Shown: positions 1 to 64,000 of the stretch, in pieces
Position numbering within the stretch: the stretch's first letter is position 1
Layout: every line of letters begins with the position of its first letter
NCBI GenBank assembly: GCA_029246385.1
Contig: JAQWNG010000008.1
Coordinates: forward strand, 156,610-220,609
Reading direction: 5' to 3'
Origin: Halioglobus sp.
GTDB taxonomy: Bacteria > Pseudomonadota > Gammaproteobacteria > Pseudomonadales > Halieaceae
DNA: 64,000 nucleotides
Position numbers and translations under genes: made by a program
Notes under the pieces: model-generated
The model's input: the letters and a program-made list of their open reading frames with translations, nothing else
Database searches by the model: none
Told to the model about the DNA's origin: nothing

Positions 1-605
1 ACGGTGACGGTGTAGCAAGGAATGATGCTCTTGCTGTTAAGTGGTACACCAAAGCTGCAGAGCAAGGGGTTGCTTTTGCCCAACATAATCTGGGCTATAT
101 GTATCGCAAGGGTAAAGGTGTGCCAGTGGACTATGTAGCTGCGGTTAAGTGGTATACGGAGGCTGCAGAGCAAGGAAATGCCAAAGCGCAAACCAATCTG
201 GGCTTGATGTATGACAAGGGTAAAGGCACATTAGAGGATGATTCGACAGCTTTAAAATGGTACGCCAAGGCTGCAGAGCAAGGGCATGTCAAGGCTCAAG
301 TCCGTCTGGGTACAATTTACTACAGCGGTGAAGGCGTAGCACAGGACTATGCTACTGCGGTTAAGTGGTACACTAAAGCTGCGGCGCAAGGAAATGCCAA
401 GGGGCAATTCAATCTGGGCTTGATGTACCTTTACTGCCATGACGTCAAACAAGACTACGCCCAAACACACTTATGTTGGGACCGCGCGCCTGCTGACAGT
501 CATGAAAAGACTGCTAGCAATAGAGACGTCGGCATGATGACCCCGTCTCAGATCGAACAAGCACAAAAGCTCGCTCGAGAATGGGCACCCACCAAAGCCA
601 ACTAA
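1..605 (+). CDS. Sel1-like repeat protein, 5' end outside window
   Basis: The reading frame is open from base 3, so the ATG at 99 is internal and the gene starts before the window. It encodes at least four tandem Sel1 repeats of about 36 residues, with the recurring core AVKWYTKAAEQG followed by AQxNLGxMY. A degenerate fifth unit (DVKQDYAQ) follows, and the tail MTPSQIEQAQKLAREW is the usual end of this family. Sel1 repeats are alpha-alpha solenoids of the TPR type that serve as protein-protein scaffolds. No enzymatic domain is visible and the partner is unknown. The unit before the tail is shortened and cysteine-containing, suggesting repeat loss or divergence. Any signal peptide would lie outside the window. 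Confidence 0.88.
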   Translation, partial: GDGVARNDALAVKWYTKAAEQGVAFAQHNLGYMYRKGKGVPVDYVAAVKWYTEAAEQGNAKAQTNLGLMYDKGKGTLEDDSTALKWYAKAAEQGHVKAQVRLGTIYYSGEGVAQDYATAVKWYTKAAAQGNAKGQFNLGLMYLYCHDVKQDYAQTHLCWDRAPADSHEKTASNRDVGMMTPSQIEQAQKLAREWAPTKAN

Positions 606-624
606 GCCAGCATAGCGCGGGCTT
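604..624 (+). terminator. Possible Rho-independent terminator of the Sel1 gene
   Basis: AAGCC pairs with GGCTT around an inner GC/GC pair, with one A-G mismatch and a five-base loop. The stem is followed by TTTCTATT and overlaps the stop codon. It is short, so the call is tentative. Confidence 0.35.
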
Positions 625-1116
625 TCTATTGGGTTAAAGGCATTTTTTGTCGGCCGATCAGTCTACGTTTGGGTCGACGCACTTTGCGCAGATCACTATT
701 AAGCACACTGATAGATAAACGCGAACAGGCCAATGAAAACCCTCTCCATATTTCAGAACCCACACTACTCCATTCTGCAAACGCACTAAGCCTTAAATCC
801 CACTTCAGCAGAAGCCTCAGTGGAATCTTCGTGGAGAGCCGGTAAGTTTTGGTGGAACTTTCTGGGCTAACTGATGGTCGAGGGTACATAATAAAGTATA
901 AAGTGTTAACCTGTTTCACATAGCGCAGCTGCATCTATAACGCAGGCGTGCCTGGCTCAAATCGGGTCATAGCCGCTGCGCTTTTCGTTAATTGTGATGT
1001 TTACAGCCTCTATACTGCAATCGACTATGAGATGCTCCGCGTCACCGCAAAACCTCGCCCTCTGCAAATTTTTTATGAGCGTGAGATGGTATTGAGTAGT
1101 TAACCACCGGATCGAC
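625..1116. other. Non-coding stretch left of the glycan island
   Basis: No convincing gene is seen in about 490 bases. The track's 102-residue minus-strand ORF (626-934) is rich in Arg and Ser, matches no family I know and has no clear ribosome site. This could be the decayed edge of the island. No direct repeats, tRNA end or insertion-sequence termini were recognised. Confidence 0.4.
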
Positions 1117-1135
1117 GTACTCTACGCGAGAGTAC
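1117..1135. promoter_or_regulatory. Perfect inverted repeat just before the first glycosyltransferase
   Basis: GTACTCT and AGAGTAC form a perfect 7-bp inverted repeat around ACGCG, ending seven bases before the ATG of the next gene. It could be an operator or an mRNA hairpin limiting ribosome access, since no strong Shine-Dalgarno sequence is present there. The function is inferred from position only. Confidence 0.35.
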
Positions 1136-1142
1136 TGAGACT

Positions 1143-3089
1143 ATGACAGGATGCTCCAAACCAATGCAAGAACCAGCGTCTGATATTGAAGGCCACCTTC
1201 CCAGACCGCCATCGCTAATGCAGAGGTGCAGGAGGCTTTTTTTCGCGCTACTGCAAGTAAAGGCAAGCGGACACAGTTACAGAGTTATACTTGCCTCGTT
1301 CTTTAAAACTTTAAGGACCGATGGGCTTGTTGGTGTCTTTTCTCGACTGTCTACGGTCGCAGGATATCAGCCAAACACGGAGTATCAAAATTGGATTCAG
1401 CTTTATGATGCTCCGAATGCTGCGCGCACAGCTGCGTTGCATAAAGAAATAGACTCTTTCGATCGCCAGCCACTGATCTCTATTATTCTGCCAAGCTACA
1501 AACCACAGATGACATGGTTTAAACAGGCAATAGAAAGTGTCTACGAGCAGACGTATCAAAACTGGGAGCTCTGTATCGCCGATGATGCCTCCAATCTACC
1601 CGAACTCAACCAGTATCTAAAAGTACTGCAATCTGAGGACACTAGAGTAAAAGTCGTGTTTCGCAAGGATAATGGCCACATATCGGCTGCGTCAAATAGT
1701 GCGTTAGCCCTCGCGACTGGGGAATGGGTTGCGCTTCTGGATCACGATGATCTTTTGCATGAATATGCACTGTTCTATCTTGCTAAGGAAATTTTGACTC
1801 ATTCTGATGCAGTGCTTATCTATTCCGATGAAGACAAAGTAGATGAGCATTCCGTTCGTCACGATCCGTACTTCAAGCCGGACTGGAATCTTGAACTTTT
1901 TTACTCTCAGAACATGTTTAGCCATTTGGGCGCATACAAAAAGCAGCTTCTCGATGACATTGGCGGTTTTCGAGTAGGCCTAGAGGGTGCTCAAGATTAT
2001 GATCTCGCACTTCGCTGCATTGAGCGCGTTAACGCCGATAAGATCCGACACATACCGAGAGTCCTCTATCACTGGCGAGTTCACGATAAAAGCACATCTA
2101 AAGATCCAGATGCAAAGCCCTATGCGATGCTTGCAGGGGAACGAGCGCTTAATGAGCACTTCAGGCGCACCGGGCAAGCTGCCTCAGCGGAGCTTATTGG
2201 CTTTGGATATCGGGTACGATACGACTTACCTGTCGAATTACCCATGGTAACGGTGATCATACCCACCAAAAACAATCATGAGCTACTGCAATGCTGCTTA
2301 AATAGCATTTTCAGTCTCACGACTTACTCAAACTATGAAATTATTATTATTGATAACGGTTCCGATAGCTTAGGCAGTTTGAACTATTTTGATGAAATCA
2401 TGTCGATGGACCGCGTTCGCATTTTAACTGATTCTCAGCCGTTCAACTACTCTGCCTTAAACAACGGCGCAGTGGAGGTCGCTAGGGGAACGGTAATATG
2501 CTTGCTCAACAACGACACTGAAATTATAACTGCTGGCTGGCTTAGCGAGATGGTGGGCATTGCGATTAGACCGGACGTAGGCGCCGTAGGCGCCAAGCTT
2601 CTTTACTCGGACGGCAGTATTCAGCACGCAGGAATTATCTGCGGGATGGGGATTGATAAAGTTGCAGGACATGCGCACTACCGCACGCATAGCACGCATA
2701 ACGGCTATTTCGGCAGGTCAAACCTGACTTCTTCGTTTTCGGCCGTCACCGGTGCGTGCATGGTACTAAGAAAGTCTCTATACAAAAAAGTACTCGGCAT
2801 GAATGAAGTCAATCTCAGCGTGGCTTATAATGATGTTGATCTGTGTTTGAAAATAGCATCACTCGGTTATCGGAATATCTACACCCCGTACGCCAAATTA
2901 TATCATCATGAATCTGCGTCACGTGGTCGCGATTCGGTCACATCTGATCAACAGCGATTTTCTTCTGAGGTTGAGTATATGAGAGCTCAATGGTCAGAAA
3001 TCTTGCAGGAGGATGCAATGTATAGCCCAAATTTGTCACTAGATCACTCTGACTTTAGGTATGCGTATCCTCCAAGAGTCGCCCTATGA
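1143..3089 (+). CDS. Two-domain family 2 glycosyltransferase
   Basis: This 648-residue protein carries two GT-A (GT2) domains. The first begins near residue 112 with SIILPSYKP, has a DHDD cluster near residue 200 and SDEDK near residue 228, where the nucleotide-sugar/metal DXD is expected. The second begins near residue 368 with VTVIIPTKNN and has LNNDTE near residue 455. Such tandem GT2 proteins commonly add sugars to O-antigen or capsule repeats on the cytoplasmic side of the inner membrane. About 110 N-terminal residues have no recognised domain. Its 3' end is close to the following sulfotransferase, consistent with co-transcription. The sugar donor and acceptor cannot be read from sequence. 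The ATG at 1143 is the first in frame; a nearby downstream ATG is possible. Confidence 0.9.
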   Translation: MTGCSKPMQEPASDIEGHLPRPPSLMQRCRRLFFALLQVKASGHSYRVILASFFKTLRTDGLVGVFSRLSTVAGYQPNTEYQNWIQLYDAPNAARTAALHKEIDSFDRQPLISIILPSYKPQMTWFKQAIESVYEQTYQNWELCIADDASNLPELNQYLKVLQSEDTRVKVVFRKDNGHISAASNSALALATGEWVALLDHDDLLHEYALFYLAKEILTHSDAVLIYSDEDKVDEHSVRHDPYFKPDWNLELFYSQNMFSHLGAYKKQLLDDIGGFRVGLEGAQDYDLALRCIERVNADKIRHIPRVLYHWRVHDKSTSKDPDAKPYAMLAGERALNEHFRRTGQAASAELIGFGYRVRYDLPVELPMVTVIIPTKNNHELLQCCLNSIFSLTTYSNYEIIIIDNGSDSLGSLNYFDEIMSMDRVRILTDSQPFNYSALNNGAVEVARGTVICLLNNDTEIITAGWLSEMVGIAIRPDVGAVGAKLLYSDGSIQHAGIICGMGIDKVAGHAHYRTHSTHNGYFGRSNLTSSFSAVTGACMVLRKSLYKKVLGMNEVNLSVAYNDVDLCLKIASLGYRNIYTPYAKLYHHESASRGRDSVTSDQQRFSSEVEYMRAQWSEILQEDAMYSPNLSLDHSDFRYAYPPRVAL

Positions 3090-3144
3090 CATTATTCCTT
3101 GTCGAAGCAACACATTACTGGTTGACTGCAAAGGTTTAGGCTTT

Positions 3145-3861
3145 ATGGCAGGAATGAACACGAATAACGAGCTACTGTTTTTTGTGCATATCCCAAAAAC
3201 GGGGGGCTCAAGCATCAACGCTCACTTGAAAGCTCATTCTTCAAATGGGGTAGAGCATGCAGAATCTGTTATCTCTAATCCTGAAAAATTTATTCAAATT
3301 TGTGCTCGCGCTAATTGGATTTCCGGACATGTCCATTACCCAATAGCAAAAGAAAGACTATTGGCATCGACCAACCGCCCAGTCCGTTTTTTTTCATGTT
3401 TACGTGACCCTAAGCATCAGGTAATGTCTCATCTAAATTGGCTAATCGAGATTCAGAACCGAACCAAAACTTTTTTTTATAACCATCCACTTAGCATACA
3501 AGAAATATCACATGAAGTTTGCTCATTAGGCGTAAAAGATGAGCATCAGATAATGTATTTACTACTTAAGTACCGCGGTCTGCTGCTGAATACGCAGTGC
3601 AGCTTAATGTTGGGGGGTGAGCAGGACATCAATAAAGATTCAATCGCCCACACTATTGAACAGTTTGATTATATTGGTACAGATCACAGTTATGGCCCAT
3701 TGCTACACCGAATGACAGGTCAGAGAACAAAACGGATTTACCATAAAAATTCTGCCAAATATCACTTTGATACTAAATTATTCGACAGTGAAGAGGTGCG
3801 ATCTTTCCTAAAGGTGCACAATGCATTTGATGATATCCTTTATCACCTCGTTCATCAGTAA
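3145..3861 (+). CDS. Sulfotransferase, Sulfotransfer_2-like
   Basis: Predicted to move sulfate from PAPS to a carbohydrate hydroxyl. The 5'-phosphosulfate loop is the N-terminal FVHIPKTGGSS, and CLRDPKHQVMSHL fits the 3'-phosphate binding segment of the HS2ST/chondroitin-type family. The ORF opens at 3061, inside the preceding glycosyltransferase, but family members begin close to the HIPKTGG loop. I therefore chose the ATG at 3145; the ATG at 3154 is an alternative. At about 238 residues it is a compact single-domain enzyme without an obvious membrane anchor. It lies directly downstream of the GT2 gene in the same direction, so its target is probably the same glycan. Base composition is AT-rich. 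Confidence 0.82.
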   Translation: MAGMNTNNELLFFVHIPKTGGSSINAHLKAHSSNGVEHAESVISNPEKFIQICARANWISGHVHYPIAKERLLASTNRPVRFFSCLRDPKHQVMSHLNWLIEIQNRTKTFFYNHPLSIQEISHEVCSLGVKDEHQIMYLLLKYRGLLLNTQCSLMLGGEQDINKDSIAHTIEQFDYIGTDHSYGPLLHRMTGQRTKRIYHKNSAKYHFDTKLFDSEEVRSFLKVHNAFDDILYHLVHQ

Positions 3862-3976
3862 CTTCTTTAGGCTGCAGGTGAGAGAAATTTCGCTAAGTGC
3901 GAGACGCGCCGCTTTACGTTGAACAGCGCCGATGAAAATATTGACGCGACTTATATCTTAGGAGGCACTAGTTAGG

Positions 3977-5659
3977 ATGACCAATAGAGTTGCTGTGCGA
4001 TCGTCTCTTTTTTCTTCAAAATTAAGTGCCCTAGTTTTTTTACTGGGTCGTAAATATCGAGCAAAATTTCTTCCCGAAGATTTTGATCCTGAAATTTACC
4101 TCGCGCTTCATCCGGATGTGGATGCAGCGAATGCAGATGCTGCCGAACACTATATCTCGCAGGGAGTCAAAGAAGGGCGGGCATACAAGTTGGAAGGCTT
4201 GCCGGATGACTTTGACACCACGACTTATTTAGAGCTCCACTCTGACGTGCGCATGGCGAAACTTGGCGCCGCCGAACACTATCTCTCGCACGGGATCAAA
4301 GAAGGGCGCTTGTATAAGCGCGGCCAGTTTCCTGAAGAACTTAGAGTCCAAAACTATCTAACCCCTAATTCCACCGAAATTGCAGAACAAGTTGATGCAA
4401 CGGGCGATGGCCTGAACCCGAAGCGTATTGGAGAACAGACAAGAACGAGCGTTTCAGCGCACAAAACTAGAAAAATATCACGCGCTGAAAAAAAGACGAA
4501 AATCACAGCCCTCTTAAACTCTAGATTTGCACTAGCAACTCCTCTGTGTACGTTTGCTATGAGAAATTCGGAAGGAGCTGCACGTATAACAATGGTAACA
4601 GACAGTATTGCTCGTTCATCTCTTTTAGGAGGCGTCGGGACTGCCCTCATTTTTTGTGCAATGTTGGCAAATCGTATGGGGGCTTCTTTGCGCATAGCAA
4701 CTCGGACAGAACCTCCAAAAAGCAGCGACATTGAGCCATTCTTGACACTGTGTAAAATGCACGTTGATCACGGTGTGCAATTCGCTTTTGCACCTTTAAG
4801 CGGCGAATCCTACGAGCTAGATATATTCGAAAACGACCTGTTTGTTACAACATCATGGTGGAGTACTGCCGCAACTTTGAACGCCGTAGATCCCTCCTCT
4901 ATTTTATATCTTTTGCAAGAAGATGAACGCATGTTCTATCCGTTTGGGGATGACAGGCACCGCTGTGACACCATTATGAGCAACAGAGAAATTCATTTTA
5001 TCGTTAATACAGAATTACTCTTCAACCACCTTGTATCTACTGGGCTGGATAATATTACGGCGCGTGGAGCGTGGTTTGAACCTGCATTTCCAAATTGGAT
5101 TTATAAGAAAAAAACTGGAAGAAACGGCAGTAAACGAAAATTATTTTTTTATGCAAGGCCAGACAATCCAAGAAATATGTTTTATCTAGGCATCGAAGTG
5201 ATCGATAGAGCTATACAGTCTGGCCTACTAGACTTATCCGTTTGGGATGTCTACCTTGTTGGAAAGAATATTCCTGCCCTAGAATTTACAAATGGATATC
5301 AACCGAGACACTCTGAGGGGCTTACTTGGAAAGACTACGCCGCCCTGATAGGGACAGTCGACCTAGGCCTTTCGCTTATGTCTACGCCGCATCCAAGTTA
5401 TCCACCTCTCGATTTAGTTGCGAGCGGGGCATTCGTGGTAACTAACCGGTTCCTAAACAAACAGGATTTAACTAAATACTCTCCTAACGTGATCTGCGCT
5501 GACCTTGATTTACAATCGCTGATTGATGCCCTATCTCAAGCTATAGCCCTAACCGAGAGTCGAACAGAGGATAGTCCAGCTGAAATTGAAAATCTTCTAA
5601 ATACTGATTGGCATAAATCGTTCGACAACATTATCACCAATCTTTTGGCAAGTGACTAA
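3977..5659 (+). CDS. WsaF-like glycosyltransferase with two N-terminal EGR repeats
   Basis: A 560-residue protein. Residues 32-113 are two near-identical 43-residue units of the pattern DFDxxxYLxLHxDV...HYxxxGxKEGR. A Lys/Arg/Thr-rich linker follows (about 120-175). The remainder resembles WsaF-type rhamnosyltransferases of the GT4/GT-B fold: TTSWWSTAATL, YLLQEDERMFYPFGDD, RKLFFYARPDNPRN, and a late LSLMSTPHPSYPPLDLVASGA donor-site segment. The likely job is adding rhamnose or a related sugar to a surface glycan. A strong AGGAGG lies about 11 bases before the ATG. The stop codon overlaps the next gene's start as TAATG, so the two genes are translationally coupled. The repeats occur in other surface-glycan enzymes, but their role is unknown to me. 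Confidence 0.85.
   Translation: MTNRVAVRSSLFSSKLSALVFLLGRKYRAKFLPEDFDPEIYLALHPDVDAANADAAEHYISQGVKEGRAYKLEGLPDDFDTTTYLELHSDVRMAKLGAAEHYLSHGIKEGRLYKRGQFPEELRVQNYLTPNSTEIAEQVDATGDGLNPKRIGEQTRTSVSAHKTRKISRAEKKTKITALLNSRFALATPLCTFAMRNSEGAARITMVTDSIARSSLLGGVGTALIFCAMLANRMGASLRIATRTEPPKSSDIEPFLTLCKMHVDHGVQFAFAPLSGESYELDIFENDLFVTTSWWSTAATLNAVDPSSILYLLQEDERMFYPFGDDRHRCDTIMSNREIHFIVNTELLFNHLVSTGLDNITARGAWFEPAFPNWIYKKKTGRNGSKRKLFFYARPDNPRNMFYLGIEVIDRAIQSGLLDLSVWDVYLVGKNIPALEFTNGYQPRHSEGLTWKDYAALIGTVDLGLSLMSTPHPSYPPLDLVASGAFVVTNRFLNKQDLTKYSPNVICADLDLQSLIDALSQAIALTESRTEDSPAEIENLLNTDWHKSFDNIITNLLASD
4070..4327 (+). repeat. 129-bp tandem duplication, two copies, in coding sequence
   Basis: Copies 4070-4198 and 4199-4327 encode residues 32-74 and 75-117 of the WsaF-like protein. 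The DNA for HYxSxGxKEGR is nearly identical between copies, differing at only a few bases. This indicates a recent in-frame duplication rather than mere protein-level convergence. Confidence 0.85.
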
Positions 5660-6819
5660 TGGGCACAGGCAAATTGCCCAGTAAGGTGTATCAGGATCCT
5701 TGGAGCACCTCGCTTGAATCACGGCTCAGTACATTAGCTACAGGAAGAGTGCGTATTGCGTACTTTTATGAGCAACCCAACAATAGCACTTTTCGTTATC
5801 GTGCCTATAACATGGCACAGGTCTTGAATGAAGATATTGACGAAACGTCTGCAAGTTATTTTTTTCTTGATGACCTGCATGAATTAGAAAATTTAGTGGA
5901 CATAGCCGATATTATCATCATTTGCCGCTCGCGATACTGCCATCGAATCGCCAATCTAATTCAGCGATTCAAAGCGAGAGGCAAGCCTGTTCTTTTTGAC
6001 ATCGACGACCTTGTCTTCAACTCCAGATATTGCCACCTTATCATACAAACACTTAGCCAAACCAAGGATGACGTTGTCTGGGATTACTGGTTTTCTTACA
6101 CATCACGAATCGCAGAGACGATGCGCTTATGTGATAAGGTGATTACCACAAACGAATTCTTAGCCAAAAAGGTAGCAGAAGAATTTTCTATCCCCACAGC
6201 AGTTGTCCAGAATTTCATTAATAAGGAACAATTAGAGATTTCCAACACCACATTTTTCGAGAAGAAAAGTTTTTCTTTCAAGAAGAACGAAAAAATACGG
6301 TTCGGATATTTCAGTGGCTCTCCATCGCATAAAAACGACTTCTCTATCACCTTAAGCGCTCTCGAAAGCGTGTTAGAGAGCGATCCCGCCATTGAATTGA
6401 CACTTGCTGGCTATGTTGATGTAGAAAAACCATTAAAGAAATTTGGCAGTCAGGTAAAGTATGAGAGCTTTCGCGACTATGTTAGTTTGCAGCGTCTCAT
6501 TGGCTCGGTCGACTTCAACCTAATGCCTCTCCAATATAACGCCTTCACAAACTGTAAGTCTCCTCTAAAATTTTTTGAAGCAGCTGCTGTCGGAACACTA
6601 AGCATCGCGTCTCCTGCAATAAACTATGCAGATGTTATCGAACATGGCGTAAGCGGATATTTAGCGCGAGACTATGAGTGGGAAACGGTCATACAGCAGG
6701 CACTAGACGATGATGAATCTTACAGCGGACGTGTAATCACCGCGCGAAACATCGCTCTCGCCAGATTTACGTATAGGAATCAAAGAGAAGCCATTCTCAA
6801 TGCGTTGGATCTTACCTAA
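5659..6819 (+). CDS. GT4-type glycosyltransferase
   Basis: This 386-residue GT-B fold enzyme has an N-terminal Rossmann strand with FYEQPNNSTFRYRAYNMA. The C-terminal half has FGYFSGSPSHKNDF, where the nucleotide-sugar domain starts, and CKSPLKFFEAAAVGTLSIAS followed by EHGVSGYLA. The last two are the GT4 donor-binding signature, with the glutamate of the E-x7-E type motif. The RYRAYNM segment is typical of GT4 members in O-antigen and capsule clusters. It starts in the stop codon of the preceding WsaF-like gene (TAATG), so the pair is probably made in equal amounts. It is the last plus-strand gene of the island; the next genes run the opposite way. Donor and linkage are unknown. Confidence 0.87.
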   Translation: MGTGKLPSKVYQDPWSTSLESRLSTLATGRVRIAYFYEQPNNSTFRYRAYNMAQVLNEDIDETSASYFFLDDLHELENLVDIADIIIICRSRYCHRIANLIQRFKARGKPVLFDIDDLVFNSRYCHLIIQTLSQTKDDVVWDYWFSYTSRIAETMRLCDKVITTNEFLAKKVAEEFSIPTAVVQNFINKEQLEISNTTFFEKKSFSFKKNEKIRFGYFSGSPSHKNDFSITLSALESVLESDPAIELTLAGYVDVEKPLKKFGSQVKYESFRDYVSLQRLIGSVDFNLMPLQYNAFTNCKSPLKFFEAAAVGTLSIASPAINYADVIEHGVSGYLARDYEWETVIQQALDDDESYSGRVITARNIALARFTYRNQREAILNALDLT

Positions 6820-6900
6820 GACATGTAATCCGATGCATTGAACTTCCGCTACCATTTCCTGTTTCGTTAATCTGCAATTTTTTCAAACTTGTTGACACAA

Positions 6901-7827
6901 CTAGTTTTTTGGATAGCTGGTACCAGCATACACTCCATCTAAAGCGCCTCTCCAGTTAAAACCTCTACCGGCATTTAGATCGACGGCATTATGAGTCTTC
7001 TTGCACATACTGTGTGTTGAACAATACAGATGCCCGACAGTCTTACCTCTTAGAGATGTGTCACACCCCTCTGCAAAGCGTCCGACCATGGGCAGGTAGT
7101 GCTCACACTGTATTTCCTCAAAACCGAGATCCGAGCAAAATAGCGAACGCAATCCACCCTTGTTGAACTGGAAGAAATGCCACGGTAGTTCGTGCTCCGA
7201 AAACGCAAAATGCGTTGCAGTGATTATCGTACCGCCAACTTTCAAAATTTTAGAAATTTCCTCCGCCAATACCCAGGGCATTGCTATATGCTCTAGAACA
7301 GCCGCAGAGTAGACCACATCAAAGTACTCGGCCTCGAAAAATTCAGAGAGTCTGTGAGCATCTCCCACAACATCAACATTTTCGCCAGGCTCAACATCAA
7401 AGCCAGTGTAGTTTTCGGCGGAACAAATTCCCTCAAATTGACGTCCACTCTGTGTCACGTCCCTCGCACCGATTTCAAGCACCTTCAGTGTGTCGGTATT
7501 GTATTGGTCTCTTATATATCTCTGCCAATTAAACTCTTTTGCATAGTCGGGGGAAACATTATCGTCTCGAGAACTTGGGATCCCGCAAACTAGAATTCTT
7601 TCTACCTCATTAATATGAGCTTGGGATTGGTCCTCTAGATGACTTGTAGACTTCTTAGCCGCGTCAATGAGGGGAGCGTAAAGGGAGAACTCACTCTCTA
7701 GTTCTTCAATCCTGCGTTTTAATATAGCCTTTTGAAAGACTGCATCATGAATAAATCTAAGTAGGGAGCGAGCCAGCGCACATATACGTGGCAATAGCTT
7801 TCCGTTGACCACCAGTGGCTTTGACAT
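6901..7827 (-). CDS. SAM-dependent methyltransferase, class I
   Basis: A 308-residue protein with a Methyltransf_11-type domain. VLEIGARDVTQSGR is motif I, FDVEP the acidic residue after strand 2, and DVVYSAAVLEHIAMPW motif IV plus the usual post-motif. ILKVGGTIITATHFAF fits the strand 5 region. Residues about 30-80 (KRRIEELESEF onward) look like a short coiled coil preceding the catalytic domain. AAGGA lies six bases before the ATG. Beside glycosyl- and sulfotransferases, the likely role is O-methylation of a sugar, possibly a chain-terminating cap, but the substrate is not determinable. The C-terminal GRGFNWRGALDGVYAG extension is not explained by the core fold. Confidence 0.85.
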   Translation of the reverse strand: MSKPLVVNGKLLPRICALARSLLRFIHDAVFQKAILKRRIEELESEFSLYAPLIDAAKKSTSHLEDQSQAHINEVERILVCGIPSSRDDNVSPDYAKEFNWQRYIRDQYNTDTLKVLEIGARDVTQSGRQFEGICSAENYTGFDVEPGENVDVVGDAHRLSEFFEAEYFDVVYSAAVLEHIAMPWVLAEEISKILKVGGTIITATHFAFSEHELPWHFFQFNKGGLRSLFCSDLGFEEIQCEHYLPMVGRFAEGCDTSLRGKTVGHLYCSTHSMCKKTHNAVDLNAGRGFNWRGALDGVYAGTSYPKN

Positions 7828-7908
7828 AATTTTTCCTTCAAGCGAAAAACACTAATAACTGCAATCTAGTTAGACCTGACCCATAAGTCCCGACCCGAAA
7901 ATCATCTG

Positions 7909-8778
7909 CTACTTATATAATTCAACGGTGAATTCAAAGGTTCCGTAAACTGGGCCTCGACAACTCACGGCTCTAAATTCTATACAGCCCAAACGTATCA
8001 AAACATCTAATATGTCTGAAAGTGAATATGGCTCAAATTGCCAAGCGTGAACATCAATATAGCTGCCTTCAGCGCTGTTAAACGCTTTTATCGCGTTTGA
8101 GATTCTTTCTGGATCAAGGCATTTGTACCGGCCTCTTTCTTGGTTCGACCAGTGAACCGAGCTGTCATTATGGGTCGTCAGTGCCGAGCCCTCTATGACA
8201 CTCCCAAGCGTGTGTAAGGTGCGCCGATCGCGGTGCGCGTTAAAAATTTCTGAAATTTTTGACTTCGGAAGATCTGCGTCGAAACAGTACGTGGAATTTG
8301 GCACTATCATTACATACTTTCCATCATCTTCGAGCAAAGAAGACACCTCATTTAGGTGCGAAATAAGATCTGGTTGATGTTCTAGGTTGTGCGAGGATGT
8401 AACGATTTGGAACTTTTCTTCGATCATATCTAAGCCGCCGTTATTGGAAACGAAGTCAATATCGATGGCCTGATCTATGCAGAGACCTATTTTTTCTGCT
8501 CTTTCAACTAATCCCTTTTTCGGCATAATGTCTACGTACTTCATTTTTTCATGCCTTAATAACGGCGTTACAAAAGGGCCGATCTCCAGAGTATTGACAT
8601 TTCCGAGACTCAAAACAAGGGGCTCTCTTTCCGCGAGAGGATGAGATACTCTACCCTCCTCATAGCCAAATTCAAAATAGTGATCACTGAGTGCAAGATC
8701 ACTTTTGCCGTGCAAGTCATCATATTTTTCACGATAAAAAGCTAAATCGATGTCTATTAAATTCTGTAATTTATTCAT
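7909..8778 (-). CDS. SAM-dependent methyltransferase with one N-terminal EGR repeat
   Basis: A 289-residue protein. Residues about 7-46 (DIDLAFYREKYDDL...HYFEFGYEEGR) match the repeat found twice in the WsaF-like glycosyltransferase of this island. The methyltransferase domain follows, with TLEIGPFVTPLL as motif I, YVDIMPKKG after strand 2, FQIVTSSHNLEHQPD as the post-I/IV region and DDGKYVMIVPNS at strand 5. The expected substrate is a nucleotide-linked or lipid-linked sugar. It precedes the other methyltransferase by 81 bases on the same strand, so the two may be one transcription unit. The repeat suggests the enzyme is brought to the same site as the glycosyltransferase; that is inference. 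Confidence 0.83.
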   Translation of the reverse strand: MNKLQNLIDIDLAFYREKYDDLHGKSDLALSDHYFEFGYEEGRVSHPLAEREPLVLSLGNVNTLEIGPFVTPLLRHEKMKYVDIMPKKGLVERAEKIGLCIDQAIDIDFVSNNGGLDMIEEKFQIVTSSHNLEHQPDLISHLNEVSSLLEDDGKYVMIVPNSTYCFDADLPKSKISEIFNAHRDRRTLHTLGSVIEGSALTTHNDSSVHWSNQERGRYKCLDPERISNAIKAFNSAEGSYIDVHAWQFEPYSLSDILDVLIRLGCIEFRAVSCRGPVYGTFEFTVELYK

Positions 8779-8925
8779 CTATATCGCCTAAAAAATTTCC
8801 TTAATGGCTTACATACCAAGTAGCGCTTTCGTATTCGATTTTGCACTTTTGGGCTCAACAATGAAACTCAATTTTCGCAGCGAAGTGTCAGAGATATTTT
8901 TTTAGTTTGCGCGCGTGCGGCGGTC

Positions 8926-9561
8926 TCACCCAAACGTCCCGGCCTTATCGTAAGAGAATGCGGACAAATCCTCTCGGTATATTTTTTCAACAATTTCAGC
9001 GGTATTCTCATCGTAATAATCACGGAAATCTTCGAGTAGCATTTGTGATTTTGTCGTCGACGCTGGAGGGAGGACTGCCACTATATCTTGCGCCAAAAGA
9101 AAATCAGTAAACTCTTCTTCTAGGTTCTCAAATTTGATAATTTTGTCCATCATGAGTTGTTTATGCTCATCTAGTAGAAACGAATTTTGTGGCATATTAT
9201 GTCCAATTTCAGCTATGTTGATATTCCGGTTGATAGCTATTCGATTTTCCAGTGATATAACCCAGTCTTCAAACGAACAATGCGGTCCGTATCGCAGATA
9301 CCAGTGATATTCGGAGACAGTTTTGGAGAAGGGATTTCTGACGACAGAAAACTTAGTATATTCATCCCACAATGCATCGTTATGGATTTTTAGCTTCAGC
9401 TCTCTCGCGGTGTTGTGCTGAAGGACATCGAAATTATCGACTGCCCCCCAAAAAAATTGGATAGGATCTCCACCATACATGCCTAGGCAATTCTCGATAG
9501 ATTCACCAGCAGTTCTTGGTATGTGGACGAAGATGATTTTGTGCTCATGAGAAACTGGCAT
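8926..9561 (-). CDS. Sulfotransferase, Sulfotransfer_2-like
   Basis: A 211-residue single-domain enzyme. IIFVHIPRTAGESIE is the 5'-phosphosulfate binding loop, and FSVVRNPFSKTVSEYHW is the 3'-phosphate binding strand/helix with the conserved Arg and Ser. The order and spacing are those of carbohydrate sulfotransferases of the chondroitin/HS2ST type. It should transfer sulfate from PAPS to a sugar of the polysaccharide made by the neighbouring enzymes. It is the first gene of the minus-strand run that continues with the two methyltransferases. It is not a close copy of the sulfotransferase at 3145, so the two probably have different positions or residues as targets. No PAPS synthesis genes are in the window. 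Confidence 0.85.
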   Translation of the reverse strand: MPVSHEHKIIFVHIPRTAGESIENCLGMYGGDPIQFFWGAVDNFDVLQHNTARELKLKIHNDALWDEYTKFSVVRNPFSKTVSEYHWYLRYGPHCSFEDWVISLENRIAINRNINIAEIGHNMPQNSFLLDEHKQLMMDKIIKFENLEEEFTDFLLAQDIVAVLPPASTTKSQMLLEDFRDYYDENTAEIVEKIYREDLSAFSYDKAGTFG

Positions 9562-10354
9562 AAGATACCCGCCATGCAGACGTTTTAAGTGTAAATTGGT
9601 GTGACATTAAATACCACTCCGTATCCGATTTTTTTGAGGAATACTGGGAAGATTGGATACGCTGTTAAAGGATAGGCCTTCTTAATAAAGGGCGTCTGCA
9701 ATACGCAAGCGGCGTCAGTGAAGCTCTATGGCAACTTATGAAAAACTCTACACCGTCTCTTTCAACATCGTGTTTGCCTGGCTTACGATAAGCAGGTATT
9801 GCGGCAGCTCGTTTGAGGCCAAGAGGAAAATCGACATCAAGTTGATACTAGAGGCGCCGACGGGTAAGTTAGTTTGATGGAGGTGAGGGATTAATATGGC
9901 CTTGATTTCAGATACGGCCTCAGATGTCTATGAGACTAAAGGATTAAAACTTCATTTCTTCCTGTCGACCCGCACAACGCACTTTCTCTGACCAATTGAC
10001 AACGGTACCGCTGACCGTGTTGGGCTAGTATTATGTTTCACTTAGTTATCAAAGGACGGGGTTGCCCGGTATATGTCAGAGTTCCGTCGCGCCCTGTTGC
10101 CTCGATCATTTCTGCACCAATCCTTCTGTCTCCGCTCTTGGGCAGCGCGGGACTGCTCACACCGCGACCACGTCACAGGCAACTGTGCGGGGCAGAGGAG
10201 TGATCGAGCGGAAGATAGCGAAGACTGGGGAACTCTAGACTTAGCTCCGGTCAGATCAGAATGAAGCTCCAACCATGAAAGACGGTTTGCTGACGCAAAA
10301 ACAGTTGCATCAATTAAGGTGCCAAGAAAAGTTTCAATGGTATTCCTGTAGCAG
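9562..10354. other. Non-coding stretch inside the glycan island
   Basis: Nearly 800 bases without a convincing gene between two minus-strand blocks. Several short open stretches exist on both strands (10042-10398 minus, 10073-10264 plus), but none shows a family motif. One 31-codon ORF at 9896-9991 has a GGAGGT upstream but nothing else in its favour. The appearance fits a relic of deleted or decayed island genes. I could not recognise transposase fragments or terminal repeats. Confidence 0.45.
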
Positions 10355-11485
10355 TTAACGAGAAAAAAAATCGCGTATCGAAAAAATGACTCTGTCAATA
10401 TCAGCGTTGCTTAACCTTGGATGCAAGGGGATACAAAGTGCTTCCTGATTCAGTATTTCTGAGTTTTCAAGGTGTTTTTCAGTTTGCCCATAAAGCTCAT
10501 TCAAATGCAGTGGATGGTATCTTAACGTTGTATAGATATTTTCCGCGAGAAGTGCGTGCGCTAACTCGTCCCGTCGCTTGACACGAATACAAAACGTGAA
10601 GTAACTATGCTGATCATCGATAGAGGCATCCTGCGGCATTGTCAACTCAGGAATAGCTTCAAGCCCCTCTTGGTACAAGTTCCAGATAGCCTTTCTCCTA
10701 GCCTGCAGTTCATTAAGTCGTGTCAGCTGCGCAATCCCAATCGCTGCGGCAATATTTGTTGGCAGCATCTTAATGAATGGCTCATTAATCGTATACTCCC
10801 ACCACCGCCGAGGCGTCCCTACTGAAGATGTAGCCACTTCAAAGCCTGACTTTCCGACGCCGCAATACCGCAGTTGCTTTGCTCGATCAATCATCGTTTG
10901 GTCCCGGGCCGTGATCCCACCTCCTTCACCCGTCGTAAGGTTTTTTATGGCATCGAAACTATAGATCCCAACATCGCCAATTCCGCCGCATGGCCGGCCC
11001 TTTGAAAACGAGTCAACGGCATGTGCCGCGTCCTCAATCACAGGTAAGCCTAAATCTAAAATAGGGTCAATGTCGACAGGCAACCCCGCGTAGTGTATGA
11101 CCATAATCGCTGCCGTACGCGGCGACAGGCAGGCTTCTACGTGTTCTCTACGGACGTTCATAGTAAGAGCATCAACATCACAAAAGACCGGCTTTAGGTT
11201 CGCCATCAAAATCGCTTGAGCACAAGACACCCACGTAAAGGAAGGAACGATGACCTCGCTTCCCGGAGGCAGATCCAAGAGATGCGCAGCCAGATACAGG
11301 GCATTCGAACCACTGTCCACCATCGCAAACGATGATAGCCCCAAGCGATTCATAAGAGAGTCCTCAAACTCTTGGACCTGCTTGCCAAAACCGGGCCATT
11401 GCGATTGCATACAGTCAACCACTGCGCCAATTTCCAAGTCGCCAAGATCTGAACCAAATACGGATATAAGCTCTTTCCTTTTCAA
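10355..11485 (-). CDS. DegT/DnrJ/EryC1/StrS family sugar aminotransferase
   Basis: A PLP-dependent enzyme expected to convert a 3- or 4-keto nucleotide sugar to the amino sugar. At 376 residues it has the family length. SGSNALYLAAHLL binds the PLP phosphate, VIEDAAHAVDS contains the Asp contacting the pyridine nitrogen, and YSFDAIKNLTTGEGG holds the Schiff-base lysine (about K181). It starts with TTG overlapping the stop of the acetyltransferase gene by four bases; no better start is visible in frame. With the adjoining GNAT enzyme it probably makes an N-acetylated amino sugar such as a Qui3NAc, Qui4NAc or Fuc3NAc type. The keto-sugar-forming dehydratase is not in this window. Confidence 0.9.
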   Translation of the reverse strand: MKRKELISVFGSDLGDLEIGAVVDCMQSQWPGFGKQVQEFEDSLMNRLGLSSFAMVDSGSNALYLAAHLLDLPPGSEVIVPSFTWVSCAQAILMANLKPVFCDVDALTMNVRREHVEACLSPRTAAIMVIHYAGLPVDIDPILDLGLPVIEDAAHAVDSFSKGRPCGGIGDVGIYSFDAIKNLTTGEGGGITARDQTMIDRAKQLRYCGVGKSGFEVATSSVGTPRRWWEYTINEPFIKMLPTNIAAAIGIAQLTRLNELQARRKAIWNLYQEGLEAIPELTMPQDASIDDQHSYFTFCIRVKRRDELAHALLAENIYTTLRYHPLHLNELYGQTEKHLENSEILNQEALCIPLHPRLSNADIDRVIFSIRDFFSR

Positions 11486-11982
11486 GAAGAAGGCCGTCCA
11501 ACTTGGTGGTGCATTATGATTCTGCCATCACGAGCACAGACCACTTCAAAACCGTTTTTAAAGTACCATGAGATAGCTGAGTTTCCGACAACAGCATGAC
11601 ATTCTATCGAAATTGACCGCACACCCTGGGCAAACTTAATTATCATATTTAAGGCAAGCGACATAAAGCCTGCAGATTTGATCGAACTGACACCTCTTAT
11701 AACGTTATATACATCCCAAATTCCGCCCCGAAGCCGAATACCGATACACCCAATTGCCTGGTCGCCCAGCATAACCATAAACATGAAATCCTCAGACCGA
11801 AGCAGATAATCGCTAAACCAATCTCTCTGCGCTTTATCAGAAATTACTTGTTGGTAGAAGAAACTGGCTGCGTGACGATTCTTCCACCTTCTAAGTGAGC
11901 CTTGATGGCAAAGCTCGGCAGTTTGTACCCAGGGTTTGCTGAGATCTTTCTCGTTACCTAGCACAATTTTTTGGGCGCTCAT
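11482..11982 (-). CDS. GNAT-family N-acetyltransferase, probably amino-sugar specific
   Basis: A 166-residue GNAT fold. FMVMLGDQAIGCIGIRL is the beta 2-4 region, SAGFMSLALNMIIKFA replaces the acetyl-CoA loop/helix 3 segment, and VVGNSAISWYFKNGFEVV is the typical motif B with Asn and the GF turn. The canonical R/Q-x-x-G-x-G/A loop is weak, so the CoA site is divergent. The ATG overlaps the upstream glycosyltransferase stop by four bases and its own stop overlaps the aminotransferase start. Context points to N-acetylation of the amino sugar made by the DegT enzyme. An alternative is acylation of another small amine. Confidence 0.75.
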   Translation of the reverse strand: MSAQKIVLGNEKDLSKPWVQTAELCHQGSLRRWKNRHAASFFYQQVISDKAQRDWFSDYLLRSEDFMFMVMLGDQAIGCIGIRLRGGIWDVYNVIRGVSSIKSAGFMSLALNMIIKFAQGVRSISIECHAVVGNSAISWYFKNGFEVVCARDGRIIMHHQVGRPSS

Positions 11983-12800
11983 TTCAGCGGTATTGGTTGC
12001 AATGGAAAGAAGTCAACTCTCTGGGCCTCGTCATAGTCCGGATAATCATAGATATTAAGAAGACTAAGGTGTCGATGCCTAATTTTAGGCGTTATGGCAG
12101 CATGTAGGCTCCGTGCTTTGACCATATCAGCCAAAACCATGTCAACCTGAAACCCGATTTTCTTCATGACATCGGTTCTCAACATCATAAGACGCCCGGG
12201 GGGCGAGCGAATTGGGAACGGAGGTTCCGTCAACAAGTAGTCTTGACTCATATCGATGGAACTCGTGCTTTCCATAAATTTTCGCTCAGGGCTTTTACTC
12301 TTAGCCAAGAAGTCCGCCTTGCCCGCATCGCCATCAGTAAGACGCAGCGCGACTTTATCCGAAACAAAGTCAGAATGTTCTATCAAACTTCCCAGCATTC
12401 CAATCTGCGTATTTTTTTCCATAATACGGCGCATTTCGGACAACCAACAGCCGCTCACTGATTCGATGACACAGTCACTTTCAATATATGCATGCAGCGG
12501 CCCAAGATCAGTCAACCGGTCACAATATGCTTGAGCAATATTATCAACACTATTGGTTTTGAAGCGGACAACCTCGCTGAACATCCCTCGACGCTCGAAC
12601 CCCGCTATGACATCATCGATTAAGGGGTCTGTATGCGCATTATCCAACAGGACAAAACGCACTGCTGATCGAGTCTGTCTATATAAGGCGTCTAGACATG
12701 CCCATAAATAAATTGGACGGCCCCAAGAGACAATGAACACGGTAACTGGCTCAACATGCGGATCAGTTACGATCTCTCTACATTGGCGATCTGCTTTCAC
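11979..12800 (-). CDS. GT2-like glycosyltransferase
   Basis: A 273-residue GT-A type protein. VTVFIVSWGRPIYLWACLDAL is the first beta strand and helix, FVLLDNAHTDP the second strand with its Asp, and AYIESDCVIES sits where the DXD metal site is expected (ESD). Later residues GRLMMLRTDVMKKIGF resemble the acceptor-side region of GT2 enzymes. It starts with GTG in a four-base overlap with the sulfotransferase fusion upstream and ends in a four-base overlap with the GNAT gene. It is thus the second of four tightly coupled genes. Donor and linkage unknown; possibly it transfers the amino sugar made by its operon partners. Confidence 0.75.
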   Translation of the reverse strand: MKADRQCREIVTDPHVEPVTVFIVSWGRPIYLWACLDALYRQTRSAVRFVLLDNAHTDPLIDDVIAGFERRGMFSEVVRFKTNSVDNIAQAYCDRLTDLGPLHAYIESDCVIESVSGCWLSEMRRIMEKNTQIGMLGSLIEHSDFVSDKVALRLTDGDAGKADFLAKSKSPERKFMESTSSIDMSQDYLLTEPPFPIRSPPGRLMMLRTDVMKKIGFQVDMVLADMVKARSLHAAITPKIRHRHLSLLNIYDYPDYDEAQRVDFFPLQPIPLK

Positions 12801-14416
12801 TGGCCGTATTCCATTTGACTATTTTCTAACTGATACCGCATTTCCTCTGTGCTGCTATTTGACCTAGGCACCAAAAGTGCAAGGTCAGTTTGCACTCCCA
12901 AAAACTCGCTAATCCTTAGGAAAACATCTGGCTCTCCTAGGCGTCCGTAGAAAAAATGATTGGGCATGTCCTTAAAATAATTACGAATAGCCGCGATATG
13001 TTGTTGATACGTCCGAATATAATGCTCGCGATGTTCTATTATCGACAACAGTCCGGCTGCGGACGCTTGCAAATCCGCATTGCCAGCAAGGACCTGACCA
13101 AGTTCTTCCTCCCGACGATATATCCGTGCGTGTATATCAGAAGCCCCGGGATTTCGCCCCCGGCTGTGATGGCAAAGCGATTGGAACCATTCCTCAGGCT
13201 GCCGCTCCAAAAGGATAAACTTTGCAGTAGGATATCGCAGGTGAATTGCCTTATAGAAATTGGGGCACCACCATGGATCATCTTCAAAGATTTCAGTATC
13301 AATAAATTCTGCACTGCTGAAAATTGCATCGAAATCACCAGCGAGCCACTTCCGACTCCATTCTAATCTAACAGACGTAGGCGAACCGGATCGGTGCAAA
13401 CCATGTGCCTCTAACCAGTCTCCCACTGACGTTGTGCCACTTCGCTGCATGGATAAACAGAATACCTTACTGTTTCGTTGATTCTTCAATTTGATACGCT
13501 CGGCACTTTGGTGCTTCAGGCCCCGTATATGCTCTTGGGACACCTGCACCACAGGTGACGAATATTCTCTGCTTTCTTCGCTCATCCAGGCCGCTGGATA
13601 ACCACCAAAGACTGCTTGCAACGCACTTATCTCTGAGCGATAAGCAGCTTTCAACCTACCGCTCAAATCAGAAGACACTGGCTCTTTCTTTTCAGTTTGA
13701 TGTATTGGAGTTTGTGCAATTACAGGGTCAATCGTCAAGGCAGGCAATCCCAGAAACGCATATATCGACTCCAAAACAGAGACCGGCTCTCGAACAATGC
13801 CATCAAAAAAAACGAGAAGCATGTTTTCTGGCGGAAAAACTTCGCAAAAGCGAAGAATAGCTTTAGAATATTCACCTCGAGGACGACCAATAAATTCGTC
13901 AAAAAGCTGCATCGCGGCTGCGTCACCCACGGCCAGAGAGCCAGCCGCTATTTTCATTCGACATTGGGAGAAAAATCGTTCAACGGGTTCTCTCAGAAGA
14001 AAAATCAATTTGGCATCGGGTGAAACTCGATGCATATGCTCGATCTGCGCCTTATTGCACAGCATATAACGAGGAGTGATGTCGCCAGCCACAGTCTCAG
14101 TTGGAGCGAACGCAAATAGTGATCGATACCAGTTATCGCTAAGGTCCGAAGAATTGTGAAGAGCCCACCACGCCGCACTCACAATGTCGCCAGTTTGCAG
14201 TGATCGCGCCTGTTCTGCGCGCCAAATCTCATTTTCTGTTCGATCTATTGCTGCCTCAGATAGGATGGGCGAGCCACCCAGTCGATTATCAAAATAGTGC
14301 ATCTCAGATTTCGGTGGCATCCAAATCTGCGGGTGCTGCCGAAGATTGTAACGCAGCCAACCAGTACCCGCCTTTTGGGCACCAATACAGAAAAACTCCG
14401 GACTTCTCAGATTCAT
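12797..14416 (-). CDS. Fused double sulfotransferase
   Basis: A 539-residue protein with two complete sulfotransferase modules. Module 1 (about 7-285) has CIGAQKAGTGWL as the PAPS 5' loop, HPQIWMPPKSEMHYFD, and LIFLLREPVERFFSQ as the 3'-phosphate segment, as in Sulfotransfer_1/HS 3-O or N-sulfotransferase-like proteins. Module 2 (about 316-539) has FCLSMQRSGTTSVGDWL and KFILLERQPEEWFQS, closest in pattern to Sulfotransfer_4-type proteins. Single-module enzymes are usually about 200-300 residues, so this is a true fusion. Both P-loops look intact, implying two sulfation activities or positions. It heads an operon with a glycosyltransferase, GNAT and DegT enzyme, all joined by four-base overlaps. 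Confidence 0.85.
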   Translation of the reverse strand: MNLRSPEFFCIGAQKAGTGWLRYNLRQHPQIWMPPKSEMHYFDNRLGGSPILSEAAIDRTENEIWRAEQARSLQTGDIVSAAWWALHNSSDLSDNWYRSLFAFAPTETVAGDITPRYMLCNKAQIEHMHRVSPDAKLIFLLREPVERFFSQCRMKIAAGSLAVGDAAAMQLFDEFIGRPRGEYSKAILRFCEVFPPENMLLVFFDGIVREPVSVLESIYAFLGLPALTIDPVIAQTPIHQTEKKEPVSSDLSGRLKAAYRSEISALQAVFGGYPAAWMSEESREYSSPVVQVSQEHIRGLKHQSAERIKLKNQRNSKVFCLSMQRSGTTSVGDWLEAHGLHRSGSPTSVRLEWSRKWLAGDFDAIFSSAEFIDTEIFEDDPWWCPNFYKAIHLRYPTAKFILLERQPEEWFQSLCHHSRGRNPGASDIHARIYRREEELGQVLAGNADLQASAAGLLSIIEHREHYIRTYQQHIAAIRNYFKDMPNHFFYGRLGEPDVFLRISEFLGVQTDLALLVPRSNSSTEEMRYQLENSQMEYGQ

Positions 14417-14514
14417 AAGATAAGGAACCTCTTAGTGACTCGACGTTTCAATACGAAAAACTGCGCAGCTGCTAGTTTAGACGCCGCTTTCGAAACCCAG
14501 GACGCAACATCCAT
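14413..14514 (-). CDS. Possible 33-residue leader peptide of the sulfotransferase operon
   Basis: ATG at 14514 opens a 33-residue ORF (MDVASWVSKAASKLAAAQFF..., basic C-terminus) whose TGA overlaps the next ATG as ATGA, the same junction type used throughout this operon. AGAGG lies upstream but only two bases from the ATG. It is too short for the ORF track and matches nothing I know, so it may be chance. The rest of 14417-14760 shows no gene; the overlapping 133-residue ORF at 14472-14873 looks spurious. Confidence 0.25.
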   Translation of the reverse strand: MDVASWVSKAASKLAAAQFFVLKRRVTKRFLIL

Positions 14515-14760
14515 GACCTCTTTAGACTAATCGTACTACGAAAATCAATTACAACTAAAGCGGATAGTGAAGCTATACGCCGAGAAAAATGATACCAAGC
14601 GAAAAGCGAGAAATTTTTGTCAGAAATTATTATCCGCATATACCACCCTCGACAACTTGCTGTGACGATACTGTGCAGTGGATCCAGCACGTCGAGCCAG
14701 TGGAAGACATAATTCCAGTGGAAAATTCGCTGGACACTATTCCTTAACGACAACAAAGGT

Positions 14761-15066
14761 CTAGAACCGCTCGCCTCCGCACTGCCAGCAAGTATCAAAC
14801 GTTGCCGGACTGTAAGTAGTGCATTGAGCGCACTGCCAGTCTTGACCTTCAACGGCTCGATGTGATGTCTCAACGATCGAGACCGCTCTCACAAAGTCAG
14901 TGTCATACACAACCCAGACCTCTGGCCATGCATTAATAGGCGCTAATTCTCCCATAGCACCGGATGCATATTCGTTACGCAATACGCATTCAATCTCTGC
15001 CTGCTCTATAGGACTATAGGCCTGCACTAGAATCGCAATGTTGGGATGAGTGTACACAAGCTTCAC
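14761..15066 (-). CDS. DUF2007-type protein with C-terminal zinc ribbon
   Basis: A protein of about 101 residues. The N-terminal part (VKLVYTHPNIAILVQAYSPI...AEIECVLRNEY) fits DUF2007, a small ferredoxin-like fold sometimes called a putative signal-transducing protein. The end, WQCAQCTTYSPATFDTCWQC, has two CxxC pairs separated by ten residues, a RanBP2-like zinc ribbon. The ORF track starts at a TTG (15123). I prefer the GTG at 15066 because AGAAGG lies nine bases upstream and family members begin with a KLVYTH-like strand. It is single and minus strand between the island and dsbB. No function is established; Zn binding is predicted from the cysteines. Confidence 0.75.
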   Translation of the reverse strand: MKLVYTHPNIAILVQAYSPIEQAEIECVLRNEYASGAMGELAPINAWPEVWVVYDTDFVRAVSIVETSHRAVEGQDWQCAQCTTYSPATFDTCWQCGGERF

Positions 15067-15197
15067 GCGAACCGCCCTTCTAATGTTTATCAGTGGCCCT
15101 TCCGCTACAAGGGCACATTTCAACGAGCATCAGATCACCGCTATGAACAGCTCGCATGCAAAACCTCGGAAGCCATACTGACACAAGCACATTGTCC

Positions 15198-15752
15198 TTA
15201 CGGCGGACTTAACAGCTTGTAAGAAACTGGATTTTCGGGGCATTCACTAAGGCCGCATTCTATAAAAGCAGAGAGAGCGTTACCCAACGTTACCAGCAAC
15301 GCAATGCCAATGGCTAACTTGCAGAACCACTGTTGATACTTGAAGGACACATACGAACCCTTAGAGTACTGAATACTAAACGCACTGATCACGCCCGTAC
15401 CAAGTATCACCAATGAAAAGACAACAAATGACCATGTATAGTAGTGATAACCAAGAAAGGGGGCCCCATACGGCGGGGTGCCAGGAATGATATGCAGCAA
15501 TACTTGCCGCATGGCAATGGCTGCGCCTAGGAAAGCGCTAATGAGGATTAAAGAATAGTGTAGCGGCTTCGCTCCATAAACAACATTGAGCAATAAACCA
15601 TAAAGCACTGCGACCAGCGCGACCCGCTGCAGCAGGCAAAGTGGGCATGGAAGGTCGCCGCCGACAAATTGTCCATAAAAGGCGTTACACAGCACCGCAC
15701 TGACGAGGATTAATCCAATGGCGTTGAGTAGCCGGAATTTATCAATATGCAT
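15198..15752 (-). CDS. dsbB: Disulfide bond formation protein, DsbB family
   Basis: Inner-membrane quinone-linked oxidase that reoxidises DsbA-like periplasmic thiol oxidases. A 184-residue protein with four or more hydrophobic spans. The N-terminal periplasmic loop has the CPLCLLQR active site (CxxC followed by QR, the quinone-side signature). A second cysteine pair appears near the C-terminus in ECGLSECPENP, rather than the widely spaced loop pair of E. coli DsbB, so this is a variant subfamily. It follows the 51-residue membrane protein gene by 14 bases, with GGAG before the ATG. No dsbA is in the window. Confidence 0.88.
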   Translation of the reverse strand: MHIDKFRLLNAIGLILVSAVLCNAFYGQFVGGDLPCPLCLLQRVALVAVLYGLLLNVVYGAKPLHYSLILISAFLGAAIAMRQVLLHIIPGTPPYGAPFLGYHYYTWSFVVFSLVILGTGVISAFSIQYSKGSYVSFKYQQWFCKLAIGIALLVTLGNALSAFIECGLSECPENPVSYKLLSPP

Positions 15753-15766
15753 AAAGATCGACTCCG

Positions 15767-15922
15767 CTAGAGCAATATATCCAGAGTATCAGTCGCGTGA
15801 TAACTGAACCAATAAACGGTCAAAATAAGCGCAACACTAAAAGTGGTCAGTGAAAATATTCGCTGATTGACTATGGTGGATATCATGGCGATCAGATATA
15901 AAGAAAATAATAAACTTATCAT
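15767..15922 (-). CDS. Small membrane protein, DUF5993-like, upstream of dsbB
   Basis: Missed by the ORF track because of its size. ATG at 15922 opens 51 codons ending in TAG at 15767. The product has two hydrophobic segments (MISLLFSLYLIAMISTIV and FSVALILTVYWF) joined by NQRIFSLTT, ending HATDTLDILL. AGGGAT lies eight bases before the ATG. The HATD..L ending and the position directly before dsbB match my recollection of DUF5993, a roughly 50-residue family found beside dsbB. It may be a subunit or assembly partner of the DsbB-type enzyme; that role is inference. Confidence 0.72.
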   Translation of the reverse strand: MISLLFSLYLIAMISTIVNQRIFSLTTFSVALILTVYWFSYHATDTLDILL

Positions 15923-16391
15923 GCTGCAATCCCTGCGATTCATATCGGTTGACCGAAATTCTAGATGATCGAATATAGATCAACGCCGCGTGCTCTGCTA
16001 GTGTTGTTAGAATAATAACCTCTTAACTCATCATAGGTGACACGGCGAATCCTCCATGCTCTGCTACTCTGTTGCTCTTTGCCCAACCTACTGCAGGTCG
16101 ACACGAATGTGGAAGCGAATTCTTATTGCAATTAGCGCATCGTCGCTAACGCTAGAAATACGATTGGTGCAAGCATTAAGATGAATAGTGAAGCCAGCTC
16201 TACAATTCGCGTCATCGATGGCACCTTCATTTGTCTGATTATCAGTCTGAACAAAGAGAAGATAGCACCCTTATCTGCCGTTACCAGCTCATCAATGACC
16301 GAAGTTTTCTCACGACACTGGGCGACACTGAAGGCGTAAGGCAATGAATCTCGGTTGTCCCCCATAACCCACTAAAAGGAACTGCATCAAT
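15923..16391. other. Divergent intergenic region between dsbB unit and curA-like gene
   Basis: About 470 bases that should hold promoters for both directions. I see no high-scoring sigma-70 pair. A 77-residue minus-strand ORF (16132-16365) with a hydrophobic end is present but lacks a good ribosome site and family match. Confidence 0.4.
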
Positions 16392-17402
16392 ATGAAGCGG
16401 CATAACCAACATATTTTATTTTCGGCACGCCCCCAAGGTGAAATCGAGCCGGCGAATTTTAAGGTAGTAGATGTGCCCATGCCGACCCTAGACACCGGAG
16501 AGGTCTTGGTGGAGGTGCGCTATCTCGCAGTGGAACCCGCGATGAAGGGTTGGATGGAGGCGAGAGCAGACTATATCGCCCCGCTGCAGATCGGCGATGT
16601 GATGCGCGGCCAGGGTGCGGGTGTTGTTCTAAAATCCGACAACCCTAAATTTCCTGCAGGAATAATGGTGTCCGGCCCTCTTGGCTGGCGACGCTATGTC
16701 GCCACTGACGGCCGTTCAATTCCGCTGCGAGAAATACCTCAATCTGCATCACTTCCCGCCGCGCTGAACGTACTTGGCATCACTGGCATGACCGCATATT
16801 TTGGAATGTTGGATATCGGTAAACCGCAAGCGGGCAGCACTGTGTTGGTTTCAGGCGCTGGCGGCGCAACCGGATCAGTGGCCGGACAACTGGCTAGAAT
16901 TGCCGGCGCACGCGTCATAGGTATCGCTGGCGGCAAAGAAAAATGTGATTGGCTTGTATCTGGCCTGGGATTTGATGCCGCTATCGACTATAAATCTGAA
17001 GATACGACGCAGCGAGTGTTAGAGTTATGTCCCGATGGGCTAGATGTTTATTTTGATAATGTGGGTGGCGATATTCTCGACGTTGCGCTCAACAATCTTG
17101 CCGATCGAGCACGCGTGGTACTGTGCGGTGGAATCTCCCGCTACAACGTCTCAGGGACTGTCCCCGGCCCTGTGAATTACTTTAACTTAGTCTATCGCCG
17201 GGCCCGCATGGAGGGTTTTATTGTCCTAGACTATGCTAAGCGATTCCCGGAGGCCATCGAGGTACTCCTGCAGCATTTGGACAGTGGTGAATTACGTCAT
17301 CGAGAGACTGTTCTGCACGGCTTTGAGCAATTGCCACAAGCACTGATGAACCTATTTAGCGGCGGCAACATTGGCAAGCAGTTAGTCGCAATAAATACCT
17401 AA
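16392..17402 (+). CDS. NADPH-dependent alkenal/one oxidoreductase, CurA/PTGR-like MDR family
   Basis: A 336-residue zinc-free medium-chain dehydrogenase/reductase. The start (ILFSARPQGEIEPANF), AVEPAMKGWM, and the Rossmann motif VSGAGGATGSVAGQLAR followed by GARVIGIAGG are characteristic of the CurA/prostaglandin reductase-2/leukotriene B4 dehydrogenase branch. DVYFDNVGGDILD is the conserved segment after the cofactor domain. These enzymes reduce the double bond of alpha,beta-unsaturated ketones and aldehydes with NADPH. AAGGA lies about eleven bases before the ATG. It stands alone on the plus strand. A detoxification or lipid-derived carbonyl role would fit the fatty-acid genes that follow, but this is inferred. 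Confidence 0.87.
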   Translation: MKRHNQHILFSARPQGEIEPANFKVVDVPMPTLDTGEVLVEVRYLAVEPAMKGWMEARADYIAPLQIGDVMRGQGAGVVLKSDNPKFPAGIMVSGPLGWRRYVATDGRSIPLREIPQSASLPAALNVLGITGMTAYFGMLDIGKPQAGSTVLVSGAGGATGSVAGQLARIAGARVIGIAGGKEKCDWLVSGLGFDAAIDYKSEDTTQRVLELCPDGLDVYFDNVGGDILDVALNNLADRARVVLCGGISRYNVSGTVPGPVNYFNLVYRRARMEGFIVLDYAKRFPEAIEVLLQHLDSGELRHRETVLHGFEQLPQALMNLFSGGNIGKQLVAINT

Positions 17403-17625
17403 GACTCGGACTCTGAATACGACTCAACCATAGCAAGTATAAGTCATCGCGCATAATCAGACGGGGTATTAGTTGCGGAAACGTCCACATACCTTACCCA
17501 CAATCACACTTCAAACTCCTCCATACACTGATCCAACCTTGCGTGTTCTAGCGTGCCATTGTCAATACGAGACGCGGAAGGCAGAGTAAGGTCTAGCTCA
17601 ATCAACCACCCATCAATTCGGCCGC

Positions 17626-17654
17626 TTTATCCCCTATATGCCTCCGTGTATAAT
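17626..17654 (+). promoter_or_regulatory. Candidate sigma-70 promoter for the wax ester synthase gene
   Basis: A perfect -10 TATAAT at 17649-17654 is preceded after 17 bases by TTTATC (3 of 6 to the -35 consensus). It lies about 60 bases before the start codon in the only sizeable gap on this side (17403-17715), which holds no other gene. Confidence 0.45.
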
Positions 17655-17715
17655 GAAACGTCGATAATGTACGTAGTCTGCACAGGGATAATTCGAAGCG
17701 AAGGAGATGGAAGAA

Positions 17716-19167
17716 ATGCAGCAGTTATCCGGACAGGACGCCATGTTCCTGCACGCCGAACTGGACGGCCTGCCGCAACACATAGGCTTAGTCAACATCT
17801 ATGATCAATCCACGGCACCAAACAGCAAAGTTCGTTTCAAACAGATATTGGATATGTTGGAAAGCCGAGCGCATCTGTCGCCTATTTTTCGTCGTAAACT
17901 AGCATTCGTACCGTATAACCTCGGCCGGCCTTACTGGGTAGAAGATCCAGACTTTGACATGGAATACCATGTGCGCCATATCGCTCTTCCTAAGCCGGGC
18001 GACTGGCGGCAGCTGTGTATTTTAGCTGCCCGCATTCACTCCCAACCGCTGAGGCGGGACAAGCCAATGTGGGAAATCTATGTTATCGAGGGACTCAATA
18101 ACATTAAAGGTTATCCTCAGGAGTGCTTTGCCCTTTTAATGAAAGTACACCACTGCGCTATGGATGGCGCCACTGGCACTCAATTCATGAATATCGTGCA
18201 CGATCTCACACCTGAAACTAGAGACGTAGGTGCAGCGCCTCCGTGGATTGTGGAAAGACTCCCCGCTCCGAAAATGCTAGGGCGTGCCTATATGGACGCC
18301 TGGCGCAAACCCGGCCAAGTGTTTGACATGTTAAAAGAAACCATACCGACACTCCGCCGCCTGCGCGCGGGCAGGCAAGAAAACCATTTTCACAATCTTG
18401 AGGACAAACCAAAGACCCGCTTTCAGGGCAGGATTTCGCGACACCGCGTGGTTGGGGCAAGCAAGTTTGATTTCGAAGTGGTGCGCGCCATAAAAAATAC
18501 GCATCCGGGCGCCACCATCAATGATGTCATGGTAACCATCGTCGCTGGCGCCATGCGTCGATATCTTGAAAGCAAAGATGAACTCCCCACCCAAACCTTA
18601 GTGACCGGCTGTCCCATAGATGTGCGTTCTGCAGAGGAACGCGCCGCCGGCGGCAACATGGTGGGATTTATGAATGTGGCCTTGCGCACGGATATTGCCG
18701 ATCCCAGCGCTAGACTAGGCGCAGTGCATGATGAGGCGCTATCTGCAAAAGCCTATGCCGAGGCACTTGGGCCACGCTTTGCTGTCGACCTGACAGACGT
18801 CATGCCCGGGAATGTGCTGTCACTCGCCATCCGCACAGCCAGTGCAACCGGCTTGGTCGAGGCCAACACTGTGTTCAACACCATCGTTACCAATGTACCG
18901 GGGCCCCCAATGCAACTCTACATGTGTGGAGCGGCGTTGATCGACTCCATCAGCCTAGGCCCTCTGTTACCGAACGTGGGGCTGTTCCACATCGTTTACA
19001 GTTCCGTGCAGGATAAAAAGGGCATCATCAGCATCTCGTTTACCGCATGTCGCGACATGTTGCCAGATCCCGCTTTTTACGCGAGCTGCTTGAAATTATC
19101 ATTCGAAGACTTACGCAAAAGCACACTGCCGAATCAGGCGAAACGCAAGAAACCTAAGGGCAAATAA
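17716..19167 (+). CDS. Wax ester synthase / diacylglycerol acyltransferase (WS/DGAT)
   Basis: Predicted to esterify acyl-CoA with fatty alcohols or diacylglycerol to make storage neutral lipid. The active-site motif HHCAMDG (HHxxxDG) lies near residues 145-151. The N-terminal LSGQDAMFLHAE and the later NDVMVTIVAGAMRRYL and NTIVTNVPGP segments are WS/DGAT family landmarks. Length (483 residues) is normal. The track begins at 17707, but AAGGAG touches that ATG directly; the ATG at 17716 sits nine bases after it and matches the family start. Gene neighbours are acyl-CoA dehydrogenases and an aldehyde dehydrogenase, all consistent with lipid storage and turnover. Confidence 0.92.
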   Translation: MQQLSGQDAMFLHAELDGLPQHIGLVNIYDQSTAPNSKVRFKQILDMLESRAHLSPIFRRKLAFVPYNLGRPYWVEDPDFDMEYHVRHIALPKPGDWRQLCILAARIHSQPLRRDKPMWEIYVIEGLNNIKGYPQECFALLMKVHHCAMDGATGTQFMNIVHDLTPETRDVGAAPPWIVERLPAPKMLGRAYMDAWRKPGQVFDMLKETIPTLRRLRAGRQENHFHNLEDKPKTRFQGRISRHRVVGASKFDFEVVRAIKNTHPGATINDVMVTIVAGAMRRYLESKDELPTQTLVTGCPIDVRSAEERAAGGNMVGFMNVALRTDIADPSARLGAVHDEALSAKAYAEALGPRFAVDLTDVMPGNVLSLAIRTASATGLVEANTVFNTIVTNVPGPPMQLYMCGAALIDSISLGPLLPNVGLFHIVYSSVQDKKGIISISFTACRDMLPDPAFYASCLKLSFEDLRKSTLPNQAKRKKPKGK

Positions 19168-19181
19168 GGTGCGCACACATC

Positions 19182-20513
19182 TCACACCAGCCAACGCTGC
19201 ATCAACTGGTAAACATTGACCCGCGCTTTTAACCGGCTGGCCAACATAAACATACCGCCAACTTTGCGATGGAAATAGACCGCCGCGGAGGGTGGGACCT
19301 GCCAAGAATCTCTAAAGCTGGCGACTTCGCCTCCCATCTTCGATATGTTGTGAGCCATATCCGAGTGAGCAAAATCATAATCGATATCTAGCCGCAAAGG
19401 CTCTAATGCCAAATCAAGAAACTGCAGAACCATGTTCTGATAATCACTTCCCTCTTCTCCCATAGAATATCCAAGGCGTTCACACGCAGCCACTACTTTA
19501 GCTTGATCCCCGGTGATCGCAGCACGTGCCAATCTTTTATAATCCTTGACGAAGCTCGCCTTGAAACGTCGAGTTGCGCCAAAGTCAAGCAGTACGATCT
19601 GACCCGTGTCTTGCCTGTACTGGTAATTAGAGAAATTGGGGTCAGTCTGTACCATCCTAAGCTTAAAGAATTCCAGTAACATTAACTCGATCAGAGTGGT
19701 CATTACTCGGTCACGCTCCGCCTGCGGCAGATCGATAACGCCCTCGATTGAGGTGCCGCTGACATAGGTCATCGCCAATACATTACGGTGCGTCAACTCC
19801 GGCAACACCTGAGGCACCACAAAGCGCTGATCTGCATGCAGCAACTGACCAAAGGCTTCCAGAAATTCAGCTTCTTTGAGGTAGTCTGTCTCGTCCTTGA
19901 GTTGCACCTTGGCATCATCTAAAAGAGGCTGTATATCGATATCGGCAGGCAACAGGCCCGATAACCTCAACAGGCTAGCGATGTTATCCACGTCACTATT
20001 GATGCTATCTGCAACGCCCGGATACTGGACTTTTAAGACGATGTCGCGGCCGTCTGGAGAAAGCGTTCTATGCACCTGTCCAATCGACGCCGCGGCCAGA
20101 GGTTTCATTTGAAAATCATAGAACAGCAACTCCCAGTCGGGGCCATAGGCATCAGACATCGCCCGCTGCAACTGCTGTGGAGGCATCCGCTGCGCATCAT
20201 CACGCAGACGCGCTAAAATATCAGCGAGTTCTCGTGGCAGGAACTCACCCGTATCCATGGACAGTATTTGGCCTACCTTCATGGCAGCGCCGCGCATCGT
20301 AGACAGCTGCTCCGCTACACGACGCGCATTGGCCGGTGTCAGCAGCATATCTTTAGCTTTGGGTCGATTTCCGGCGCTCAGTTGGCGCCCGCCCTCGGCA
20401 AGCATTCCTCCAGCAACGCCACCTACCATCCGCGCCATACGCGCAAACCGACTAACCCTTGACGCCGGTATGGCCCTAGAGTTGTCACCCTTACCTTTAT
20501 TATTTCGCGGCAT
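19182..20513 (-). CDS. ABC1/AarF/UbiB family atypical kinase (second of a tandem pair)
   Basis: A protein of about 443 residues with the ABC1 fold. AAMKVGQILSM is the KxGQ motif that inhibits canonical protein kinase activity, AAASIGQVHR is the Ala-rich nucleotide loop, VLKVQYPG carries the lysine, and LLDFGATRRF is the DFG segment. The family includes UbiB/COQ8 and acts in ubiquinone biosynthesis or lipid homeostasis, with weak ATPase activity. I chose the ATG at 20513 (MPRNNKGKG), which overlaps the upstream ABC1 gene by 14 bases. The N-terminal basic RFARMARMVGG segment may contact membranes. Whether either copy does the UbiB job is open; ubiE/ubiJ are not nearby. Confidence 0.85.
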   Translation of the reverse strand: MPRNNKGKGDNSRAIPASRVSRFARMARMVGGVAGGMLAEGGRQLSAGNRPKAKDMLLTPANARRVAEQLSTMRGAAMKVGQILSMDTGEFLPRELADILARLRDDAQRMPPQQLQRAMSDAYGPDWELLFYDFQMKPLAAASIGQVHRTLSPDGRDIVLKVQYPGVADSINSDVDNIASLLRLSGLLPADIDIQPLLDDAKVQLKDETDYLKEAEFLEAFGQLLHADQRFVVPQVLPELTHRNVLAMTYVSGTSIEGVIDLPQAERDRVMTTLIELMLLEFFKLRMVQTDPNFSNYQYRQDTGQIVLLDFGATRRFKASFVKDYKRLARAAITGDQAKVVAACERLGYSMGEEGSDYQNMVLQFLDLALEPLRLDIDYDFAHSDMAHNISKMGGEVASFRDSWQVPPSAAVYFHRKVGGMFMLASRLKARVNVYQLMQRWLV

Positions 20514-21903
20514 TGCGATCCCTTGTCTGCCAACGATGAATATGCAACTGCACCATATCGTGGGCGTTAAATTCGGCATCCAGTGCCGCGATAAAATTAA
20601 ATAATCCGGTTAATTTTCGGGCAATCAGCGCGAAGTCCCGCGAGGGCGTGGCAAAGTGTCGACTGGTAGTCGCCACGGCTGCCTTCTTGGCTGCGCGGCG
20701 CATCAATTGAGATTTTCCCCAGCAATACTCTCCCTTGGCATTCAGGTACTTGGCAGGCAACTGCTCCGGCGACCGCAATGGCTCCAATAAATGCATACAG
20801 AAATCCGCAAAAAGTTTGCGTCCATCTTCAGGCGTCTCTTTCTGTAGGCAACCCAAAGCAATCAGCCCTTCAACCAGACGCGAGTAGTCATGCTGCTGTC
20901 CTGCTTCAATGGTCTGACGTAAGCTACACAAAAAATCTTCAGAACAATGCATGACAGAACCAAAATCGAGTAATACCAGTTCGTCATGCGCTATTTTCTT
21001 GCGACGATCATCGAGTCGCAGGAGATAGTTGCCAAAATTGGGGTCTGTTTGCAACATACCCCACTCATAAAGCTCATAAAAAAATAACTCAAGCATGCTT
21101 TTAGCTAACGCATTACGCCTGAGAAGGGATAGCCCAACTACGTCAGAGTCAACGACCGAAACACCTTTGATATACTCCATCGCCAACACCGTATCCGTAC
21201 AGTAATGAGGATAGAGCTGAGGTACGTGGTAGCGGGCAGACGTGGCGCTCACATCCGCTACCAACTCGCGCATCTTTATCGTGGACGCAGCCTCTCGCCG
21301 ATAATCGATCTCATCATGCAGGTGCTCACGCATCGATTCGAGCCAGTCATCCAAATCGCGCCCGGATTTTACCCATCGGGCCAGTAGCAACATACGTACG
21401 ACCGCATCAAAGTCAGCATCAATCACCTGCGCCAACCCAGGGTACTGCAATTTCAAGCAAATCCAGTCACCACTGGAGCGAACTCTTGCTAAATGCACTT
21501 GGGCCAATGAGGCCGCGGCAATCGCCTGTGGATCAATATCTAATTCCTGATAGCGCTCACCCAGACTGTCGCGGACAGACGACTCCAGGGCGTCCCAATG
21601 CAGCGGCTCAGTCTGATCGGAAAGATCACGAAGTGCATCCACTAGTACACTGGGAAGAAACTGCTCTCCGAACAGCGCCAGCATCTGACCAATTTTGATA
21701 TAGGTGCCTTTGAGCTTACCCAACTGACGCACAAAGTTGTGTGCCTCGCGACGGGCGAAGTCGGAATCGTCTGGACCGCGACCCAACACCCGCTGCACGA
21801 CACTGTCTGCGGCCAGTGCACTGCCCGCCCTAATGCCCGCGAATGATGCTGACAGAGTGCGCGGCAAAATATTAGCCTTAAAGCTGCGCTGTTTTTTTGC
21901 CAT
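20500..21903 (-). CDS. ABC1/AarF/UbiB family atypical kinase (first of a tandem pair)
   Basis: A 467-residue ABC1 protein. TYIKIGQMLALFGEQFLP is the KxGQ motif, AAASLAQVHLA the Ala-rich loop (SLAQ rather than SIGQ), CLKLQYPGLAQV the lysine strand, and LLDFGSVMHC the DFG segment. The ORF extends to 22233 only by running through the neighbouring acyl-CoA dehydrogenase gene. The ATG at 21903 (MAKKQRSFK) is the natural start, although no strong Shine-Dalgarno sequence precedes it. It overlaps the second ABC1 gene by 14 bases. The two copies are clearly diverged, so this is an old duplication or a heteromeric pair rather than a recent repeat. Confidence 0.85.
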   Translation of the reverse strand: MAKKQRSFKANILPRTLSASFAGIRAGSALAADSVVQRVLGRGPDDSDFARREAHNFVRQLGKLKGTYIKIGQMLALFGEQFLPSVLVDALRDLSDQTEPLHWDALESSVRDSLGERYQELDIDPQAIAAASLAQVHLARVRSSGDWICLKLQYPGLAQVIDADFDAVVRMLLLARWVKSGRDLDDWLESMREHLHDEIDYRREAASTIKMRELVADVSATSARYHVPQLYPHYCTDTVLAMEYIKGVSVVDSDVVGLSLLRRNALAKSMLELFFYELYEWGMLQTDPNFGNYLLRLDDRRKKIAHDELVLLDFGSVMHCSEDFLCSLRQTIEAGQQHDYSRLVEGLIALGCLQKETPEDGRKLFADFCMHLLEPLRSPEQLPAKYLNAKGEYCWGKSQLMRRAAKKAAVATTSRHFATPSRDFALIARKLTGLFNFIAALDAEFNAHDMVQLHIHRWQTRDRNAAK

Positions 21904-22003
21904 AAGAAAAACGAGGTCAAAATTCCGGTGGGAGGAGTATATACGATTATCCCCACGTCCGGAGCGAGAACAACCATTACTACTCCGAGTTAGCGCCGCT
22001 GTA

Positions 22004-23137
22004 TTAGCCCAGCAGAAGCGCCGCAAGGCGCTTACGGTGGTGCTGAACATCACCAAACTGCTGCTGACTCCACTGAGCACGGCGAATATAGAGTTGAGCG
22101 TCACACTCATAAGTGAATCCCATACCGCCGTGAAATTGTATACCTCGGTCCCCTGCATATAGAAGAGTTTGGCATGCTTGGACTTTCGCCATGCGACAGG
22201 CAATTTCGGCATCGGTATCAAGGACGTCGTCATCTACCATCGTCGCCGCATGGTAAATAAATGAGCGCGCCGAGTCGGTTGCAGTCAGTATTTCCACGGT
22301 TGGATGCTTCAGTGCTTGATAGGAGCCGATCAACTTGCCAAACTGTTTGCGCGTCTTGAGGTAATCGACAATGGTGTCCAAGCAGGCAGCGGCACTTCCA
22401 GTCGCCTCGGCTGCGACCAGCAGAGCCCCTAAAAGGCGAACATCTCGCAATGCAATGGCAACGTCAGGACCCACAATAATATTCTCTTCATCGACAGTTA
22501 CGCCGCTGAAATCGACATTGGCCGCACGCTTGGTTTGGTCAATTAAAGCATTAGGCCCCAGTGCACCTGCAACCAGCTGGTCCGCACGCACAACCGCCAA
22601 TGCCGCCCTCCCTTCAAAAGACACTGACACCACAAAAAGGTCGGCAACGGATGCGTCTGGTACGCATTTTTTGACACCACGCAGCACGCGCTTATCATCG
22701 AGTATCAGTCCTATGCCATTGTCACCCCAGTCGCCATTATCCAGCAGCGCCAACGTCGCTGGCACACCGGCTGCAATATTTGGTAACAACCGTTCGGTCT
22801 GCTGCGCATCACCAGCGCGCAGCAGCAACTGCCCCGCCAATGCGCTGCTTATCAGAGGAGTACCCAACATCGCACGTCCCATAGATTCGATCACTGGAAC
22901 CAGCGCACCAACACCCAACCCGGAGCCACCGCACGATTCAGGCAAAGAGATCCCGGCCCAACCCAAGGACACCATTTTGTCCCAGAGTGCCTGATCAAAA
23001 CCGCGATCAGAATCCAACTGCGCGCGCACTGCAGTCATCGGCGATTTATCCCGGCAAAACTCTCTTGCCACATCTAACAACATAGCCTGCTCTTCACTGA
23101 AGGTCAGGGTAGTATTTCCAATAAGCGACATAGTCAT
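22004..23137 (-). CDS. Acyl-CoA dehydrogenase, probable subunit of a two-gene enzyme
   Basis: FAD enzyme introducing a trans-2 double bond in an acyl-CoA. At 377 residues it has the N-terminal helical domain (FSEEQAMLLDVAREF), GWAGISLPESCGGSGLG and the C-terminal FHGGMGFTYECDAQLYIRRAQ landmark. The middle beta-domain is divergent: the usual TEPxxGSD and KxWITxG strings are not evident. The gene directly abuts a second, more canonical ACAD (three-base gap). Adjacent unequal ACAD genes are the hallmark of alpha2beta2 enzymes of the type used on steroid or branched substrates in actinobacteria. The substrate here cannot be assigned. Confidence 0.85.
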   Translation of the reverse strand: MTMSLIGNTTLTFSEEQAMLLDVAREFCRDKSPMTAVRAQLDSDRGFDQALWDKMVSLGWAGISLPESCGGSGLGVGALVPVIESMGRAMLGTPLISSALAGQLLLRAGDAQQTERLLPNIAAGVPATLALLDNGDWGDNGIGLILDDKRVLRGVKKCVPDASVADLFVVSVSFEGRAALAVVRADQLVAGALGPNALIDQTKRAANVDFSGVTVDEENIIVGPDVAIALRDVRLLGALLVAAEATGSAAACLDTIVDYLKTRKQFGKLIGSYQALKHPTVEILTATDSARSFIYHAATMVDDDVLDTDAEIACRMAKVQACQTLLYAGDRGIQFHGGMGFTYECDAQLYIRRAQWSQQQFGDVQHHRKRLAALLLG

Positions 23138-23140
23138 TCC

Positions 23141-24343
23141 CTACTTCGGCAAACCGAGCACATGTTCCGCAATAATGTTGGCCTGCACTTGGCTAGTACC
23201 GCCACCAATTGTGGCAGAGAAACTGTTCAAATAGGCACGCTGCCAAAAGCCTCCCTGACGTGCATCATCATCGCCTACATAAAGCGCTCCCTCAGCGCCC
23301 TGCAAGTTAATCGCCAGTTGGCGCATACGCCGCGTCATTTCAGTGCCCCGTAATTTATGTGACAGCGGCAACGAACCTGGATAGTCAGTGGTCAAGTGTC
23401 CAATACGGGCCCGCCGATCACCTAAAAACAAGGCCTTCTCCTCCATAATGGCTTCTACCACCTGATCACGCACCACGGGGTCTTCGAGGACTGGTGCTCC
23501 ATCGCGCCTCACGCCATCAAGCTGACTAATCATGTCTTCGACCGTCATCCGCACCATTGACTGCCCACCGGCGGCACCGGCCTCAGCCCCGCGCTCATAC
23601 TGCAGCGTCTTCATAGCGATCTTCCAACCCTGCCCCTCCTCACCCATTATGCTGTCGGCGGGGATGCGTGCATCCGTAAAAAAGGTCTCTGTGAAGCCAA
23701 ACTCTCCGGTGAGTTTGCGGATAGGACGCGTATCAATGCCCGACACATGCATAGGCGAAAGGAAGAAGGACAGCCCGTCATATTTGCGAGGTGAGTCCGG
23801 GTTGGTACGCGCCAGCAGTATCATATACTTAGCGAAGTTACCCATAGTCGTCCAGATCTTCTGGCCATTAAGGACATATTCATCACCATCGCGCACAGCG
23901 CGGGTCTGAGCGTTACCAAGATCTGACCCGTGATCAGGCTCAGAGAAACCCTGACACCAGACATCTTCTGCATTGAGGATGCCTTTTAAATATTTCGCTT
24001 TTTGCTCCTCGCTACCAATGTCATTTATCAGCGGCCCAGCCCAACCCAGCCCAATCACATTGAAACAAATCGGCACTGCAAGGCGACGCATTTCCTTATC
24101 GGCAATACTCTGATAAATGGGCTCCACTCCACAACCGCCGTATTCTTTAGGCCAAGCCATACCCAGATAACCGGCCGACCAAATCTTATGCTGCCAATTC
24201 CGCAGAAAATCCAGTTGCCGCTCGTCGCCCACCTCCATAAAGGTCTGGGGCAATAGAAATCCGGGGTCGGCGGGACTGTTGTCTTTCATCCAGGCTGCCA
24301 CTTCAACCCGAAACTCATTTAATTCCTGCTCACTAGCACTCAT
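23141..24343 (-). CDS. Acyl-CoA dehydrogenase, FAD-binding partner subunit
   Basis: A 400-residue ACAD. QGFSEPDHGSDLG and VLNGQKIWTTMGNFAKYM are the flavin/substrate strands of the middle beta domain, LQYERGAEAG is the helix G region, and LQGAEGALYVGDD with ATIGGGTSQVQANIIAE ends the C-terminal helical domain. The GGGTSQ segment lacks the Glu found at the MCAD catalytic position, so the base may lie in helix G as in IVD-like enzymes. It is canonical where the 377-residue neighbour is divergent, supporting a heteromeric pair. It lies six bases after the GST gene in the direction of transcription, within a six-gene minus-strand run. Confidence 0.88.
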   Translation of the reverse strand: MSASEQELNEFRVEVAAWMKDNSPADPGFLLPQTFMEVGDERQLDFLRNWQHKIWSAGYLGMAWPKEYGGCGVEPIYQSIADKEMRRLAVPICFNVIGLGWAGPLINDIGSEEQKAKYLKGILNAEDVWCQGFSEPDHGSDLGNAQTRAVRDGDEYVLNGQKIWTTMGNFAKYMILLARTNPDSPRKYDGLSFFLSPMHVSGIDTRPIRKLTGEFGFTETFFTDARIPADSIMGEEGQGWKIAMKTLQYERGAEAGAAGGQSMVRMTVEDMISQLDGVRRDGAPVLEDPVVRDQVVEAIMEEKALFLGDRRARIGHLTTDYPGSLPLSHKLRGTEMTRRMRQLAINLQGAEGALYVGDDDARQGGFWQRAYLNSFSATIGGGTSQVQANIIAEHVLGLPK

Positions 24344-24349
24344 GGTATG

Positions 24350-24982
24350 TCACTCCGTACCGGGGAGCGATAAAGGCTCACCCTGTTCATCAGCCCGCTT
24401 AAAGCCTGGGCGATCCATTAGTCGTTGTAAGTAAGCCGCAGTCTGCGGCTTGTATTGCCCATCAAGCTTCAGCGCTTTACCAAGATAGAGAGCGTAACCA
24501 ACTGCTATGTCGGCGATTGTGAAGCGGTTGTCCACCAAGTATTCATGAGACTCAAGGTGACGATCCAGACGCCGCAAGCGAGAGATGTACCACTTACTAT
24601 AATCATCCGCCACTGCCTGCTTCTCGGGCGTGGGTTCCAAAAAATAATAGCGCATGGCAATTGTCTGAGGGAACGTCAATGTAGCGTCAGAGTGATGCAA
24701 CCAGTTTAAGTAGGCACCATATTCAGGGTGAGAGGACTGCAGACCAAAATCATAACGCTGATAGCGATCCACCAAATACTGGCAAATACCCGTAGACTCC
24801 GTCATTTCAGTATCGCCGTCTACGAAGTAAGGCACTGTGCCAAGACTATTGACCTTGAGGTACTCCCGCTCAAACATACGCGGAGGGAAAGGGAGTATTT
24901 CTACCTCGTATGCCAGCGCCATCTCCTCTAGTGCCCATAAAGGACGCAGTGAGCGCGCACCGCTGCAATGCCATAATTTCAT
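24350..24982 (-). CDS. Glutathione S-transferase family protein
   Basis: A 210-residue two-domain GST. The N-terminal thioredoxin-like domain has SGARSLRPLWALEE, with the conserved Ser/Arg region, and NSLGTVPYFVDGDTEMTESTG (cis-Pro VPYF and the glutamate-serine glutathione contact). The C-terminal helical domain has the N-capping FTIADIAVGYALYL. It lies two bases from one acyl-CoA dehydrogenase and six from the next, so it is embedded in the same operon. A role in handling an electrophilic CoA-pathway intermediate is possible; conjugation to an unknown compound is the safe statement. Confidence 0.88.
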   Translation of the reverse strand: MKLWHCSGARSLRPLWALEEMALAYEVEILPFPPRMFEREYLKVNSLGTVPYFVDGDTEMTESTGICQYLVDRYQRYDFGLQSSHPEYGAYLNWLHHSDATLTFPQTIAMRYYFLEPTPEKQAVADDYSKWYISRLRRLDRHLESHEYLVDNRFTIADIAVGYALYLGKALKLDGQYKPQTAAYLQRLMDRPGFKRADEQGEPLSLPGTE

Positions 24983-24984
24983 AT

Positions 24985-26157
24985 CTATAATCCGTACTGG
25001 CGCGCGGCCAAATCGCGCATGATTTCCTCGGAACCGCCGCCGATCGCGTTAACCCGAACCTCACGATAAATACGCTCCACCCGACTGCCGCGCATATACC
25101 CAATACCCCCCAGAATCTGCATCGCTTCGCGGGCACAGAACTCCATGGTTTCGCTGGCCTGCACCTTAAGCAACGCAATGTCGCCAGGATTTGCATTGCC
25201 CGCCTCGAGAGATTCGAAGCACATACGGATGTAGGCTTGCGTGGCATTCAATTTTTGTTTCATCTGGACAATTTTATGTCGAATCACCTGATGATCCGCC
25301 AGTCGCTTACCGAAAGTCTTACGCTCGCGCGCCCATTCTGCGGCTTCTTCAAGACATACACGGCCCGAGGCTTCCATAGAAACCGCCATGCCCATACGTT
25401 CGCCATTAAAATTGGTCATTATGACCAGAAAACCTTGGTTTTCTTCACCAATAAGATTCTCTACCGGCACACGGACGTTATCAAAATAAAGGGTGGCAGT
25501 ATCGGAGGCCCACCAGCCCTGCTTTTTATCCAACTGCGTACGACTGAAACCCTCGGCATCGGTCGGTATCAACAACATCGAAACACCCTTTGCGCCCTCC
25601 CCACCGGTACGCACAGCCGTGGAGACCCAGTTTGCACGCATACCGCCGGTGATGTAAGTCTTAGAACCATTCACGATGTAGTGATCCCCGTCACGCACAG
25701 CAGTGGTTGCTAACTGCGCCACATCGGAGCCGCCGCCCGGCTCAGTGATGCCTAAAGCAATATGCTTCGCACCCGACAACACAGGGGGAGCCACCATCTC
25801 CTTCAATGCTTGTGAACCCCAGTTAATGACTGGCGGCAGACCAATACCATGCACCATCAAACTAGCGGGGATACCACCAACACCGATACGTGCCAATTCT
25901 TCATTCGCAATCCACATATGCCATGAATCAATGCCTTCCCTTACACCGCCGAACTCTTCGGGGTAGCCTAAGCCCAGCAAGCCTACAGCGGCGGCCTTAG
26001 GCCACAGCTCAATCGGTATATGGCAGGCCTCATCCCAATCCTCGGCATAAGGCATGATCTCAGTATCGATAAATTTGCGCAGCTGCCTGCGCCATTCATG
26101 GTGTTCTTCGCGCAGGTTAGGGTTGGCCATGCGGGCGCTATCGAAGTCTAAGGACAT
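24985..26157 (-). CDS. Acyl-CoA dehydrogenase
   Basis: A 390-residue ACAD with all landmarks: GLGYPEEFGGV, LGITEPGGGSDVAQLATTA (flavin strand), IVNGSKTYITGGMRANWV, FNGERMGMAVS, ECRARKTFGKRL-like ARERKTFGKRLADHQV, and MQILGGIGYMRGSRVERIYREVR before AIGGGSEEIMRDLA. The GGGSEE replacement of the MCAD catalytic Glu suggests the IVD/long-chain arrangement. This is the first gene of the minus-strand run GST-ACAD-ACAD-ABC1-ABC1. The preceding 179-base gap (26158-26336) holds no gene and probably the promoter, though no clear box pair was found. Confidence 0.9.
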   Translation of the reverse strand: MSLDFDSARMANPNLREEHHEWRRQLRKFIDTEIMPYAEDWDEACHIPIELWPKAAAVGLLGLGYPEEFGGVREGIDSWHMWIANEELARIGVGGIPASLMVHGIGLPPVINWGSQALKEMVAPPVLSGAKHIALGITEPGGGSDVAQLATTAVRDGDHYIVNGSKTYITGGMRANWVSTAVRTGGEGAKGVSMLLIPTDAEGFSRTQLDKKQGWWASDTATLYFDNVRVPVENLIGEENQGFLVIMTNFNGERMGMAVSMEASGRVCLEEAAEWARERKTFGKRLADHQVIRHKIVQMKQKLNATQAYIRMCFESLEAGNANPGDIALLKVQASETMEFCAREAMQILGGIGYMRGSRVERIYREVRVNAIGGGSEEIMRDLAARQYGL

Positions 26158-26336
26158 AGGTTGATCTCGCGATGAATTAAGGATGACAGCTCTATAATAG
26201 TAGTAGAATATGCCGCTAAGTGCATGCGTTAATGCGCCATTGACTTGGGCATAGGTGACAGGTGCCTTTGCGACATCAACTTTGATTACGTTTCGCCGCC
26301 ACTGCGCGTCTGGTTAATGCTGGTGAGAACGGAGCG

Positions 26337-26636
26337 CTAGTACTTTAATCGCCAAGCTTCATATCCGCCGTCCATGCTGTAAACCTCTTCATACCCCTGA
26401 TTAACAAAATAGTCTGCAGCACTTTGGCTTGAGTGACCATGATAGCAATAGACCAGCAGCGGCTTATTTTTATCACTTGCTGCTAAGAATCCTTCAATAC
26501 TATCTTGCTGAATATGGATAGCGTTTTCAATATTGCCCGCAAGGAAAGCATCTATGTCTCTGACATCCGCAATAGTGATACCACCTTTGTCTAGCAGCGC
26601 CTTTGCTTCGTCGATCGAAATACAGTGAAAGGTCAT
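26337..26636 (-). CDS. glpE: Thiosulfate sulfurtransferase GlpE-like rhodanese
   Basis: Single-domain rhodanese of about 99 residues that moves sulfane sulfur from thiosulfate to cyanide or thiols. The active-site loop is CYHGHSS, as in E. coli GlpE (CYHGNSS). IADVRDIDAFLAGNIENA and VYSMDGGYEAWR align with the flanking family segments. The track start at 26717 adds 27 residues foreign to the family. The ATG at 26636 has GGAG six bases upstream and gives the normal N-terminus (MTFHCISIDEA). It stands alone, with no glp genes beside it. Confidence 0.88.
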   Translation of the reverse strand: MTFHCISIDEAKALLDKGGITIADVRDIDAFLAGNIENAIHIQQDSIEGFLAASDKNKPLLVYCYHGHSSQSAADYFVNQGYEEVYSMDGGYEAWRLKY

Positions 26637-26792
26637 ATTTTTCTCCGCAGCAGGTATGGGGGTATACCGTAGCAACAATCCCTCAGGGCCCACCGCCGCG
26701 CTGCAATGTACTGCCAAAAAGCATTGAGCCGGTCAGGCCGCAAGGAGATTCTATTCAGTAAAACTATAATAACTCAAAAAATAGGTTGCTGA

Positions 26793-27242
26793 CTAAATCC
26801 AGCGCCTAACGCGCGCGCAGTAGGCCGCAAACTGATCAGGGAAAATATCTCGCAGCATTGCCTCTTCTGGCGCGATAAAACGCAACCAAATGATCACAAC
26901 GAACAACGGCGGCACCAACAACGCCGTACTGGCACCGACAGTAACCGCACAGCCCAACAAGACTAAAGACATCCCCAAATACATCGGGTTGCGCGTATAG
27001 CGATAAACCCCCTCAGTCACGAGTGCAGAGACGTTGCTAAAAGGTATGACGCCGGTTTTGGCACGGCTAAACAAACCTCCCGCACTCACCAACAACCACA
27101 ACCCAGTAATAATAAATACGCCCCCCAGCACCTGTCCTGACAAACTGGTGAAGCGTGGCCCTGAAAGATATTCATTGCAGGTAAAGATCGCCGTGAGACC
27201 TAAAAGCAACCAAACTGGTGGGTAAATCGTCCTTTTGACCAT
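26793..27242 (-). CDS. ICMT/PEMT-family integral membrane methyltransferase
   Basis: A 149-residue protein with about four hydrophobic spans. RYTRNPMYLGMSLVLLG and PEEAMLRDIFPDQFAAYCARVRRW are the two signatures of the isoprenylcysteine carboxyl methyltransferase / phospholipid methyltransferase fold: RNPMY plus E..L....G..Y..Y....W, which bind SAM at the membrane face. Bacteria have no prenylated CaaX proteins, so the substrate is likely a lipid or small hydrophobe and is unknown. It follows the ZIP transporter gene by 17 bases on the same strand, so the pair may be co-transcribed. Confidence 0.82.
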   Translation of the reverse strand: MVKRTIYPPVWLLLGLTAIFTCNEYLSGPRFTSLSGQVLGGVFIITGLWLLVSAGGLFSRAKTGVIPFSNVSALVTEGVYRYTRNPMYLGMSLVLLGCAVTVGASTALLVPPLFVVIIWLRFIAPEEAMLRDIFPDQFAAYCARVRRWI

Positions 27243-27259
27243 ATCGATTCTCCTCAGAC

Positions 27260-28111
27260 TTAATGCGTAGAGACGTGAACGCCGACAGGCTCCGCACTGC
27301 CAATCGCATACGCCAAAACCAGTCCTAACAGAAAAGCGAGAGTCAGCTTGACCCGGTCATGACTGTGGAAGTGCACCTCAGGCAATAAGTCACTCAACGC
27401 AATACAAATAAACGCACCCGCAGAAAATGCCAGCGCCGCCGCCACTAAATAATTACTACCGTCGACTACAGCATCCGCGCCAAAGAAAAACAGCAGCGCG
27501 CCCAGCGGACACATAAGGGCAAATATCAGATTCGCGCTGATTTGTGCTTTGCGGCTCCACCCGCCCGCCGCCATGACAGTAACAATGGACATCGCATCAA
27601 GAGGCTTATGCAGCAGTATGGCGAGAAAGACACCAATACCAGCTAACCCACCTGCCGAACTACTAGCAAGCATTACTGCCCCGAGTGCCACGCCATCAAT
27701 AAGCGTATGCACTGCTAGCCCCAGACCAAGACCGACCCAGCTTAACCCGTGGGCGAGACTCTGATGCTCCCCATGATGAGCGCGATCGTGCTGATCTAGA
27801 TCCTCAGCGGTGAACTCATGTTGATGAAAGTGAAACACACGCAGCAGCAGCAACATAACGACCAAACCAACCATCAACCACCAAACCGCTGTATCAATAC
27901 CATGCGAGCCTCCCAGCAGCCCCGCGCTATGGGGAAGCAAATGATAAAACGCCACACCAAGCATTAAGCCTGAGACAAGACTCATAACGAGCTGGGTGCG
28001 AGTGTGAGTCATTTTAATCCAGCCAGGCAACAGACCACCTATCCACGAAAATCCTGCAATACCCAGGCAATAAACGATTAGTAACTGAGTTGGGGACACC
28101 GGCGTACTCAC
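27260..28111 (-). CDS. ZIP-family divalent metal transporter
   Basis: A 283-residue inner-membrane protein with about eight hydrophobic segments. A histidine-rich cytoplasmic loop follows the third span (FHFHQHEF...HDRAHHGEHQS), and the metal-site helices read HTLIDGVALG and LLHKPLDAMS, with the His and Asp/Glu-type ligands of the ZIP fold. C-terminal FICIALSDLLPEVHFHSHD continues the pattern. Likely substrate is zinc or another divalent metal, direction by gradient. It starts with GTG; no Zur box was identified. The gene is divergent from the aldehyde dehydrogenase. Confidence 0.85.
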   Translation of the reverse strand: MSTPVSPTQLLIVYCLGIAGFSWIGGLLPGWIKMTHTRTQLVMSLVSGLMLGVAFYHLLPHSAGLLGGSHGIDTAVWWLMVGLVVMLLLLRVFHFHQHEFTAEDLDQHDRAHHGEHQSLAHGLSWVGLGLGLAVHTLIDGVALGAVMLASSSAGGLAGIGVFLAILLHKPLDAMSIVTVMAAGGWSRKAQISANLIFALMCPLGALLFFFGADAVVDGSNYLVAAALAFSAGAFICIALSDLLPEVHFHSHDRVKLTLAFLLGLVLAYAIGSAEPVGVHVSTH

Positions 28112-28251
28112 TGAAACAGGTTAAATGATAAGTGGCGCATTATTTCACATCCGACCGCACTTGTAAGGAGCGCAGGCGCATGTTCCGGATTTATAGGTCG
28201 AACTTGTTGCAGTCTGACGTTATTGGTCAGTCACGCTGCGCGCAAAAGACA

Positions 28252-28280
28252 TTGACAGCCAAACTAATGATCATTAGTTT
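28252..28280 (+). promoter_or_regulatory. Promoter with overlapping perfect 20-bp palindromic operator
   Basis: TTGACA (28252-28257) is a perfect -35 box. After 17 bases TAGTTT (28275-28280) can serve as -10. AAACTAATGATCATTAGTTT at 28261-28280 is a perfect 20-bp palindrome covering the spacer and -10, where a dimeric repressor would block RNA polymerase. GAAGGAGA follows, before the aldehyde dehydrogenase ATG. No regulator gene lies adjacent. Confidence 0.65.
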
Positions 28281-28305
28281 ATCGACTTCAACGAAGGAGA
28301 CCACA

Positions 28306-29847
28306 ATGTCTATCTACGAGCCCATCGAATCCACAGATTCTCGACGCCATTTACAGTTGCGCAACCCCGCCACAATGGAACTCACCGGTGAAATGATCTG
28401 CGCTAATGCAGAGGATGTCGCCAGCGCCATCGCGAAGGCCAGAGCGGCCCAGCCCGCTTGGGCTGCCACTGGCATGAAAGAGCGTGCCGCCGTCGTAGAA
28501 CGCGCGTTGAAAATTGTACTCGAGCGCCAAGACGATATTATTGCTGTAGTGGTGAAAGAGACCGGTAAAGCTCGAACCGATGCCATGAGTATGGAGGTCT
28601 TTTCGGTCGCAGATCAACTGTGCTATTACGCTAAAAATGCTGAGAAATTCCTCAAGCCGCGCAAACGGAAGATACACGGCATTTTGGGCTTGATGAAACA
28701 ACTGCGCATTCTTTATAAACCACTGGGTGTAGTAGGTCTCATTACCCCCTGGAATGGCCCTTTTGTACTGGTCATGAATCAGGTTGCTCAAGCCATACTT
28801 GCGGGTAATGCCGTGGTCGCAAAAGGCTCTGAGGTCACTCCCTATTCGGCCAAATTGGCAGAGGAAATTTTTCTTCAGGCCGGGCTGCCTGAAGGCGTGC
28901 TACAAGTACTTCTGGGTGATGGCGACACGGGTGCCGCCATCGTGCGTGGCGGAGTGGACAAAGTGTCCTTTACCGGCTCAGTCGCCACCGGCCGCAAAGT
29001 CGCCGAAGCCTCCGCCAGTCAATTGATCCCGTGTACACTTGAGTTGGGCGGCAACGACGCTATGATTGTGTGCGCCGATGCCGACTTGGACCGTGCCGCA
29101 GATGGTGCCTGGGTAGGCTCGTGCATGAACACAGGCCATTACTGCTGTGGCACAGAGCGTATCTACGTGGTGAAGGAGGTCTACGACGAATTCATGCGTC
29201 TGGTACTCGACAAAGGTAAGGGCCTGCGCCAGGGTTCAGAGCATGGTTGGGATGAAGACATTGGCGCCGTATTCTGGGACAGGCAGATGACCATCATCGA
29301 AGCGCACGTGGAAGATGCTCGAGCGAAGGGTGCCAATATTCTGATGGGGGGGCGCCGTAACCCCGATCTCCCGGGGCTCTATTACGAGCCTACCGTCATG
29401 ACAGGGGTTAACAACAGTATGGACATCATGCTGCTGGAAACATTCGGCCCCGTTTTGTGCATACAGAAAGTAGATAACGAGCATGAAGCCGTAGCCTTGG
29501 CCAACGATTCTGAGTTTGGGCTCAATGGCAACGTTTGGACCAAAGATAAAGATAAAGGATACCGGCTCGCGGCAGCCATTGATACCGGCGCCTGCAGTGT
29601 CAACGATATGGCAGTGAGCTATGGTATTCCCGCCGCCCCGTTTGGAGGGAAGAAAAACTCAGGGCTGGGCCAGGTCAACGGTAAGAAGGGCCTCCGTGGC
29701 TATTGTCATGAGATGCCTATCGTAATCGATCGCTTTGGTGGAAAAATGCAGAATGGCTACCCTTACAGCGCCAAAAGCGCAGAAGGCATGAAAAAACTGA
29801 TGAACTTCCTCTGGGTCAAGACATCTTTGGGGCGCTGGCTGAGCTAG
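28306..29847 (+). CDS. Aldehyde dehydrogenase, NAD(P)-dependent
   Basis: A 513-residue ALDH oxidising an aldehyde to the acid. VTPWNGPF-type LITPWNGPFVLVMNQ is the Rossmann entry, FTGSVATGRKVAE the NAD loop, LELGGNDAMIVCADADLD holds the general-base Glu, and NTGHYCCGTERIYV the nucleophilic Cys. LLETFGPVLCI is the late cofactor Glu segment. The track start at 28132 includes the promoter; GAAGGAGA five bases before the ATG at 28306 fixes the start. It lies divergent from the ZIP gene behind a palindromic operator. Substrate is probably a lipid-derived aldehyde given the neighbourhood, but this is not proven. Confidence 0.93.
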   Translation: MSIYEPIESTDSRRHLQLRNPATMELTGEMICANAEDVASAIAKARAAQPAWAATGMKERAAVVERALKIVLERQDDIIAVVVKETGKARTDAMSMEVFSVADQLCYYAKNAEKFLKPRKRKIHGILGLMKQLRILYKPLGVVGLITPWNGPFVLVMNQVAQAILAGNAVVAKGSEVTPYSAKLAEEIFLQAGLPEGVLQVLLGDGDTGAAIVRGGVDKVSFTGSVATGRKVAEASASQLIPCTLELGGNDAMIVCADADLDRAADGAWVGSCMNTGHYCCGTERIYVVKEVYDEFMRLVLDKGKGLRQGSEHGWDEDIGAVFWDRQMTIIEAHVEDARAKGANILMGGRRNPDLPGLYYEPTVMTGVNNSMDIMLLETFGPVLCIQKVDNEHEAVALANDSEFGLNGNVWTKDKDKGYRLAAAIDTGACSVNDMAVSYGIPAAPFGGKKNSGLGQVNGKKGLRGYCHEMPIVIDRFGGKMQNGYPYSAKSAEGMKKLMNFLWVKTSLGRWLS

Positions 29848-29888
29848 GACAGAGCGCGCAACTCTGCCTTGCGACCAATGAATAAAGT

Positions 29889-31010
29889 CTAAAACAACAC
29901 TAGGTTATCTCGGCGGATCAGTTCTTGGTCACCGTGATAACCTAGGGTAGACTCGAGGTCACTCGAAGGTAACCCCAAGATAAGCCTGGTTTCAACCGCA
30001 CTATAGTTCACCAGTCCGCGGGCAACTTCACGGCCTTGGGCGTTATGACAAGACACCATATCCCCGCGCGCAAACTCTCCCTGCACACCGCACACACCTA
30101 TTGGCAGCAAACTGCTATCAGAGTCAATCAGCCCGCGCACCGCATTCTCAGACAGCTCTAGCCGTCCTGATGGCTGCTCTATACCCGTCAGCCACTGCTT
30201 GCGTGCAGGACGGGGCTGCGCGTCAGTTTTTAACCACGTACCGACATTAGCGCCTGAAACTACGCTGCTTAGACTGTTTTCCACTCTACCTGAGGCGATC
30301 ACCGTCTGCGTGCCAGAACGAGCAGCCAGTCGCGCAGCGCGCAGCTTCGTTACCATCCCGCCTCGACCCAGAGTGCCACCTTCTCCTGCCATCTCATCCA
30401 GCGCAGAGTCATATACGTCGCGTGACTCGATTAGCTCTGCTGCAGGATTGTCCCGAGGATCCTCGACACAAAAACCTTGTTGATCCGTTAGCAGCACCAG
30501 AACGTCAGCATCGATCAGGTTCGCCACCAAAGCGGCCAAAGTATCATTATCTCCAAATCGAATTTCCTCCGTTATCACGGTGTCGTTCTCATTGACAATG
30601 GGCACCACTCCCAACGTCAACAGCGTCTGCAATGTACGACGCGCATTGAGATAACGATCTCGGGCCACCACATCATCATGCACCAGTAATATCTGGGCGG
30701 TGGCAATATCATAGTGTTTAAACGCAGTCTCATAGCATTGCACCAATGCCGACTGCCCCACCGCCGCCGCCGCCTGAAGCTCGTGTATCAGCTGTGGACG
30801 TGCGGCCCAGCCCAGGCGGACTATGCCTGCCGCCACTGCGCCGCTGGAGACTAAAACCACCTCGCACCCGGTCGCGCGCAATTGCGCTAACTGCGCCACT
30901 AACGTCGAAATGATATCCACGTCGAGACCACGGCCATCGTCGGTTAGCAGTGCACTACCTACTTTGATTACCCAACGTCGCGCACTGGCAATTTCTGCTC
31001 GTTCAATCAT
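29889..31010 (-). CDS. proB: Glutamate 5-kinase
   Basis: First enzyme of proline synthesis, phosphorylating glutamate to glutamyl 5-phosphate in the cytoplasm. The 373-residue chain has the amino acid kinase domain (WVIKVGSALLTDDGRG, VLVSSGAVAAG, VPIVNENDTVITEE, FGDNDTLAALVA, GRGGMVTKLRAAR) and a C-terminal PUA domain (about 275-360), as in E. coli ProB. It starts eight bases after obgE, and the order rplU-rpmA-obgE-proB is common in pseudomonads. Feedback inhibition by proline is known for the family. Neither proA nor a recognisable terminator follows before the convergent ALDH gene. Confidence 0.97.
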   Translation of the reverse strand: MIERAEIASARRWVIKVGSALLTDDGRGLDVDIISTLVAQLAQLRATGCEVVLVSSGAVAAGIVRLGWAARPQLIHELQAAAAVGQSALVQCYETAFKHYDIATAQILLVHDDVVARDRYLNARRTLQTLLTLGVVPIVNENDTVITEEIRFGDNDTLAALVANLIDADVLVLLTDQQGFCVEDPRDNPAAELIESRDVYDSALDEMAGEGGTLGRGGMVTKLRAARLAARSGTQTVIASGRVENSLSSVVSGANVGTWLKTDAQPRPARKQWLTGIEQPSGRLELSENAVRGLIDSDSSLLPIGVCGVQGEFARGDMVSCHNAQGREVARGLVNYSAVETRLILGLPSSDLESTLGYHGDQELIRRDNLVLF

Positions 31011-31018
31011 ATGGTGTC

Positions 31019-32215
<1,197 letters not shown>

Positions 32216-32274
32216 CTAGAGCTTCTGGTCGCTTAGTCACCAAAATGTCTTCTCGCTGGGACCATCGTGAGCAT

Positions 32275-32307
32275 AAAAAAAAGCCCCGTCAATTGACGAG
32301 GCCTTTG
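32275..32307 (-). terminator. Hairpin terminator/attenuator between rpmA and obgE
   Basis: On the minus strand AAAGGCCTCGTC pairs with GACGGGGCTTTT through about 12 bp (two G-T wobbles) around AATT, followed by a run of eight Ts. It would end most rplU-rpmA transcripts and lower expression of obgE-proB. Confidence 0.8.
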
Positions 32308-32332
32308 ATTGACAAGCATCTGTGCCGTCAAT

Positions 32333-32590
32333 TCAGGCGCTCACGACCTGCACAAACTTGCGACTTTTCGGGCCGCGAACAATAAACTCTATCTTGCCAT
32401 CAGCCTTCGCGAACAATGTGTGATCCTTGCCGATACCAACGTTTTCTCCTGGATGAAAGCGCGTTCCGCGCTGCCGCACGATAATGTTGCCCGCCCTCAC
32501 CGCTTCACCACCAAAGCATTTGACGCCCAGACGTTTACTTACCGAATCGCGCCCGTTACGGGTACTACCACCAGCCTTCTTGTGTGCCAC
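32333..32590 (-). CDS. rpmA: 50S ribosomal protein L27
   Basis: An 85-residue protein beginning [16 protein letters not shown], whose N-terminal tail reaches the peptidyl transferase centre. [19 protein letters not shown] and [16 protein letters not shown] are family landmarks. It lies 15 bases after rplU, as usual. The plus-strand 229-residue ORF over this region is a shadow. Confidence 0.98.
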
Positions 32591-32605
32591 TATCTAAGCC
32601 CTCCC

Positions 32606-32914
32606 TTAACCCGTAATACCGGTAATCTTCACTTCAGTGAACCACTGACGATGACCGGTTTCTTTGCGAAAGTGCTTACGGCGATTGAATTTAATGATTT
32701 TGATTTTCTTATGACGGCCGTGGCCAATCACTTCAGCGGAAACTTTTCCGCCAGCGACCAGCGGAGTGCCAATTTTAATCTCAGCGCCACCCAACATCAG
32801 GACTCTATCGAATTCGATGCTTTCACCAGTCGCCACCTCAATTTTTTCCAGTTTGAGGGTTTCGCCCTCGCTGACACGATGTTGCTTGCCACCACTTTCT
32901 ATTACTGCGTACAT
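32606..32914 (-). CDS. rplU: 50S ribosomal protein L21
   Basis: A 102-residue protein with [18 protein letters not shown] at the start and [19 protein letters not shown] near the end, the normal L21 pattern. First gene of the rplU-rpmA(-obgE-proB) unit, divergent from ispB as in most gammaproteobacteria. A candidate promoter lies about 135 bases upstream. Confidence 0.98.
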
Positions 32915-33048
32915 ACCACTCTCCGTTTAATTAGCCTTCTCGCACTCAAGATAATCCCTCACACATCAAGGGGGGCAGAGCTAGGCACAAACAGTTGAAT
33001 TGACTCTTAACGGCTGCTATTCCTCGACGCATCGTTCAGAGAGGCGCG

Positions 33049-33077
33049 AGTTTACTCAAAATGGACTGGCGGAGCAA
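33049..33077 (-). promoter_or_regulatory. Candidate sigma-70 promoter for rplU-rpmA
   Basis: On the minus strand TTGCTC is followed after 17 bases by TAAACT and then a GC-rich CGCGCC discriminator, as is common at ribosomal promoters under stringent control. The -35 match is only fair. Confidence 0.4.
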
Positions 33078-33145
33078 GGGTTAATTTTTGCACCAAAACA
33101 AGGAGTTGCGCCTGGTCGCAGCAGTAACCTCCGCCTTTCCCTAGC

Positions 33146-33174
33146 TTGACAGCTAGGTGGTCGCACCCTAGCAT
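33146..33174 (+). promoter_or_regulatory. Sigma-70 promoter for ispB with flanking inverted repeats
   Basis: TTGACA (33146-33151), a 17-base spacer and TAGCAT (33169-33174), about 35 bases before the ispB ATG. CTAGCT-TGAC-AGCTAG (33141-33156) is a perfect 6-bp inverted repeat around the -35. A second, imperfect CTAGGTG/CACCCTAG repeat spans the spacer and -10, so a repressor could act here. Confidence 0.65.
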
Positions 33175-33208
33175 GCGTGGGCACTTTTTTATTTCACAAC
33201 GTCACCTT

Positions 33209-34171
33209 ATGGATCAGATACACTCTACCGTAGCACAGGACTTCGACCGAGTTAATCAACTCATTATCGAACAACTCCACTCTAACGTCGATATGGTGGA
33301 AAACGTCGGGCACTACATTGTGGATGCCGGAGGCAAACGATTGCGTCCTCTGCTAGTCCTTCTAAGCGCCTCTGCATTAGGACAATGCAGTGATGAGCAT
33401 GTTACTTTTGCTGCAATAATTGAATTTATCCACACCGCTACGTTGTTGCATGACGACGTGGTTGACCTGTCCACCCTGCGCCGCGGACGCCCTACCGCCA
33501 ACGCAACATTTGGCAACGCCCCTTCAGTATTGGTGGGCGACTTTTTATATACCCGCGCTTTTCAATTGATGGTCAAGCTAGGGAATATGCCTATACTGAC
33601 CCACATGGCCGAGGCAACCAATATTATTGCCGAAGGTGAGGTCCTGCAATTGACCCGAGCGGGCGATGTGAACACGAGCGAAGTACAATATCTGGACGTG
33701 ATAACGCGAAAAACCGCTGTTTTGTTTGCGGCTGCTTGCTACGGTGCCGCCACGTTGTCTGGCGAAAACGAACAAAACCGGAGCACTCTGAGAGAGTTCG
33801 GCCTAAACCTCGGTATCGCCTTTCAAATGATTGACGATGTTCTAGATTACGACGGCAATGCCGACGCGATGGGTAAAAACGTGGGGGACGACCTCACTGA
33901 GGGTAAAGTCACACTCCCCCTTATACATGCGTTGCTCAAGGCCAGCACTGCCGAGCAAGCGGTTATCCATCAGGGAATTACTGAAAAAAGTACCGACCAT
34001 ATCGAGCAGATCATTGCTATTGTCAGACGGTGTGGTTCCATCGACTATAGTCGTGCACGGGCTAGACATCACTATGACGTCGCGCTGCAGAAATTGGCTA
34101 TACTACCAGGCAGCAAAGCTCGTGATGCCCTTGAGCGTATCACAGAGCTATCCATCAATCGGAACCACTAA
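33209..34171 (+). CDS. ispB: Octaprenyl (polyprenyl) diphosphate synthase
   Basis: Extends farnesyl diphosphate with isopentenyl diphosphate to give the ubiquinone side chain. The 320-residue protein has the first aspartate motif LLHDDVVDLSTLRRGRPT (DDxxD) and the second QMIDDVLDYDG, plus GGKRLRPLLV at the substrate entry. I took the ATG at 33209 (MDQIHSTVAQDF), because the track start at 33146 lies in the promoter. Product length (C40 versus C45) cannot be read from sequence. Divergent from rplU, the common gammaproteobacterial order; pgi follows after 19 bases. Confidence 0.95.
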   Translation: MDQIHSTVAQDFDRVNQLIIEQLHSNVDMVENVGHYIVDAGGKRLRPLLVLLSASALGQCSDEHVTFAAIIEFIHTATLLHDDVVDLSTLRRGRPTANATFGNAPSVLVGDFLYTRAFQLMVKLGNMPILTHMAEATNIIAEGEVLQLTRAGDVNTSEVQYLDVITRKTAVLFAAACYGAATLSGENEQNRSTLREFGLNLGIAFQMIDDVLDYDGNADAMGKNVGDDLTEGKVTLPLIHALLKASTAEQAVIHQGITEKSTDHIEQIIAIVRRCGSIDYSRARARHHYDVALQKLAILPGSKARDALERITELSINRNH

Positions 34172-34190
34172 CGCAAGGTAGGCACCACCG

Positions 34191-35828
34191 ATGACACCGC
34201 GCACCCTCCTACCAGACCTTCAAGCCTACTCAGAAGTAAAGACGCACGCTGCGACGCTCAAGCAGGCGTCGATAGAACGATTTTTCGAGGCGGATGATAG
34301 CCGCGCTGAAACATGTACTCTCGAAGCTGCCGGCCTGCAACTTGATTACTCTAAACACCTATTAAGTCATGATGCGTTAGCATCTCTGCTTAAGCTGGCA
34401 ACTCAGGCTGAGCTGCAACAGCGCATCGCTGATCTGTTTAGCGGAAAACCCGTCAACAATACAGAGGATAGACCTGCACTGCACATGCTATTGCGGGCAT
34501 CCAGTAGCGGGGGACATAAGGAAAAATTCAAAGACGTAGTGGCAACCCGAGCTCGCATGCAGGCGATTGCGCAACGGCTTAACCGTGGCGAGCACACCGG
34601 CTATTCGGGCACAGTTATTACCGATGTCGTCAATATTGGAATTGGCGGCTCTGACCTCGGCCCGAGACTTGTCACGTCAGCACTAAAACCGTTCCAAGGC
34701 GATATCCGATGTCACTACGTGGCCAATGCGGATCCCGCCGATCTGCAGGACACTTTGCTGCATCTGAGTCCCGCCTCCACGCTCTTCATCATCTGCTCAA
34801 AATCCTTTCGCACTGAAGAGACCCTTGAAAATAGTCTCGAAGCAAGAGCGTGGATGCTAACCGCCGGCGCCAAAGCTACGGAACTGGAAAAACATTTTCT
34901 AGCTATTACTACAAATCTGCAGGCAGCAGAAGAATTCGGTATACCCTCTAGCCATTGCCTACCCTTGTGGGATTGGGTCGGCGGTCGTTACTCCGTATGG
35001 TCTGCGATTGGTCTAAGCTGTGCCATTGCCGTTGGCTGGGAACGGTTCGCCGAATTTTTGGCTGGAGCCGCGTCGATGGACCAACATTTCCGCACTAGCG
35101 CGCCCAGTGACAATATGCCACTGCTGATGAGCCTGCTAGAGTTATGGTATTGCAACTTCCTTGGCGCAAAAAATCATGTGGTGCTGCCCTATGACCATAG
35201 CCTAGAGCGTTTGCCTAACTTCTTGCAGCAGCTGACGATGGAAAGCAACGGCAAGCGGGTTAGTGTCGACGGCGAATCTCTTGATTACACCACTGGGCCG
35301 GTTCTTTGGGGCTCAACAGGTACCTTGGGGCAGCATTCTTTTCATCAGCTATTGCATCAAGGCCAACTGCTATGTCCTGTAGATTTTGTACTCCCGCTGA
35401 CCACTCACACCGGCATGGCGCATCAGCATTTAAACCTAGTGGCCAACTGTTTGGCGCAAAGTCGCACACTCATGCTAGGTCGATCACTGCAGGCCGCTAC
35501 AGACGCTTTGCTACAGCGCGGTCTCGGCATTGAAAAAGCAGAGAAACTCGCACCGCACCTTGTCATGCCAGGCAATCGCCCCAGCAGTGTTATCACGATG
35601 GAATCACTTAATCCAGCGACTCTGGGCGCATTATTAGCACTTTATGAACATCGTACCTTTTGCAGTGCCCAATTCTGGACAATAAATCCCTTCGACCAAT
35701 GGGGTGTTGAATTAGGCAAGGAAATCAGCGTCGGTATAGCGCAAAAATTGCAAGAATCAGATAGTAAAATCACAATGGATGGCGCAACGGAACGACTCAT
35801 TCAGCGTTGGAAAAATGCTCAGAAATGA
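34191..35828 (+). CDS. pgi: Glucose-6-phosphate isomerase
   Basis: Interconverts glucose 6-phosphate and fructose 6-phosphate. A 545-residue member with the usual signatures: VNIGIGGSDLGPRL, FIICSKSFRTEETLEN, DWVGGRYSVWSAIGL, QQLTMESNGKRV, GSTGTLGQHSFHQLLHQG and FDQWGVELGKEI. Catalytic Glu lies in MESNGK and His in QHSFHQLLHQG. AAGGTAGG precedes the ATG by about eight bases. Besides glycolysis it links to fructose 6-phosphate, the precursor of GDP-mannose made by the neighbouring manC/algC genes. It converges on algC with 31 bases between and no obvious terminator. Confidence 0.97.
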   Translation: MTPRTLLPDLQAYSEVKTHAATLKQASIERFFEADDSRAETCTLEAAGLQLDYSKHLLSHDALASLLKLATQAELQQRIADLFSGKPVNNTEDRPALHMLLRASSSGGHKEKFKDVVATRARMQAIAQRLNRGEHTGYSGTVITDVVNIGIGGSDLGPRLVTSALKPFQGDIRCHYVANADPADLQDTLLHLSPASTLFIICSKSFRTEETLENSLEARAWMLTAGAKATELEKHFLAITTNLQAAEEFGIPSSHCLPLWDWVGGRYSVWSAIGLSCAIAVGWERFAEFLAGAASMDQHFRTSAPSDNMPLLMSLLELWYCNFLGAKNHVVLPYDHSLERLPNFLQQLTMESNGKRVSVDGESLDYTTGPVLWGSTGTLGQHSFHQLLHQGQLLCPVDFVLPLTTHTGMAHQHLNLVANCLAQSRTLMLGRSLQAATDALLQRGLGIEKAEKLAPHLVMPGNRPSSVITMESLNPATLGALLALYEHRTFCSAQFWTINPFDQWGVELGKEISVGIAQKLQESDSKITMDGATERLIQRWKNAQK

Positions 35829-35859
35829 ACCACTATCAGACGCACGCCAATCTCTCAAG

Positions 35860-37209
35860 TCAGGCGTCAATTAAAGCCAGTAGCTCTACTGTTTTCACTT
35901 CCATTAAACCTTGATCACCACGACTTTCAACATTTAGACGCACCAGTGGCTCGGTGTTGGACATACGGACATTGAAGCGCCATTCGCCCATAGACATACT
36001 CAAACCGTCAACGTGCTCTACGGATTGCGCCTGGTCGCGAAAGACCGCCTCTATCTTCGCAAGCACCGCCGCCGGATTTTCAATTGTGCGATTGATCTCT
36101 CCGCTGCAGGGATATGCCGCCATGCGCTCAGCGACTAGTTTGGAAAGCGGCTGACCGCTGCTGCTAATCAGACCCGCCACCAAAAGCCAAGGAATCATAC
36201 CGCTGTCACAATATGCGAAGTCACGGAAATAATGATGGGCACTCATTTCGCCGCCGTATACAGCATTTTCGAGCCGCATCCGCTCCTTGATAAACGCATG
36301 GCCAGTTTTGCTTTGTATTGCCTCGCCACCCAATGACTCCACAATATTAACTGTGTTCCACGTCAGCCGAGGGTCATGCACGATGCGACCTGAGCCTTGT
36401 TGCTTCAAAAACGCCTCGGCTAATAGACCCACGACATAATAACCTTCTACAAAATTACCGCCTTCGTCAAAGAAAAAACAGCGGTCGAAATCGCCGTCCC
36501 AGCCCAAGCCCAGATCTGCCCCATGGTCTCGAACGGCAGCTGTTGCGGCAACACGATTCTCCGGCAACAGCGGGTTGGGTACACCGTTCGGGAAGTTTCC
36601 GTCCGCATCATGATGCAGCTTGATAAACTCAAAGGGTAAATGTTGTTCCAGCAGATCAACCACCCGCCCCGCACCACCATTTCCGGCGTCGACTACGATT
36701 TTGAGCGGCTTTAGACTGGCGATATCGATATAAGATAGCAGATGCTGCACATAAGCTTCAGACGTATTAAGTGGATACAACTGCCCGCGCTGTGCTGCGG
36801 GCGTAAACTGATCCCGCTCCGCCAACTTCTTAATATCAAACAGCCCAGTATCTCCAGAAATGGGACGCGATTCCTCACGCACGAATTTCATCCCATTGTA
36901 ATCCTTTGGGTTATGACTTGCCGTGATGGCTATACCGCCGTCCATACCAGCATGCGATGTCGCGAAGTAAATTTCTTCAGTGCCACACAGACCGATATCG
37001 TACACATCCACGCCCTGATCAAGCAAACCGTCAGTCACAGCCGCCTTAATGGATTCGCTAGTCAAACGGATGTCATGGCCTACAACTACCTGCCGAGGTT
37101 TAACGACTTCAGCGTAGGCGCGTCCGATGCGGCTGGCAATGTCCTCATTGAGTTGATCTGGCACTCGTCCACGGACATCGTAAGCCTTAAAACAGGTAAT
37201 TTCTTGCAC
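35860..37209 (-). CDS. algC: Phosphomannomutase/phosphoglucomutase (AlgC type)
   Basis: Interconverts hexose 6- and 1-phosphates of mannose and glucose, supplying both GDP-Man and UDP-Glc routes. The 449-residue alpha-D-phosphohexomutase starts [17 protein letters not shown], has the phosphoserine loop [14 protein letters not shown], the metal loop GWDGDFDRC, the sugar loop [12 protein letters not shown] and the phosphate loop [13 protein letters not shown]. It starts with GTG (an out-of-frame ATG lies four bases upstream). The gene is 11 bases after galU and downstream of manC, forming a nucleotide-sugar operon. Bifunctional use of mannose and glucose is inferred from the AlgC-like sequence. 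Confidence 0.93.
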
Positions 37210-37220
37210 ACATGACTCGC

Positions 37221-38048
37221 TTATGTTGACTGGTAATAATTATCGTAAACGAAGTTGGTAGCCTCTACAAACCCCGGGACGCTTCCACAATCGAAACGGC
37301 GACCTTTGAATTTGTACGCCATGACACACCCGTTTTGAGCTTGGGTTTGCAGCGCATCGGTGATCTGAATTTCTCCGTTAGCGCCGGGCTTGGTCACACG
37401 AAGAATATCGAATATATCGGGCGTTAGTATATATCGACCTATGATCGCTAAGTTTGATGGTGCGTCCCTGGCCTCAGGCTTTTCCACCATCTCATCGACT
37501 CGATAAACACCATTGTTGAGGCTCTCACCCCGAATAACGCCATACTTATGCGTTTCATCTTCCGGCACTTCCTGAATAGCAACGATAGAACATCGAAATT
37601 GCTTAAAGAGTTGCACCATTTGAGCTAACACACCCGGCCCACTATTCAGGCATAAATCATCCGACAGTAGAACGCCAAAAGGTTCATTTCCTATCAACGG
37701 TTCTCCAGTAAGAATCGCGTGCCCCAAACCTTTCATTTCACGTTGGCGGACCTGGGTAAAAACACCTTTATCTAAAATGCCGCGAATACCTTCAAGGTAG
37801 GCTTCCTTGCCGCTACCCGCAATTTGATGCTCCAGTTCATAACTGATATCAAAATGGTCGGTAATCGCGCGTTTACCGCGACCAGTAACCATGGCACAGG
37901 TCGTCATACCGGCGTGAATAGCCTCTTCGACCCCATATTGCACGAGTGGCTTATTAACCACCGGCAGCATTTCTTTGGGCATACTCTTAGTGGCAGGCAG
38001 AAATCGTGTGCCGTAACCGGCCACCGGAAAAAGACATTTTTTAATCAA
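37221..38048 (-). CDS. galU: UTP-glucose-1-phosphate uridylyltransferase
   Basis: Makes UDP-glucose for LPS core, exopolysaccharide and other UDP-sugars. The 275-residue chain carries [28 protein letters not shown] (nucleotide loop and PKEMLP motif), [18 protein letters not shown], and VLLSDDLCL with the metal-binding Asp pair. The start is TTG, well supported by AGAGGG eight bases upstream; no ATG is available. It lies 28 bases after manC and 11 before algC. Confidence 0.95.
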
Positions 38049-38076
38049 AACAGTAACCCTCTATGTTGCGCCAGCA

Positions 38077-39492
38077 TCATTGACTGCGGCCGTATACGTC
38101 TTCAAAGCGCACAATATCATCTTCACCCAAATAGGCCCCAGACTGAACTTCAATTATTTCCAGCGGTATATGTCCAGGATTAGCGAGGCGATGTTTATGG
38201 CCTAGTGGAATGTAAGTGGACTCATCCTCTGCCAACATAAACACTTTATCCTCGCAGGTAACCTCGGCAGTGCCCTTAACGACGATCCAGTGTTCAGCGC
38301 GATGGTGATGCATCTGCAAAGACAGGCGCTGCGCAGGGTTGACGACAATACGCTTCACCTGAAACCGCTCTGACGTAATAAGCGATTCGTAGCATCCCCA
38401 GGGACGATAGATTCTTCGGTGAAGCGTAGCTTCCGTGCGCCGCCCTTGCTTTAGTGCTGTAACAATCCGTTTAACATCCTGCACTTTATGGCGGTCGGCG
38501 ATCAGTATCGCATCTGCAGTTTCGACGACCACGAGATTTTCCACTCCGGTCGCAGCCACTAAGCGCGATTCGCTGCGAAAATAGCTTCCACGGCAGTTGT
38601 CCATAATGACATCTCCCCGAGATACGTTGTCCTCTGCGTCGCGCTCAGCCACCTCCCACAGTGCAGACCACGCGCCGACATCGCTCCAGCCACAGTTGAG
38701 GGAGACAACAGCTCCAGCCTCTGTCTTTTCCATAACCGCATAATCAATACTGTCAGAGGGACATTGCTCAAATAATTGGGCGTCAGGCCGCACAAAATAC
38801 ATATCGACCGTCGCAGCACGCATCGCTTGTTCACAGAATGAAAAAATGTCAGGTGCGCGTTGAGTCAGTTCATCAAGATAGGTTTGTGCGCGCAACAAAA
38901 ACATGCCGCTGTTCCAAAGGTAGCCACCGCTTTCTATATAGTCTTTAGCCGCAGCAGCGTCAGGTTTTTCAACAAAACGCTCCAACTCATAAAGATCATC
39001 TGCCAGCTCAGGTCCACATTTAATGTAGCCATAGCCTGTTTCGGCCTCCGTAGGGACGACACCAAAGGTCATCAACCTACCCTCACCGGCAAGCGGCAGA
39101 GATTTCTCTACCGCTGCAACGAATGCCTCGACATCCGTGATCAAATGGTCTGCCGGCAATACCAGTAAAATAGATTCTGGATCTGTAGTAACAGCTTGTA
39201 AGGCTGCCAATGCGAGCGCAGGCGCGGTATTTCGTCCCTGTGGCTCAAGGATCAGCGAACTGGCCTGCAAGTCCAGCTGCCGCAGTTGCTCCGCCACCAT
39301 AAAGCGGTGCTCTTCATTGCACACTACGATAGGCGCAGCGGCCTCCGCCTCCAAGCCGCTAGTGCGCTGCAAGGTTTCCTGTAACATTGTGAGTTCGCCA
39401 GCTAGCGCTAAAAACTGTTTGGGATGGCTCTCTCTGGAAACCGGCCACAACCTACTACCCACGCCACCAGAAAGGAGTACGGGTGTTAACAT
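38077..39492 (-). CDS. manC: Mannose-1-phosphate guanylyltransferase / mannose-6-phosphate isomerase
   Basis: Bifunctional GDP-mannose synthesis enzyme of the AlgA/CpsB/WbpW type. The N-terminal guanylyltransferase has LSGGVGSRLWPVSRESHPKQFL and FVEKPD; the C-terminal cupin isomerase has RPWGCYESL, QMHHHRAEHWIVVKGTAEVT and YIPLGHKHRLANPG with metal-binding His/Glu. The track start is 63 bases too early; the ATG at 39492 has AGGGG about six bases upstream and gives the family N-terminus (MLTPVLLSGG, 471 residues). Heads the manC-galU-algC operon. GDP-mannose could also feed GDP-fucose or GDP-rhamnose for the glycan island; that is inference. Confidence 0.95.
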   Translation of the reverse strand: MLTPVLLSGGVGSRLWPVSRESHPKQFLALAGELTMLQETLQRTSGLEAEAAAPIVVCNEEHRFMVAEQLRQLDLQASSLILEPQGRNTAPALALAALQAVTTDPESILLVLPADHLITDVEAFVAAVEKSLPLAGEGRLMTFGVVPTEAETGYGYIKCGPELADDLYELERFVEKPDAAAAKDYIESGGYLWNSGMFLLRAQTYLDELTQRAPDIFSFCEQAMRAATVDMYFVRPDAQLFEQCPSDSIDYAVMEKTEAGAVVSLNCGWSDVGAWSALWEVAERDAEDNVSRGDVIMDNCRGSYFRSESRLVAATGVENLVVVETADAILIADRHKVQDVKRIVTALKQGRRTEATLHRRIYRPWGCYESLITSERFQVKRIVVNPAQRLSLQMHHHRAEHWIVVKGTAEVTCEDKVFMLAEDESTYIPLGHKHRLANPGHIPLEIIEVQSGAYLGEDDIVRFEDVYGRSQ

Positions 39493-39540
39493 ATAAATCC
39501 CCTGTAATTTGAAGAATCGGTCTACGCGAGCCCAACATGC

Positions 39541-39577
39541 AACATCAGTTCGCAAAAAACTACAACTACTTGATGTT
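39541..39577. promoter_or_regulatory. Inverted repeat upstream of manC
   Basis: AACATCA and TGATGTT are perfect 7-bp arms separated by 23 bases, about 50 bases before the manC ATG in the divergent manC/fabA region. Spacing suits a looping or two-helix operator, but this may be chance. Confidence 0.3.
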
Positions 39578-39610
39578 AACTGAAGGCCATGTTTTTGACC
39601 AGCAAACCAC

Positions 39611-39638
39611 TGGACTTGTGGCTCGCAACTATTAAAAT
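39611..39638 (+). promoter_or_regulatory. Candidate sigma-70 promoter for fabAB
   Basis: TGGACT (4 of 6) and TAAAAT (5 of 6) with a 16-base spacer, about 100 bases before the fabA start. No clear FadR or FabR box was seen. Confidence 0.45.
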
Positions 39639-39739
39639 AGAAAACCTCGACCGCCTATTCATATTATCGACGAAAATAAGTTTCTCTACCGCATGATATG
39701 CCCACAATATACTCCTTTCAAAGCAAAACTGGAAAATCT

Positions 39740-40255
39740 ATGATTGGCAAACACACGTACTCCAAAAACGAACTGATCGCTTGCGGTAAAGGCGAGCTTT
39801 TTGGTCCAGGGAATGCCCAACTTCCAACAGACAACATGTTGATGATTGACCGTATTGCTCACATCAGTTCGGAAGGAGGCAATTATGGTAAAGGAGAAAT
39901 CATCGCCGAGTTAGACATCAACCCAGACCTGTGGTTTTTCCAGTGTCACTTTCCAATGGATCCGGTCATGCCCGGATGTCTGGGACTGGACGCGATGTGG
40001 CAGCTCCTCGGATTTTTCTTGGGCTGGAGGGATAACCCGGGACGAGGACGCGCATTAGGGTGCGGAGAGGTCAAGTTCAGTGGCCAAATACTTCCTACTG
40101 CAAGCAAAATAATTTATAACATTGAGATCAAACGTGTGATTGAGCGTAAGCTCATCATGGGCATTGCCGACGGCGCCCTCTCGGTCGATGGCACCGAAAT
40201 TTATGTTGCAAAGGATTTGCGAGTCGGACTATTCAAATCAACGGAGTCTTTCTAG
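39740..40255 (+). CDS. fabA: 3-hydroxydecanoyl-ACP dehydratase/isomerase
   Basis: Dehydrates 3-hydroxydecanoyl-ACP and isomerises trans-2 to cis-3 decenoyl-ACP, the branch point to unsaturated fatty acids. The 171-residue protein matches E. coli FabA in length and landmarks: [39 protein letters not shown] (catalytic His and the Asp further along), and [14 protein letters not shown]. The track start at 39698 gives 14 surplus residues; the ATG at 39740 ([12 protein letters not shown]) fits. fabB follows after four bases, the standard co-expressed pair. Confidence 0.97.
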
Positions 40256-40259
40256 TCGT

Positions 40260-41486
40260 ATGCGTAAACGAACAGTTATCACAGGCCTCGGCATAGTCTC
40301 CTGTCTGGGCAACGATGCCGAAACAGTTTCGAAGTCATTGTATGAAGGGCGCTCTGGTATCACGGTCAATCAGGAGCAGATTGATGTAGGCATGCGCTCG
40401 CATGTCTCGGGGTCTCCAATAATCGATATCGAAACCTATATCGACAGAAAACAATTGCGCTTTATGGGCAATGCCGCAGCGTATGCCTATATTTCGATGC
40501 AGCGCGCAATCGATGACGCAGGCCTGCAAATATCAGAGGTCTCTAACGATCGCACCGGAATTATAGCGGGCTCAGGAGGAGCCTCTTCTTGCAGTCAGAC
40601 CGAAGCCTCAGACATTATGCGCGAACGCGGTCTGCGCCGTGTCGGACCTTACCGCGTCACACAAACTATGGGTAGCACTGTATCCGCTTGCCTTGCCACG
40701 CCCTTTAAAATTAAAGGCATCAATTATTCGATCTCCTCAGCGTGCTCCACTAGTGCTCATTGCATCGGAAACGCTATGGAGCAAATTCAACTGGGCAAGC
40801 AAGACATTGTATTTGCCGGTGGTGGCGAAGAATTACATTGGACACTCAGCTGTTTATTTGACGCTATGGGCGCGCTGTCTACTAAATACAACGATACGCC
40901 GGAACGTGCTTCTCGAGCTTATGACGCCAACCGAGACGGCTTCGTCATAGCTGGAGGTGGTGGCATGCTGGTAGTGGAAGAGCTGGAGCATGCCAGAGCT
41001 AGGAGCGCAAAAATCTATGCGGAATTAGTGGGCTACGGTGCCACATCTGACGGCCACGATATGGTCTCACCCTCCGGTGAGGGCGCTGTTCGCTGCATGC
41101 AGCAAGCGCTTAGCACTGTCGAAGGCCCGGTTGATTACATTAATGCCCACGGCACCAGTACACCGGCAGGAGACATTCAAGAACTGAAAGCCGCAAGAGA
41201 AGTATTCTGTAATGAAGATGAAATACCAGTGATCGGCTCCACCAAATCGCTGTCCGGCCACTCCCTCGGTGCTGCTGGGGTGCAAGAGGCGATTTATTCA
41301 CTGCTAATGCAGCAACAGGGCTTTATCGCTGCGTCGGCCAACATCGAGGAACTCGATCCGCAAGCTGACGGCTTACCCATCGCGCTTTTACGTCATGACG
41401 ATGTCGATTTACAGCGAGTAATGTCTAACAGCTTTGGATTTGGTGGGACTAATGCTTCTTTGGTGTTTCAGAAGCTATCGACTTAG
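40260..41486 (+). CDS. fabB: 3-oxoacyl-ACP synthase I
   Basis: Condensing enzyme that elongates cis-3-decenoyl-ACP. The 408-residue thiolase-fold protein starts [33 protein letters not shown] holds the nucleophilic Cys, [11 protein letters not shown] and [12 protein letters not shown] the two catalytic His, and [12 protein letters not shown] closes the active site. The track start overlaps fabA in another frame; the ATG at 40260 is four bases after the fabA stop. It converges on moeA with 51 bases between and no obvious terminator. Confidence 0.97.
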
Positions 41487-41537
41487 CATCGCCGGGGGGC
41501 GGACTGAGACGGAAGCGCAACGCCAGCAAGCCTCTAA

Positions 41538-42749
41538 TTATCCTGCAATCGAATCAAGCAATATTATTTCTAAAGTATCGCCTTCTGATACGACAGTGCC
41601 CGGCGGAATCACCGCCAGTGCGTTACTCTGACTTACCGAACGGAGCACGCCGGAGCTCTGATTTGAAAACTTCTTCGCCAGCAAGCCCTGCGCTGTGTTT
41701 TCCAAAACAACGCGGAGATAGTCTTGCCGGCCACTAGGCTTAACAACCGAAAAAGCGGCTATCGCATGCAAATGAGGTAAATCAGGTTCAGCAACACCCT
41801 GCATTTCTAAAAGGAAAGGGCGTGCTATCAAGCAGAAAGTAACAAACACAGACGTCGGATTCCCGGGCAAGCCAATAAACGTGGTCTTATCAATACTTCC
41901 GAAAGCGAGAGGTTTGCCCGGTTTTATTGCGAGCTTCCAAAGATCCAGTCGCCCCAAGCGCTGCACTTGGGCCTTAACATGATCCTCCTCACCTACTGAA
42001 ACACCACCAGTGGTAATAACACAATCCGCCACCTCGCTGGCATGCAGCAGCGCCTGCGCAGTGGCATCCGCATCATCTGCTACAATTCCGCAATCGATAA
42101 CTTCCATGTGAAGATTTCTCAGCAATCCGGCCAAGGTATAACGGTTTGAATTGTAAATACTACCCTCGGGTAACTCGCCACTACCAAGCTCAAACAACTC
42201 ATCACCGGTTGACAGCACTGCGACCCGCAAAGGACGATAGACCTTCGCGCGAGAGAGACCTACTGAAGCCAACATCCCCATATCCTGCGGACGCAGTATT
42301 CGTCCTCTTGTCAAAACGATGTCCCCAGCCTTTACATCCTGTCCACGATAGCGAATATTCTGCCCCGCCATCACAGGACCCGGCACTCTCACTACACCCT
42401 CTAGCTCCGTGCAGTTTTCCTGCATCACCACCGCATCCGCACCGGCAGGAATCGCAGCTCCGGTAAAAATTCGAGCGGCACAAGCCTCCTCCAAAGGTGA
42501 GCCAACAGTGCCAGCAGGAATACGTTGGCTAACAAGGAGCCTTTGCTCGGTATCACTGGCACGCAGAGCATAGCCATCCATCGCGCTATTATTAGCAGGT
42601 GGAACGTCGATTGTTGACAATACATCCTCCGAGAGTGTGTAACCAAGGGCATCGAGAAGAGGTAAGTCAATTGTCTCGTTGATACGTTGAGCGGCGGCAA
42701 GTACCATAGCCAGTGCTTCTGCAACCGGAGTCAAAGGGGCCAAAGTCAC
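41538..42749 (-). CDS. moeA: Molybdopterin molybdenumtransferase
   Basis: Inserts molybdate into adenylated molybdopterin. The 403-residue protein has DVPPANNSAMDGYALR, AARIFTGAAIPAGADAVVMQEN, RYRGQDVKAGD, VLSTGDELFELG, TTGGVSVGEEDHVK and GLPGNPTSVFVTF, the MoeA signatures. It starts with GTG in a GTGA overlap with moaB. AAGGG lies just upstream. With moaB it indicates molybdenum-cofactor enzymes elsewhere in the genome; the rest of the moa genes are not here. Confidence 0.95.
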   Translation of the reverse strand: MTLAPLTPVAEALAMVLAAAQRINETIDLPLLDALGYTLSEDVLSTIDVPPANNSAMDGYALRASDTEQRLLVSQRIPAGTVGSPLEEACAARIFTGAAIPAGADAVVMQENCTELEGVVRVPGPVMAGQNIRYRGQDVKAGDIVLTRGRILRPQDMGMLASVGLSRAKVYRPLRVAVLSTGDELFELGSGELPEGSIYNSNRYTLAGLLRNLHMEVIDCGIVADDADATAQALLHASEVADCVITTGGVSVGEEDHVKAQVQRLGRLDLWKLAIKPGKPLAFGSIDKTTFIGLPGNPTSVFVTFCLIARPFLLEMQGVAEPDLPHLHAIAAFSVVKPSGRQDYLRVVLENTAQGLLAKKFSNQSSGVLRSVSQSNALAVIPPGTVVSEGDTLEIILLDSIAG

Positions 42750-43273
42750 GTGCCCTTCAACACACTGAGCACGCCAGCGAAATTACAAGGGCGGTGGCTA
42801 CTATCCAACTGCTGAGAAATCAAGCCATTCCAAGCAGTCTTGCAGGCGCCAGTGGAACCTGGCATGCAGAATATAACCGTACCATTGGCAAAGCCCGCAA
42901 GGGCACGAGACTGCACTGTCGAAGAACCTATCTCCTCATAAGACAACGCGCGAAACACCTCCCCAAAACCGTCAATCGCTTTATCAAATAGCGGTTGCAC
43001 TGCCTCGGGGGTGGAGTCTCGCCCCGAAAACCCCGTGCCGCCCGTCATTAACACCGCGTTAATGCCCTCATCAGCAATCAGCGCTGACAGGACGGCGCGT
43101 ATCTGATAGATGTCATCGCGCACGATAGCCCTGTCGCCGGTGTGGTGCCCCGCTTCCTCTAGTGCGGCAACCAGATAGTCTCCGGACGTATCGTTTTCCC
43201 TTGTGCGTGTATCGGACACCGTTAAAACTGCAATGGACAGACTCTGTAAATTTTCACCTGTCACTAAACTCAT
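42746..43273 (-). CDS. moaB: Molybdenum cofactor biosynthesis protein B
   Basis: MogA/MoaB-fold protein linked to adenylation of molybdopterin. About 175 residues with IAVLTVSDTRTRENDTSG, LMTGGTGFSGRDSTPEAV (the TGGTG loop) and EIGSSTVQSRALAGFANGTVIFCMPGS, closer to MoaB than MogA in this last part. The track starts at a GTG overlapping the upstream gene; I prefer the ATG at 43273 because AGGGG lies eight bases before it. Its stop overlaps moeA by GTGA. Confidence 0.92.
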   Translation of the reverse strand: MSLVTGENLQSLSIAVLTVSDTRTRENDTSGDYLVAALEEAGHHTGDRAIVRDDIYQIRAVLSALIADEGINAVLMTGGTGFSGRDSTPEAVQPLFDKAIDGFGEVFRALSYEEIGSSTVQSRALAGFANGTVIFCMPGSTGACKTAWNGLISQQLDSSHRPCNFAGVLSVLKGT

Positions 43274-43278
43274 GCTGT

Positions 43279-44145
43279 TCACCCCTGCTGCTGTTCGTAA
43301 TAATATTTGACGACATCGCTAATTGCACTGCGCCAGGGAACTTGTCTAATGGCAAATGTATTGCGTATTTTGCTGCAGTTGAGTGCTCGATTGAGCGGCC
43401 TTAAGCCGTCTGTCTGATACTCCAGTTGCACCGCTGCAGCACTAAACTCAGAAAACTGTGAAGCAGAAGCGAGCAAGGCCTCCGCAAATTCATAATAGGT
43501 GGCCGTATCAGAACTGCAATAGTGATAAGTCCCCCATGTTTCAATCCCCGTACCCAGTTGATCAAGCAGTGCTAATAGCACTCTGGCGCCATCATCGGCC
43601 GCCACAGGACAACCACGCAAGTTATTATCCAGCACCAAACTAGCGCCCTCGCGCAGCGAACCCAGCAATCGGGTTATTAGATTCGTCCCCTGATTGGAGA
43701 AGACAGGACCCAGCCGCAATATTAAGTGACGCGAGCAGGCATCGGCTGCGACCCGCTCGGCACGCGCAAGTAGCTGACCAGTGACTTCGTCGCTGTCTGG
43801 TAAATCCTCTTCCACATAAGGTCTTTGCAGTTCTCCAGAGAACACACCCGAACTAGAGACATAGAGATAGGTAGCATCGGTTCGATGGCAGGCCTTGGCC
43901 ACCCAGTGGCTGCGCTGCAAATCCACCTCTTGAATCGGCAAAGCACCCTCACCAGCGGCTTCTAGACGAAGGTCAACAACCGTCTCACTCTTCGCCCGCA
44001 CAATGCTTTTTTTCGCCTGCCGCTCGCTCTTCCAACGACAGGCTGAACAACTCATGGACACCAACTCGTGGCGGCCTAACATCGCTTGACGACGAATCAA
44101 CGCCACGCCTAAAGACGTATCAGATCCCAATATAAGTACGCGCAT
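43279..44145 (-). CDS. RmlD-like NAD(P)-dependent sugar reductase/epimerase
   Basis: An extended short-chain dehydrogenase of 288 residues. VLILGSDTSLGVALIRRQ is a drifted GxxGxxG Rossmann loop (GSDTSLG), YLYVSSSGVFSG holds the Ser/Thr of the catalytic set, and RPYVEEDLP.. resembles the RmlD PYxExD segment where the usual YGxxK Tyr/Lys would follow. Here that YxxxK is not evident, so activity is uncertain. LRLGPVFSNQG and LRPLNRALNCSKI (RPxxSxLxxxK-like) fit RmlD. The other rml genes are absent. It lies between ssb and moaB on the minus strand; the role is not assigned. Confidence 0.75.
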   Translation of the reverse strand: MRVLILGSDTSLGVALIRRQAMLGRHELVSMSCSACRWKSERQAKKSIVRAKSETVVDLRLEAAGEGALPIQEVDLQRSHWVAKACHRTDATYLYVSSSGVFSGELQRPYVEEDLPDSDEVTGQLLARAERVAADACSRHLILRLGPVFSNQGTNLITRLLGSLREGASLVLDNNLRGCPVAADDGARVLLALLDQLGTGIETWGTYHYCSSDTATYYEFAEALLASASQFSEFSAAAVQLEYQTDGLRPLNRALNCSKIRNTFAIRQVPWRSAISDVVKYYYEQQQG

Positions 44146-44196
44146 CGTCGCCGTAAAGCCGATCGCTAATTACTGGTCAGCCATCAAACAAGCCCT

Positions 44197-44676
44197 CTAA
44201 AAAGGTATGTCGTCGTCAAAATTTCCAATGTCTCCGCCCGGACTTGCAACTGGGGCTGGGACAGGTTGAACGGAGGGGCCTTTGGAGGGAGCACTCTGAT
44301 CAAAGCCTCCTGCAGCAGAACCACCCGAATTGGCACCCCGTGCATCTAACATTTGCATTTCATTACTGACAATTTCTGTGGTGTAACGATCTTGGCCTTC
44401 TTTGTCCTGCCATTTTCGAGTGCGCAACTGCCCTTCAATATAAACCTTAGAACCTTTGCGAAGGTACTCACCTGCAATTTCAGCCAGCTTATTAAAAAAA
44501 ACAATACGGTGCCATTCGGTTCTTTCCTGAGGCTGACCGGTCTGCTTGTCTTTCCAGACTTCAGAGGTTGCTACAGAAATATTGGTAATCGCAGCGCCGG
44601 CTTGGGAATAACGGACCTCCGGGTCATTGCCCAGATTGCCCACAATAATGACTTTGTTGATGCCACGTGTGGCCAT
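44197..44676 (-). CDS. ssb: Single-stranded DNA-binding protein
   Basis: Homotetrameric OB-fold protein coating ssDNA in replication and repair. The 159-residue chain starts [23 protein letters not shown], has [35 protein letters not shown], a Gly/Pro/Ser-rich linker and the acidic C-terminal tip FDDDIPF that docks partner proteins. Downstream of the MFS gene and uvrA, the pseudomonad order. An extended -10-like TGTTATAGT lies about 50 bases upstream, with no clear LexA box. Confidence 0.97.
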
Positions 44677-44823
44677 AATTTTCTCTCTTTTTTACACAGA
44701 ATTGATAGCTGCTTTACCTGTTGACTATAACAACCTCACCCTTCAATTGCGACACCAAGTCCGACCAAAGTCCTATAATTCAATCGCAACCTCCTGCCGC
44801 CAATCGCGCAAAACACGCACAGA

Positions 44824-46029
44824 TTAAGTGTTAGTCACTGGCGGTGACGCGATATTCGTCACCGCCGCAGGCATAGGCGCAGTGTGCACCAGCAACCACC
44901 AGACAGCGCACAGTGCGAGGGATACGCCAGTCAGAACGCCGCTCCCCCAATGCTCTAGCAGCCAACCTCCCCCAGCACCACCGGTAAATGCACCCATAAA
45001 TTGACAGGAAGAGTAAACGCCCATTGCAGTCCCCTTACCGCCGGCGAACACCGTTTTGCTAACCAGTGAAGGAAGGGTCGCCTCTAGATAATTAAATCCA
45101 ACAAAGAACAACCAAAGACCACCATAGAACAACAGATTGGTAGAGGTGAGGTCCAGCACACCAATCGCTGCAAAAATCAATACAATGCCCAGCAGGAACA
45201 TCTGGCGCGGTCGCTTGCCGCGTTCCGCCAGAATCATCAGCGGCACCATACCAACAAAGGACAGTAACAATACGGGCAGGTATACCAACCAGTGTTGCTC
45301 CCTAGAGACACCAAAGGTCTGCTCTAGCACCCCCGGCATCACAAGAAAGCAGGCCACAAGAATAAAATGTAAAACAAACACGCCAAAATTAAGCCGAACC
45401 AACCCGCCATCAACGAGACCACGGCCTATAAATCCCAACCTTGCGCCTTCTTCCTGATGAGCAACACTGACACCGTACGGAGTCGGCACCAGCAGAATAA
45501 CAATACCCATTCCGACCACTGCGAGCAGTGCTGAAAACCAGAAAACACTGGCAAGCCCACCCAGGGCAGCAACGACCGGACCCAGTACCATGGCTCCGGC
45601 AAAGGACAGACCAATACTAATACCCACCAGCGCCATTGCCTTCGTGCGCTGCTCCTCCCGTGTCAAGTCGGCCACCAGTGCCATAACGGTGCTGGCAATA
45701 GCACCGCTGCCCTGCAGTATGCGGCCTAAAATAATACCATTCATACTCTCAGCCACCGCCGCGATCACACTCCCCAGAGCGAACAATAGCAGTCCAAAGA
45801 TTATTACCGGCTTACGACCTACCCGATCAGACAGCCAACCGAAAGGGATCTGCAATGCGGCCTGAGTCAGGCCGTAGATGCCTAACGCCAGCCCAATCAT
45901 GGTTGGGGTTGCATCCGCAAAATCTGACGCGTATATCGCCAGCAACGGCAACACCATGAACAGGCCGAGCATGCGAAAGCAGTACAATAGCGCCAACGAA
46001 CCTACGGCCCGACGCTCGCGCCCTGTCAT
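44824..46029 (-). CDS. MFS transporter
   Basis: A 401-residue major facilitator protein with twelve hydrophobic segments. MTGRERRAVGSLALLYCFRMLGLFMVLPLL begins the first helix. GWLSDRVGRKPVI is the loop 2-3 signature, and a short hydrophilic loop near the middle separates the halves. The track start adds 50 residues running into the uvrA promoter; the ATG at 46029 fits the family. This MFS gene between uvrA and ssb is conserved in Pseudomonas relatives, but its substrate is unknown. It may be a drug or metabolite exporter. Confidence 0.9.
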   Translation of the reverse strand: MTGRERRAVGSLALLYCFRMLGLFMVLPLLAIYASDFADATPTMIGLALGIYGLTQAALQIPFGWLSDRVGRKPVIIFGLLLFALGSVIAAVAESMNGIILGRILQGSGAIASTVMALVADLTREEQRTKAMALVGISIGLSFAGAMVLGPVVAALGGLASVFWFSALLAVVGMGIVILLVPTPYGVSVAHQEEGARLGFIGRGLVDGGLVRLNFGVFVLHFILVACFLVMPGVLEQTFGVSREQHWLVYLPVLLLSFVGMVPLMILAERGKRPRQMFLLGIVLIFAAIGVLDLTSTNLLFYGGLWLFFVGFNYLEATLPSLVSKTVFAGGKGTAMGVYSSCQFMGAFTGGAGGGWLLEHWGSGVLTGVSLALCAVWWLLVHTAPMPAAVTNIASPPVTNT

Positions 46030-46154
46030 GGGGTTTTCAGTAATCACCGTGTGTTTCACCAAAAAGCGGTCAAAAAAGCAGCCTTTAATGTTAGCATTTT
46101 CATTCGCTGCAGGACATCCAAACACCTGCATGCAGGAAAATATATCGGAGGCTT

Positions 46155-46184
46155 TTGCCACACACCTAGATCTAGGCATATACT
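46155..46184 (+). promoter_or_regulatory. Sigma-70 promoter for uvrA with palindrome in the spacer
   Basis: TTGCCA (5 of 6) and TATACT (5 of 6) with an 18-base spacer, about 30 bases before the uvrA ATG. CCTAGATCTAGG (46165-46176) is a perfect 12-bp palindrome inside the spacer. No CTGT-N8-ACAG LexA box was found. Confidence 0.6.
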
Positions 46185-46220
46185 GTTAGGTTTAGATTTC
46201 AAGGCGGCATCAGGGCTCTT

Positions 46221-49067
46221 ATGGATACCATACAAGTACGCGGGGCACGGACACACAACCTCAAAAACATCGACCTCGATATCCCGCGGGATCAACTGGT
46301 AGTCATTACTGGGCTCTCGGGTTCCGGTAAATCCTCGCTCGCCTTTGACACCCTCTACGCGGAGGGACAGCGCCGCTATGTGGAGTCGCTGTCCACCTAC
46401 GCTAGGCAGTTTCTTTCCATCATGGAGAAGCCTGACGTGGACCACATCGAGGGGCTGTCACCGGCCATTTCCATTGAGCAAAAATCAACGTCTCACAACC
46501 CTCGTTCTACGGTTGGAACTATTACCGAAATATACGATTACTTGCGCTTGTTATACGCCCGTGTTGGAGAACCGCGCTGTCCTGATCACGGCATCAATCT
46601 GCAGGCGCAGACCGTGAGTCAAATGGTAGATGTGGTCCTTGCATTGCCCGAAGACACAAAACTCATGCTACTGGCACCAGTAGTGCGCGACCGCAAAGGT
46701 GAGCATGTCCATACGCTGGAGGAACTGCGAGCCGCCGGCTTTGTCCGCGCACGCATTAATGGAATCGTCGCCGACCTAGACGATGTGCCGGTGTTGGATA
46801 AAAAGAAAAAGCATCGTATCGAGGTGGTTATAGACCGCTTTAAGGTTCGAGGGGATCTCGGTATTCGTCTGGCAGAATCCTTTGAGACCGCGCTAAACTT
46901 GACCGATGGCTTAGCCTCCATTAGTTATATGGAGGGCAAAAACAAAGACATCAGTTTTTCCGCACGCTTTGCCTGCCCCGAATGCGGCCATAGTATTGAC
47001 GAGTTAGAGCCTCGCTTGTTTTCATTCAACAATCCAGCGGGCGCTTGCAGTGGCTGTGATGGGCTCGGTGTCAAACAGTTTTTCGATGAAGAGCGCTTGG
47101 TACTATTCCCTGAGTCAAGCTTAGCAGAAGGTGCAATACGCGGCTGGGATCGGCGCAACGTCTACTACTTTCACATGCTGAATTCGCTCGCCGAACACTA
47201 TGACTTCAGTATTGATACTCCGTTCAGTCAGCTGAGTAAAAAGCATCAAAAAGTTATCCTCCAAGGTAGCGGCACGCAAGAAATCGCGTTTTCGTATATC
47301 AATGACAGAGGGGATGTCTTTAAGCGAAAACACCCCTTCGAGGGTATCCTGCCCAACATGGAACGCCGTTACAGAGACACGGAGTCACAATCAGTGCGAG
47401 AGGAATTGTCAAAGTTTTTAGCCAGTCAACCCTGCCCTGACTGCCATGGCACTCGACTGCGCCGCGATGCGCGAAACGTGTTTGTCGATGAGCATAATCT
47501 CCCCAGCATCACAGCAATGCCGGTGGGCGAGGCCGAACTTTATTTCAATCGACTGCAACTCGAAGGCCGCCGCGGTCAGATCGCTGACAAAATCCTCAAG
47601 GAGTTACGAGCACGCTACCGTTTTTTGGTTGATGTGGGGTTGAGCTATTTGTCTTTAAACCGCAGCGCGGAGACGCTGTCGGGCGGCGAGGCCCAGCGTA
47701 TACGTCTGGCCTCTCAGATTGGCGCTGGCCTAGTGGGTGTTATGTATATTTTGGATGAGCCATCCATTGGCCTCCACCAACGAGACAACGAGCGACTTTT
47801 GGCAACACTCACCCATTTGAGAGATATGGGTAATACGGTGCTTGTAGTGGAGCATGATGAGGATGCCATTCGCAGTGCAGACCACATTCTTGATATCGGT
47901 CCTGGGGCAGGGGTACATGGGGGTCAGATTGTCGCTTCCGGCACTCTCGATGACGTCATCAACAATGAACAGTCCCTTACCGGGGCCTATCTCTCGGGCG
48001 CCAAAAAAATCAGCATCCCAAAACAGCGCACTCAGATAGATGTTGACAGCATGCTGGTGCTAAAGGGAGCAACAGGTAACAACCTTCAATCGGTCACCCT
48101 AGAACTGCCACTAGGCCTGCTTACCTGCATCACCGGGGTATCAGGCTCAGGAAAATCATCCTTAATAAATAGTACGCTCTACCCGATCGCTGCCACAGAA
48201 TTAAATGGAGCGACTACTCTCACCCCAGCGCCTTTTGACTCGATAACGGGGATGGAGTGTGTCGACAAGTGCATAGACATCGATCAAAGTCCTATTGGGC
48301 GCACGCCGCGCTCGAACCCTGCCACTTACACCGGAATTTTCACCCCGATACGCGAATTGTTCTCTGGTACGCAGGAGGCCCGCTCCCGAGGCTATAAACC
48401 GGGAAGGTTTAGTTTCAACGTGAAAGGTGGTCGCTGCGAAGCCTGTCAAGGCGACGGGGTTACAAAGGTCGAGATGCACTTTTTACCGGATATCTACGTA
48501 CCCTGTGATGTTTGTAAGGGCAAACGTTATAACCGGGAAACACTAGACGTGCGGTATAAGGGCAAGAATATCCATGAGGTCTTAGATATGACCATTGAGG
48601 AAGCACTTCCGTTCTTCGAGCCTGTCCCTGCCATTGCTAGAAAAATCCAGACCTTGATGGACGTCGGCCTCTCCTATATCCGTCTAGGCCAAGCGGCGAC
48701 CACCCTCTCAGGTGGTGAAGCCCAGAGGATTAAGTTATCGCGCGAACTCTCTAAGCGCGACACAGGAAAAACACTGTATATTCTGGACGAGCCTACTACC
48801 GGATTGCACTTTGAAGACATCAGACAATTACTGGTTGTTCTCCACCGCTTGCGGGATCACGGTAACACCGTAGTAATTATTGAGCACAACCTGGATGTCA
48901 TTAAGACAGCGGACTGGGTTGTGGACCTAGGACCCGAAGGGGGTAGCGGTGGCGGTAAGGTGATTGCAACGGGAACACCCGAAGATGTGGCAAAAATAAA
49001 GGCTTCATTTACCGGTCAGTTTCTGGGACCCATACTAAAGCGCAAACAGGGAAAAAAAGCGGCCTAA
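46221..49067 (+). CDS. uvrA: UvrABC excinuclease subunit A
   Basis: DNA damage sensor of nucleotide excision repair, an ABC-type dimeric ATPase. 948 residues, the E. coli length. First nucleotide domain: [19 protein letters not shown] (Walker A), a zinc module with CPECGHSID and [17 protein letters not shown], then [15 protein letters not shown] and [14 protein letters not shown]. Second domain: [15 protein letters not shown], the DNA-binding zinc finger [16 protein letters not shown]...[22 protein letters not shown] and [13 protein letters not shown]. All ATPase motifs are intact. Divergent from the MFS-ssb genes and convergent with rplQ. Confidence 0.98.
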
Positions 49068-49091
49068 GTAGCACCCTGTTGGTCCCCGATA

Positions 49092-49119
49092 TAAAAAAGC
49101 CGGGATAAACGCCCGGCTT
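49092..49119 (-). terminator. Rho-independent terminator of the alpha operon
   Basis: On the minus strand AAGCCGGG and CCCGGCTT form an 8-bp stem around CGTTTAT, followed by TTTTAT. It lies 28 bases past the rplQ stop. On the plus strand the stem lacks a T-run, so uvrA would be stopped less well. Confidence 0.85.
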
Positions 49120-49146
49120 CTGGTTTCAATCAGATCCCACAAGCAA

Positions 49147-49536
49147 TCAATCTTCGTCTTCTTCTGTTATCTCGACTTGAGGGCGATCAACCAACTCGAC
49201 ATAAGCCATGGGCGCTTTGTCACCGGTGCGGTAGCCACACTTTAGAATGCGAATGTAACCTCCAGGGCGCTCCTGATACCGCGGACCCAACTCGTTAAAC
49301 AATTTACCCACAGTAGAGTTGTCCCGTGTCCTATCAAAAGCCAGACGCCGATTGGCTACGCTATCTTTTTTCGCGAGCGTGATAAGCGGCTCAGCATATC
49401 CGCGCAATTCTTTTGCTTTGGGTAAGGTTGTGCGAATCAACTCATGCTCCACCAACGAAACAGTCATATTGCGAAACATGGCTTTACGGTGCGAGCTATT
49501 GCGGTTCAGCTGACGTCCACTGTGACGATGACGCAT
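49147..49536 (-). CDS. rplQ: 50S ribosomal protein L17
   Basis: A 129-residue protein starting [23 protein letters not shown], with the expected [27 protein letters not shown]-terminal part and an acidic EEDED tail. Last gene of the alpha operon, after rpoA and before the terminator. Confidence 0.98.
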
Positions 49537-49594
49537 TTTTACTATCCTATTTTACGGTGCTATCGCAGCACTACTATCTGTTAATCCGGCCTGA

Positions 49595-50599
49595 TTAGAC
49601 GCTTAAAACTCGATCATCGTTTTTCAAACTCGCTGGTGGCCAGTTGTCTAGACGCATACCCAATGACAAATTACGCGACGCGAGCACATCCTTGATCTCG
49701 GTGAGCGATTTCTTGCCAAGGTTTGGCGTTTTCAGTAATTCCACTTCGGTGCGCTGCACTAGATCACCTATGTAATATATGTTCTCCGCCTTTAGACAAT
49801 TGGCCGAGCGCACTGTCAACTCTAAGTCGTCTACAGGCCGCAGCAGGATTGGATCAACTTCGTCCTCCTCCACCACAGACTCGGATTCACTTTCGCTTTC
49901 AAGGTCAACGAACACTGCCAACTGCTGTTGCAAGATAGTGGCTGCACGACGAATCGCTTCTTCGGGGTCTATCGTTCCGTTAGTTTCTAAATCGAGGACC
50001 AACTTATCTAGGTCGGTACGCTGCTCTACTCGAGCTGCCTCTACGACATAGGACACTCGATAGACGGGAGAAAAGGTCGCATCCAATTGCAAGCGCCCGA
50101 TAGAACGTGTTTCTTCCTCGGGGTTTCCTCGAGAATCGGCAGGAGAATATCCTCGACCGAGCGCAACAGTCAGTCTCATATTTATTTCTGCACCGGCGTT
50201 GAGGTGACAAATGACATGATCGGGATTGCGAACTTCAATATCGTGGTCAACCTGAACGTCGCCTGCAGTAACAGTGCCAGGACCCTTTTTACTCAGTGTC
50301 AGCTCGGCCTCTTCTTTACCATTCAACACCAGAGCCACACCCTTAAGGTTAAGAAGGATTTCGATAACATCCTCCTGCACACCCTCAATCGCGCTGTATT
50401 CGTGAAGCACACCATCAATTTCAACTTCGGTAATTGCACTACCGGGCATTGAGGAAAGTAATATGCGGCGAAGAGCGTTGCCAAGAGTATGGCCAAAGCC
50501 ACGCTCAAGAGGCTCCAGCGTCACTTGGGAGCGCGTGCTGTTCTTCTCTTCAACATTGATCACGCGGGGGGTTAAAAATTCGTTCACTGCACTCTGCAT
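49595..50599 (-). CDS. rpoA: DNA-directed RNA polymerase alpha subunit
   Basis: Assembly platform of RNA polymerase and contact site for activators and UP elements. 334 residues. The NTD (about 1-235) has [26 protein letters not shown] and GYVPADSR-type [11 protein letters not shown]. The CTD (about 250-325) has [21 protein letters not shown] and [18 protein letters not shown]. The linker carries a Glu-Ser run (ESESESES) not present in E. coli, which lengthens and acidifies the tether. Between rpsD and rplQ as in all gammaproteobacteria. Confidence 0.98.
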
Positions 50600-50635
50600 T
50601 GCGGCACCTGTCTTTTAGGTTAGTCCTTCAGTGGG

Positions 50636-51256
50636 TTACTTCGAATAAAGCTCGACAATTAAGTTCTCGTTGATCTCGGACGATAAGTCCTGACGATCGG
50701 GAACTGTCTTGAATACCCCTTCTAGTTTTTCGCTGTTAACATCTAGCCACTCGGAATCTCCGCGATGAGAAGCCAGAGCCAAGGCGGCCTGCACGCGCAA
50801 CTGCTTCTTGGCTTTCTCGCGCAAAGAAACAATATCCCCGGCCTGTACTTTATAGGAAGCGATGTTGACAATAACGCCATTTACCAAAATGGACTTATGA
50901 GACACCAACTGCCGAGATTCCGCCCGGGTAGACCCGAAACCCATGCGATAAACGACATTGTCTAGTCGACTCTCCAGAAGCTGTAACAGATTTTCACCCG
51001 TGGCTCCTTTGAGACGCGCAGCTTCTTTATAATAATTGCGGAACTGCTTTTCCAGCACACCATAGATGCGCCTGACTTTCTGTTTCTCTCGCAACTGCAC
51101 ACCATAATCAGACAGGCGACCACGACGGGCTCCATGCTGACCAGGAATTGCCTCTAGTTTACACTTGCTTTCCAGCGAGCGAACTCCGCTCTTAAGGAAC
51201 AAATCCGTCCCTTCACGACGGGAGAGTTTGCACTTGGGTCCAATATATCGAGCCAT
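50636..51256 (-). CDS. rpsD: 30S ribosomal protein S4
   Basis: A 206-residue primary 16S rRNA-binding protein. Starts [23 protein letters not shown] and has the S4 RNA-binding fold [34 protein letters not shown]. In E. coli S4 represses the alpha operon by binding its leader; a comparable leader precedes rpsM here. Confidence 0.98.
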
Positions 51257-51277
51257 GTCAATTCTATCCTGTAAGCG

Positions 51278-51670
51278 TTATACGCGACGTTTCTTGGGCG
51301 GACGACAGCCGTTGTGCGGAATAGGCGTTACGTCAGTAATATTGCTGATGTTATAACCGCAGGTATTGAGTGCGCGAACCGCAGACTCCCTGCCAGGCCC
51401 CGGACCTTTGACCTGAACATCAAGATTTTGAAGTCCGTAGTCCTTTGCCGCCTCACCGGCGCGCTCTGCTGCGACCTGAGCCGCGAAGGGTGTACTTTTA
51501 CGCGAACCACGAAATCCAGAGCCTCCTGAGGTTGCCCAGCTTAAAGTATTACCCTGACGATCTGTGATAGTGATGATGGTGTTATTAAACGACGCGTGAA
51601 TGTGCGCGATACCGTCGACAACCGTCTTGGTTATTTTTTTACGAGTGCTTTTCGCACCTGACTTCGCCAT
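51278..51670 (-). CDS. rpsK: 30S ribosomal protein S11
   Basis: A 130-residue platform protein with [44 protein letters not shown] and [18 protein letters not shown] at the end, all standard for S11. Between rpsM and rpsD. Confidence 0.98.
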
Positions 51671-51741
51671 ACTTTAATTCCTGCCTTAATATCAACACTG
51701 CACTAAGGTGCAGCTACACTAAAAATAACTCGTAGTTACTT

Positions 51742-52098
51742 CTACTTACGAATCGGCTTACGTGGTCCTTTACGAGTACGGGCATTGGTCTTGGTCCGCT
51801 GCCCACGCAAAGGCAGTCCTCTACGGTGACGCAGGCCACGGTTACAGCCTAAATCCATCAAGCGCTTGATGTTCATTGACACTTCACGACGCAGATCACC
51901 CTCTACCATTAGGTCACTGACTTTGCCTCGAAGCGCATCCATATCCTGCTCCGTCAAATCGCTAATTTTGGCACTTTCAGATACACCAGTATCGGCACAA
52001 AGGCGCTGGGCCTGACTGCGGCCCACGCCAAAGATATAGGTTAATGAAATAACGGTGTGCTTGTTATCTGGTATGTTGACGCCGGCAATACGAGCCAT
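51742..52098 (-). CDS. rpsM: 30S ribosomal protein S13
   Basis: A 118-residue head protein starting [26 protein letters not shown] and ending [26 protein letters not shown]. First gene of the alpha operon after rpmJ; its leader is described separately. Confidence 0.98.
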
Positions 52099-52104
52099 TC
52101 AACT

Positions 52105-52227
52105 TTCTCCAATCATTTGTCGTCGCTGCATGTTGCAACCTCGTCGTGTCGTTAACCTAAAACTCGACCAGCGTCCAAGGCTATACAAACGGCGACGCAG
52201 TCTAGCGATATCGTTAATAAAAATCAA
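52105..52227 (-). promoter_or_regulatory. Alpha-operon promoter and S4-type leader
   Basis: On the minus strand TTGATT (52222-52227), a 17-base spacer and TAGACT (52199-52204) are followed by a GC-rich stretch (GCGTCGCCG), a plausible sigma-70 promoter. The roughly 95-base leader to rpsM is the size of the E. coli S4-binding pseudoknot; its fold was not computed. Confidence 0.5.
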
Positions 52228-52243
52228 CTGTTGATGGCCAACC

Positions 52244-52360
52244 TCAGCCCTGACGCTGCTTGTGCCGCGGATCTGTCTCGCAAATCACGCGAACCACGCC
52301 TTTTCGCCGCACCACCTTACAGTTTCTGCAAATTTTCTTTACTGATGCACGTACCTTCAT
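52244..52360 (-). CDS. rpmJ: 50S ribosomal protein L36
   Basis: Not in the ORF track. ATG at 52360 opens 38 codons: [20 protein letters not shown], then [18 protein letters not shown], stop TGA. The two Cys of CRNC and the later Cys and His make the zinc-binding C+ type of L36, so this copy should not be a zinc-free paralogue. Last gene of the spc operon, between secY and rpsM, as expected. Confidence 0.97.
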
Positions 52361-52400
52361 TACACCTACTCCCTACTCGGATAACCTGAACCTGACTGAC

Positions 52401-53729
52401 TTAACGCGCTCGCCCAGCTCCACCATAACTCTTTAAATTTGCTTTTTTCATCACAGAGTCATATTGATGCGACATCAGATGACTTTGTACTTGCGCCATG
52501 AAGTCCATCACAACCACAACCACAATTAGCAATGAGGTTCCACCCAGATAAAACGGTACGTTCCACATAACAACCAAAAACTGCGGCATCAGACATACCA
52601 GTGCAATATAGGCGGACCCGAAGACCGTTAATCGAGTCAGCACGCCATCGATGTAATTAGCCGTTTTCTCGCCCGGCCTAATGCCAGGGACAAAGGCCCC
52701 TGAACGCTTAAGATTGTCAGCGACTTCTACCGGATTAAACATCAGAGCCGTGTAAAAAAAGCAGAAAAAGACTACAAATACCGTAAATAACAATATGTTT
52801 AGGGGTTGGCCGGGGCCGATTGCCACCGCCATATCTTGCAACCAGTCTGCAGAATTTCCGCTACTAAACCATTGGGCAATGGAGGCTGGAAACAGCAATA
52901 TACTGCTCGCAAAAATCGCCGGAATCACGCCCGCCATATTGACTTTAAGCGGCAAGTGCGAACTTTGAGCCTGATACATCTTTCGGCCCTGCTGCCTCTT
53001 CGCATAATTCACAGTAATGCGCCGCTGACCACGCTCAATGAATACGATCATATAAATGACTGCTATCGCCAATGTCAGAATGAGCAGTAATATGAGAACA
53101 TTCAGCTCTCCCTGCCGAGCTTGCTCCAAAGATTGGCCGATAGCAGCAGGCAACCCGGCTACGATGCCGGCAAAAATCAATAACGATATACCATTGCCCA
53201 CGCCCTTCTCGGTTATCTGTTCACCTAGCCACATCATAAATACCGCGCCGGTGACCAAGGATGTGATAGCAATGACGTAGAATAGTATTGAAGGGTCATA
53301 TGCCATGCCCTGATTGGCCATACCCGCCGTCATGCCAGTCGCTTGAATAATAGCTAACACCACGGTGAGGTAGCGCGTGTACTGACTAATTCTTCGGCGA
53401 CCGGACTCACCTTCTTTCTTTAGCTGCTCCAGTTGCGGCGTAACTGCCGACATCAACTGCATAATGATAGATGCGGATATGTAGGGCATGATCCCAAGAG
53501 CTAATATGCTCATGCGCTCTAACGCACCCCCAGAAAACATATTTGCTAAACCAAGAATCGTGCCCTGATTTTGATTAAATAAGGCAGCGAGTTGCTTAGG
53601 ATCAATACCCGGCACAGGAATATGCGTTCCAATCCGGTAAATAATAATTGCCATCAAAACGAAACGCAGACGCGTAAAGAGCTCACTGAGCCCCGCTTTG
53701 TTGACTGAAGGCGTTTGTGCGGTTGCCAT
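52401..53729 (-). CDS. secY: Protein translocase subunit SecY
   Basis: Channel subunit of the Sec translocon, ten transmembrane helices in 442 residues. Landmarks are [13 protein letters not shown] near the first helix, [24 protein letters not shown] (plug and helix 2), [14 protein letters not shown] and [20 protein letters not shown] before the cytoplasmic loop used by SecA and ribosomes. Directly follows rplO with no gap. Confidence 0.98.
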
Positions 53730-54176
53730 TTAGTCCTCTACTTTCCCACCGGCTTTTTCTATAGCCTCACGTGCACCCTTGGTAACCGCTAAGCCCTTTA
53801 GGGTGAGCGCTTTAGCCAAATCGCCAGAAAGAAAAACGCGGGCACGCACTACGTTATTCCTGACCAGATCTGCATTTTTTAACACCTCGAGGTCTACAAC
53901 ATCTCCCTCTATGGCATTTAACTCACCCAGACGAATCTGCGCCGTAGTGCGACTGATACGAGAAGAAAATCCATACTTCGGAAGGCGCTTCTGCAACGGC
54001 ATTTGACCACCCTCAAATCCAGCACGAATTCCTCCACCCGAACGCGCCTTTTGACCCTTGTGACCGCGGCCTGCCGTCTTGCCTGTGCCACTTCCGATAC
54101 CCCGACCCACGCGCTTGGGATCTTTCTTCGCTCCCGGCGCTGGACTTAGGCTATTCAACCGCATTACGTCCGACAT
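53730..54176 (-). CDS. rplO: 50S ribosomal protein L15
   Basis: Family landmarks [38 protein letters not shown] and [18 protein letters not shown]. The ORF has four extra residues (MSDV) before the usual MRLN start. GAGGAG sits six to seven bases before this first ATG and far from the second, so the longer 148-residue form is likely. It lies between rpmD and secY. Confidence 0.97.
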
Positions 54177-54179
54177 ACT

Positions 54180-54362
54180 TTACTCCTCTACCCTCACTAG
54201 GTAGTGCACTTGGTTTATCATGCCCCTGACGGAAGGCGTATCCTCAACCTTCACAGTGTGGCCAATACGACGCAAACCAAGACCCACCAAACACGCCCTA
54301 TGATTTTTCAGACGATGGAAGCCGCTTCTGACCTGCGTTACTTTGATAGATGCTTTAGCCAT
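54180..54362 (-). CDS. rpmD: 50S ribosomal protein L30
   Basis: A 60-residue protein, [21 protein letters not shown] and [26 protein letters not shown]. The track begins at a TTG (54371) lying too close to the AGG. The ATG at 54362 is about ten bases from GTAGG and matches E. coli L30. Confidence 0.96.
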
Positions 54363-54380
54363 GACTAGCAAACCTACTAA

Positions 54381-54893
54381 TTAATTCAGAATTTCTTCGA
54401 CGGTCTTGCCGCGTTTAGCGGCAACATCTTCTGGTGAAGACATATCACGAAGACCATTGAAAGTTGCCCTTACTACGTTAATTGGATTAGTTGAACCGTA
54501 ACATTTCGCTAATACATTATGCACACCGGCGATCTCAAGCACCGCGCGCATCGCACCGCCAGCGATAACTCCGGTACCTTCTGACGCTGGCTGCATATAA
54601 ACCTTAGAAGCGCCATGTGCCGCCTTAATTGGATACTGAATCGTCCCGCTATTAAGTTGAACTTGTATCATGTTCCTGCGCGCCGCCTCCATTGCCTTCT
54701 GAATGGCGGCTGGAACCTCACGGGCTTTGCCTCGACCGAAGCCCACCTTGCCTTTACCGTCACCCACAACCGTAAGGGCGGTAAAACTAAAAATACGTCC
54801 GCCCTTTACCACCTTGGACACACGATTAACCTGAACCAGCTTCTCTTGGAGGTCGCCGTCTTGTTGCTGCTTTTTCTGATCGTTAAAAGCCAT
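54381..54893 (-). CDS. rpsE: 30S ribosomal protein S5
   Basis: A 170-residue protein. The double-stranded RNA-binding part reads [39 protein letters not shown]. The C-terminal domain has [33 protein letters not shown]. Known sites of spectinomycin resistance lie in the N-terminal loop, which looks normal. Between rplR and rpmD. Confidence 0.98.
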
Positions 54894-54902
54894 ATCTTTA
54901 CC

Positions 54903-55253
54903 CTAGAATTCCAATCCGGTTTCGCGAGCAGCATCGGCCAGCGCTTTAACGCGACCATGATATCTAAATCCACTGCGATCAAAGGCTACCGCTACAACGC
55001 CCGCTTTTTTTGCCCGCTCAGCGACCAACTTACCGACTTTTTCTGCCGCTGCAATATTGCCAGTAGCGTCGCTTCTTAGGTCAGAGTCTAGTGTAGACGC
55101 ACTCGCGATCACCTTATCTCCAGCCGGAGCAATAATCTGAGCATAGATATGCCGAGGTGTACGGTGGACACTTAACCGGTTCATTCCTAAGCTACGAATT
55201 TGGGTACGAGTGCGACGTGCGCGACGTAACCGTGAATCATTTTTTGTACTCAT
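54903..55253 (-). CDS. rplR: 50S ribosomal protein L18
   Basis: A 116-residue 5S rRNA-binding protein. [28 protein letters not shown] and [30 protein letters not shown]-type [10 protein letters not shown] are the L18 landmarks. Ten bases from rpsE. Confidence 0.98.
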
Positions 55254-55262
55254 CTCAAATAC

Positions 55263-55790
55263 CTACTTCTTCTTGGCTTCTTTACGACGGACAAACTCAT
55301 CAGAGTAGCGGATACCCTTGCCTTTATAGGGCTCTGGCGGACGGAAGCTGCGAAGTTCAGCTGCCGCTTGCCCAACAGCGTGCTTATCAATACCCTGTAA
55401 AGTCACTTCGGTTGGACTAGGGCTGTGAGCAGAGACGCCCTCTGGCAATTCATAGTTCACCGGATGGGAGAGACCCACTGTCAGATTGACAACATTTCCA
55501 CTAACCTTGGCTCTGTAACCTACGCCGTTGAGAACCAGTTTTTTCTCCCAGCCCTCGCTTACTCCTCTCACCATATTATTTACTAGGGCGCGCGTTGTTC
55601 CTGCCATGGCGCCCAGTTTTGGGCTATCATACTCAAAGGTAATTACACCGTCGTCCTGCGTAAAATGAATCCCCTCTGAAAGTGACACTTCCAGCGAACC
55701 CTTGCTACCTTTTACAGTGACATCGCTACCACTAAGCTTGACCTCTACACCACTGGGGAGCTGGATCGGATCTTTTGCGACTCTAGACAT
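55263..55790 (-). CDS. rplF: 50S ribosomal protein L6
   Basis: A 175-residue two-domain protein: [21 protein letters not shown] at the start, [22 protein letters not shown] in the middle, and the C-terminal signature [20 protein letters not shown]. Near the GTPase-associated centre of the 50S subunit. Between rpsH and rplR. Confidence 0.98.
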
Positions 55791-55820
55791 TTTGAAATAC
55801 TCTTTAGCTCAAAACAGGGT

Positions 55821-56216
55821 TTAGTAAACAGTACATAGTACTTCGCCGCCGATACCAGCCGCGCGAGCTGCTCGATCGGTCATTACGCCGCGCGAGGTGG
55901 AAATGATCGCCACACCTAACCCGGCACGCACCGAAGGCAGCTCACCGCTGCCGGAGTATCGACGCAGACTAGGACGACTAACGCGATCTATTTCCGCCAC
56001 GACAGGCTTTCCTAAGTGATACTTCAGCTCAATTGCCAAGCGGGGCTTGCCTGCTTCTACCGTAGCGGTAACATTATTAACATAACCCTCGTCTTGCAAT
56101 ACCTTGGCAACGGCTGCTTTTAACTTCGAGCCAGGCATCTCAACCCGCTCTTTCCCTGCCATTTGTGCGTTACGAATGCGGGTTAACATATCTGCTAGTG
56201 GATCTTGCATACTCAT
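55821..56216 (-). CDS. rpsH: 30S ribosomal protein S8
   Basis: A 131-residue protein, [22 protein letters not shown] at the start and [18 protein letters not shown] at the end. The track starts at TTG 56222; the ATG at 56216 gives the E. coli N-terminus. In E. coli S8 is the autogenous repressor of the spc operon. Confidence 0.97.
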
Positions 56217-56248
56217 AATCAATTAATCTCCGTAAACCAATTTTGCGG

Positions 56249-56554
56249 CTACCAGCTTGACTTAACTAGACCTGGAACGTCGCCACGCATTGCGGCCTCA
56301 CGCAGCTTATTTCGACAAAGTCCGAATTTCCTATAGACCCCATGTGGTCTACCGGTAATCGCGCATCGACGCCGCTGGCGAACGGGGCTGGCGTCGCGGG
56401 GAAGTTTTTGCAGTCTAACCTGAGCATCCCATTTTTCATCGTCAGAGGCATTTGCATCGACCAAAATCGCCTTCAATGACGCGCGCTTTGCCGCGTACTT
56501 CGCTACTGTTTGAGTGCGCTTATTTTCGCGCGCAATCATTGATTTTTTTGCCAT
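56249..56554 (-). CDS. rpsN: 30S ribosomal protein S14
   Basis: A 101-residue long-form S14 of the C- (zinc-free) type: [21 protein letters not shown], and [33 protein letters not shown]. Only scattered Cys residues, not two CxxC pairs, so it does not bind zinc as the short form does. Confidence 0.98.
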
Positions 56555-56566
56555 GTGTAAAGCCTC

Positions 56567-57106
56567 TTAATCCTTAAGTGGGAAGTTGAAAGCACGCAAA
56601 AGTGCACGGCCTTCATCATCCGTACGAGCCGAAGTGGTGATAGTAATGTCCATACCACGCAATGCATCCACTTTATCGTACTCGATTTCCGGAAATATAA
56701 TTTGCTCGGTAACACCCATAGCAAAATTGCCTCGACCATCGAAAGACTTAGCACTAACACCCCTAAAATCTCGAACGCGTGGAATTGCTATGCTAACCAG
56801 ACGATCCAAAAATTCATACATACGCTCGGATCGCAGGGTCACCTTGCACCCAATCGGCCAGCCATCCCTAACCTTAAAACCCGCGATTGATTTGCGCGCC
56901 TTAGTTACAACGACCTTCTGACCTGAAATTTTCTCCATATCCGCAACGGCATTTTCTAAGACTTTTTTGTCACCCAAGGCCTCTCCCACGCCCATATTCA
57001 GCGTGATTTTAGTGATGCGCGGCACCTCCATCATATTGGCCAAGCCTAGCTCCTCCTTCAACTGAGGAACAATTTCGGTCTTGTATTTCTCTTTCAACGC
57101 TGCCAT
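56567..57106 (-). CDS. rplE: 50S ribosomal protein L5
   Basis: A 179-residue 5S rRNA-binding protein. [41 protein letters not shown] and [28 protein letters not shown] are standard. Between rplX and rpsN. Confidence 0.98.
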
Positions 57107-57139
57107 GTTTTCTACCCGTCGACCACTAAGCCCTGAGGA

Positions 57140-57454
57140 CTAGGCGTCGATCTCCTCACCACTGGATTTAAAAATTCTGACCTTACGGCCTCCATCAACC
57201 TTTATACCAACCCGATCAGCCTTAGCGGTATCAGGGTTAAATATTGCCACGTTAGAAATCTGAATCGCAGCTTCATTTTCCACGATACCGCCGGCAATGC
57301 CCGCATCTGGGTTGGCCTTGGTATGCTTCTTAACCATGTTGACTCCAGACACAATAACCTTATTGTTATCTAACACCTTGCGCACCTTCCCACGCTTACC
57401 CTTGTCCTTGCCGGCCAGGATAATTACTTCGTCTTCGCTTTTAATCTTTAACAT
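57140..57454 (-). CDS. rplX: 50S ribosomal protein L24
   Basis: A 104-residue KOW-domain assembly initiator. [23 protein letters not shown] is the KOW motif and [14 protein letters not shown] follows as expected. Between rplN and rplE. Confidence 0.98.
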
Positions 57455-57482
57455 CTGCTTCTACCTATACCTAGCCAGCGGG

Positions 57483-57851
57483 CTAGATAACTTCAGGGGC
57501 TAAGGAAATAATCTTCATAAACTTTTCACCACGCAATTCTCGTGTTACCGGGCCAAATATGCGCGTACCTATAGGGGCATCCTGAGCGTTCAAAAGGACT
57601 GCTGCATTATCATCGAACTTAATAAGCGACCCGTCAGGACGTCGCACGCCCTTTCTAGTCCGCACTACCACCGCAGTCATTACCTGCCCTTTCTTAACCT
57701 TGCCGCGGGGAATCGCTTCCTTCACAGTTACCTTAATGAGGTCACCGACACGCGCATAACGCCGCTTGGATCCACCTAGCACCTTGATACACATCACTCT
57801 GCGAGCGCCGCTGTTATCGGCAACTTCCAAATACGACTGTGTCTGAATCAT
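57483..57851 (-). CDS. rplN: 50S ribosomal protein L14
   Basis: A 122-residue protein starting [33 protein letters not shown] and ending [12 protein letters not shown]. First gene of the spc operon; the 58-base gap to rpsQ contains a small GCGG/CCGC hairpin. Confidence 0.98.
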
Positions 57852-57909
57852 CTTTTACTCCCACTGCGGACGAACCGCGAACCTCTAACTGCTTACATTC
57901 AGGCCAGAC

Positions 57910-58170
57910 CTAAGATGCGCTTACAACGACTTCCAACAATTTCCAAGTTTTTGTTTTGGAAAAAGGACGGGTTTCTGCAACCGTCACGGTATCGCCAACA
58001 CCACATTGGTTGTTTTCATAATGAGCATGAATTTTTGAAGACCGCGTCATATACTTGCCGTAGACAGGATGCTTTTCCCGTCGCTCTATCAAGACAGTTA
58101 TTGTCTTATCCATTTTGCTACTTACAACTTTTCCCGTTGCAAGTCTTGCACGCTTCTCTACTACCGACAT
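57910..58170 (-). CDS. rpsQ: 30S ribosomal protein S17
   Basis: An 86-residue OB-fold protein: [51 protein letters not shown]. The track's GTG (58179) overlaps rpmC by eight bases; the ATG at 58170 has GGTGG five bases upstream and is taken here, but the GTG cannot be excluded. Last gene of the S10 operon. Confidence 0.95.
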
Positions 58171-58171
58171 C

Positions 58172-58363
58172 TTAGCCACCCGCCTTTTCAGTGAGTAAAG
58201 TCTTCACCCGAGCAATATCTCGCTGGTTCTGTTGTAGTAGGTGAGTTTGCCCCAACTCCCCGGTCGCCTTTTGCATACGCATTTTGAACTGCGCTTCGCG
58301 CAGGGTCAGCAGTGTCTTACTTAAGTCATCGCTAGACTTTTCGCGTAACTCGCTAGCTTTCAT
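58172..58363 (-). CDS. rpmC: 50S ribosomal protein L29
   Basis: A 63-residue helical hairpin protein near the exit tunnel: [19 protein letters not shown] and [23 protein letters not shown]. Its ATG overlaps the rplP stop by one base (TAATG). Confidence 0.98.
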
Positions 58364-58776
58364 TACATCACCGTCCGTTTAACAAATTGTGTCGCTATTG
58401 GGATCTTAGCTGATGCCAACGCAAAAGCTTCCCGCGCCATTTCTTCAGAAACACCCTGCAGCTCATAGAGCACCTTACCCGGCTGAATTTGGGCTACCCA
58501 ATACTCTACATTACCCTTACCTTTACCTTGTCGAACTTCTAGCGGCTTACCCGTTATCGGCTTATCAGGAAACACGCGGATCCAGATTTTTCCACCGCGC
58601 TTGATATGCCGTGTCATTGCTCGACGTGCCGCCTCAATTTGACGTGCCGTGATACGACCGCGGCCTACGGCCTTTAGCCCGTATTCGCCAAAACTAACCT
58701 TGCTGCCGCGCTCAGCTAGCCCGCGATTGCGGCCCTTCATCATCTTGCGGAATTTCGTACGCTTTGGTTGAAGCAT
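58363..58776 (-). CDS. rplP: 50S ribosomal protein L16
   Basis: A 137-residue protein starting [21 protein letters not shown], with [45 protein letters not shown]. Organises the A-site tRNA region. Coupled to rpmC by a one-base overlap. Confidence 0.98.
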
Positions 58777-58787
58777 CTGCGTAGCCC

Positions 58788-59459
58788 TTAATTAGTTGCT
58801 GTCTTCTGAGCGGCGTCATCCTGGCCTTCATTGCCGATGACTTCGCCCTTAAAAATCCAAACCTTCACACCAAGGATGCCGTAGGTAGTTGCGGCTTCAT
58901 ACGTGGAATAATCAATATCCGCCCGTAACGTGTGCAAAGGCACACGACCTTCTCGATACCATTCGGAGCGCGCAATTTCTGCTCCACCTAATCTTCCACC
59001 AATCTGAACCTTGATACCCTCAGCACCCTGCCTCATTGCATTTTGCACTACGCGCTTCATGGCTCTGCGAAACATCACCCGACGCTCCAACTGCTGCGCA
59101 ACATTTTGCGCTACCAATTTTGCATCCAGATCTGGCTTTCGAATTTCTTCGATATTAATGTGCACAGGCACACCCATTCTCTGCGTCAAATCTTTGCGCA
59201 GTTTGTCTACGTCTTCACCCTTCTTACCTATAATGATACCTGGACGAGCAGTGTGAATCGTAATGCGAGCGGTTTGCGCTGGTCGCTCGATAACTATACG
59301 ACTAACGGATGCATTGTCTAAGGCTTTTTCAATGTAAGCTCGCGTCTGCAGGTCAGTAATCAACTGCTTGGCATAATTTTTAGTCTCGGCATACCAGATC
59401 GATGTATGATCTTTGACGATCCCTAGTCGTATGCCTGTTGGATGTACTTTCTGACCCAT
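58788..59459 (-). CDS. rpsC: 30S ribosomal protein S3
   Basis: A 223-residue protein at the mRNA entry site. [24 protein letters not shown] at the start, the KH domain loop [15 protein letters not shown], and [30 protein letters not shown] near the C-terminus. Between rplV and rplP. Confidence 0.98.
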
Positions 59460-59470
59460 TTAATTTTCTC

Positions 59471-59815
59471 CTAAACTTCGCGGTGGCTATCTGCAACTTT
59501 AATCGTCACGTGGCAGCTGCGCTTTAAAATTCGATCCGCACGGCCTTTAGCGCGCGGCCGTAGCCGCTTCATAGTCATACCTTCGTCTACAAAAATACCG
59601 GATACCTCTAACTCATCGACATCCGCACCTTCGTTGTTCTCAGCATTCGCTATGGCTGAATTAAGCACCTTTTTTACAATATGGGCCGCTTTCTTAGAGC
59701 TGAACTCAAGCAAACCGAGAGCTTCCTCTACACGCAAACCACGCACCTGGTTTGCAACTAAGCGAACCTTCTGCGCCGAAATCTGTGCGCCTTTCAATTT
59801 TGCTGCTACTTCCAT
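59471..59815 (-). CDS. rplV: 50S ribosomal protein L22
   Basis: A 114-residue exit-tunnel protein. [20 protein letters not shown] and [32 protein letters not shown]; the extended tunnel loop ([14 protein letters not shown]) is intact, without the deletions known to give macrolide resistance. Confidence 0.98.
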
Positions 59816-59842
59816 TTTCTATACCTCGCTACAGATAAGCGT

Positions 59843-60118
59843 CTAGCGCTTAGTCGCCTTGTCCGCGATGTGCCCTCGAAACGTGCGCGTTACCGCAAAT
59901 TCTCCAAGTTTATGCCCGACCATGTCTTCATTTACAAGAACCGGGATATGCTGACGACCGTTATGGACAGCAATAGTCAAACCAACCATATCGGGCGATA
60001 CCATAGAACGCCGCGACCAAGTTTTAATAGGTCTACGGTCATTGCTTTCAATCGCAGCTTCAACCTTCTTCATCAGATGAAGATCAATAAAAGGGCCTTT
60101 CTTCAGTGAACGCGGCAC
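59843..60118 (-). CDS. rpsS: 30S ribosomal protein S19
   Basis: A 91-residue head protein: [68 protein letters not shown]. All S19 landmarks present. Confidence 0.98.
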
Positions 60119-60156
60119 AATGTCTTCCTCTAGTCTCTTTGCTTTAACAAGCGAAT

Positions 60157-60984
60157 TTATTTTTTACCGCGACGGCGGACAATCAAGTTATCGGTGCGCT
60201 TATTCTTACGCGTTTTATAGCCTTTTGCCGGTGTACCCCAGGGGCTCACTGGATGACGCCCGCCTGAAGTTCGCCCTTCACCACCGCCATGGGGATGATC
60301 TACGGGATTCATCGCGACACCACGGACTGTTGGTCTAACACCACGCCAGCGAGAAGCTCCGGCTTTACCTAATTTACGCAAGTTGTGCTCGGAGTTAGAA
60401 ACCTCACCCAATGTTGCTCGACAGTCCGCCAATACTTTACGCATCTCACCGGAGCGCAGTCGCAAAGTAGCGTATTGACCTTCGCGAGCGACAAGCTGAA
60501 CAGAGGCGCCGGCAGAGCGTGCGATCTGTGCACCCTTACCAGGTTTCAATTCAATGCAGTGCAACACTGAACCCACGGGGATATTACGCAAAGGCAGGCA
60601 ATTACCTGCCTTGATAGGCGCAGCCGCACCCGACTGAAGAACATCCCCCGACTTCACACCTTTGGGTGCAATAATGTAGCGACGCTCACCATCGGCAAAC
60701 AACAGCAAAGCGATATGCGCTGTACGATTGGGGTCGTACTCCAGGCGCTCAACTTTGGCAGGAACAGCATCCTTGTTCCGCTTAAAATCGATTACTCGAT
60801 AGTGCTGCTTGTGGCCACCACCGACGTGACGATTTGTAATCCGCCCATTGTTATTTCGGCCGCCATTCCTCGTCTGATTTTCTAATAACGGCCCGTAGGG
60901 GGCGCCCTTGTGAAGGTCATCACTTACTACTCGGACGACGTGACGACGACCAGGAGAGGTAGGCTTACTTTTTAAAACTGCCAT
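60157..60984 (-). CDS. rplB: 50S ribosomal protein L2
   Basis: A 275-residue primary 23S rRNA-binding protein near the peptidyl transferase centre. [22 protein letters not shown], and [33 protein letters not shown], where the conserved functional His lies. Between rplW and rpsS. Confidence 0.98.
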
Positions 60985-60998
60985 TTCGTTACTGCTCC

Positions 60999-61295
60999 TT
61001 AATCCGCTAGCGCAAAGTCGATGTCATGACCCTGCTCCAGCTTGACGTAAGCTTTTTTCCAAGTCGATCTGGTGCTGTAACCGTTCTTGTTGCGCTTTAC
61101 CTTACCTTTCACTCTCAGAGTATTGACATTGACAACCCTGACATTGAAAAGCTGTTCAACCGATTTTTTCACTTCCAGCTTGGAGGCATCGATGGCAACC
61201 TTAAATACATATTGATTACCCAAATCGGCAATTATGGTAGCCTTTTCAGAAGTATGTGGACCTACCAGTATCTGAAATACCCTCTCCTGGTTCAT
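60999..61295 (-). CDS. rplW: 50S ribosomal protein L23
   Basis: A 98-residue exit-site protein that docks trigger factor and [29 protein letters not shown] and [17 protein letters not shown]. Starts in an ATGA overlap with the rplD stop. Confidence 0.98.
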
Positions 61296-61909
61296 CCCAA
61301 CATCTCCTCAAATTTCTTCACTGCATCGACGGTGATCATTACTTTGTCATGCCCTACTAGGCTTACAGGGTCAACGCCTTCGACATCAAGCACCTCGACC
61401 GCGTGCAGGTTTCGCGCAGCCAAGTACAAATTTTCATCTAGCTGTGAGCATACTATAAGAACATTTTCAACACCGTAGTCACTAAGGTGTTTCACTAAAA
61501 GCTTAGTTTTAGGTGCCTCCAGATCGAGGCTCTCTACAACCATCAAACGATCCTGCCGAGCCAACTCAGACATAATTGAACGCATAGCCGCACGGTACAT
61601 CTTACGGTTCACTTTGTGAGAATGATCCTGTGGTTGCGCGGCAAAAGTAACGCCTCCGCTACGCCAAATGGGCGAACGTATGGTTCCTGCTCGGGCACGA
61701 CCTGTGCCTTTTTGTCGCCAAGGCTTTTTGCCTCCACCACTTACCGCAGCACGATTCTTTTGCGCACGCGTCCCTTGCCGAGCACCCGCCAAATAGGCAG
61801 TCACTACCTGATGCACTAGGTCCTCGTTGTACTCGCGCGCGAAGGTGACATCAGAAACAGACACTGACCCTGCTTCACTGCTACCTGATTTTAAAACACT
61901 TAATTCCAC
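61292..61909 (-). CDS. rplD: 50S ribosomal protein L4
   Basis: A 205-residue protein, [20 protein letters not shown], then [39 protein letters not shown], the tunnel loop. In E. coli L4 also represses the S10 operon by binding its leader; no such structure was established here. The start codon is GTG. Confidence 0.98.
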
Positions 61910-61927
61910 GTTAGAGACCCCCTAACC

Positions 61928-62563
61928 TTAAGCCTTGACTGCGGGACGAACAAATACGTCACCGCCCGGCGCACCAGGTATGGCGCCCTTGATAAGTAAC
62001 AAGTTCCGATCGACATCAACTCGGACGACTTCTAGTCCTTGAATCGTGACGTTCACAGCACCCATGTGACCTGACATTTTCTTACCCTTCCATACACGAC
62101 CGGGCGTCTGACACTGACCTATCGAACCAGGAGCTCGATGCGACAGTGAATTACCGTGTGTAGCGTCCTGCATCGAAAAGTTCCAGCGCTTAATGACACC
62201 TTGAAAACCCTTACCCTTAGATTTCCCAGCCACATCAACCTTCTGTCCTACTTCGAACCGCTCAACGGTCAAATCAGCGCCCACCTCAGGCGCCTCATCA
62301 GCGTCGCCTAAACGGAATTCCCAAAGGCCTGTGCCCGCCTCTACGCCCGCCTTGGCAAATTGACCAGCCTTCGCTTTGCTTACCCTAGAAGCCTTGCGAG
62401 CTCCCGCGGTGACCTGAATTGCTCGATAACCATCGCTATCGACATCTTTGACTTGAGTAACGCGGTTTGGAGATACCTCCACTACGGTTACAGGAACTGA
62501 AACGCCATCTTCGGTGAAGATACGCGTCATACCGGACTTACGACCGACTAAACCAATCGTCAT
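61928..62563 (-). CDS. rplC: 50S ribosomal protein L3
   Basis: A 211-residue protein, [44 protein letters not shown], and [28 protein letters not shown]. The Gln in [10 protein letters not shown] is the residue methylated by PrmB in E. coli. A 107-base leader with hairpins separates it from rpsJ. Confidence 0.98.
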
Positions 62564-62606
62564 CTTTACTAACCTCTCAGTGTACGGGGCTGAACCCTCT
62601 ATGGCC

Positions 62607-62648
62607 GCCTATTGCTAGGCATTACACACTCGGAGTTCCTGCTCCGAG
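62607..62648 (-). promoter_or_regulatory. Two perfect hairpins in the rpsJ-rplC gap
   Basis: GCCTA-TTGC-TAGGC (62607-62620) and CTCGGAG-TTCCTG-CTCCGAG (62629-62648) form perfect 5- and 7-bp stems within the 107-base gap between rpsJ and rplC. Other gaps in this super-operon are mostly shorter than 60 bases. A protein-binding or RNase processing element is possible; neither hairpin has a T-run. Confidence 0.5.
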
Positions 62649-62670
62649 CAGGTCTTGCTATAACATGTTG

Positions 62671-62982
62671 TTAACCAAGACTAATTTGTACTTCTACACC
62701 TGCTGCCAGATCCAATTTCATCAGCGCATCAACCGTTTTCTCTGTCGGCTCGACGATATCGAGCATGCGCTTGTGGGTGCGAATCTCATATTGATCACGA
62801 GCGTCTTTATTCACATGCGGTGAGATCAGCACGGTAAACTTTTCTTTTCTTGTAGGCAGAGGGATTGGACCCTTCACTAACGCGCCTGTGCGGCGAGCTG
62901 TCTCTACGATTTCCTGAGTAGACGAGTCTATCAGTCGATGATCAAACGCCTTTAGGCGGATTCGGATACGTTGACTTTGCAC
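62671..62982 (-). CDS. rpsJ: 30S ribosomal protein S10 (NusE)
   Basis: A 103-residue protein that also joins NusB in antitermination. [29 protein letters not shown] and [30 protein letters not shown]. Starts with GTG, with AGGAG nine bases upstream. First gene of the S10 operon, about 60 bases after its promoter. Confidence 0.98.
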
Positions 62983-63049
62983 CTAAACAAACTCCTAACA
63001 GCAAAGAACCAGAGGTCCGCAACGGAATCCCCCGAAAAAGTGAACGCGA

Positions 63050-63078
63050 ATTTTAAAGATGGACTCCGGCCCTGTCAA
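63050..63078 (-). promoter_or_regulatory. Sigma-70 promoter of the S10 operon
   Basis: On the minus strand TTGACA (63073-63078, perfect), a 17-base spacer and TAAAAT (63050-63055, 5 of 6). A GC-rich TCGCG discriminator follows, as in stringently controlled ribosomal promoters. The roughly 60-base leader before rpsJ is shorter than the 170-base L4-responsive leader of E. coli. The rest of the 334-base gap 62983-63316 holds no gene. Confidence 0.8.
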
Positions 63079-63316
63079 GCGCAGCGTGGATTTAATTGCA
63101 GCAACTGACGAATATAGACAGAGCCACCCCACCCCCTGTAAACGCCAGACACAGCATATTGTGAAGTCAGGCGCTCACACACCCCTGCATCCCAACAAAT
63201 CAATCTGCTAACAGCCCCCGAGCGCTGCTTGAGCAACCCCTCAAGCGACCCGCTTGACGTAAACGCCTTCAAAGTCGACCATGTGGTCTGTTTACCGCAA
63301 TTATTAGGAAAAATGC

Positions 63317-63745
63317 ATGGAACACAAGCAGCGTACGCATTCAGTTTTTCTCGGCTATTTGCTGTGGATCTTTGGCTTCATTGGCGCACACCGTTTTTAT
63401 TATGGCAAGCAGATTACTGGTGTTATCTGGTTTTTTACCCTCGGACTTCTCTTTGTTGGCTGGATCATCGATCTATTCCTGATCCCATCAATGGAACGTG
63501 AGGCGGAACGTCGTTTTATACCGGGACCGGTCAATTACAACCTGACCTGGATACTACTGACCTTTCTAGGCTTGTTCGGAGTCCATCGCTTTTATATGGG
63601 GAAATTCGTTACCGGCTTCTTATACCTTGGACTTACGGGACTAGCTGTCACCTTTCCTCCATTCGCCGTGATAGTCGCTATCGGTGTGCTCTACGACTTT
63701 CTGACACTTAATGAGCAACTTTCAGAGCTTAACAGTGGCTATTGA
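63317..63745 (+). CDS. TM2-domain membrane protein (duplicated domain)
   Basis: A 142-residue membrane protein with two TM2-like halves. Half one is VFLGYLLWIFGFIGAHRFYYGKQITGVIWFFT then GWIIDLFLIPSM. Half two is WILLTFLGLFGVHRFYMGKFVTGFLYLG then GVLYDFL. Each has the G(A/V)HRFY-x-GK turn and a D in the second helix. TM2 proteins occur in bacteria and animals, with no agreed bacterial function. TTAGGA lies seven bases before the ATG. Convergent with tuf and divergent from rpsJ, it interrupts the usual tufA-rpsJ neighbourhood. Confidence 0.88.
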   Translation: MEHKQRTHSVFLGYLLWIFGFIGAHRFYYGKQITGVIWFFTLGLLFVGWIIDLFLIPSMEREAERRFIPGPVNYNLTWILLTFLGLFGVHRFYMGKFVTGFLYLGLTGLAVTFPPFAVIVAIGVLYDFLTLNEQLSELNSGY

Positions 63746-63808
63746 ATTTTATCGCTTGCGCCATCCTAGACTATCGACAGCGCATAGCCACAACCGCTCT
63801 ACCCACAA

Positions 63809-63834
63809 AAAAGCCCGGCAAGTGCCGGGCTTTT
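63809..63834. terminator. Bidirectional terminator between the TM2 gene and tuf
   Basis: AAAAGCCCGGCA and TGCCGGGCTTTT form a perfect 12-bp stem around AG. T-runs on both strands make it work for the plus-strand TM2 gene and for tuf coming from the right. Confidence 0.9.
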
Positions 63835-63857
63835 ACATTCAACCTGCCAGCAAAGCA

Positions 63858-64000
63858 TCACTCGATAATTTTAGCGACGACACCGGCGCCAACAGTACGG
63901 CCACCTTCGCGAATCGCAAAACGCAGGCCTTCTTCCATCGCAATCGGCGCCATTAACGACGCAACCATCTGAACGTTATCACCCGGCATTACCATCTCAA
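63858..64000 (-). CDS. tuf: Elongation factor Tu, C-terminal end (truncated by window)
   Basis: The last 47 codons on the minus strand read [20 protein letters not shown], then [24 protein letters not shown] and the stop TGA. This is the C-terminal beta-barrel end of EF-Tu, which delivers aminoacyl-tRNA to the ribosome. The 5' part lies beyond base 64000. Position before the S10 operon suggests tufA of the str operon (rpsL-rpsG-fusA-tuf), to be confirmed from the adjacent sequence. Confidence 0.97.

Follow-up and report, generated by a model that had tools for sequence, protein, structure and literature searches.

A lineage-restricted gene island in Halioglobus sp. with a predicted role in sulfated surface glycan synthesis

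A block of 11 genes in the genome of Halioglobus sp. is probably an accessory module, acquired by horizontal transfer, whose enzymes add sugar residues to a surface glycan and decorate it. In the best reading of its gene content, the glycan would be sulfated, methylated and probably amino-sugar-containing, and the module is lineage-restricted; we infer the chemistry and the polymer, with every substrate, the order of the steps and the exporter, from the genes. The window analyzed was a 64,000-nucleotide stretch (G000:C25:156610-220609) of a 3.3 Mb genome, G000, in 45 contigs. Positions without a contig label refer to the window.

Gene content of the block

Eleven intact genes (A-K) were found in 1143-14416, with the coordinates that the initial annotation had assigned. 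The features are as follows.

Gene A, 1143-3089, plus strand: glycosyltransferase with two GT2 domains, 648 aa (Pfam Glycos_transf_2, E 7e-41, residues 113-267; Glyco_tranf_2_3, E 4e-17, residues 367-591)
Gene B, 3145-3861, plus strand: divergent sulfotransferase, 238 aa (P-loop FFVHIPKTGGSSIN, second motif RDP; hhalign against the gene G family)
Gene C, 3977-5659, plus strand: WsaF-type glycosyltransferase with two N-terminal modules of about 37 residues (Pfam WsaF_C, E 6e-44; WsaF_N, E 1.5e-9)
Gene D, 5659-6819, plus strand: GT4-like glycosyltransferase, 386 aa (Pfam Glyco_trans_1_4, E 3e-9)
Gene E, 6901-7827, minus strand: SAM-dependent methyltransferase, 308 aa (Pfam Methyltransf_11, E 1e-8)
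Gene F, 7909-8778, minus strand: SAM-dependent methyltransferase, 289 aa, carrying a single N-terminal module that resembles the two in gene C (Pfam Methyltransf_23, E 3e-5, slightly under the cut-off)
Gene G, 8926-9561, minus strand: Sulfotransfer_2 sulfotransferase, 211 aa (Pfam, E 1.7e-15)
Gene H, 10355-11485, minus strand: DegT/DnrJ/EryC1/StrS aminotransferase, 376 aa (Pfam, E 4e-85)
Gene I, 11482-11982, minus strand: GNAT-like acetyltransferase, 166 aa (Pfam Acetyltransf_1, E 0.0038, under the cut-off)
Gene J, 11979-12800, minus strand: GT-A-like glycosyltransferase without known family, 273 aa (low-confidence model, Foldseek)
Gene K, 12797-14416, minus strand: fusion of two sulfotransferase domains, 539 aa (Sulfotransfer_3, residues 6-225, E 2e-27; Sulfotransfer_4, residues 317-522, E 3e-14)
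Island, 779-14760, no strand: approximate extent (homology to the island contig of G005 starts at 779; homology to the island-free contig of G007 returns at 14760)

The initial annotation had listed four glycosyltransferases, three sulfotransferase genes, two methyltransferases, a DegT aminotransferase and a GNAT acetyltransferase. All were present by Pfam, profile or model evidence, with weak support for the identities of B, I and J. The count of three sulfotransferase genes stands, and because K holds two sulfotransferase domains the number of domains is four. Several glycosyltransferases and predicted PAPS-dependent sulfotransferases thus lie together in the block, as in a sulfated surface-polysaccharide system.

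Neighboring genes overlap by 4 bp at all three joints of H-I, I-J and J-K, indicating that H-I-J-K is likely a single translationally coupled unit. Two further units are A-D, in which the start codon of D overlaps the stop of C, and E-G. The 793-bp gap between G and H (9562-10354) is without a plausible gene. Neither this gap nor a 102-aa open reading frame at 626-934 had relatives in the plasmid collection.

Composition and surroundings

The mean GC content was 0.445 for the 11 island genes and 0.522 for 46 flanking genes, and the GC3 values were 0.437 and 0.542 (Mann-Whitney p about 1e-6 for each). Codon choice was also shifted between the same gene sets (p about 1e-6), so composition is not uniform with the core genome. 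The block had been described as AT-rich in its left part; it is AT-rich relative to its flanks, but all 11 genes deviate and the shift is not limited to the left. Deviating composition was found together with patchy presence in close relatives, as expected of a genomic island.

The left flank contains core genes, named from sequence, for ribose-phosphate pyrophosphokinase, L25, peptidyl-tRNA hydrolase and YchF, plus a Sel1 gene, and the right flank contains a DUF2007 gene, DsbB, an oxidoreductase and WS/DGAT. A mobile-element origin was considered; there was no tRNA in the window, and no integrase or transposase was seen among its open reading frames. The sole flanking repeat found was the 9-bp AAACGCACT at 779 and 15378, and the island is thus not marked by mobility genes, a tRNA or repeats. 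No JUMPstart or other RNA family was detected in 1-16500, the exact JUMPstart core motif was absent from the island, and promoter and terminator scans returned fewer sites than in shuffled sequences.

Sulfotransferases

The sulfotransferase assignments were examined against curated families and solved structures. Gene B matched no Pfam or NCBIfam family, and hence no curated sulfotransferase family; its profile aligned with the Sulfotransfer_2-type family of gene G with an hhalign probability of 97.3% (E 2.4e-11). AlphaFold models of B and J were built from 2-3 near-identical sequences, with mean pLDDT of 47 (B) and 40 (J). The B model was too poor to serve as evidence of identity, and Foldseek was uninformative for it.

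Sulfotransferase families include enzymes that act on lipids and small molecules. The gene G family profile matched heparan sulfate 6-O-sulfotransferase (E 2e-4), with cytosolic sulfotransferases lower down in the match list. For the first half of K, the nearest solved proteins were 3rnl, an uncharacterised bacterial sulfotransferase, and heparan sulfate 3-O-sulfotransferases (E 5e-8 to 2e-5); no usable solved relative was found for the second half. Like the heparan sulfate 3-O-sulfotransferases, the first half of K has a PAPS loop and a KxExHxFD-like stretch, KSEMHYFD. However, the match is only at about E 1e-7, and K is bacterial and carries a second, fused sulfotransferase domain. In this small PDB sample, the solved relatives of G and of the first half of K include carbohydrate sulfotransferases, and their best relatives were not enzymes acting on lipids or phenols, consistent with the proposed sugar-directed sulfation. 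In total, genome G000 gave 25 Sulfotransfer_3 and three Sulfotransfer_2 matches.

Glycosyltransferases and aminotransferase

The closest solved chain to gene C was WsaF (PDB 2x0d/2x0e, E 2e-29), the rhamnosyltransferase of the Geobacillus stearothermophilus S-layer glycan (PDB 2x0d; PMC3898925). Gene C carries both WsaF domains, WsaF_N at 38.5 bits and WsaF_C at 149.5 bits, above the curated cut-offs (27). In contrast to WsaF (PMC3898925), gene C has N-terminal modules and lies in a Gram-negative setting with sulfotransferases. For gene H, the closest solved chain was TlmJ (E 1e-77), followed by ArnB and perosamine synthetase.

Gene J had no match in Pfam or NCBIfam. Its low-confidence AlphaFold model showed an N-terminal Rossmann pattern, with SpsA as the best Foldseek match (E 5.5e-4), which is suggestive of a resemblance of the N-terminal part to GT-A enzymes such as SpsA. 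At E 1e-10, J matched one of 392 order-level genomes, G000 itself, G005 not being among the genomes listed; a seed-limited scan of 84,980 species gave a relative only in the G005 contig. Because the matches were confined to G000 and G005, no wider J family was obtained.

The module of about 37 residues (FDxxxYLxxxxDV...HYxxxGxxEGR) occurs in two copies in C and one copy in F. Neither Pfam nor NCBIfam gave a match for the copies in C, and Pfam gave none for that in F. It was also seen in glycosyltransferases of genomes G018 and G253, in a B-related protein of Agrobacterium vitis and, by tblastn, in 68 plasmid records, in glycosyltransferases, methyltransferases, GH99-like proteins and secreted calcium-binding proteins. 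The module may dock enzymes or bind glycans.

Distribution and conservation

The complete block was present in the same order on a 13,869-base contig (PKDD01000081) of a genus-level relative, the Haliea sp. Gammapro6 MAG (G005). The island proteins of the two genomes are 75-94% identical, and all 11 frames are intact in both, with no stop codons. Since a second genome holds the same 11 intact genes in the same order, the block is more than a chance assembly. The dN/dS values of the 11 genes between these genomes were 0.07-0.33 (core gene median 0.07), and the genes are under purifying selection.

Full-length K was found only in G000 and G005 among 57 related genomes (89% identity), and the others matched one half. 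The fused sulfotransferase and the WsaF-type glycosyltransferase were missing from the other 16 genus members searched; of the 140 genomes of the family, five contained WsaF_C, and the only ones of these from the genus were G000 and G005. In genome G007, whose YchF is 95% identical, the Sel1, DUF2007 and DsbB genes lie side by side without the island. A strict empty site there is unproven, as the G007 Sel1 is only about 50-57% identical and the upstream genes differ. The description as an accessory island therefore agrees with the deviant composition, the absence from most of the genus and the empty-site-like order in G007.

The complete block common to G000 and G005 indicates that the island is older than their split or was exchanged between lineages. 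The dS values of H-K (0.23-0.42) were lower than those of 35 core genes (median 0.71; p = 7e-4), whereas those of A-G showed no clear difference from core genes. This comparison suggests a mosaic island in which H-K may have been exchanged later; selection on synonymous sites could contribute to the low dS of H-K.

Supporting loci elsewhere in the genome

No exporter or polymerase was found in 1143-14416 or its flanks, and the island contained no initiating transferase or nucleotide-sugar dehydratase. The initial annotation had expected an incomplete set or dependence on loci elsewhere. The genome search bore out this expectation, because loci for PAPS synthesis, export (both Wzx/Wzy and Wzm/Wzt) and a dehydratase are all on other contigs. 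An APS kinase at C34:56392 with an adjacent ATP-sulfurylase places PAPS synthesis in the same genome. Contig C32 encodes a GDP-mannose dehydratase, a second epimerase, a methyltransferase and two sulfotransferases of two families. Contig C21 encodes Wzm and a Wzt with a Wzt_C domain, beside a 1787-aa sulfotransferase-glycosyltransferase fusion (weak sulfotransferase domain plus GT2, GT4 and further GT domains). Among the loci examined, the own-genome relatives of gene A sit in this ABC locus.

Proposed pathway and alternatives

In the proposed pathway, A, C, D and J would move sugars onto a lipid-linked acceptor in the cytoplasm. H would turn a keto-sugar nucleotide into an amino sugar, which I may acylate; the substrate of H could, for instance, be the 4-keto compound made by the GDP-mannose dehydratase encoded elsewhere. 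J would transfer this amino sugar and the two heads of K would sulfate it, so that together H-I-J-K would produce one special residue and attach it. B and G could add further sulfates, with PAPS presumably supplied by the C34 pair, and E and F would methylate the glycan. In ABC-dependent systems, methylation often caps the chain. Export would most likely proceed via a Wzm/Wzt pair such as that of C21.

ABC export appears most likely for the island glycan in our analysis, mainly because of the contexts of WsaF-type glycosyltransferases in two other genomes, which are an association and not a proof. In G253, such a gene directly follows an ABC-2 permease (under the Pfam cut-off) and an ABC ATPase, and a GDP-mannose dehydratase, a weak Sulfotransfer_3 protein, a methyltransferase and a double-GT2 protein lie within about 17 kb of it. 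In G018, a WsaF-type gene is about 9 kb from a K-like sulfotransferase. The putative link of the island to the C21 Wzm/Wzt pair is drawn from G253. The ABC route is not the sole candidate, because the genome has its own Wzx/Wzy loci, one with a sulfotransferase. Contig C2 has a Wzx match at C2:57815 and a Wzy-type gene at C2:55128. On contig C7 the Wzx match is at C7:973 and the Wzy-like gene at C7:4660, with a sulfotransferase gene between the two and a methyltransferase farther on. The module might thus decorate a Wzx/Wzy-made polysaccharide (e.g., from C7:1-5k or C2:55-59k) instead of an ABC-exported one. We consider this rather unlikely, given that a WsaF-type enzyme, a two-domain GT2 protein and a sulfotransferase cluster with an ABC exporter in G253 and that the relatives of gene A point to the C21 ABC locus.

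The product might also be a small sulfated glycolipid, a glycoprotein glycan or a secreted small molecule. The island has no polymerase, the best solved match of H, TlmJ, is an aminotransferase of the tallysomycin pathway, and a K-like sulfotransferase on a Roseibium plasmid adjoins a condensation-domain gene. On the other hand, the island has four glycosyltransferases, among them WsaF-type and double-GT2 enzymes of kinds typical of polysaccharide assembly, and no scaffold-forming (PKS, NRPS) genes were seen in or beside the island, which leaves a small product distinctly improbable. A decaying relict of several transfers without joint function would fit the mosaic dS pattern, the gene-free stretch between G and H and dN/dS values above the core median. 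However, the intact frames in both genomes, dN/dS well below 1 and the fully kept gene order in G005 make such decay very improbable indeed. Within the favored reading of an accessory glycan module, H-I-J-K might be a new four-step cassette for one doubly sulfated amino sugar, with the two-headed K placing two sulfates on the same residue, while the 37-residue module docks the enzymes on a common glycan or scaffold; this combined proposal is speculative, and we give it little credence.

Relation to known sulfated glycan systems

Sulfated surface glycans had been called rarely described genetically in Gammaproteobacteria, a statement that is out of date given the published clusters for the sulfated capsules of Vibrio sp. 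KMM 8419 (80 genes, with an ABC exporter, PAPS genes and three sulfotransferase genes; PMC11641403) and Cobetia marina KMM 1449 (about 70 genes, with an ABC exporter; PMC11766843). Like Halioglobus sp., these are marine Gammaproteobacteria with glycosyltransferases and sulfotransferases, PAPS synthesis in the genome and ABC exporters. In these two strains, a single cluster of about 70-80 genes brings together the genes for PAPS, nucleotide sugars and export, and the structure of the glycan has been determined (PMC11641403, PMC11766843), whereas the island separates glycosyltransferases and decorating enzymes from such genes. It also adds the fused double sulfotransferase, DegT/GNAT and methyltransferases.

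For the synechan (xss) cluster of Synechocystis, the part of the source available to us gives genetic evidence that the set makes a sulfated exopolysaccharide (PMC8205485). As described there, xss resembles the island in combining several glycosyltransferases with two sulfotransferases of different subfamilies; unlike the island, it is cyanobacterial and has its own Wzx/Wzy and regulators, and that part of the source names no aminotransferase/acetyltransferase operon to compare with H-I.

Sulfated capsule clusters are thus already known, and the island adds a gene set whose functions are distributed among several loci. With the parts encoded there, a marine Halieaceae-type bacterium is probably able to produce sulfated surface glycans, and its accessory module varies among close relatives. 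Bacterial sulfated glycans are similar to those of algae and animals, and to our knowledge substrates have been established for few carbohydrate sulfotransferases of bacteria. A compact, testable unit is available in the two-headed K together with the tightly packed H-I-J-K operon.

Island edges and divergence in a related genome

The borders of the island were compared with those in G005, a related Haliea sp. genome carrying the complete colinear island. An identical stretch of 123 bases within dsbB, a right-flank gene, forms the start of two G005 contigs (L031:1-129 and the end of L053), and one of these runs on into the left end of the island. The dsbB/island junction in G005 coincides with a 9-bp repeat, which is found twice in the window:

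779, 9-bp repeat AAACGCACT
15378, 9-bp repeat AAACGCACT

It is as if the island in G005 were flanked by a duplicated piece of dsbB, or were also present as a circle; the junction could also be an artefact of assembly. Within the island, the synonymous divergence of H-K (10355-14416) from G005 was below that of core genes, which suggests that this operon was exchanged later. Between G and H lie 793 bp (9562-10354) without a convincing gene, a gap of about 370 bp in G005, and a search of the plasmid collection with the 793 bp returned no relatives.

A shared module of about 37 residues

A module of about 37 residues, FDxxxYLxxxxDV...HYxxxGxxEGR, was observed in glycosyltransferases, one methyltransferase and one sulfotransferase-like protein, and had no Pfam match. 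Carriers of its plasmid-borne copies include secreted calcium-binding proteins. The module was located as follows:

4067-4330, in gene C (WsaF-type glycosyltransferase)
about 8644-8757, in gene F (SAM-dependent methyltransferase)
L142, L128/L129 and L131, further loci

Related functions outside the island

Across the 3.3 Mb source genome, 25 Sulfotransfer_3 and three Sulfotransfer_2 matches were counted. On another contig of that genome, C21 (L030:4630-12077), a 1787-aa protein in which several glycosyltransferase domains are fused to a weakly matching Sulfotransfer_3 domain is neighbored by Wzt (with Wzt_C) and Wzm. Relatives of sulfotransferase G (22-41% identity) are encoded on 13 viral-classed IMG/VR contigs (L109-L121). 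About 21 kb from the island, at 35860-39555, are phosphomannomutase-, GalU- and mannose-1-phosphate guanylyltransferase-like genes, which, as named from sequence, could be a source of GDP-mannose and UDP-glucose.
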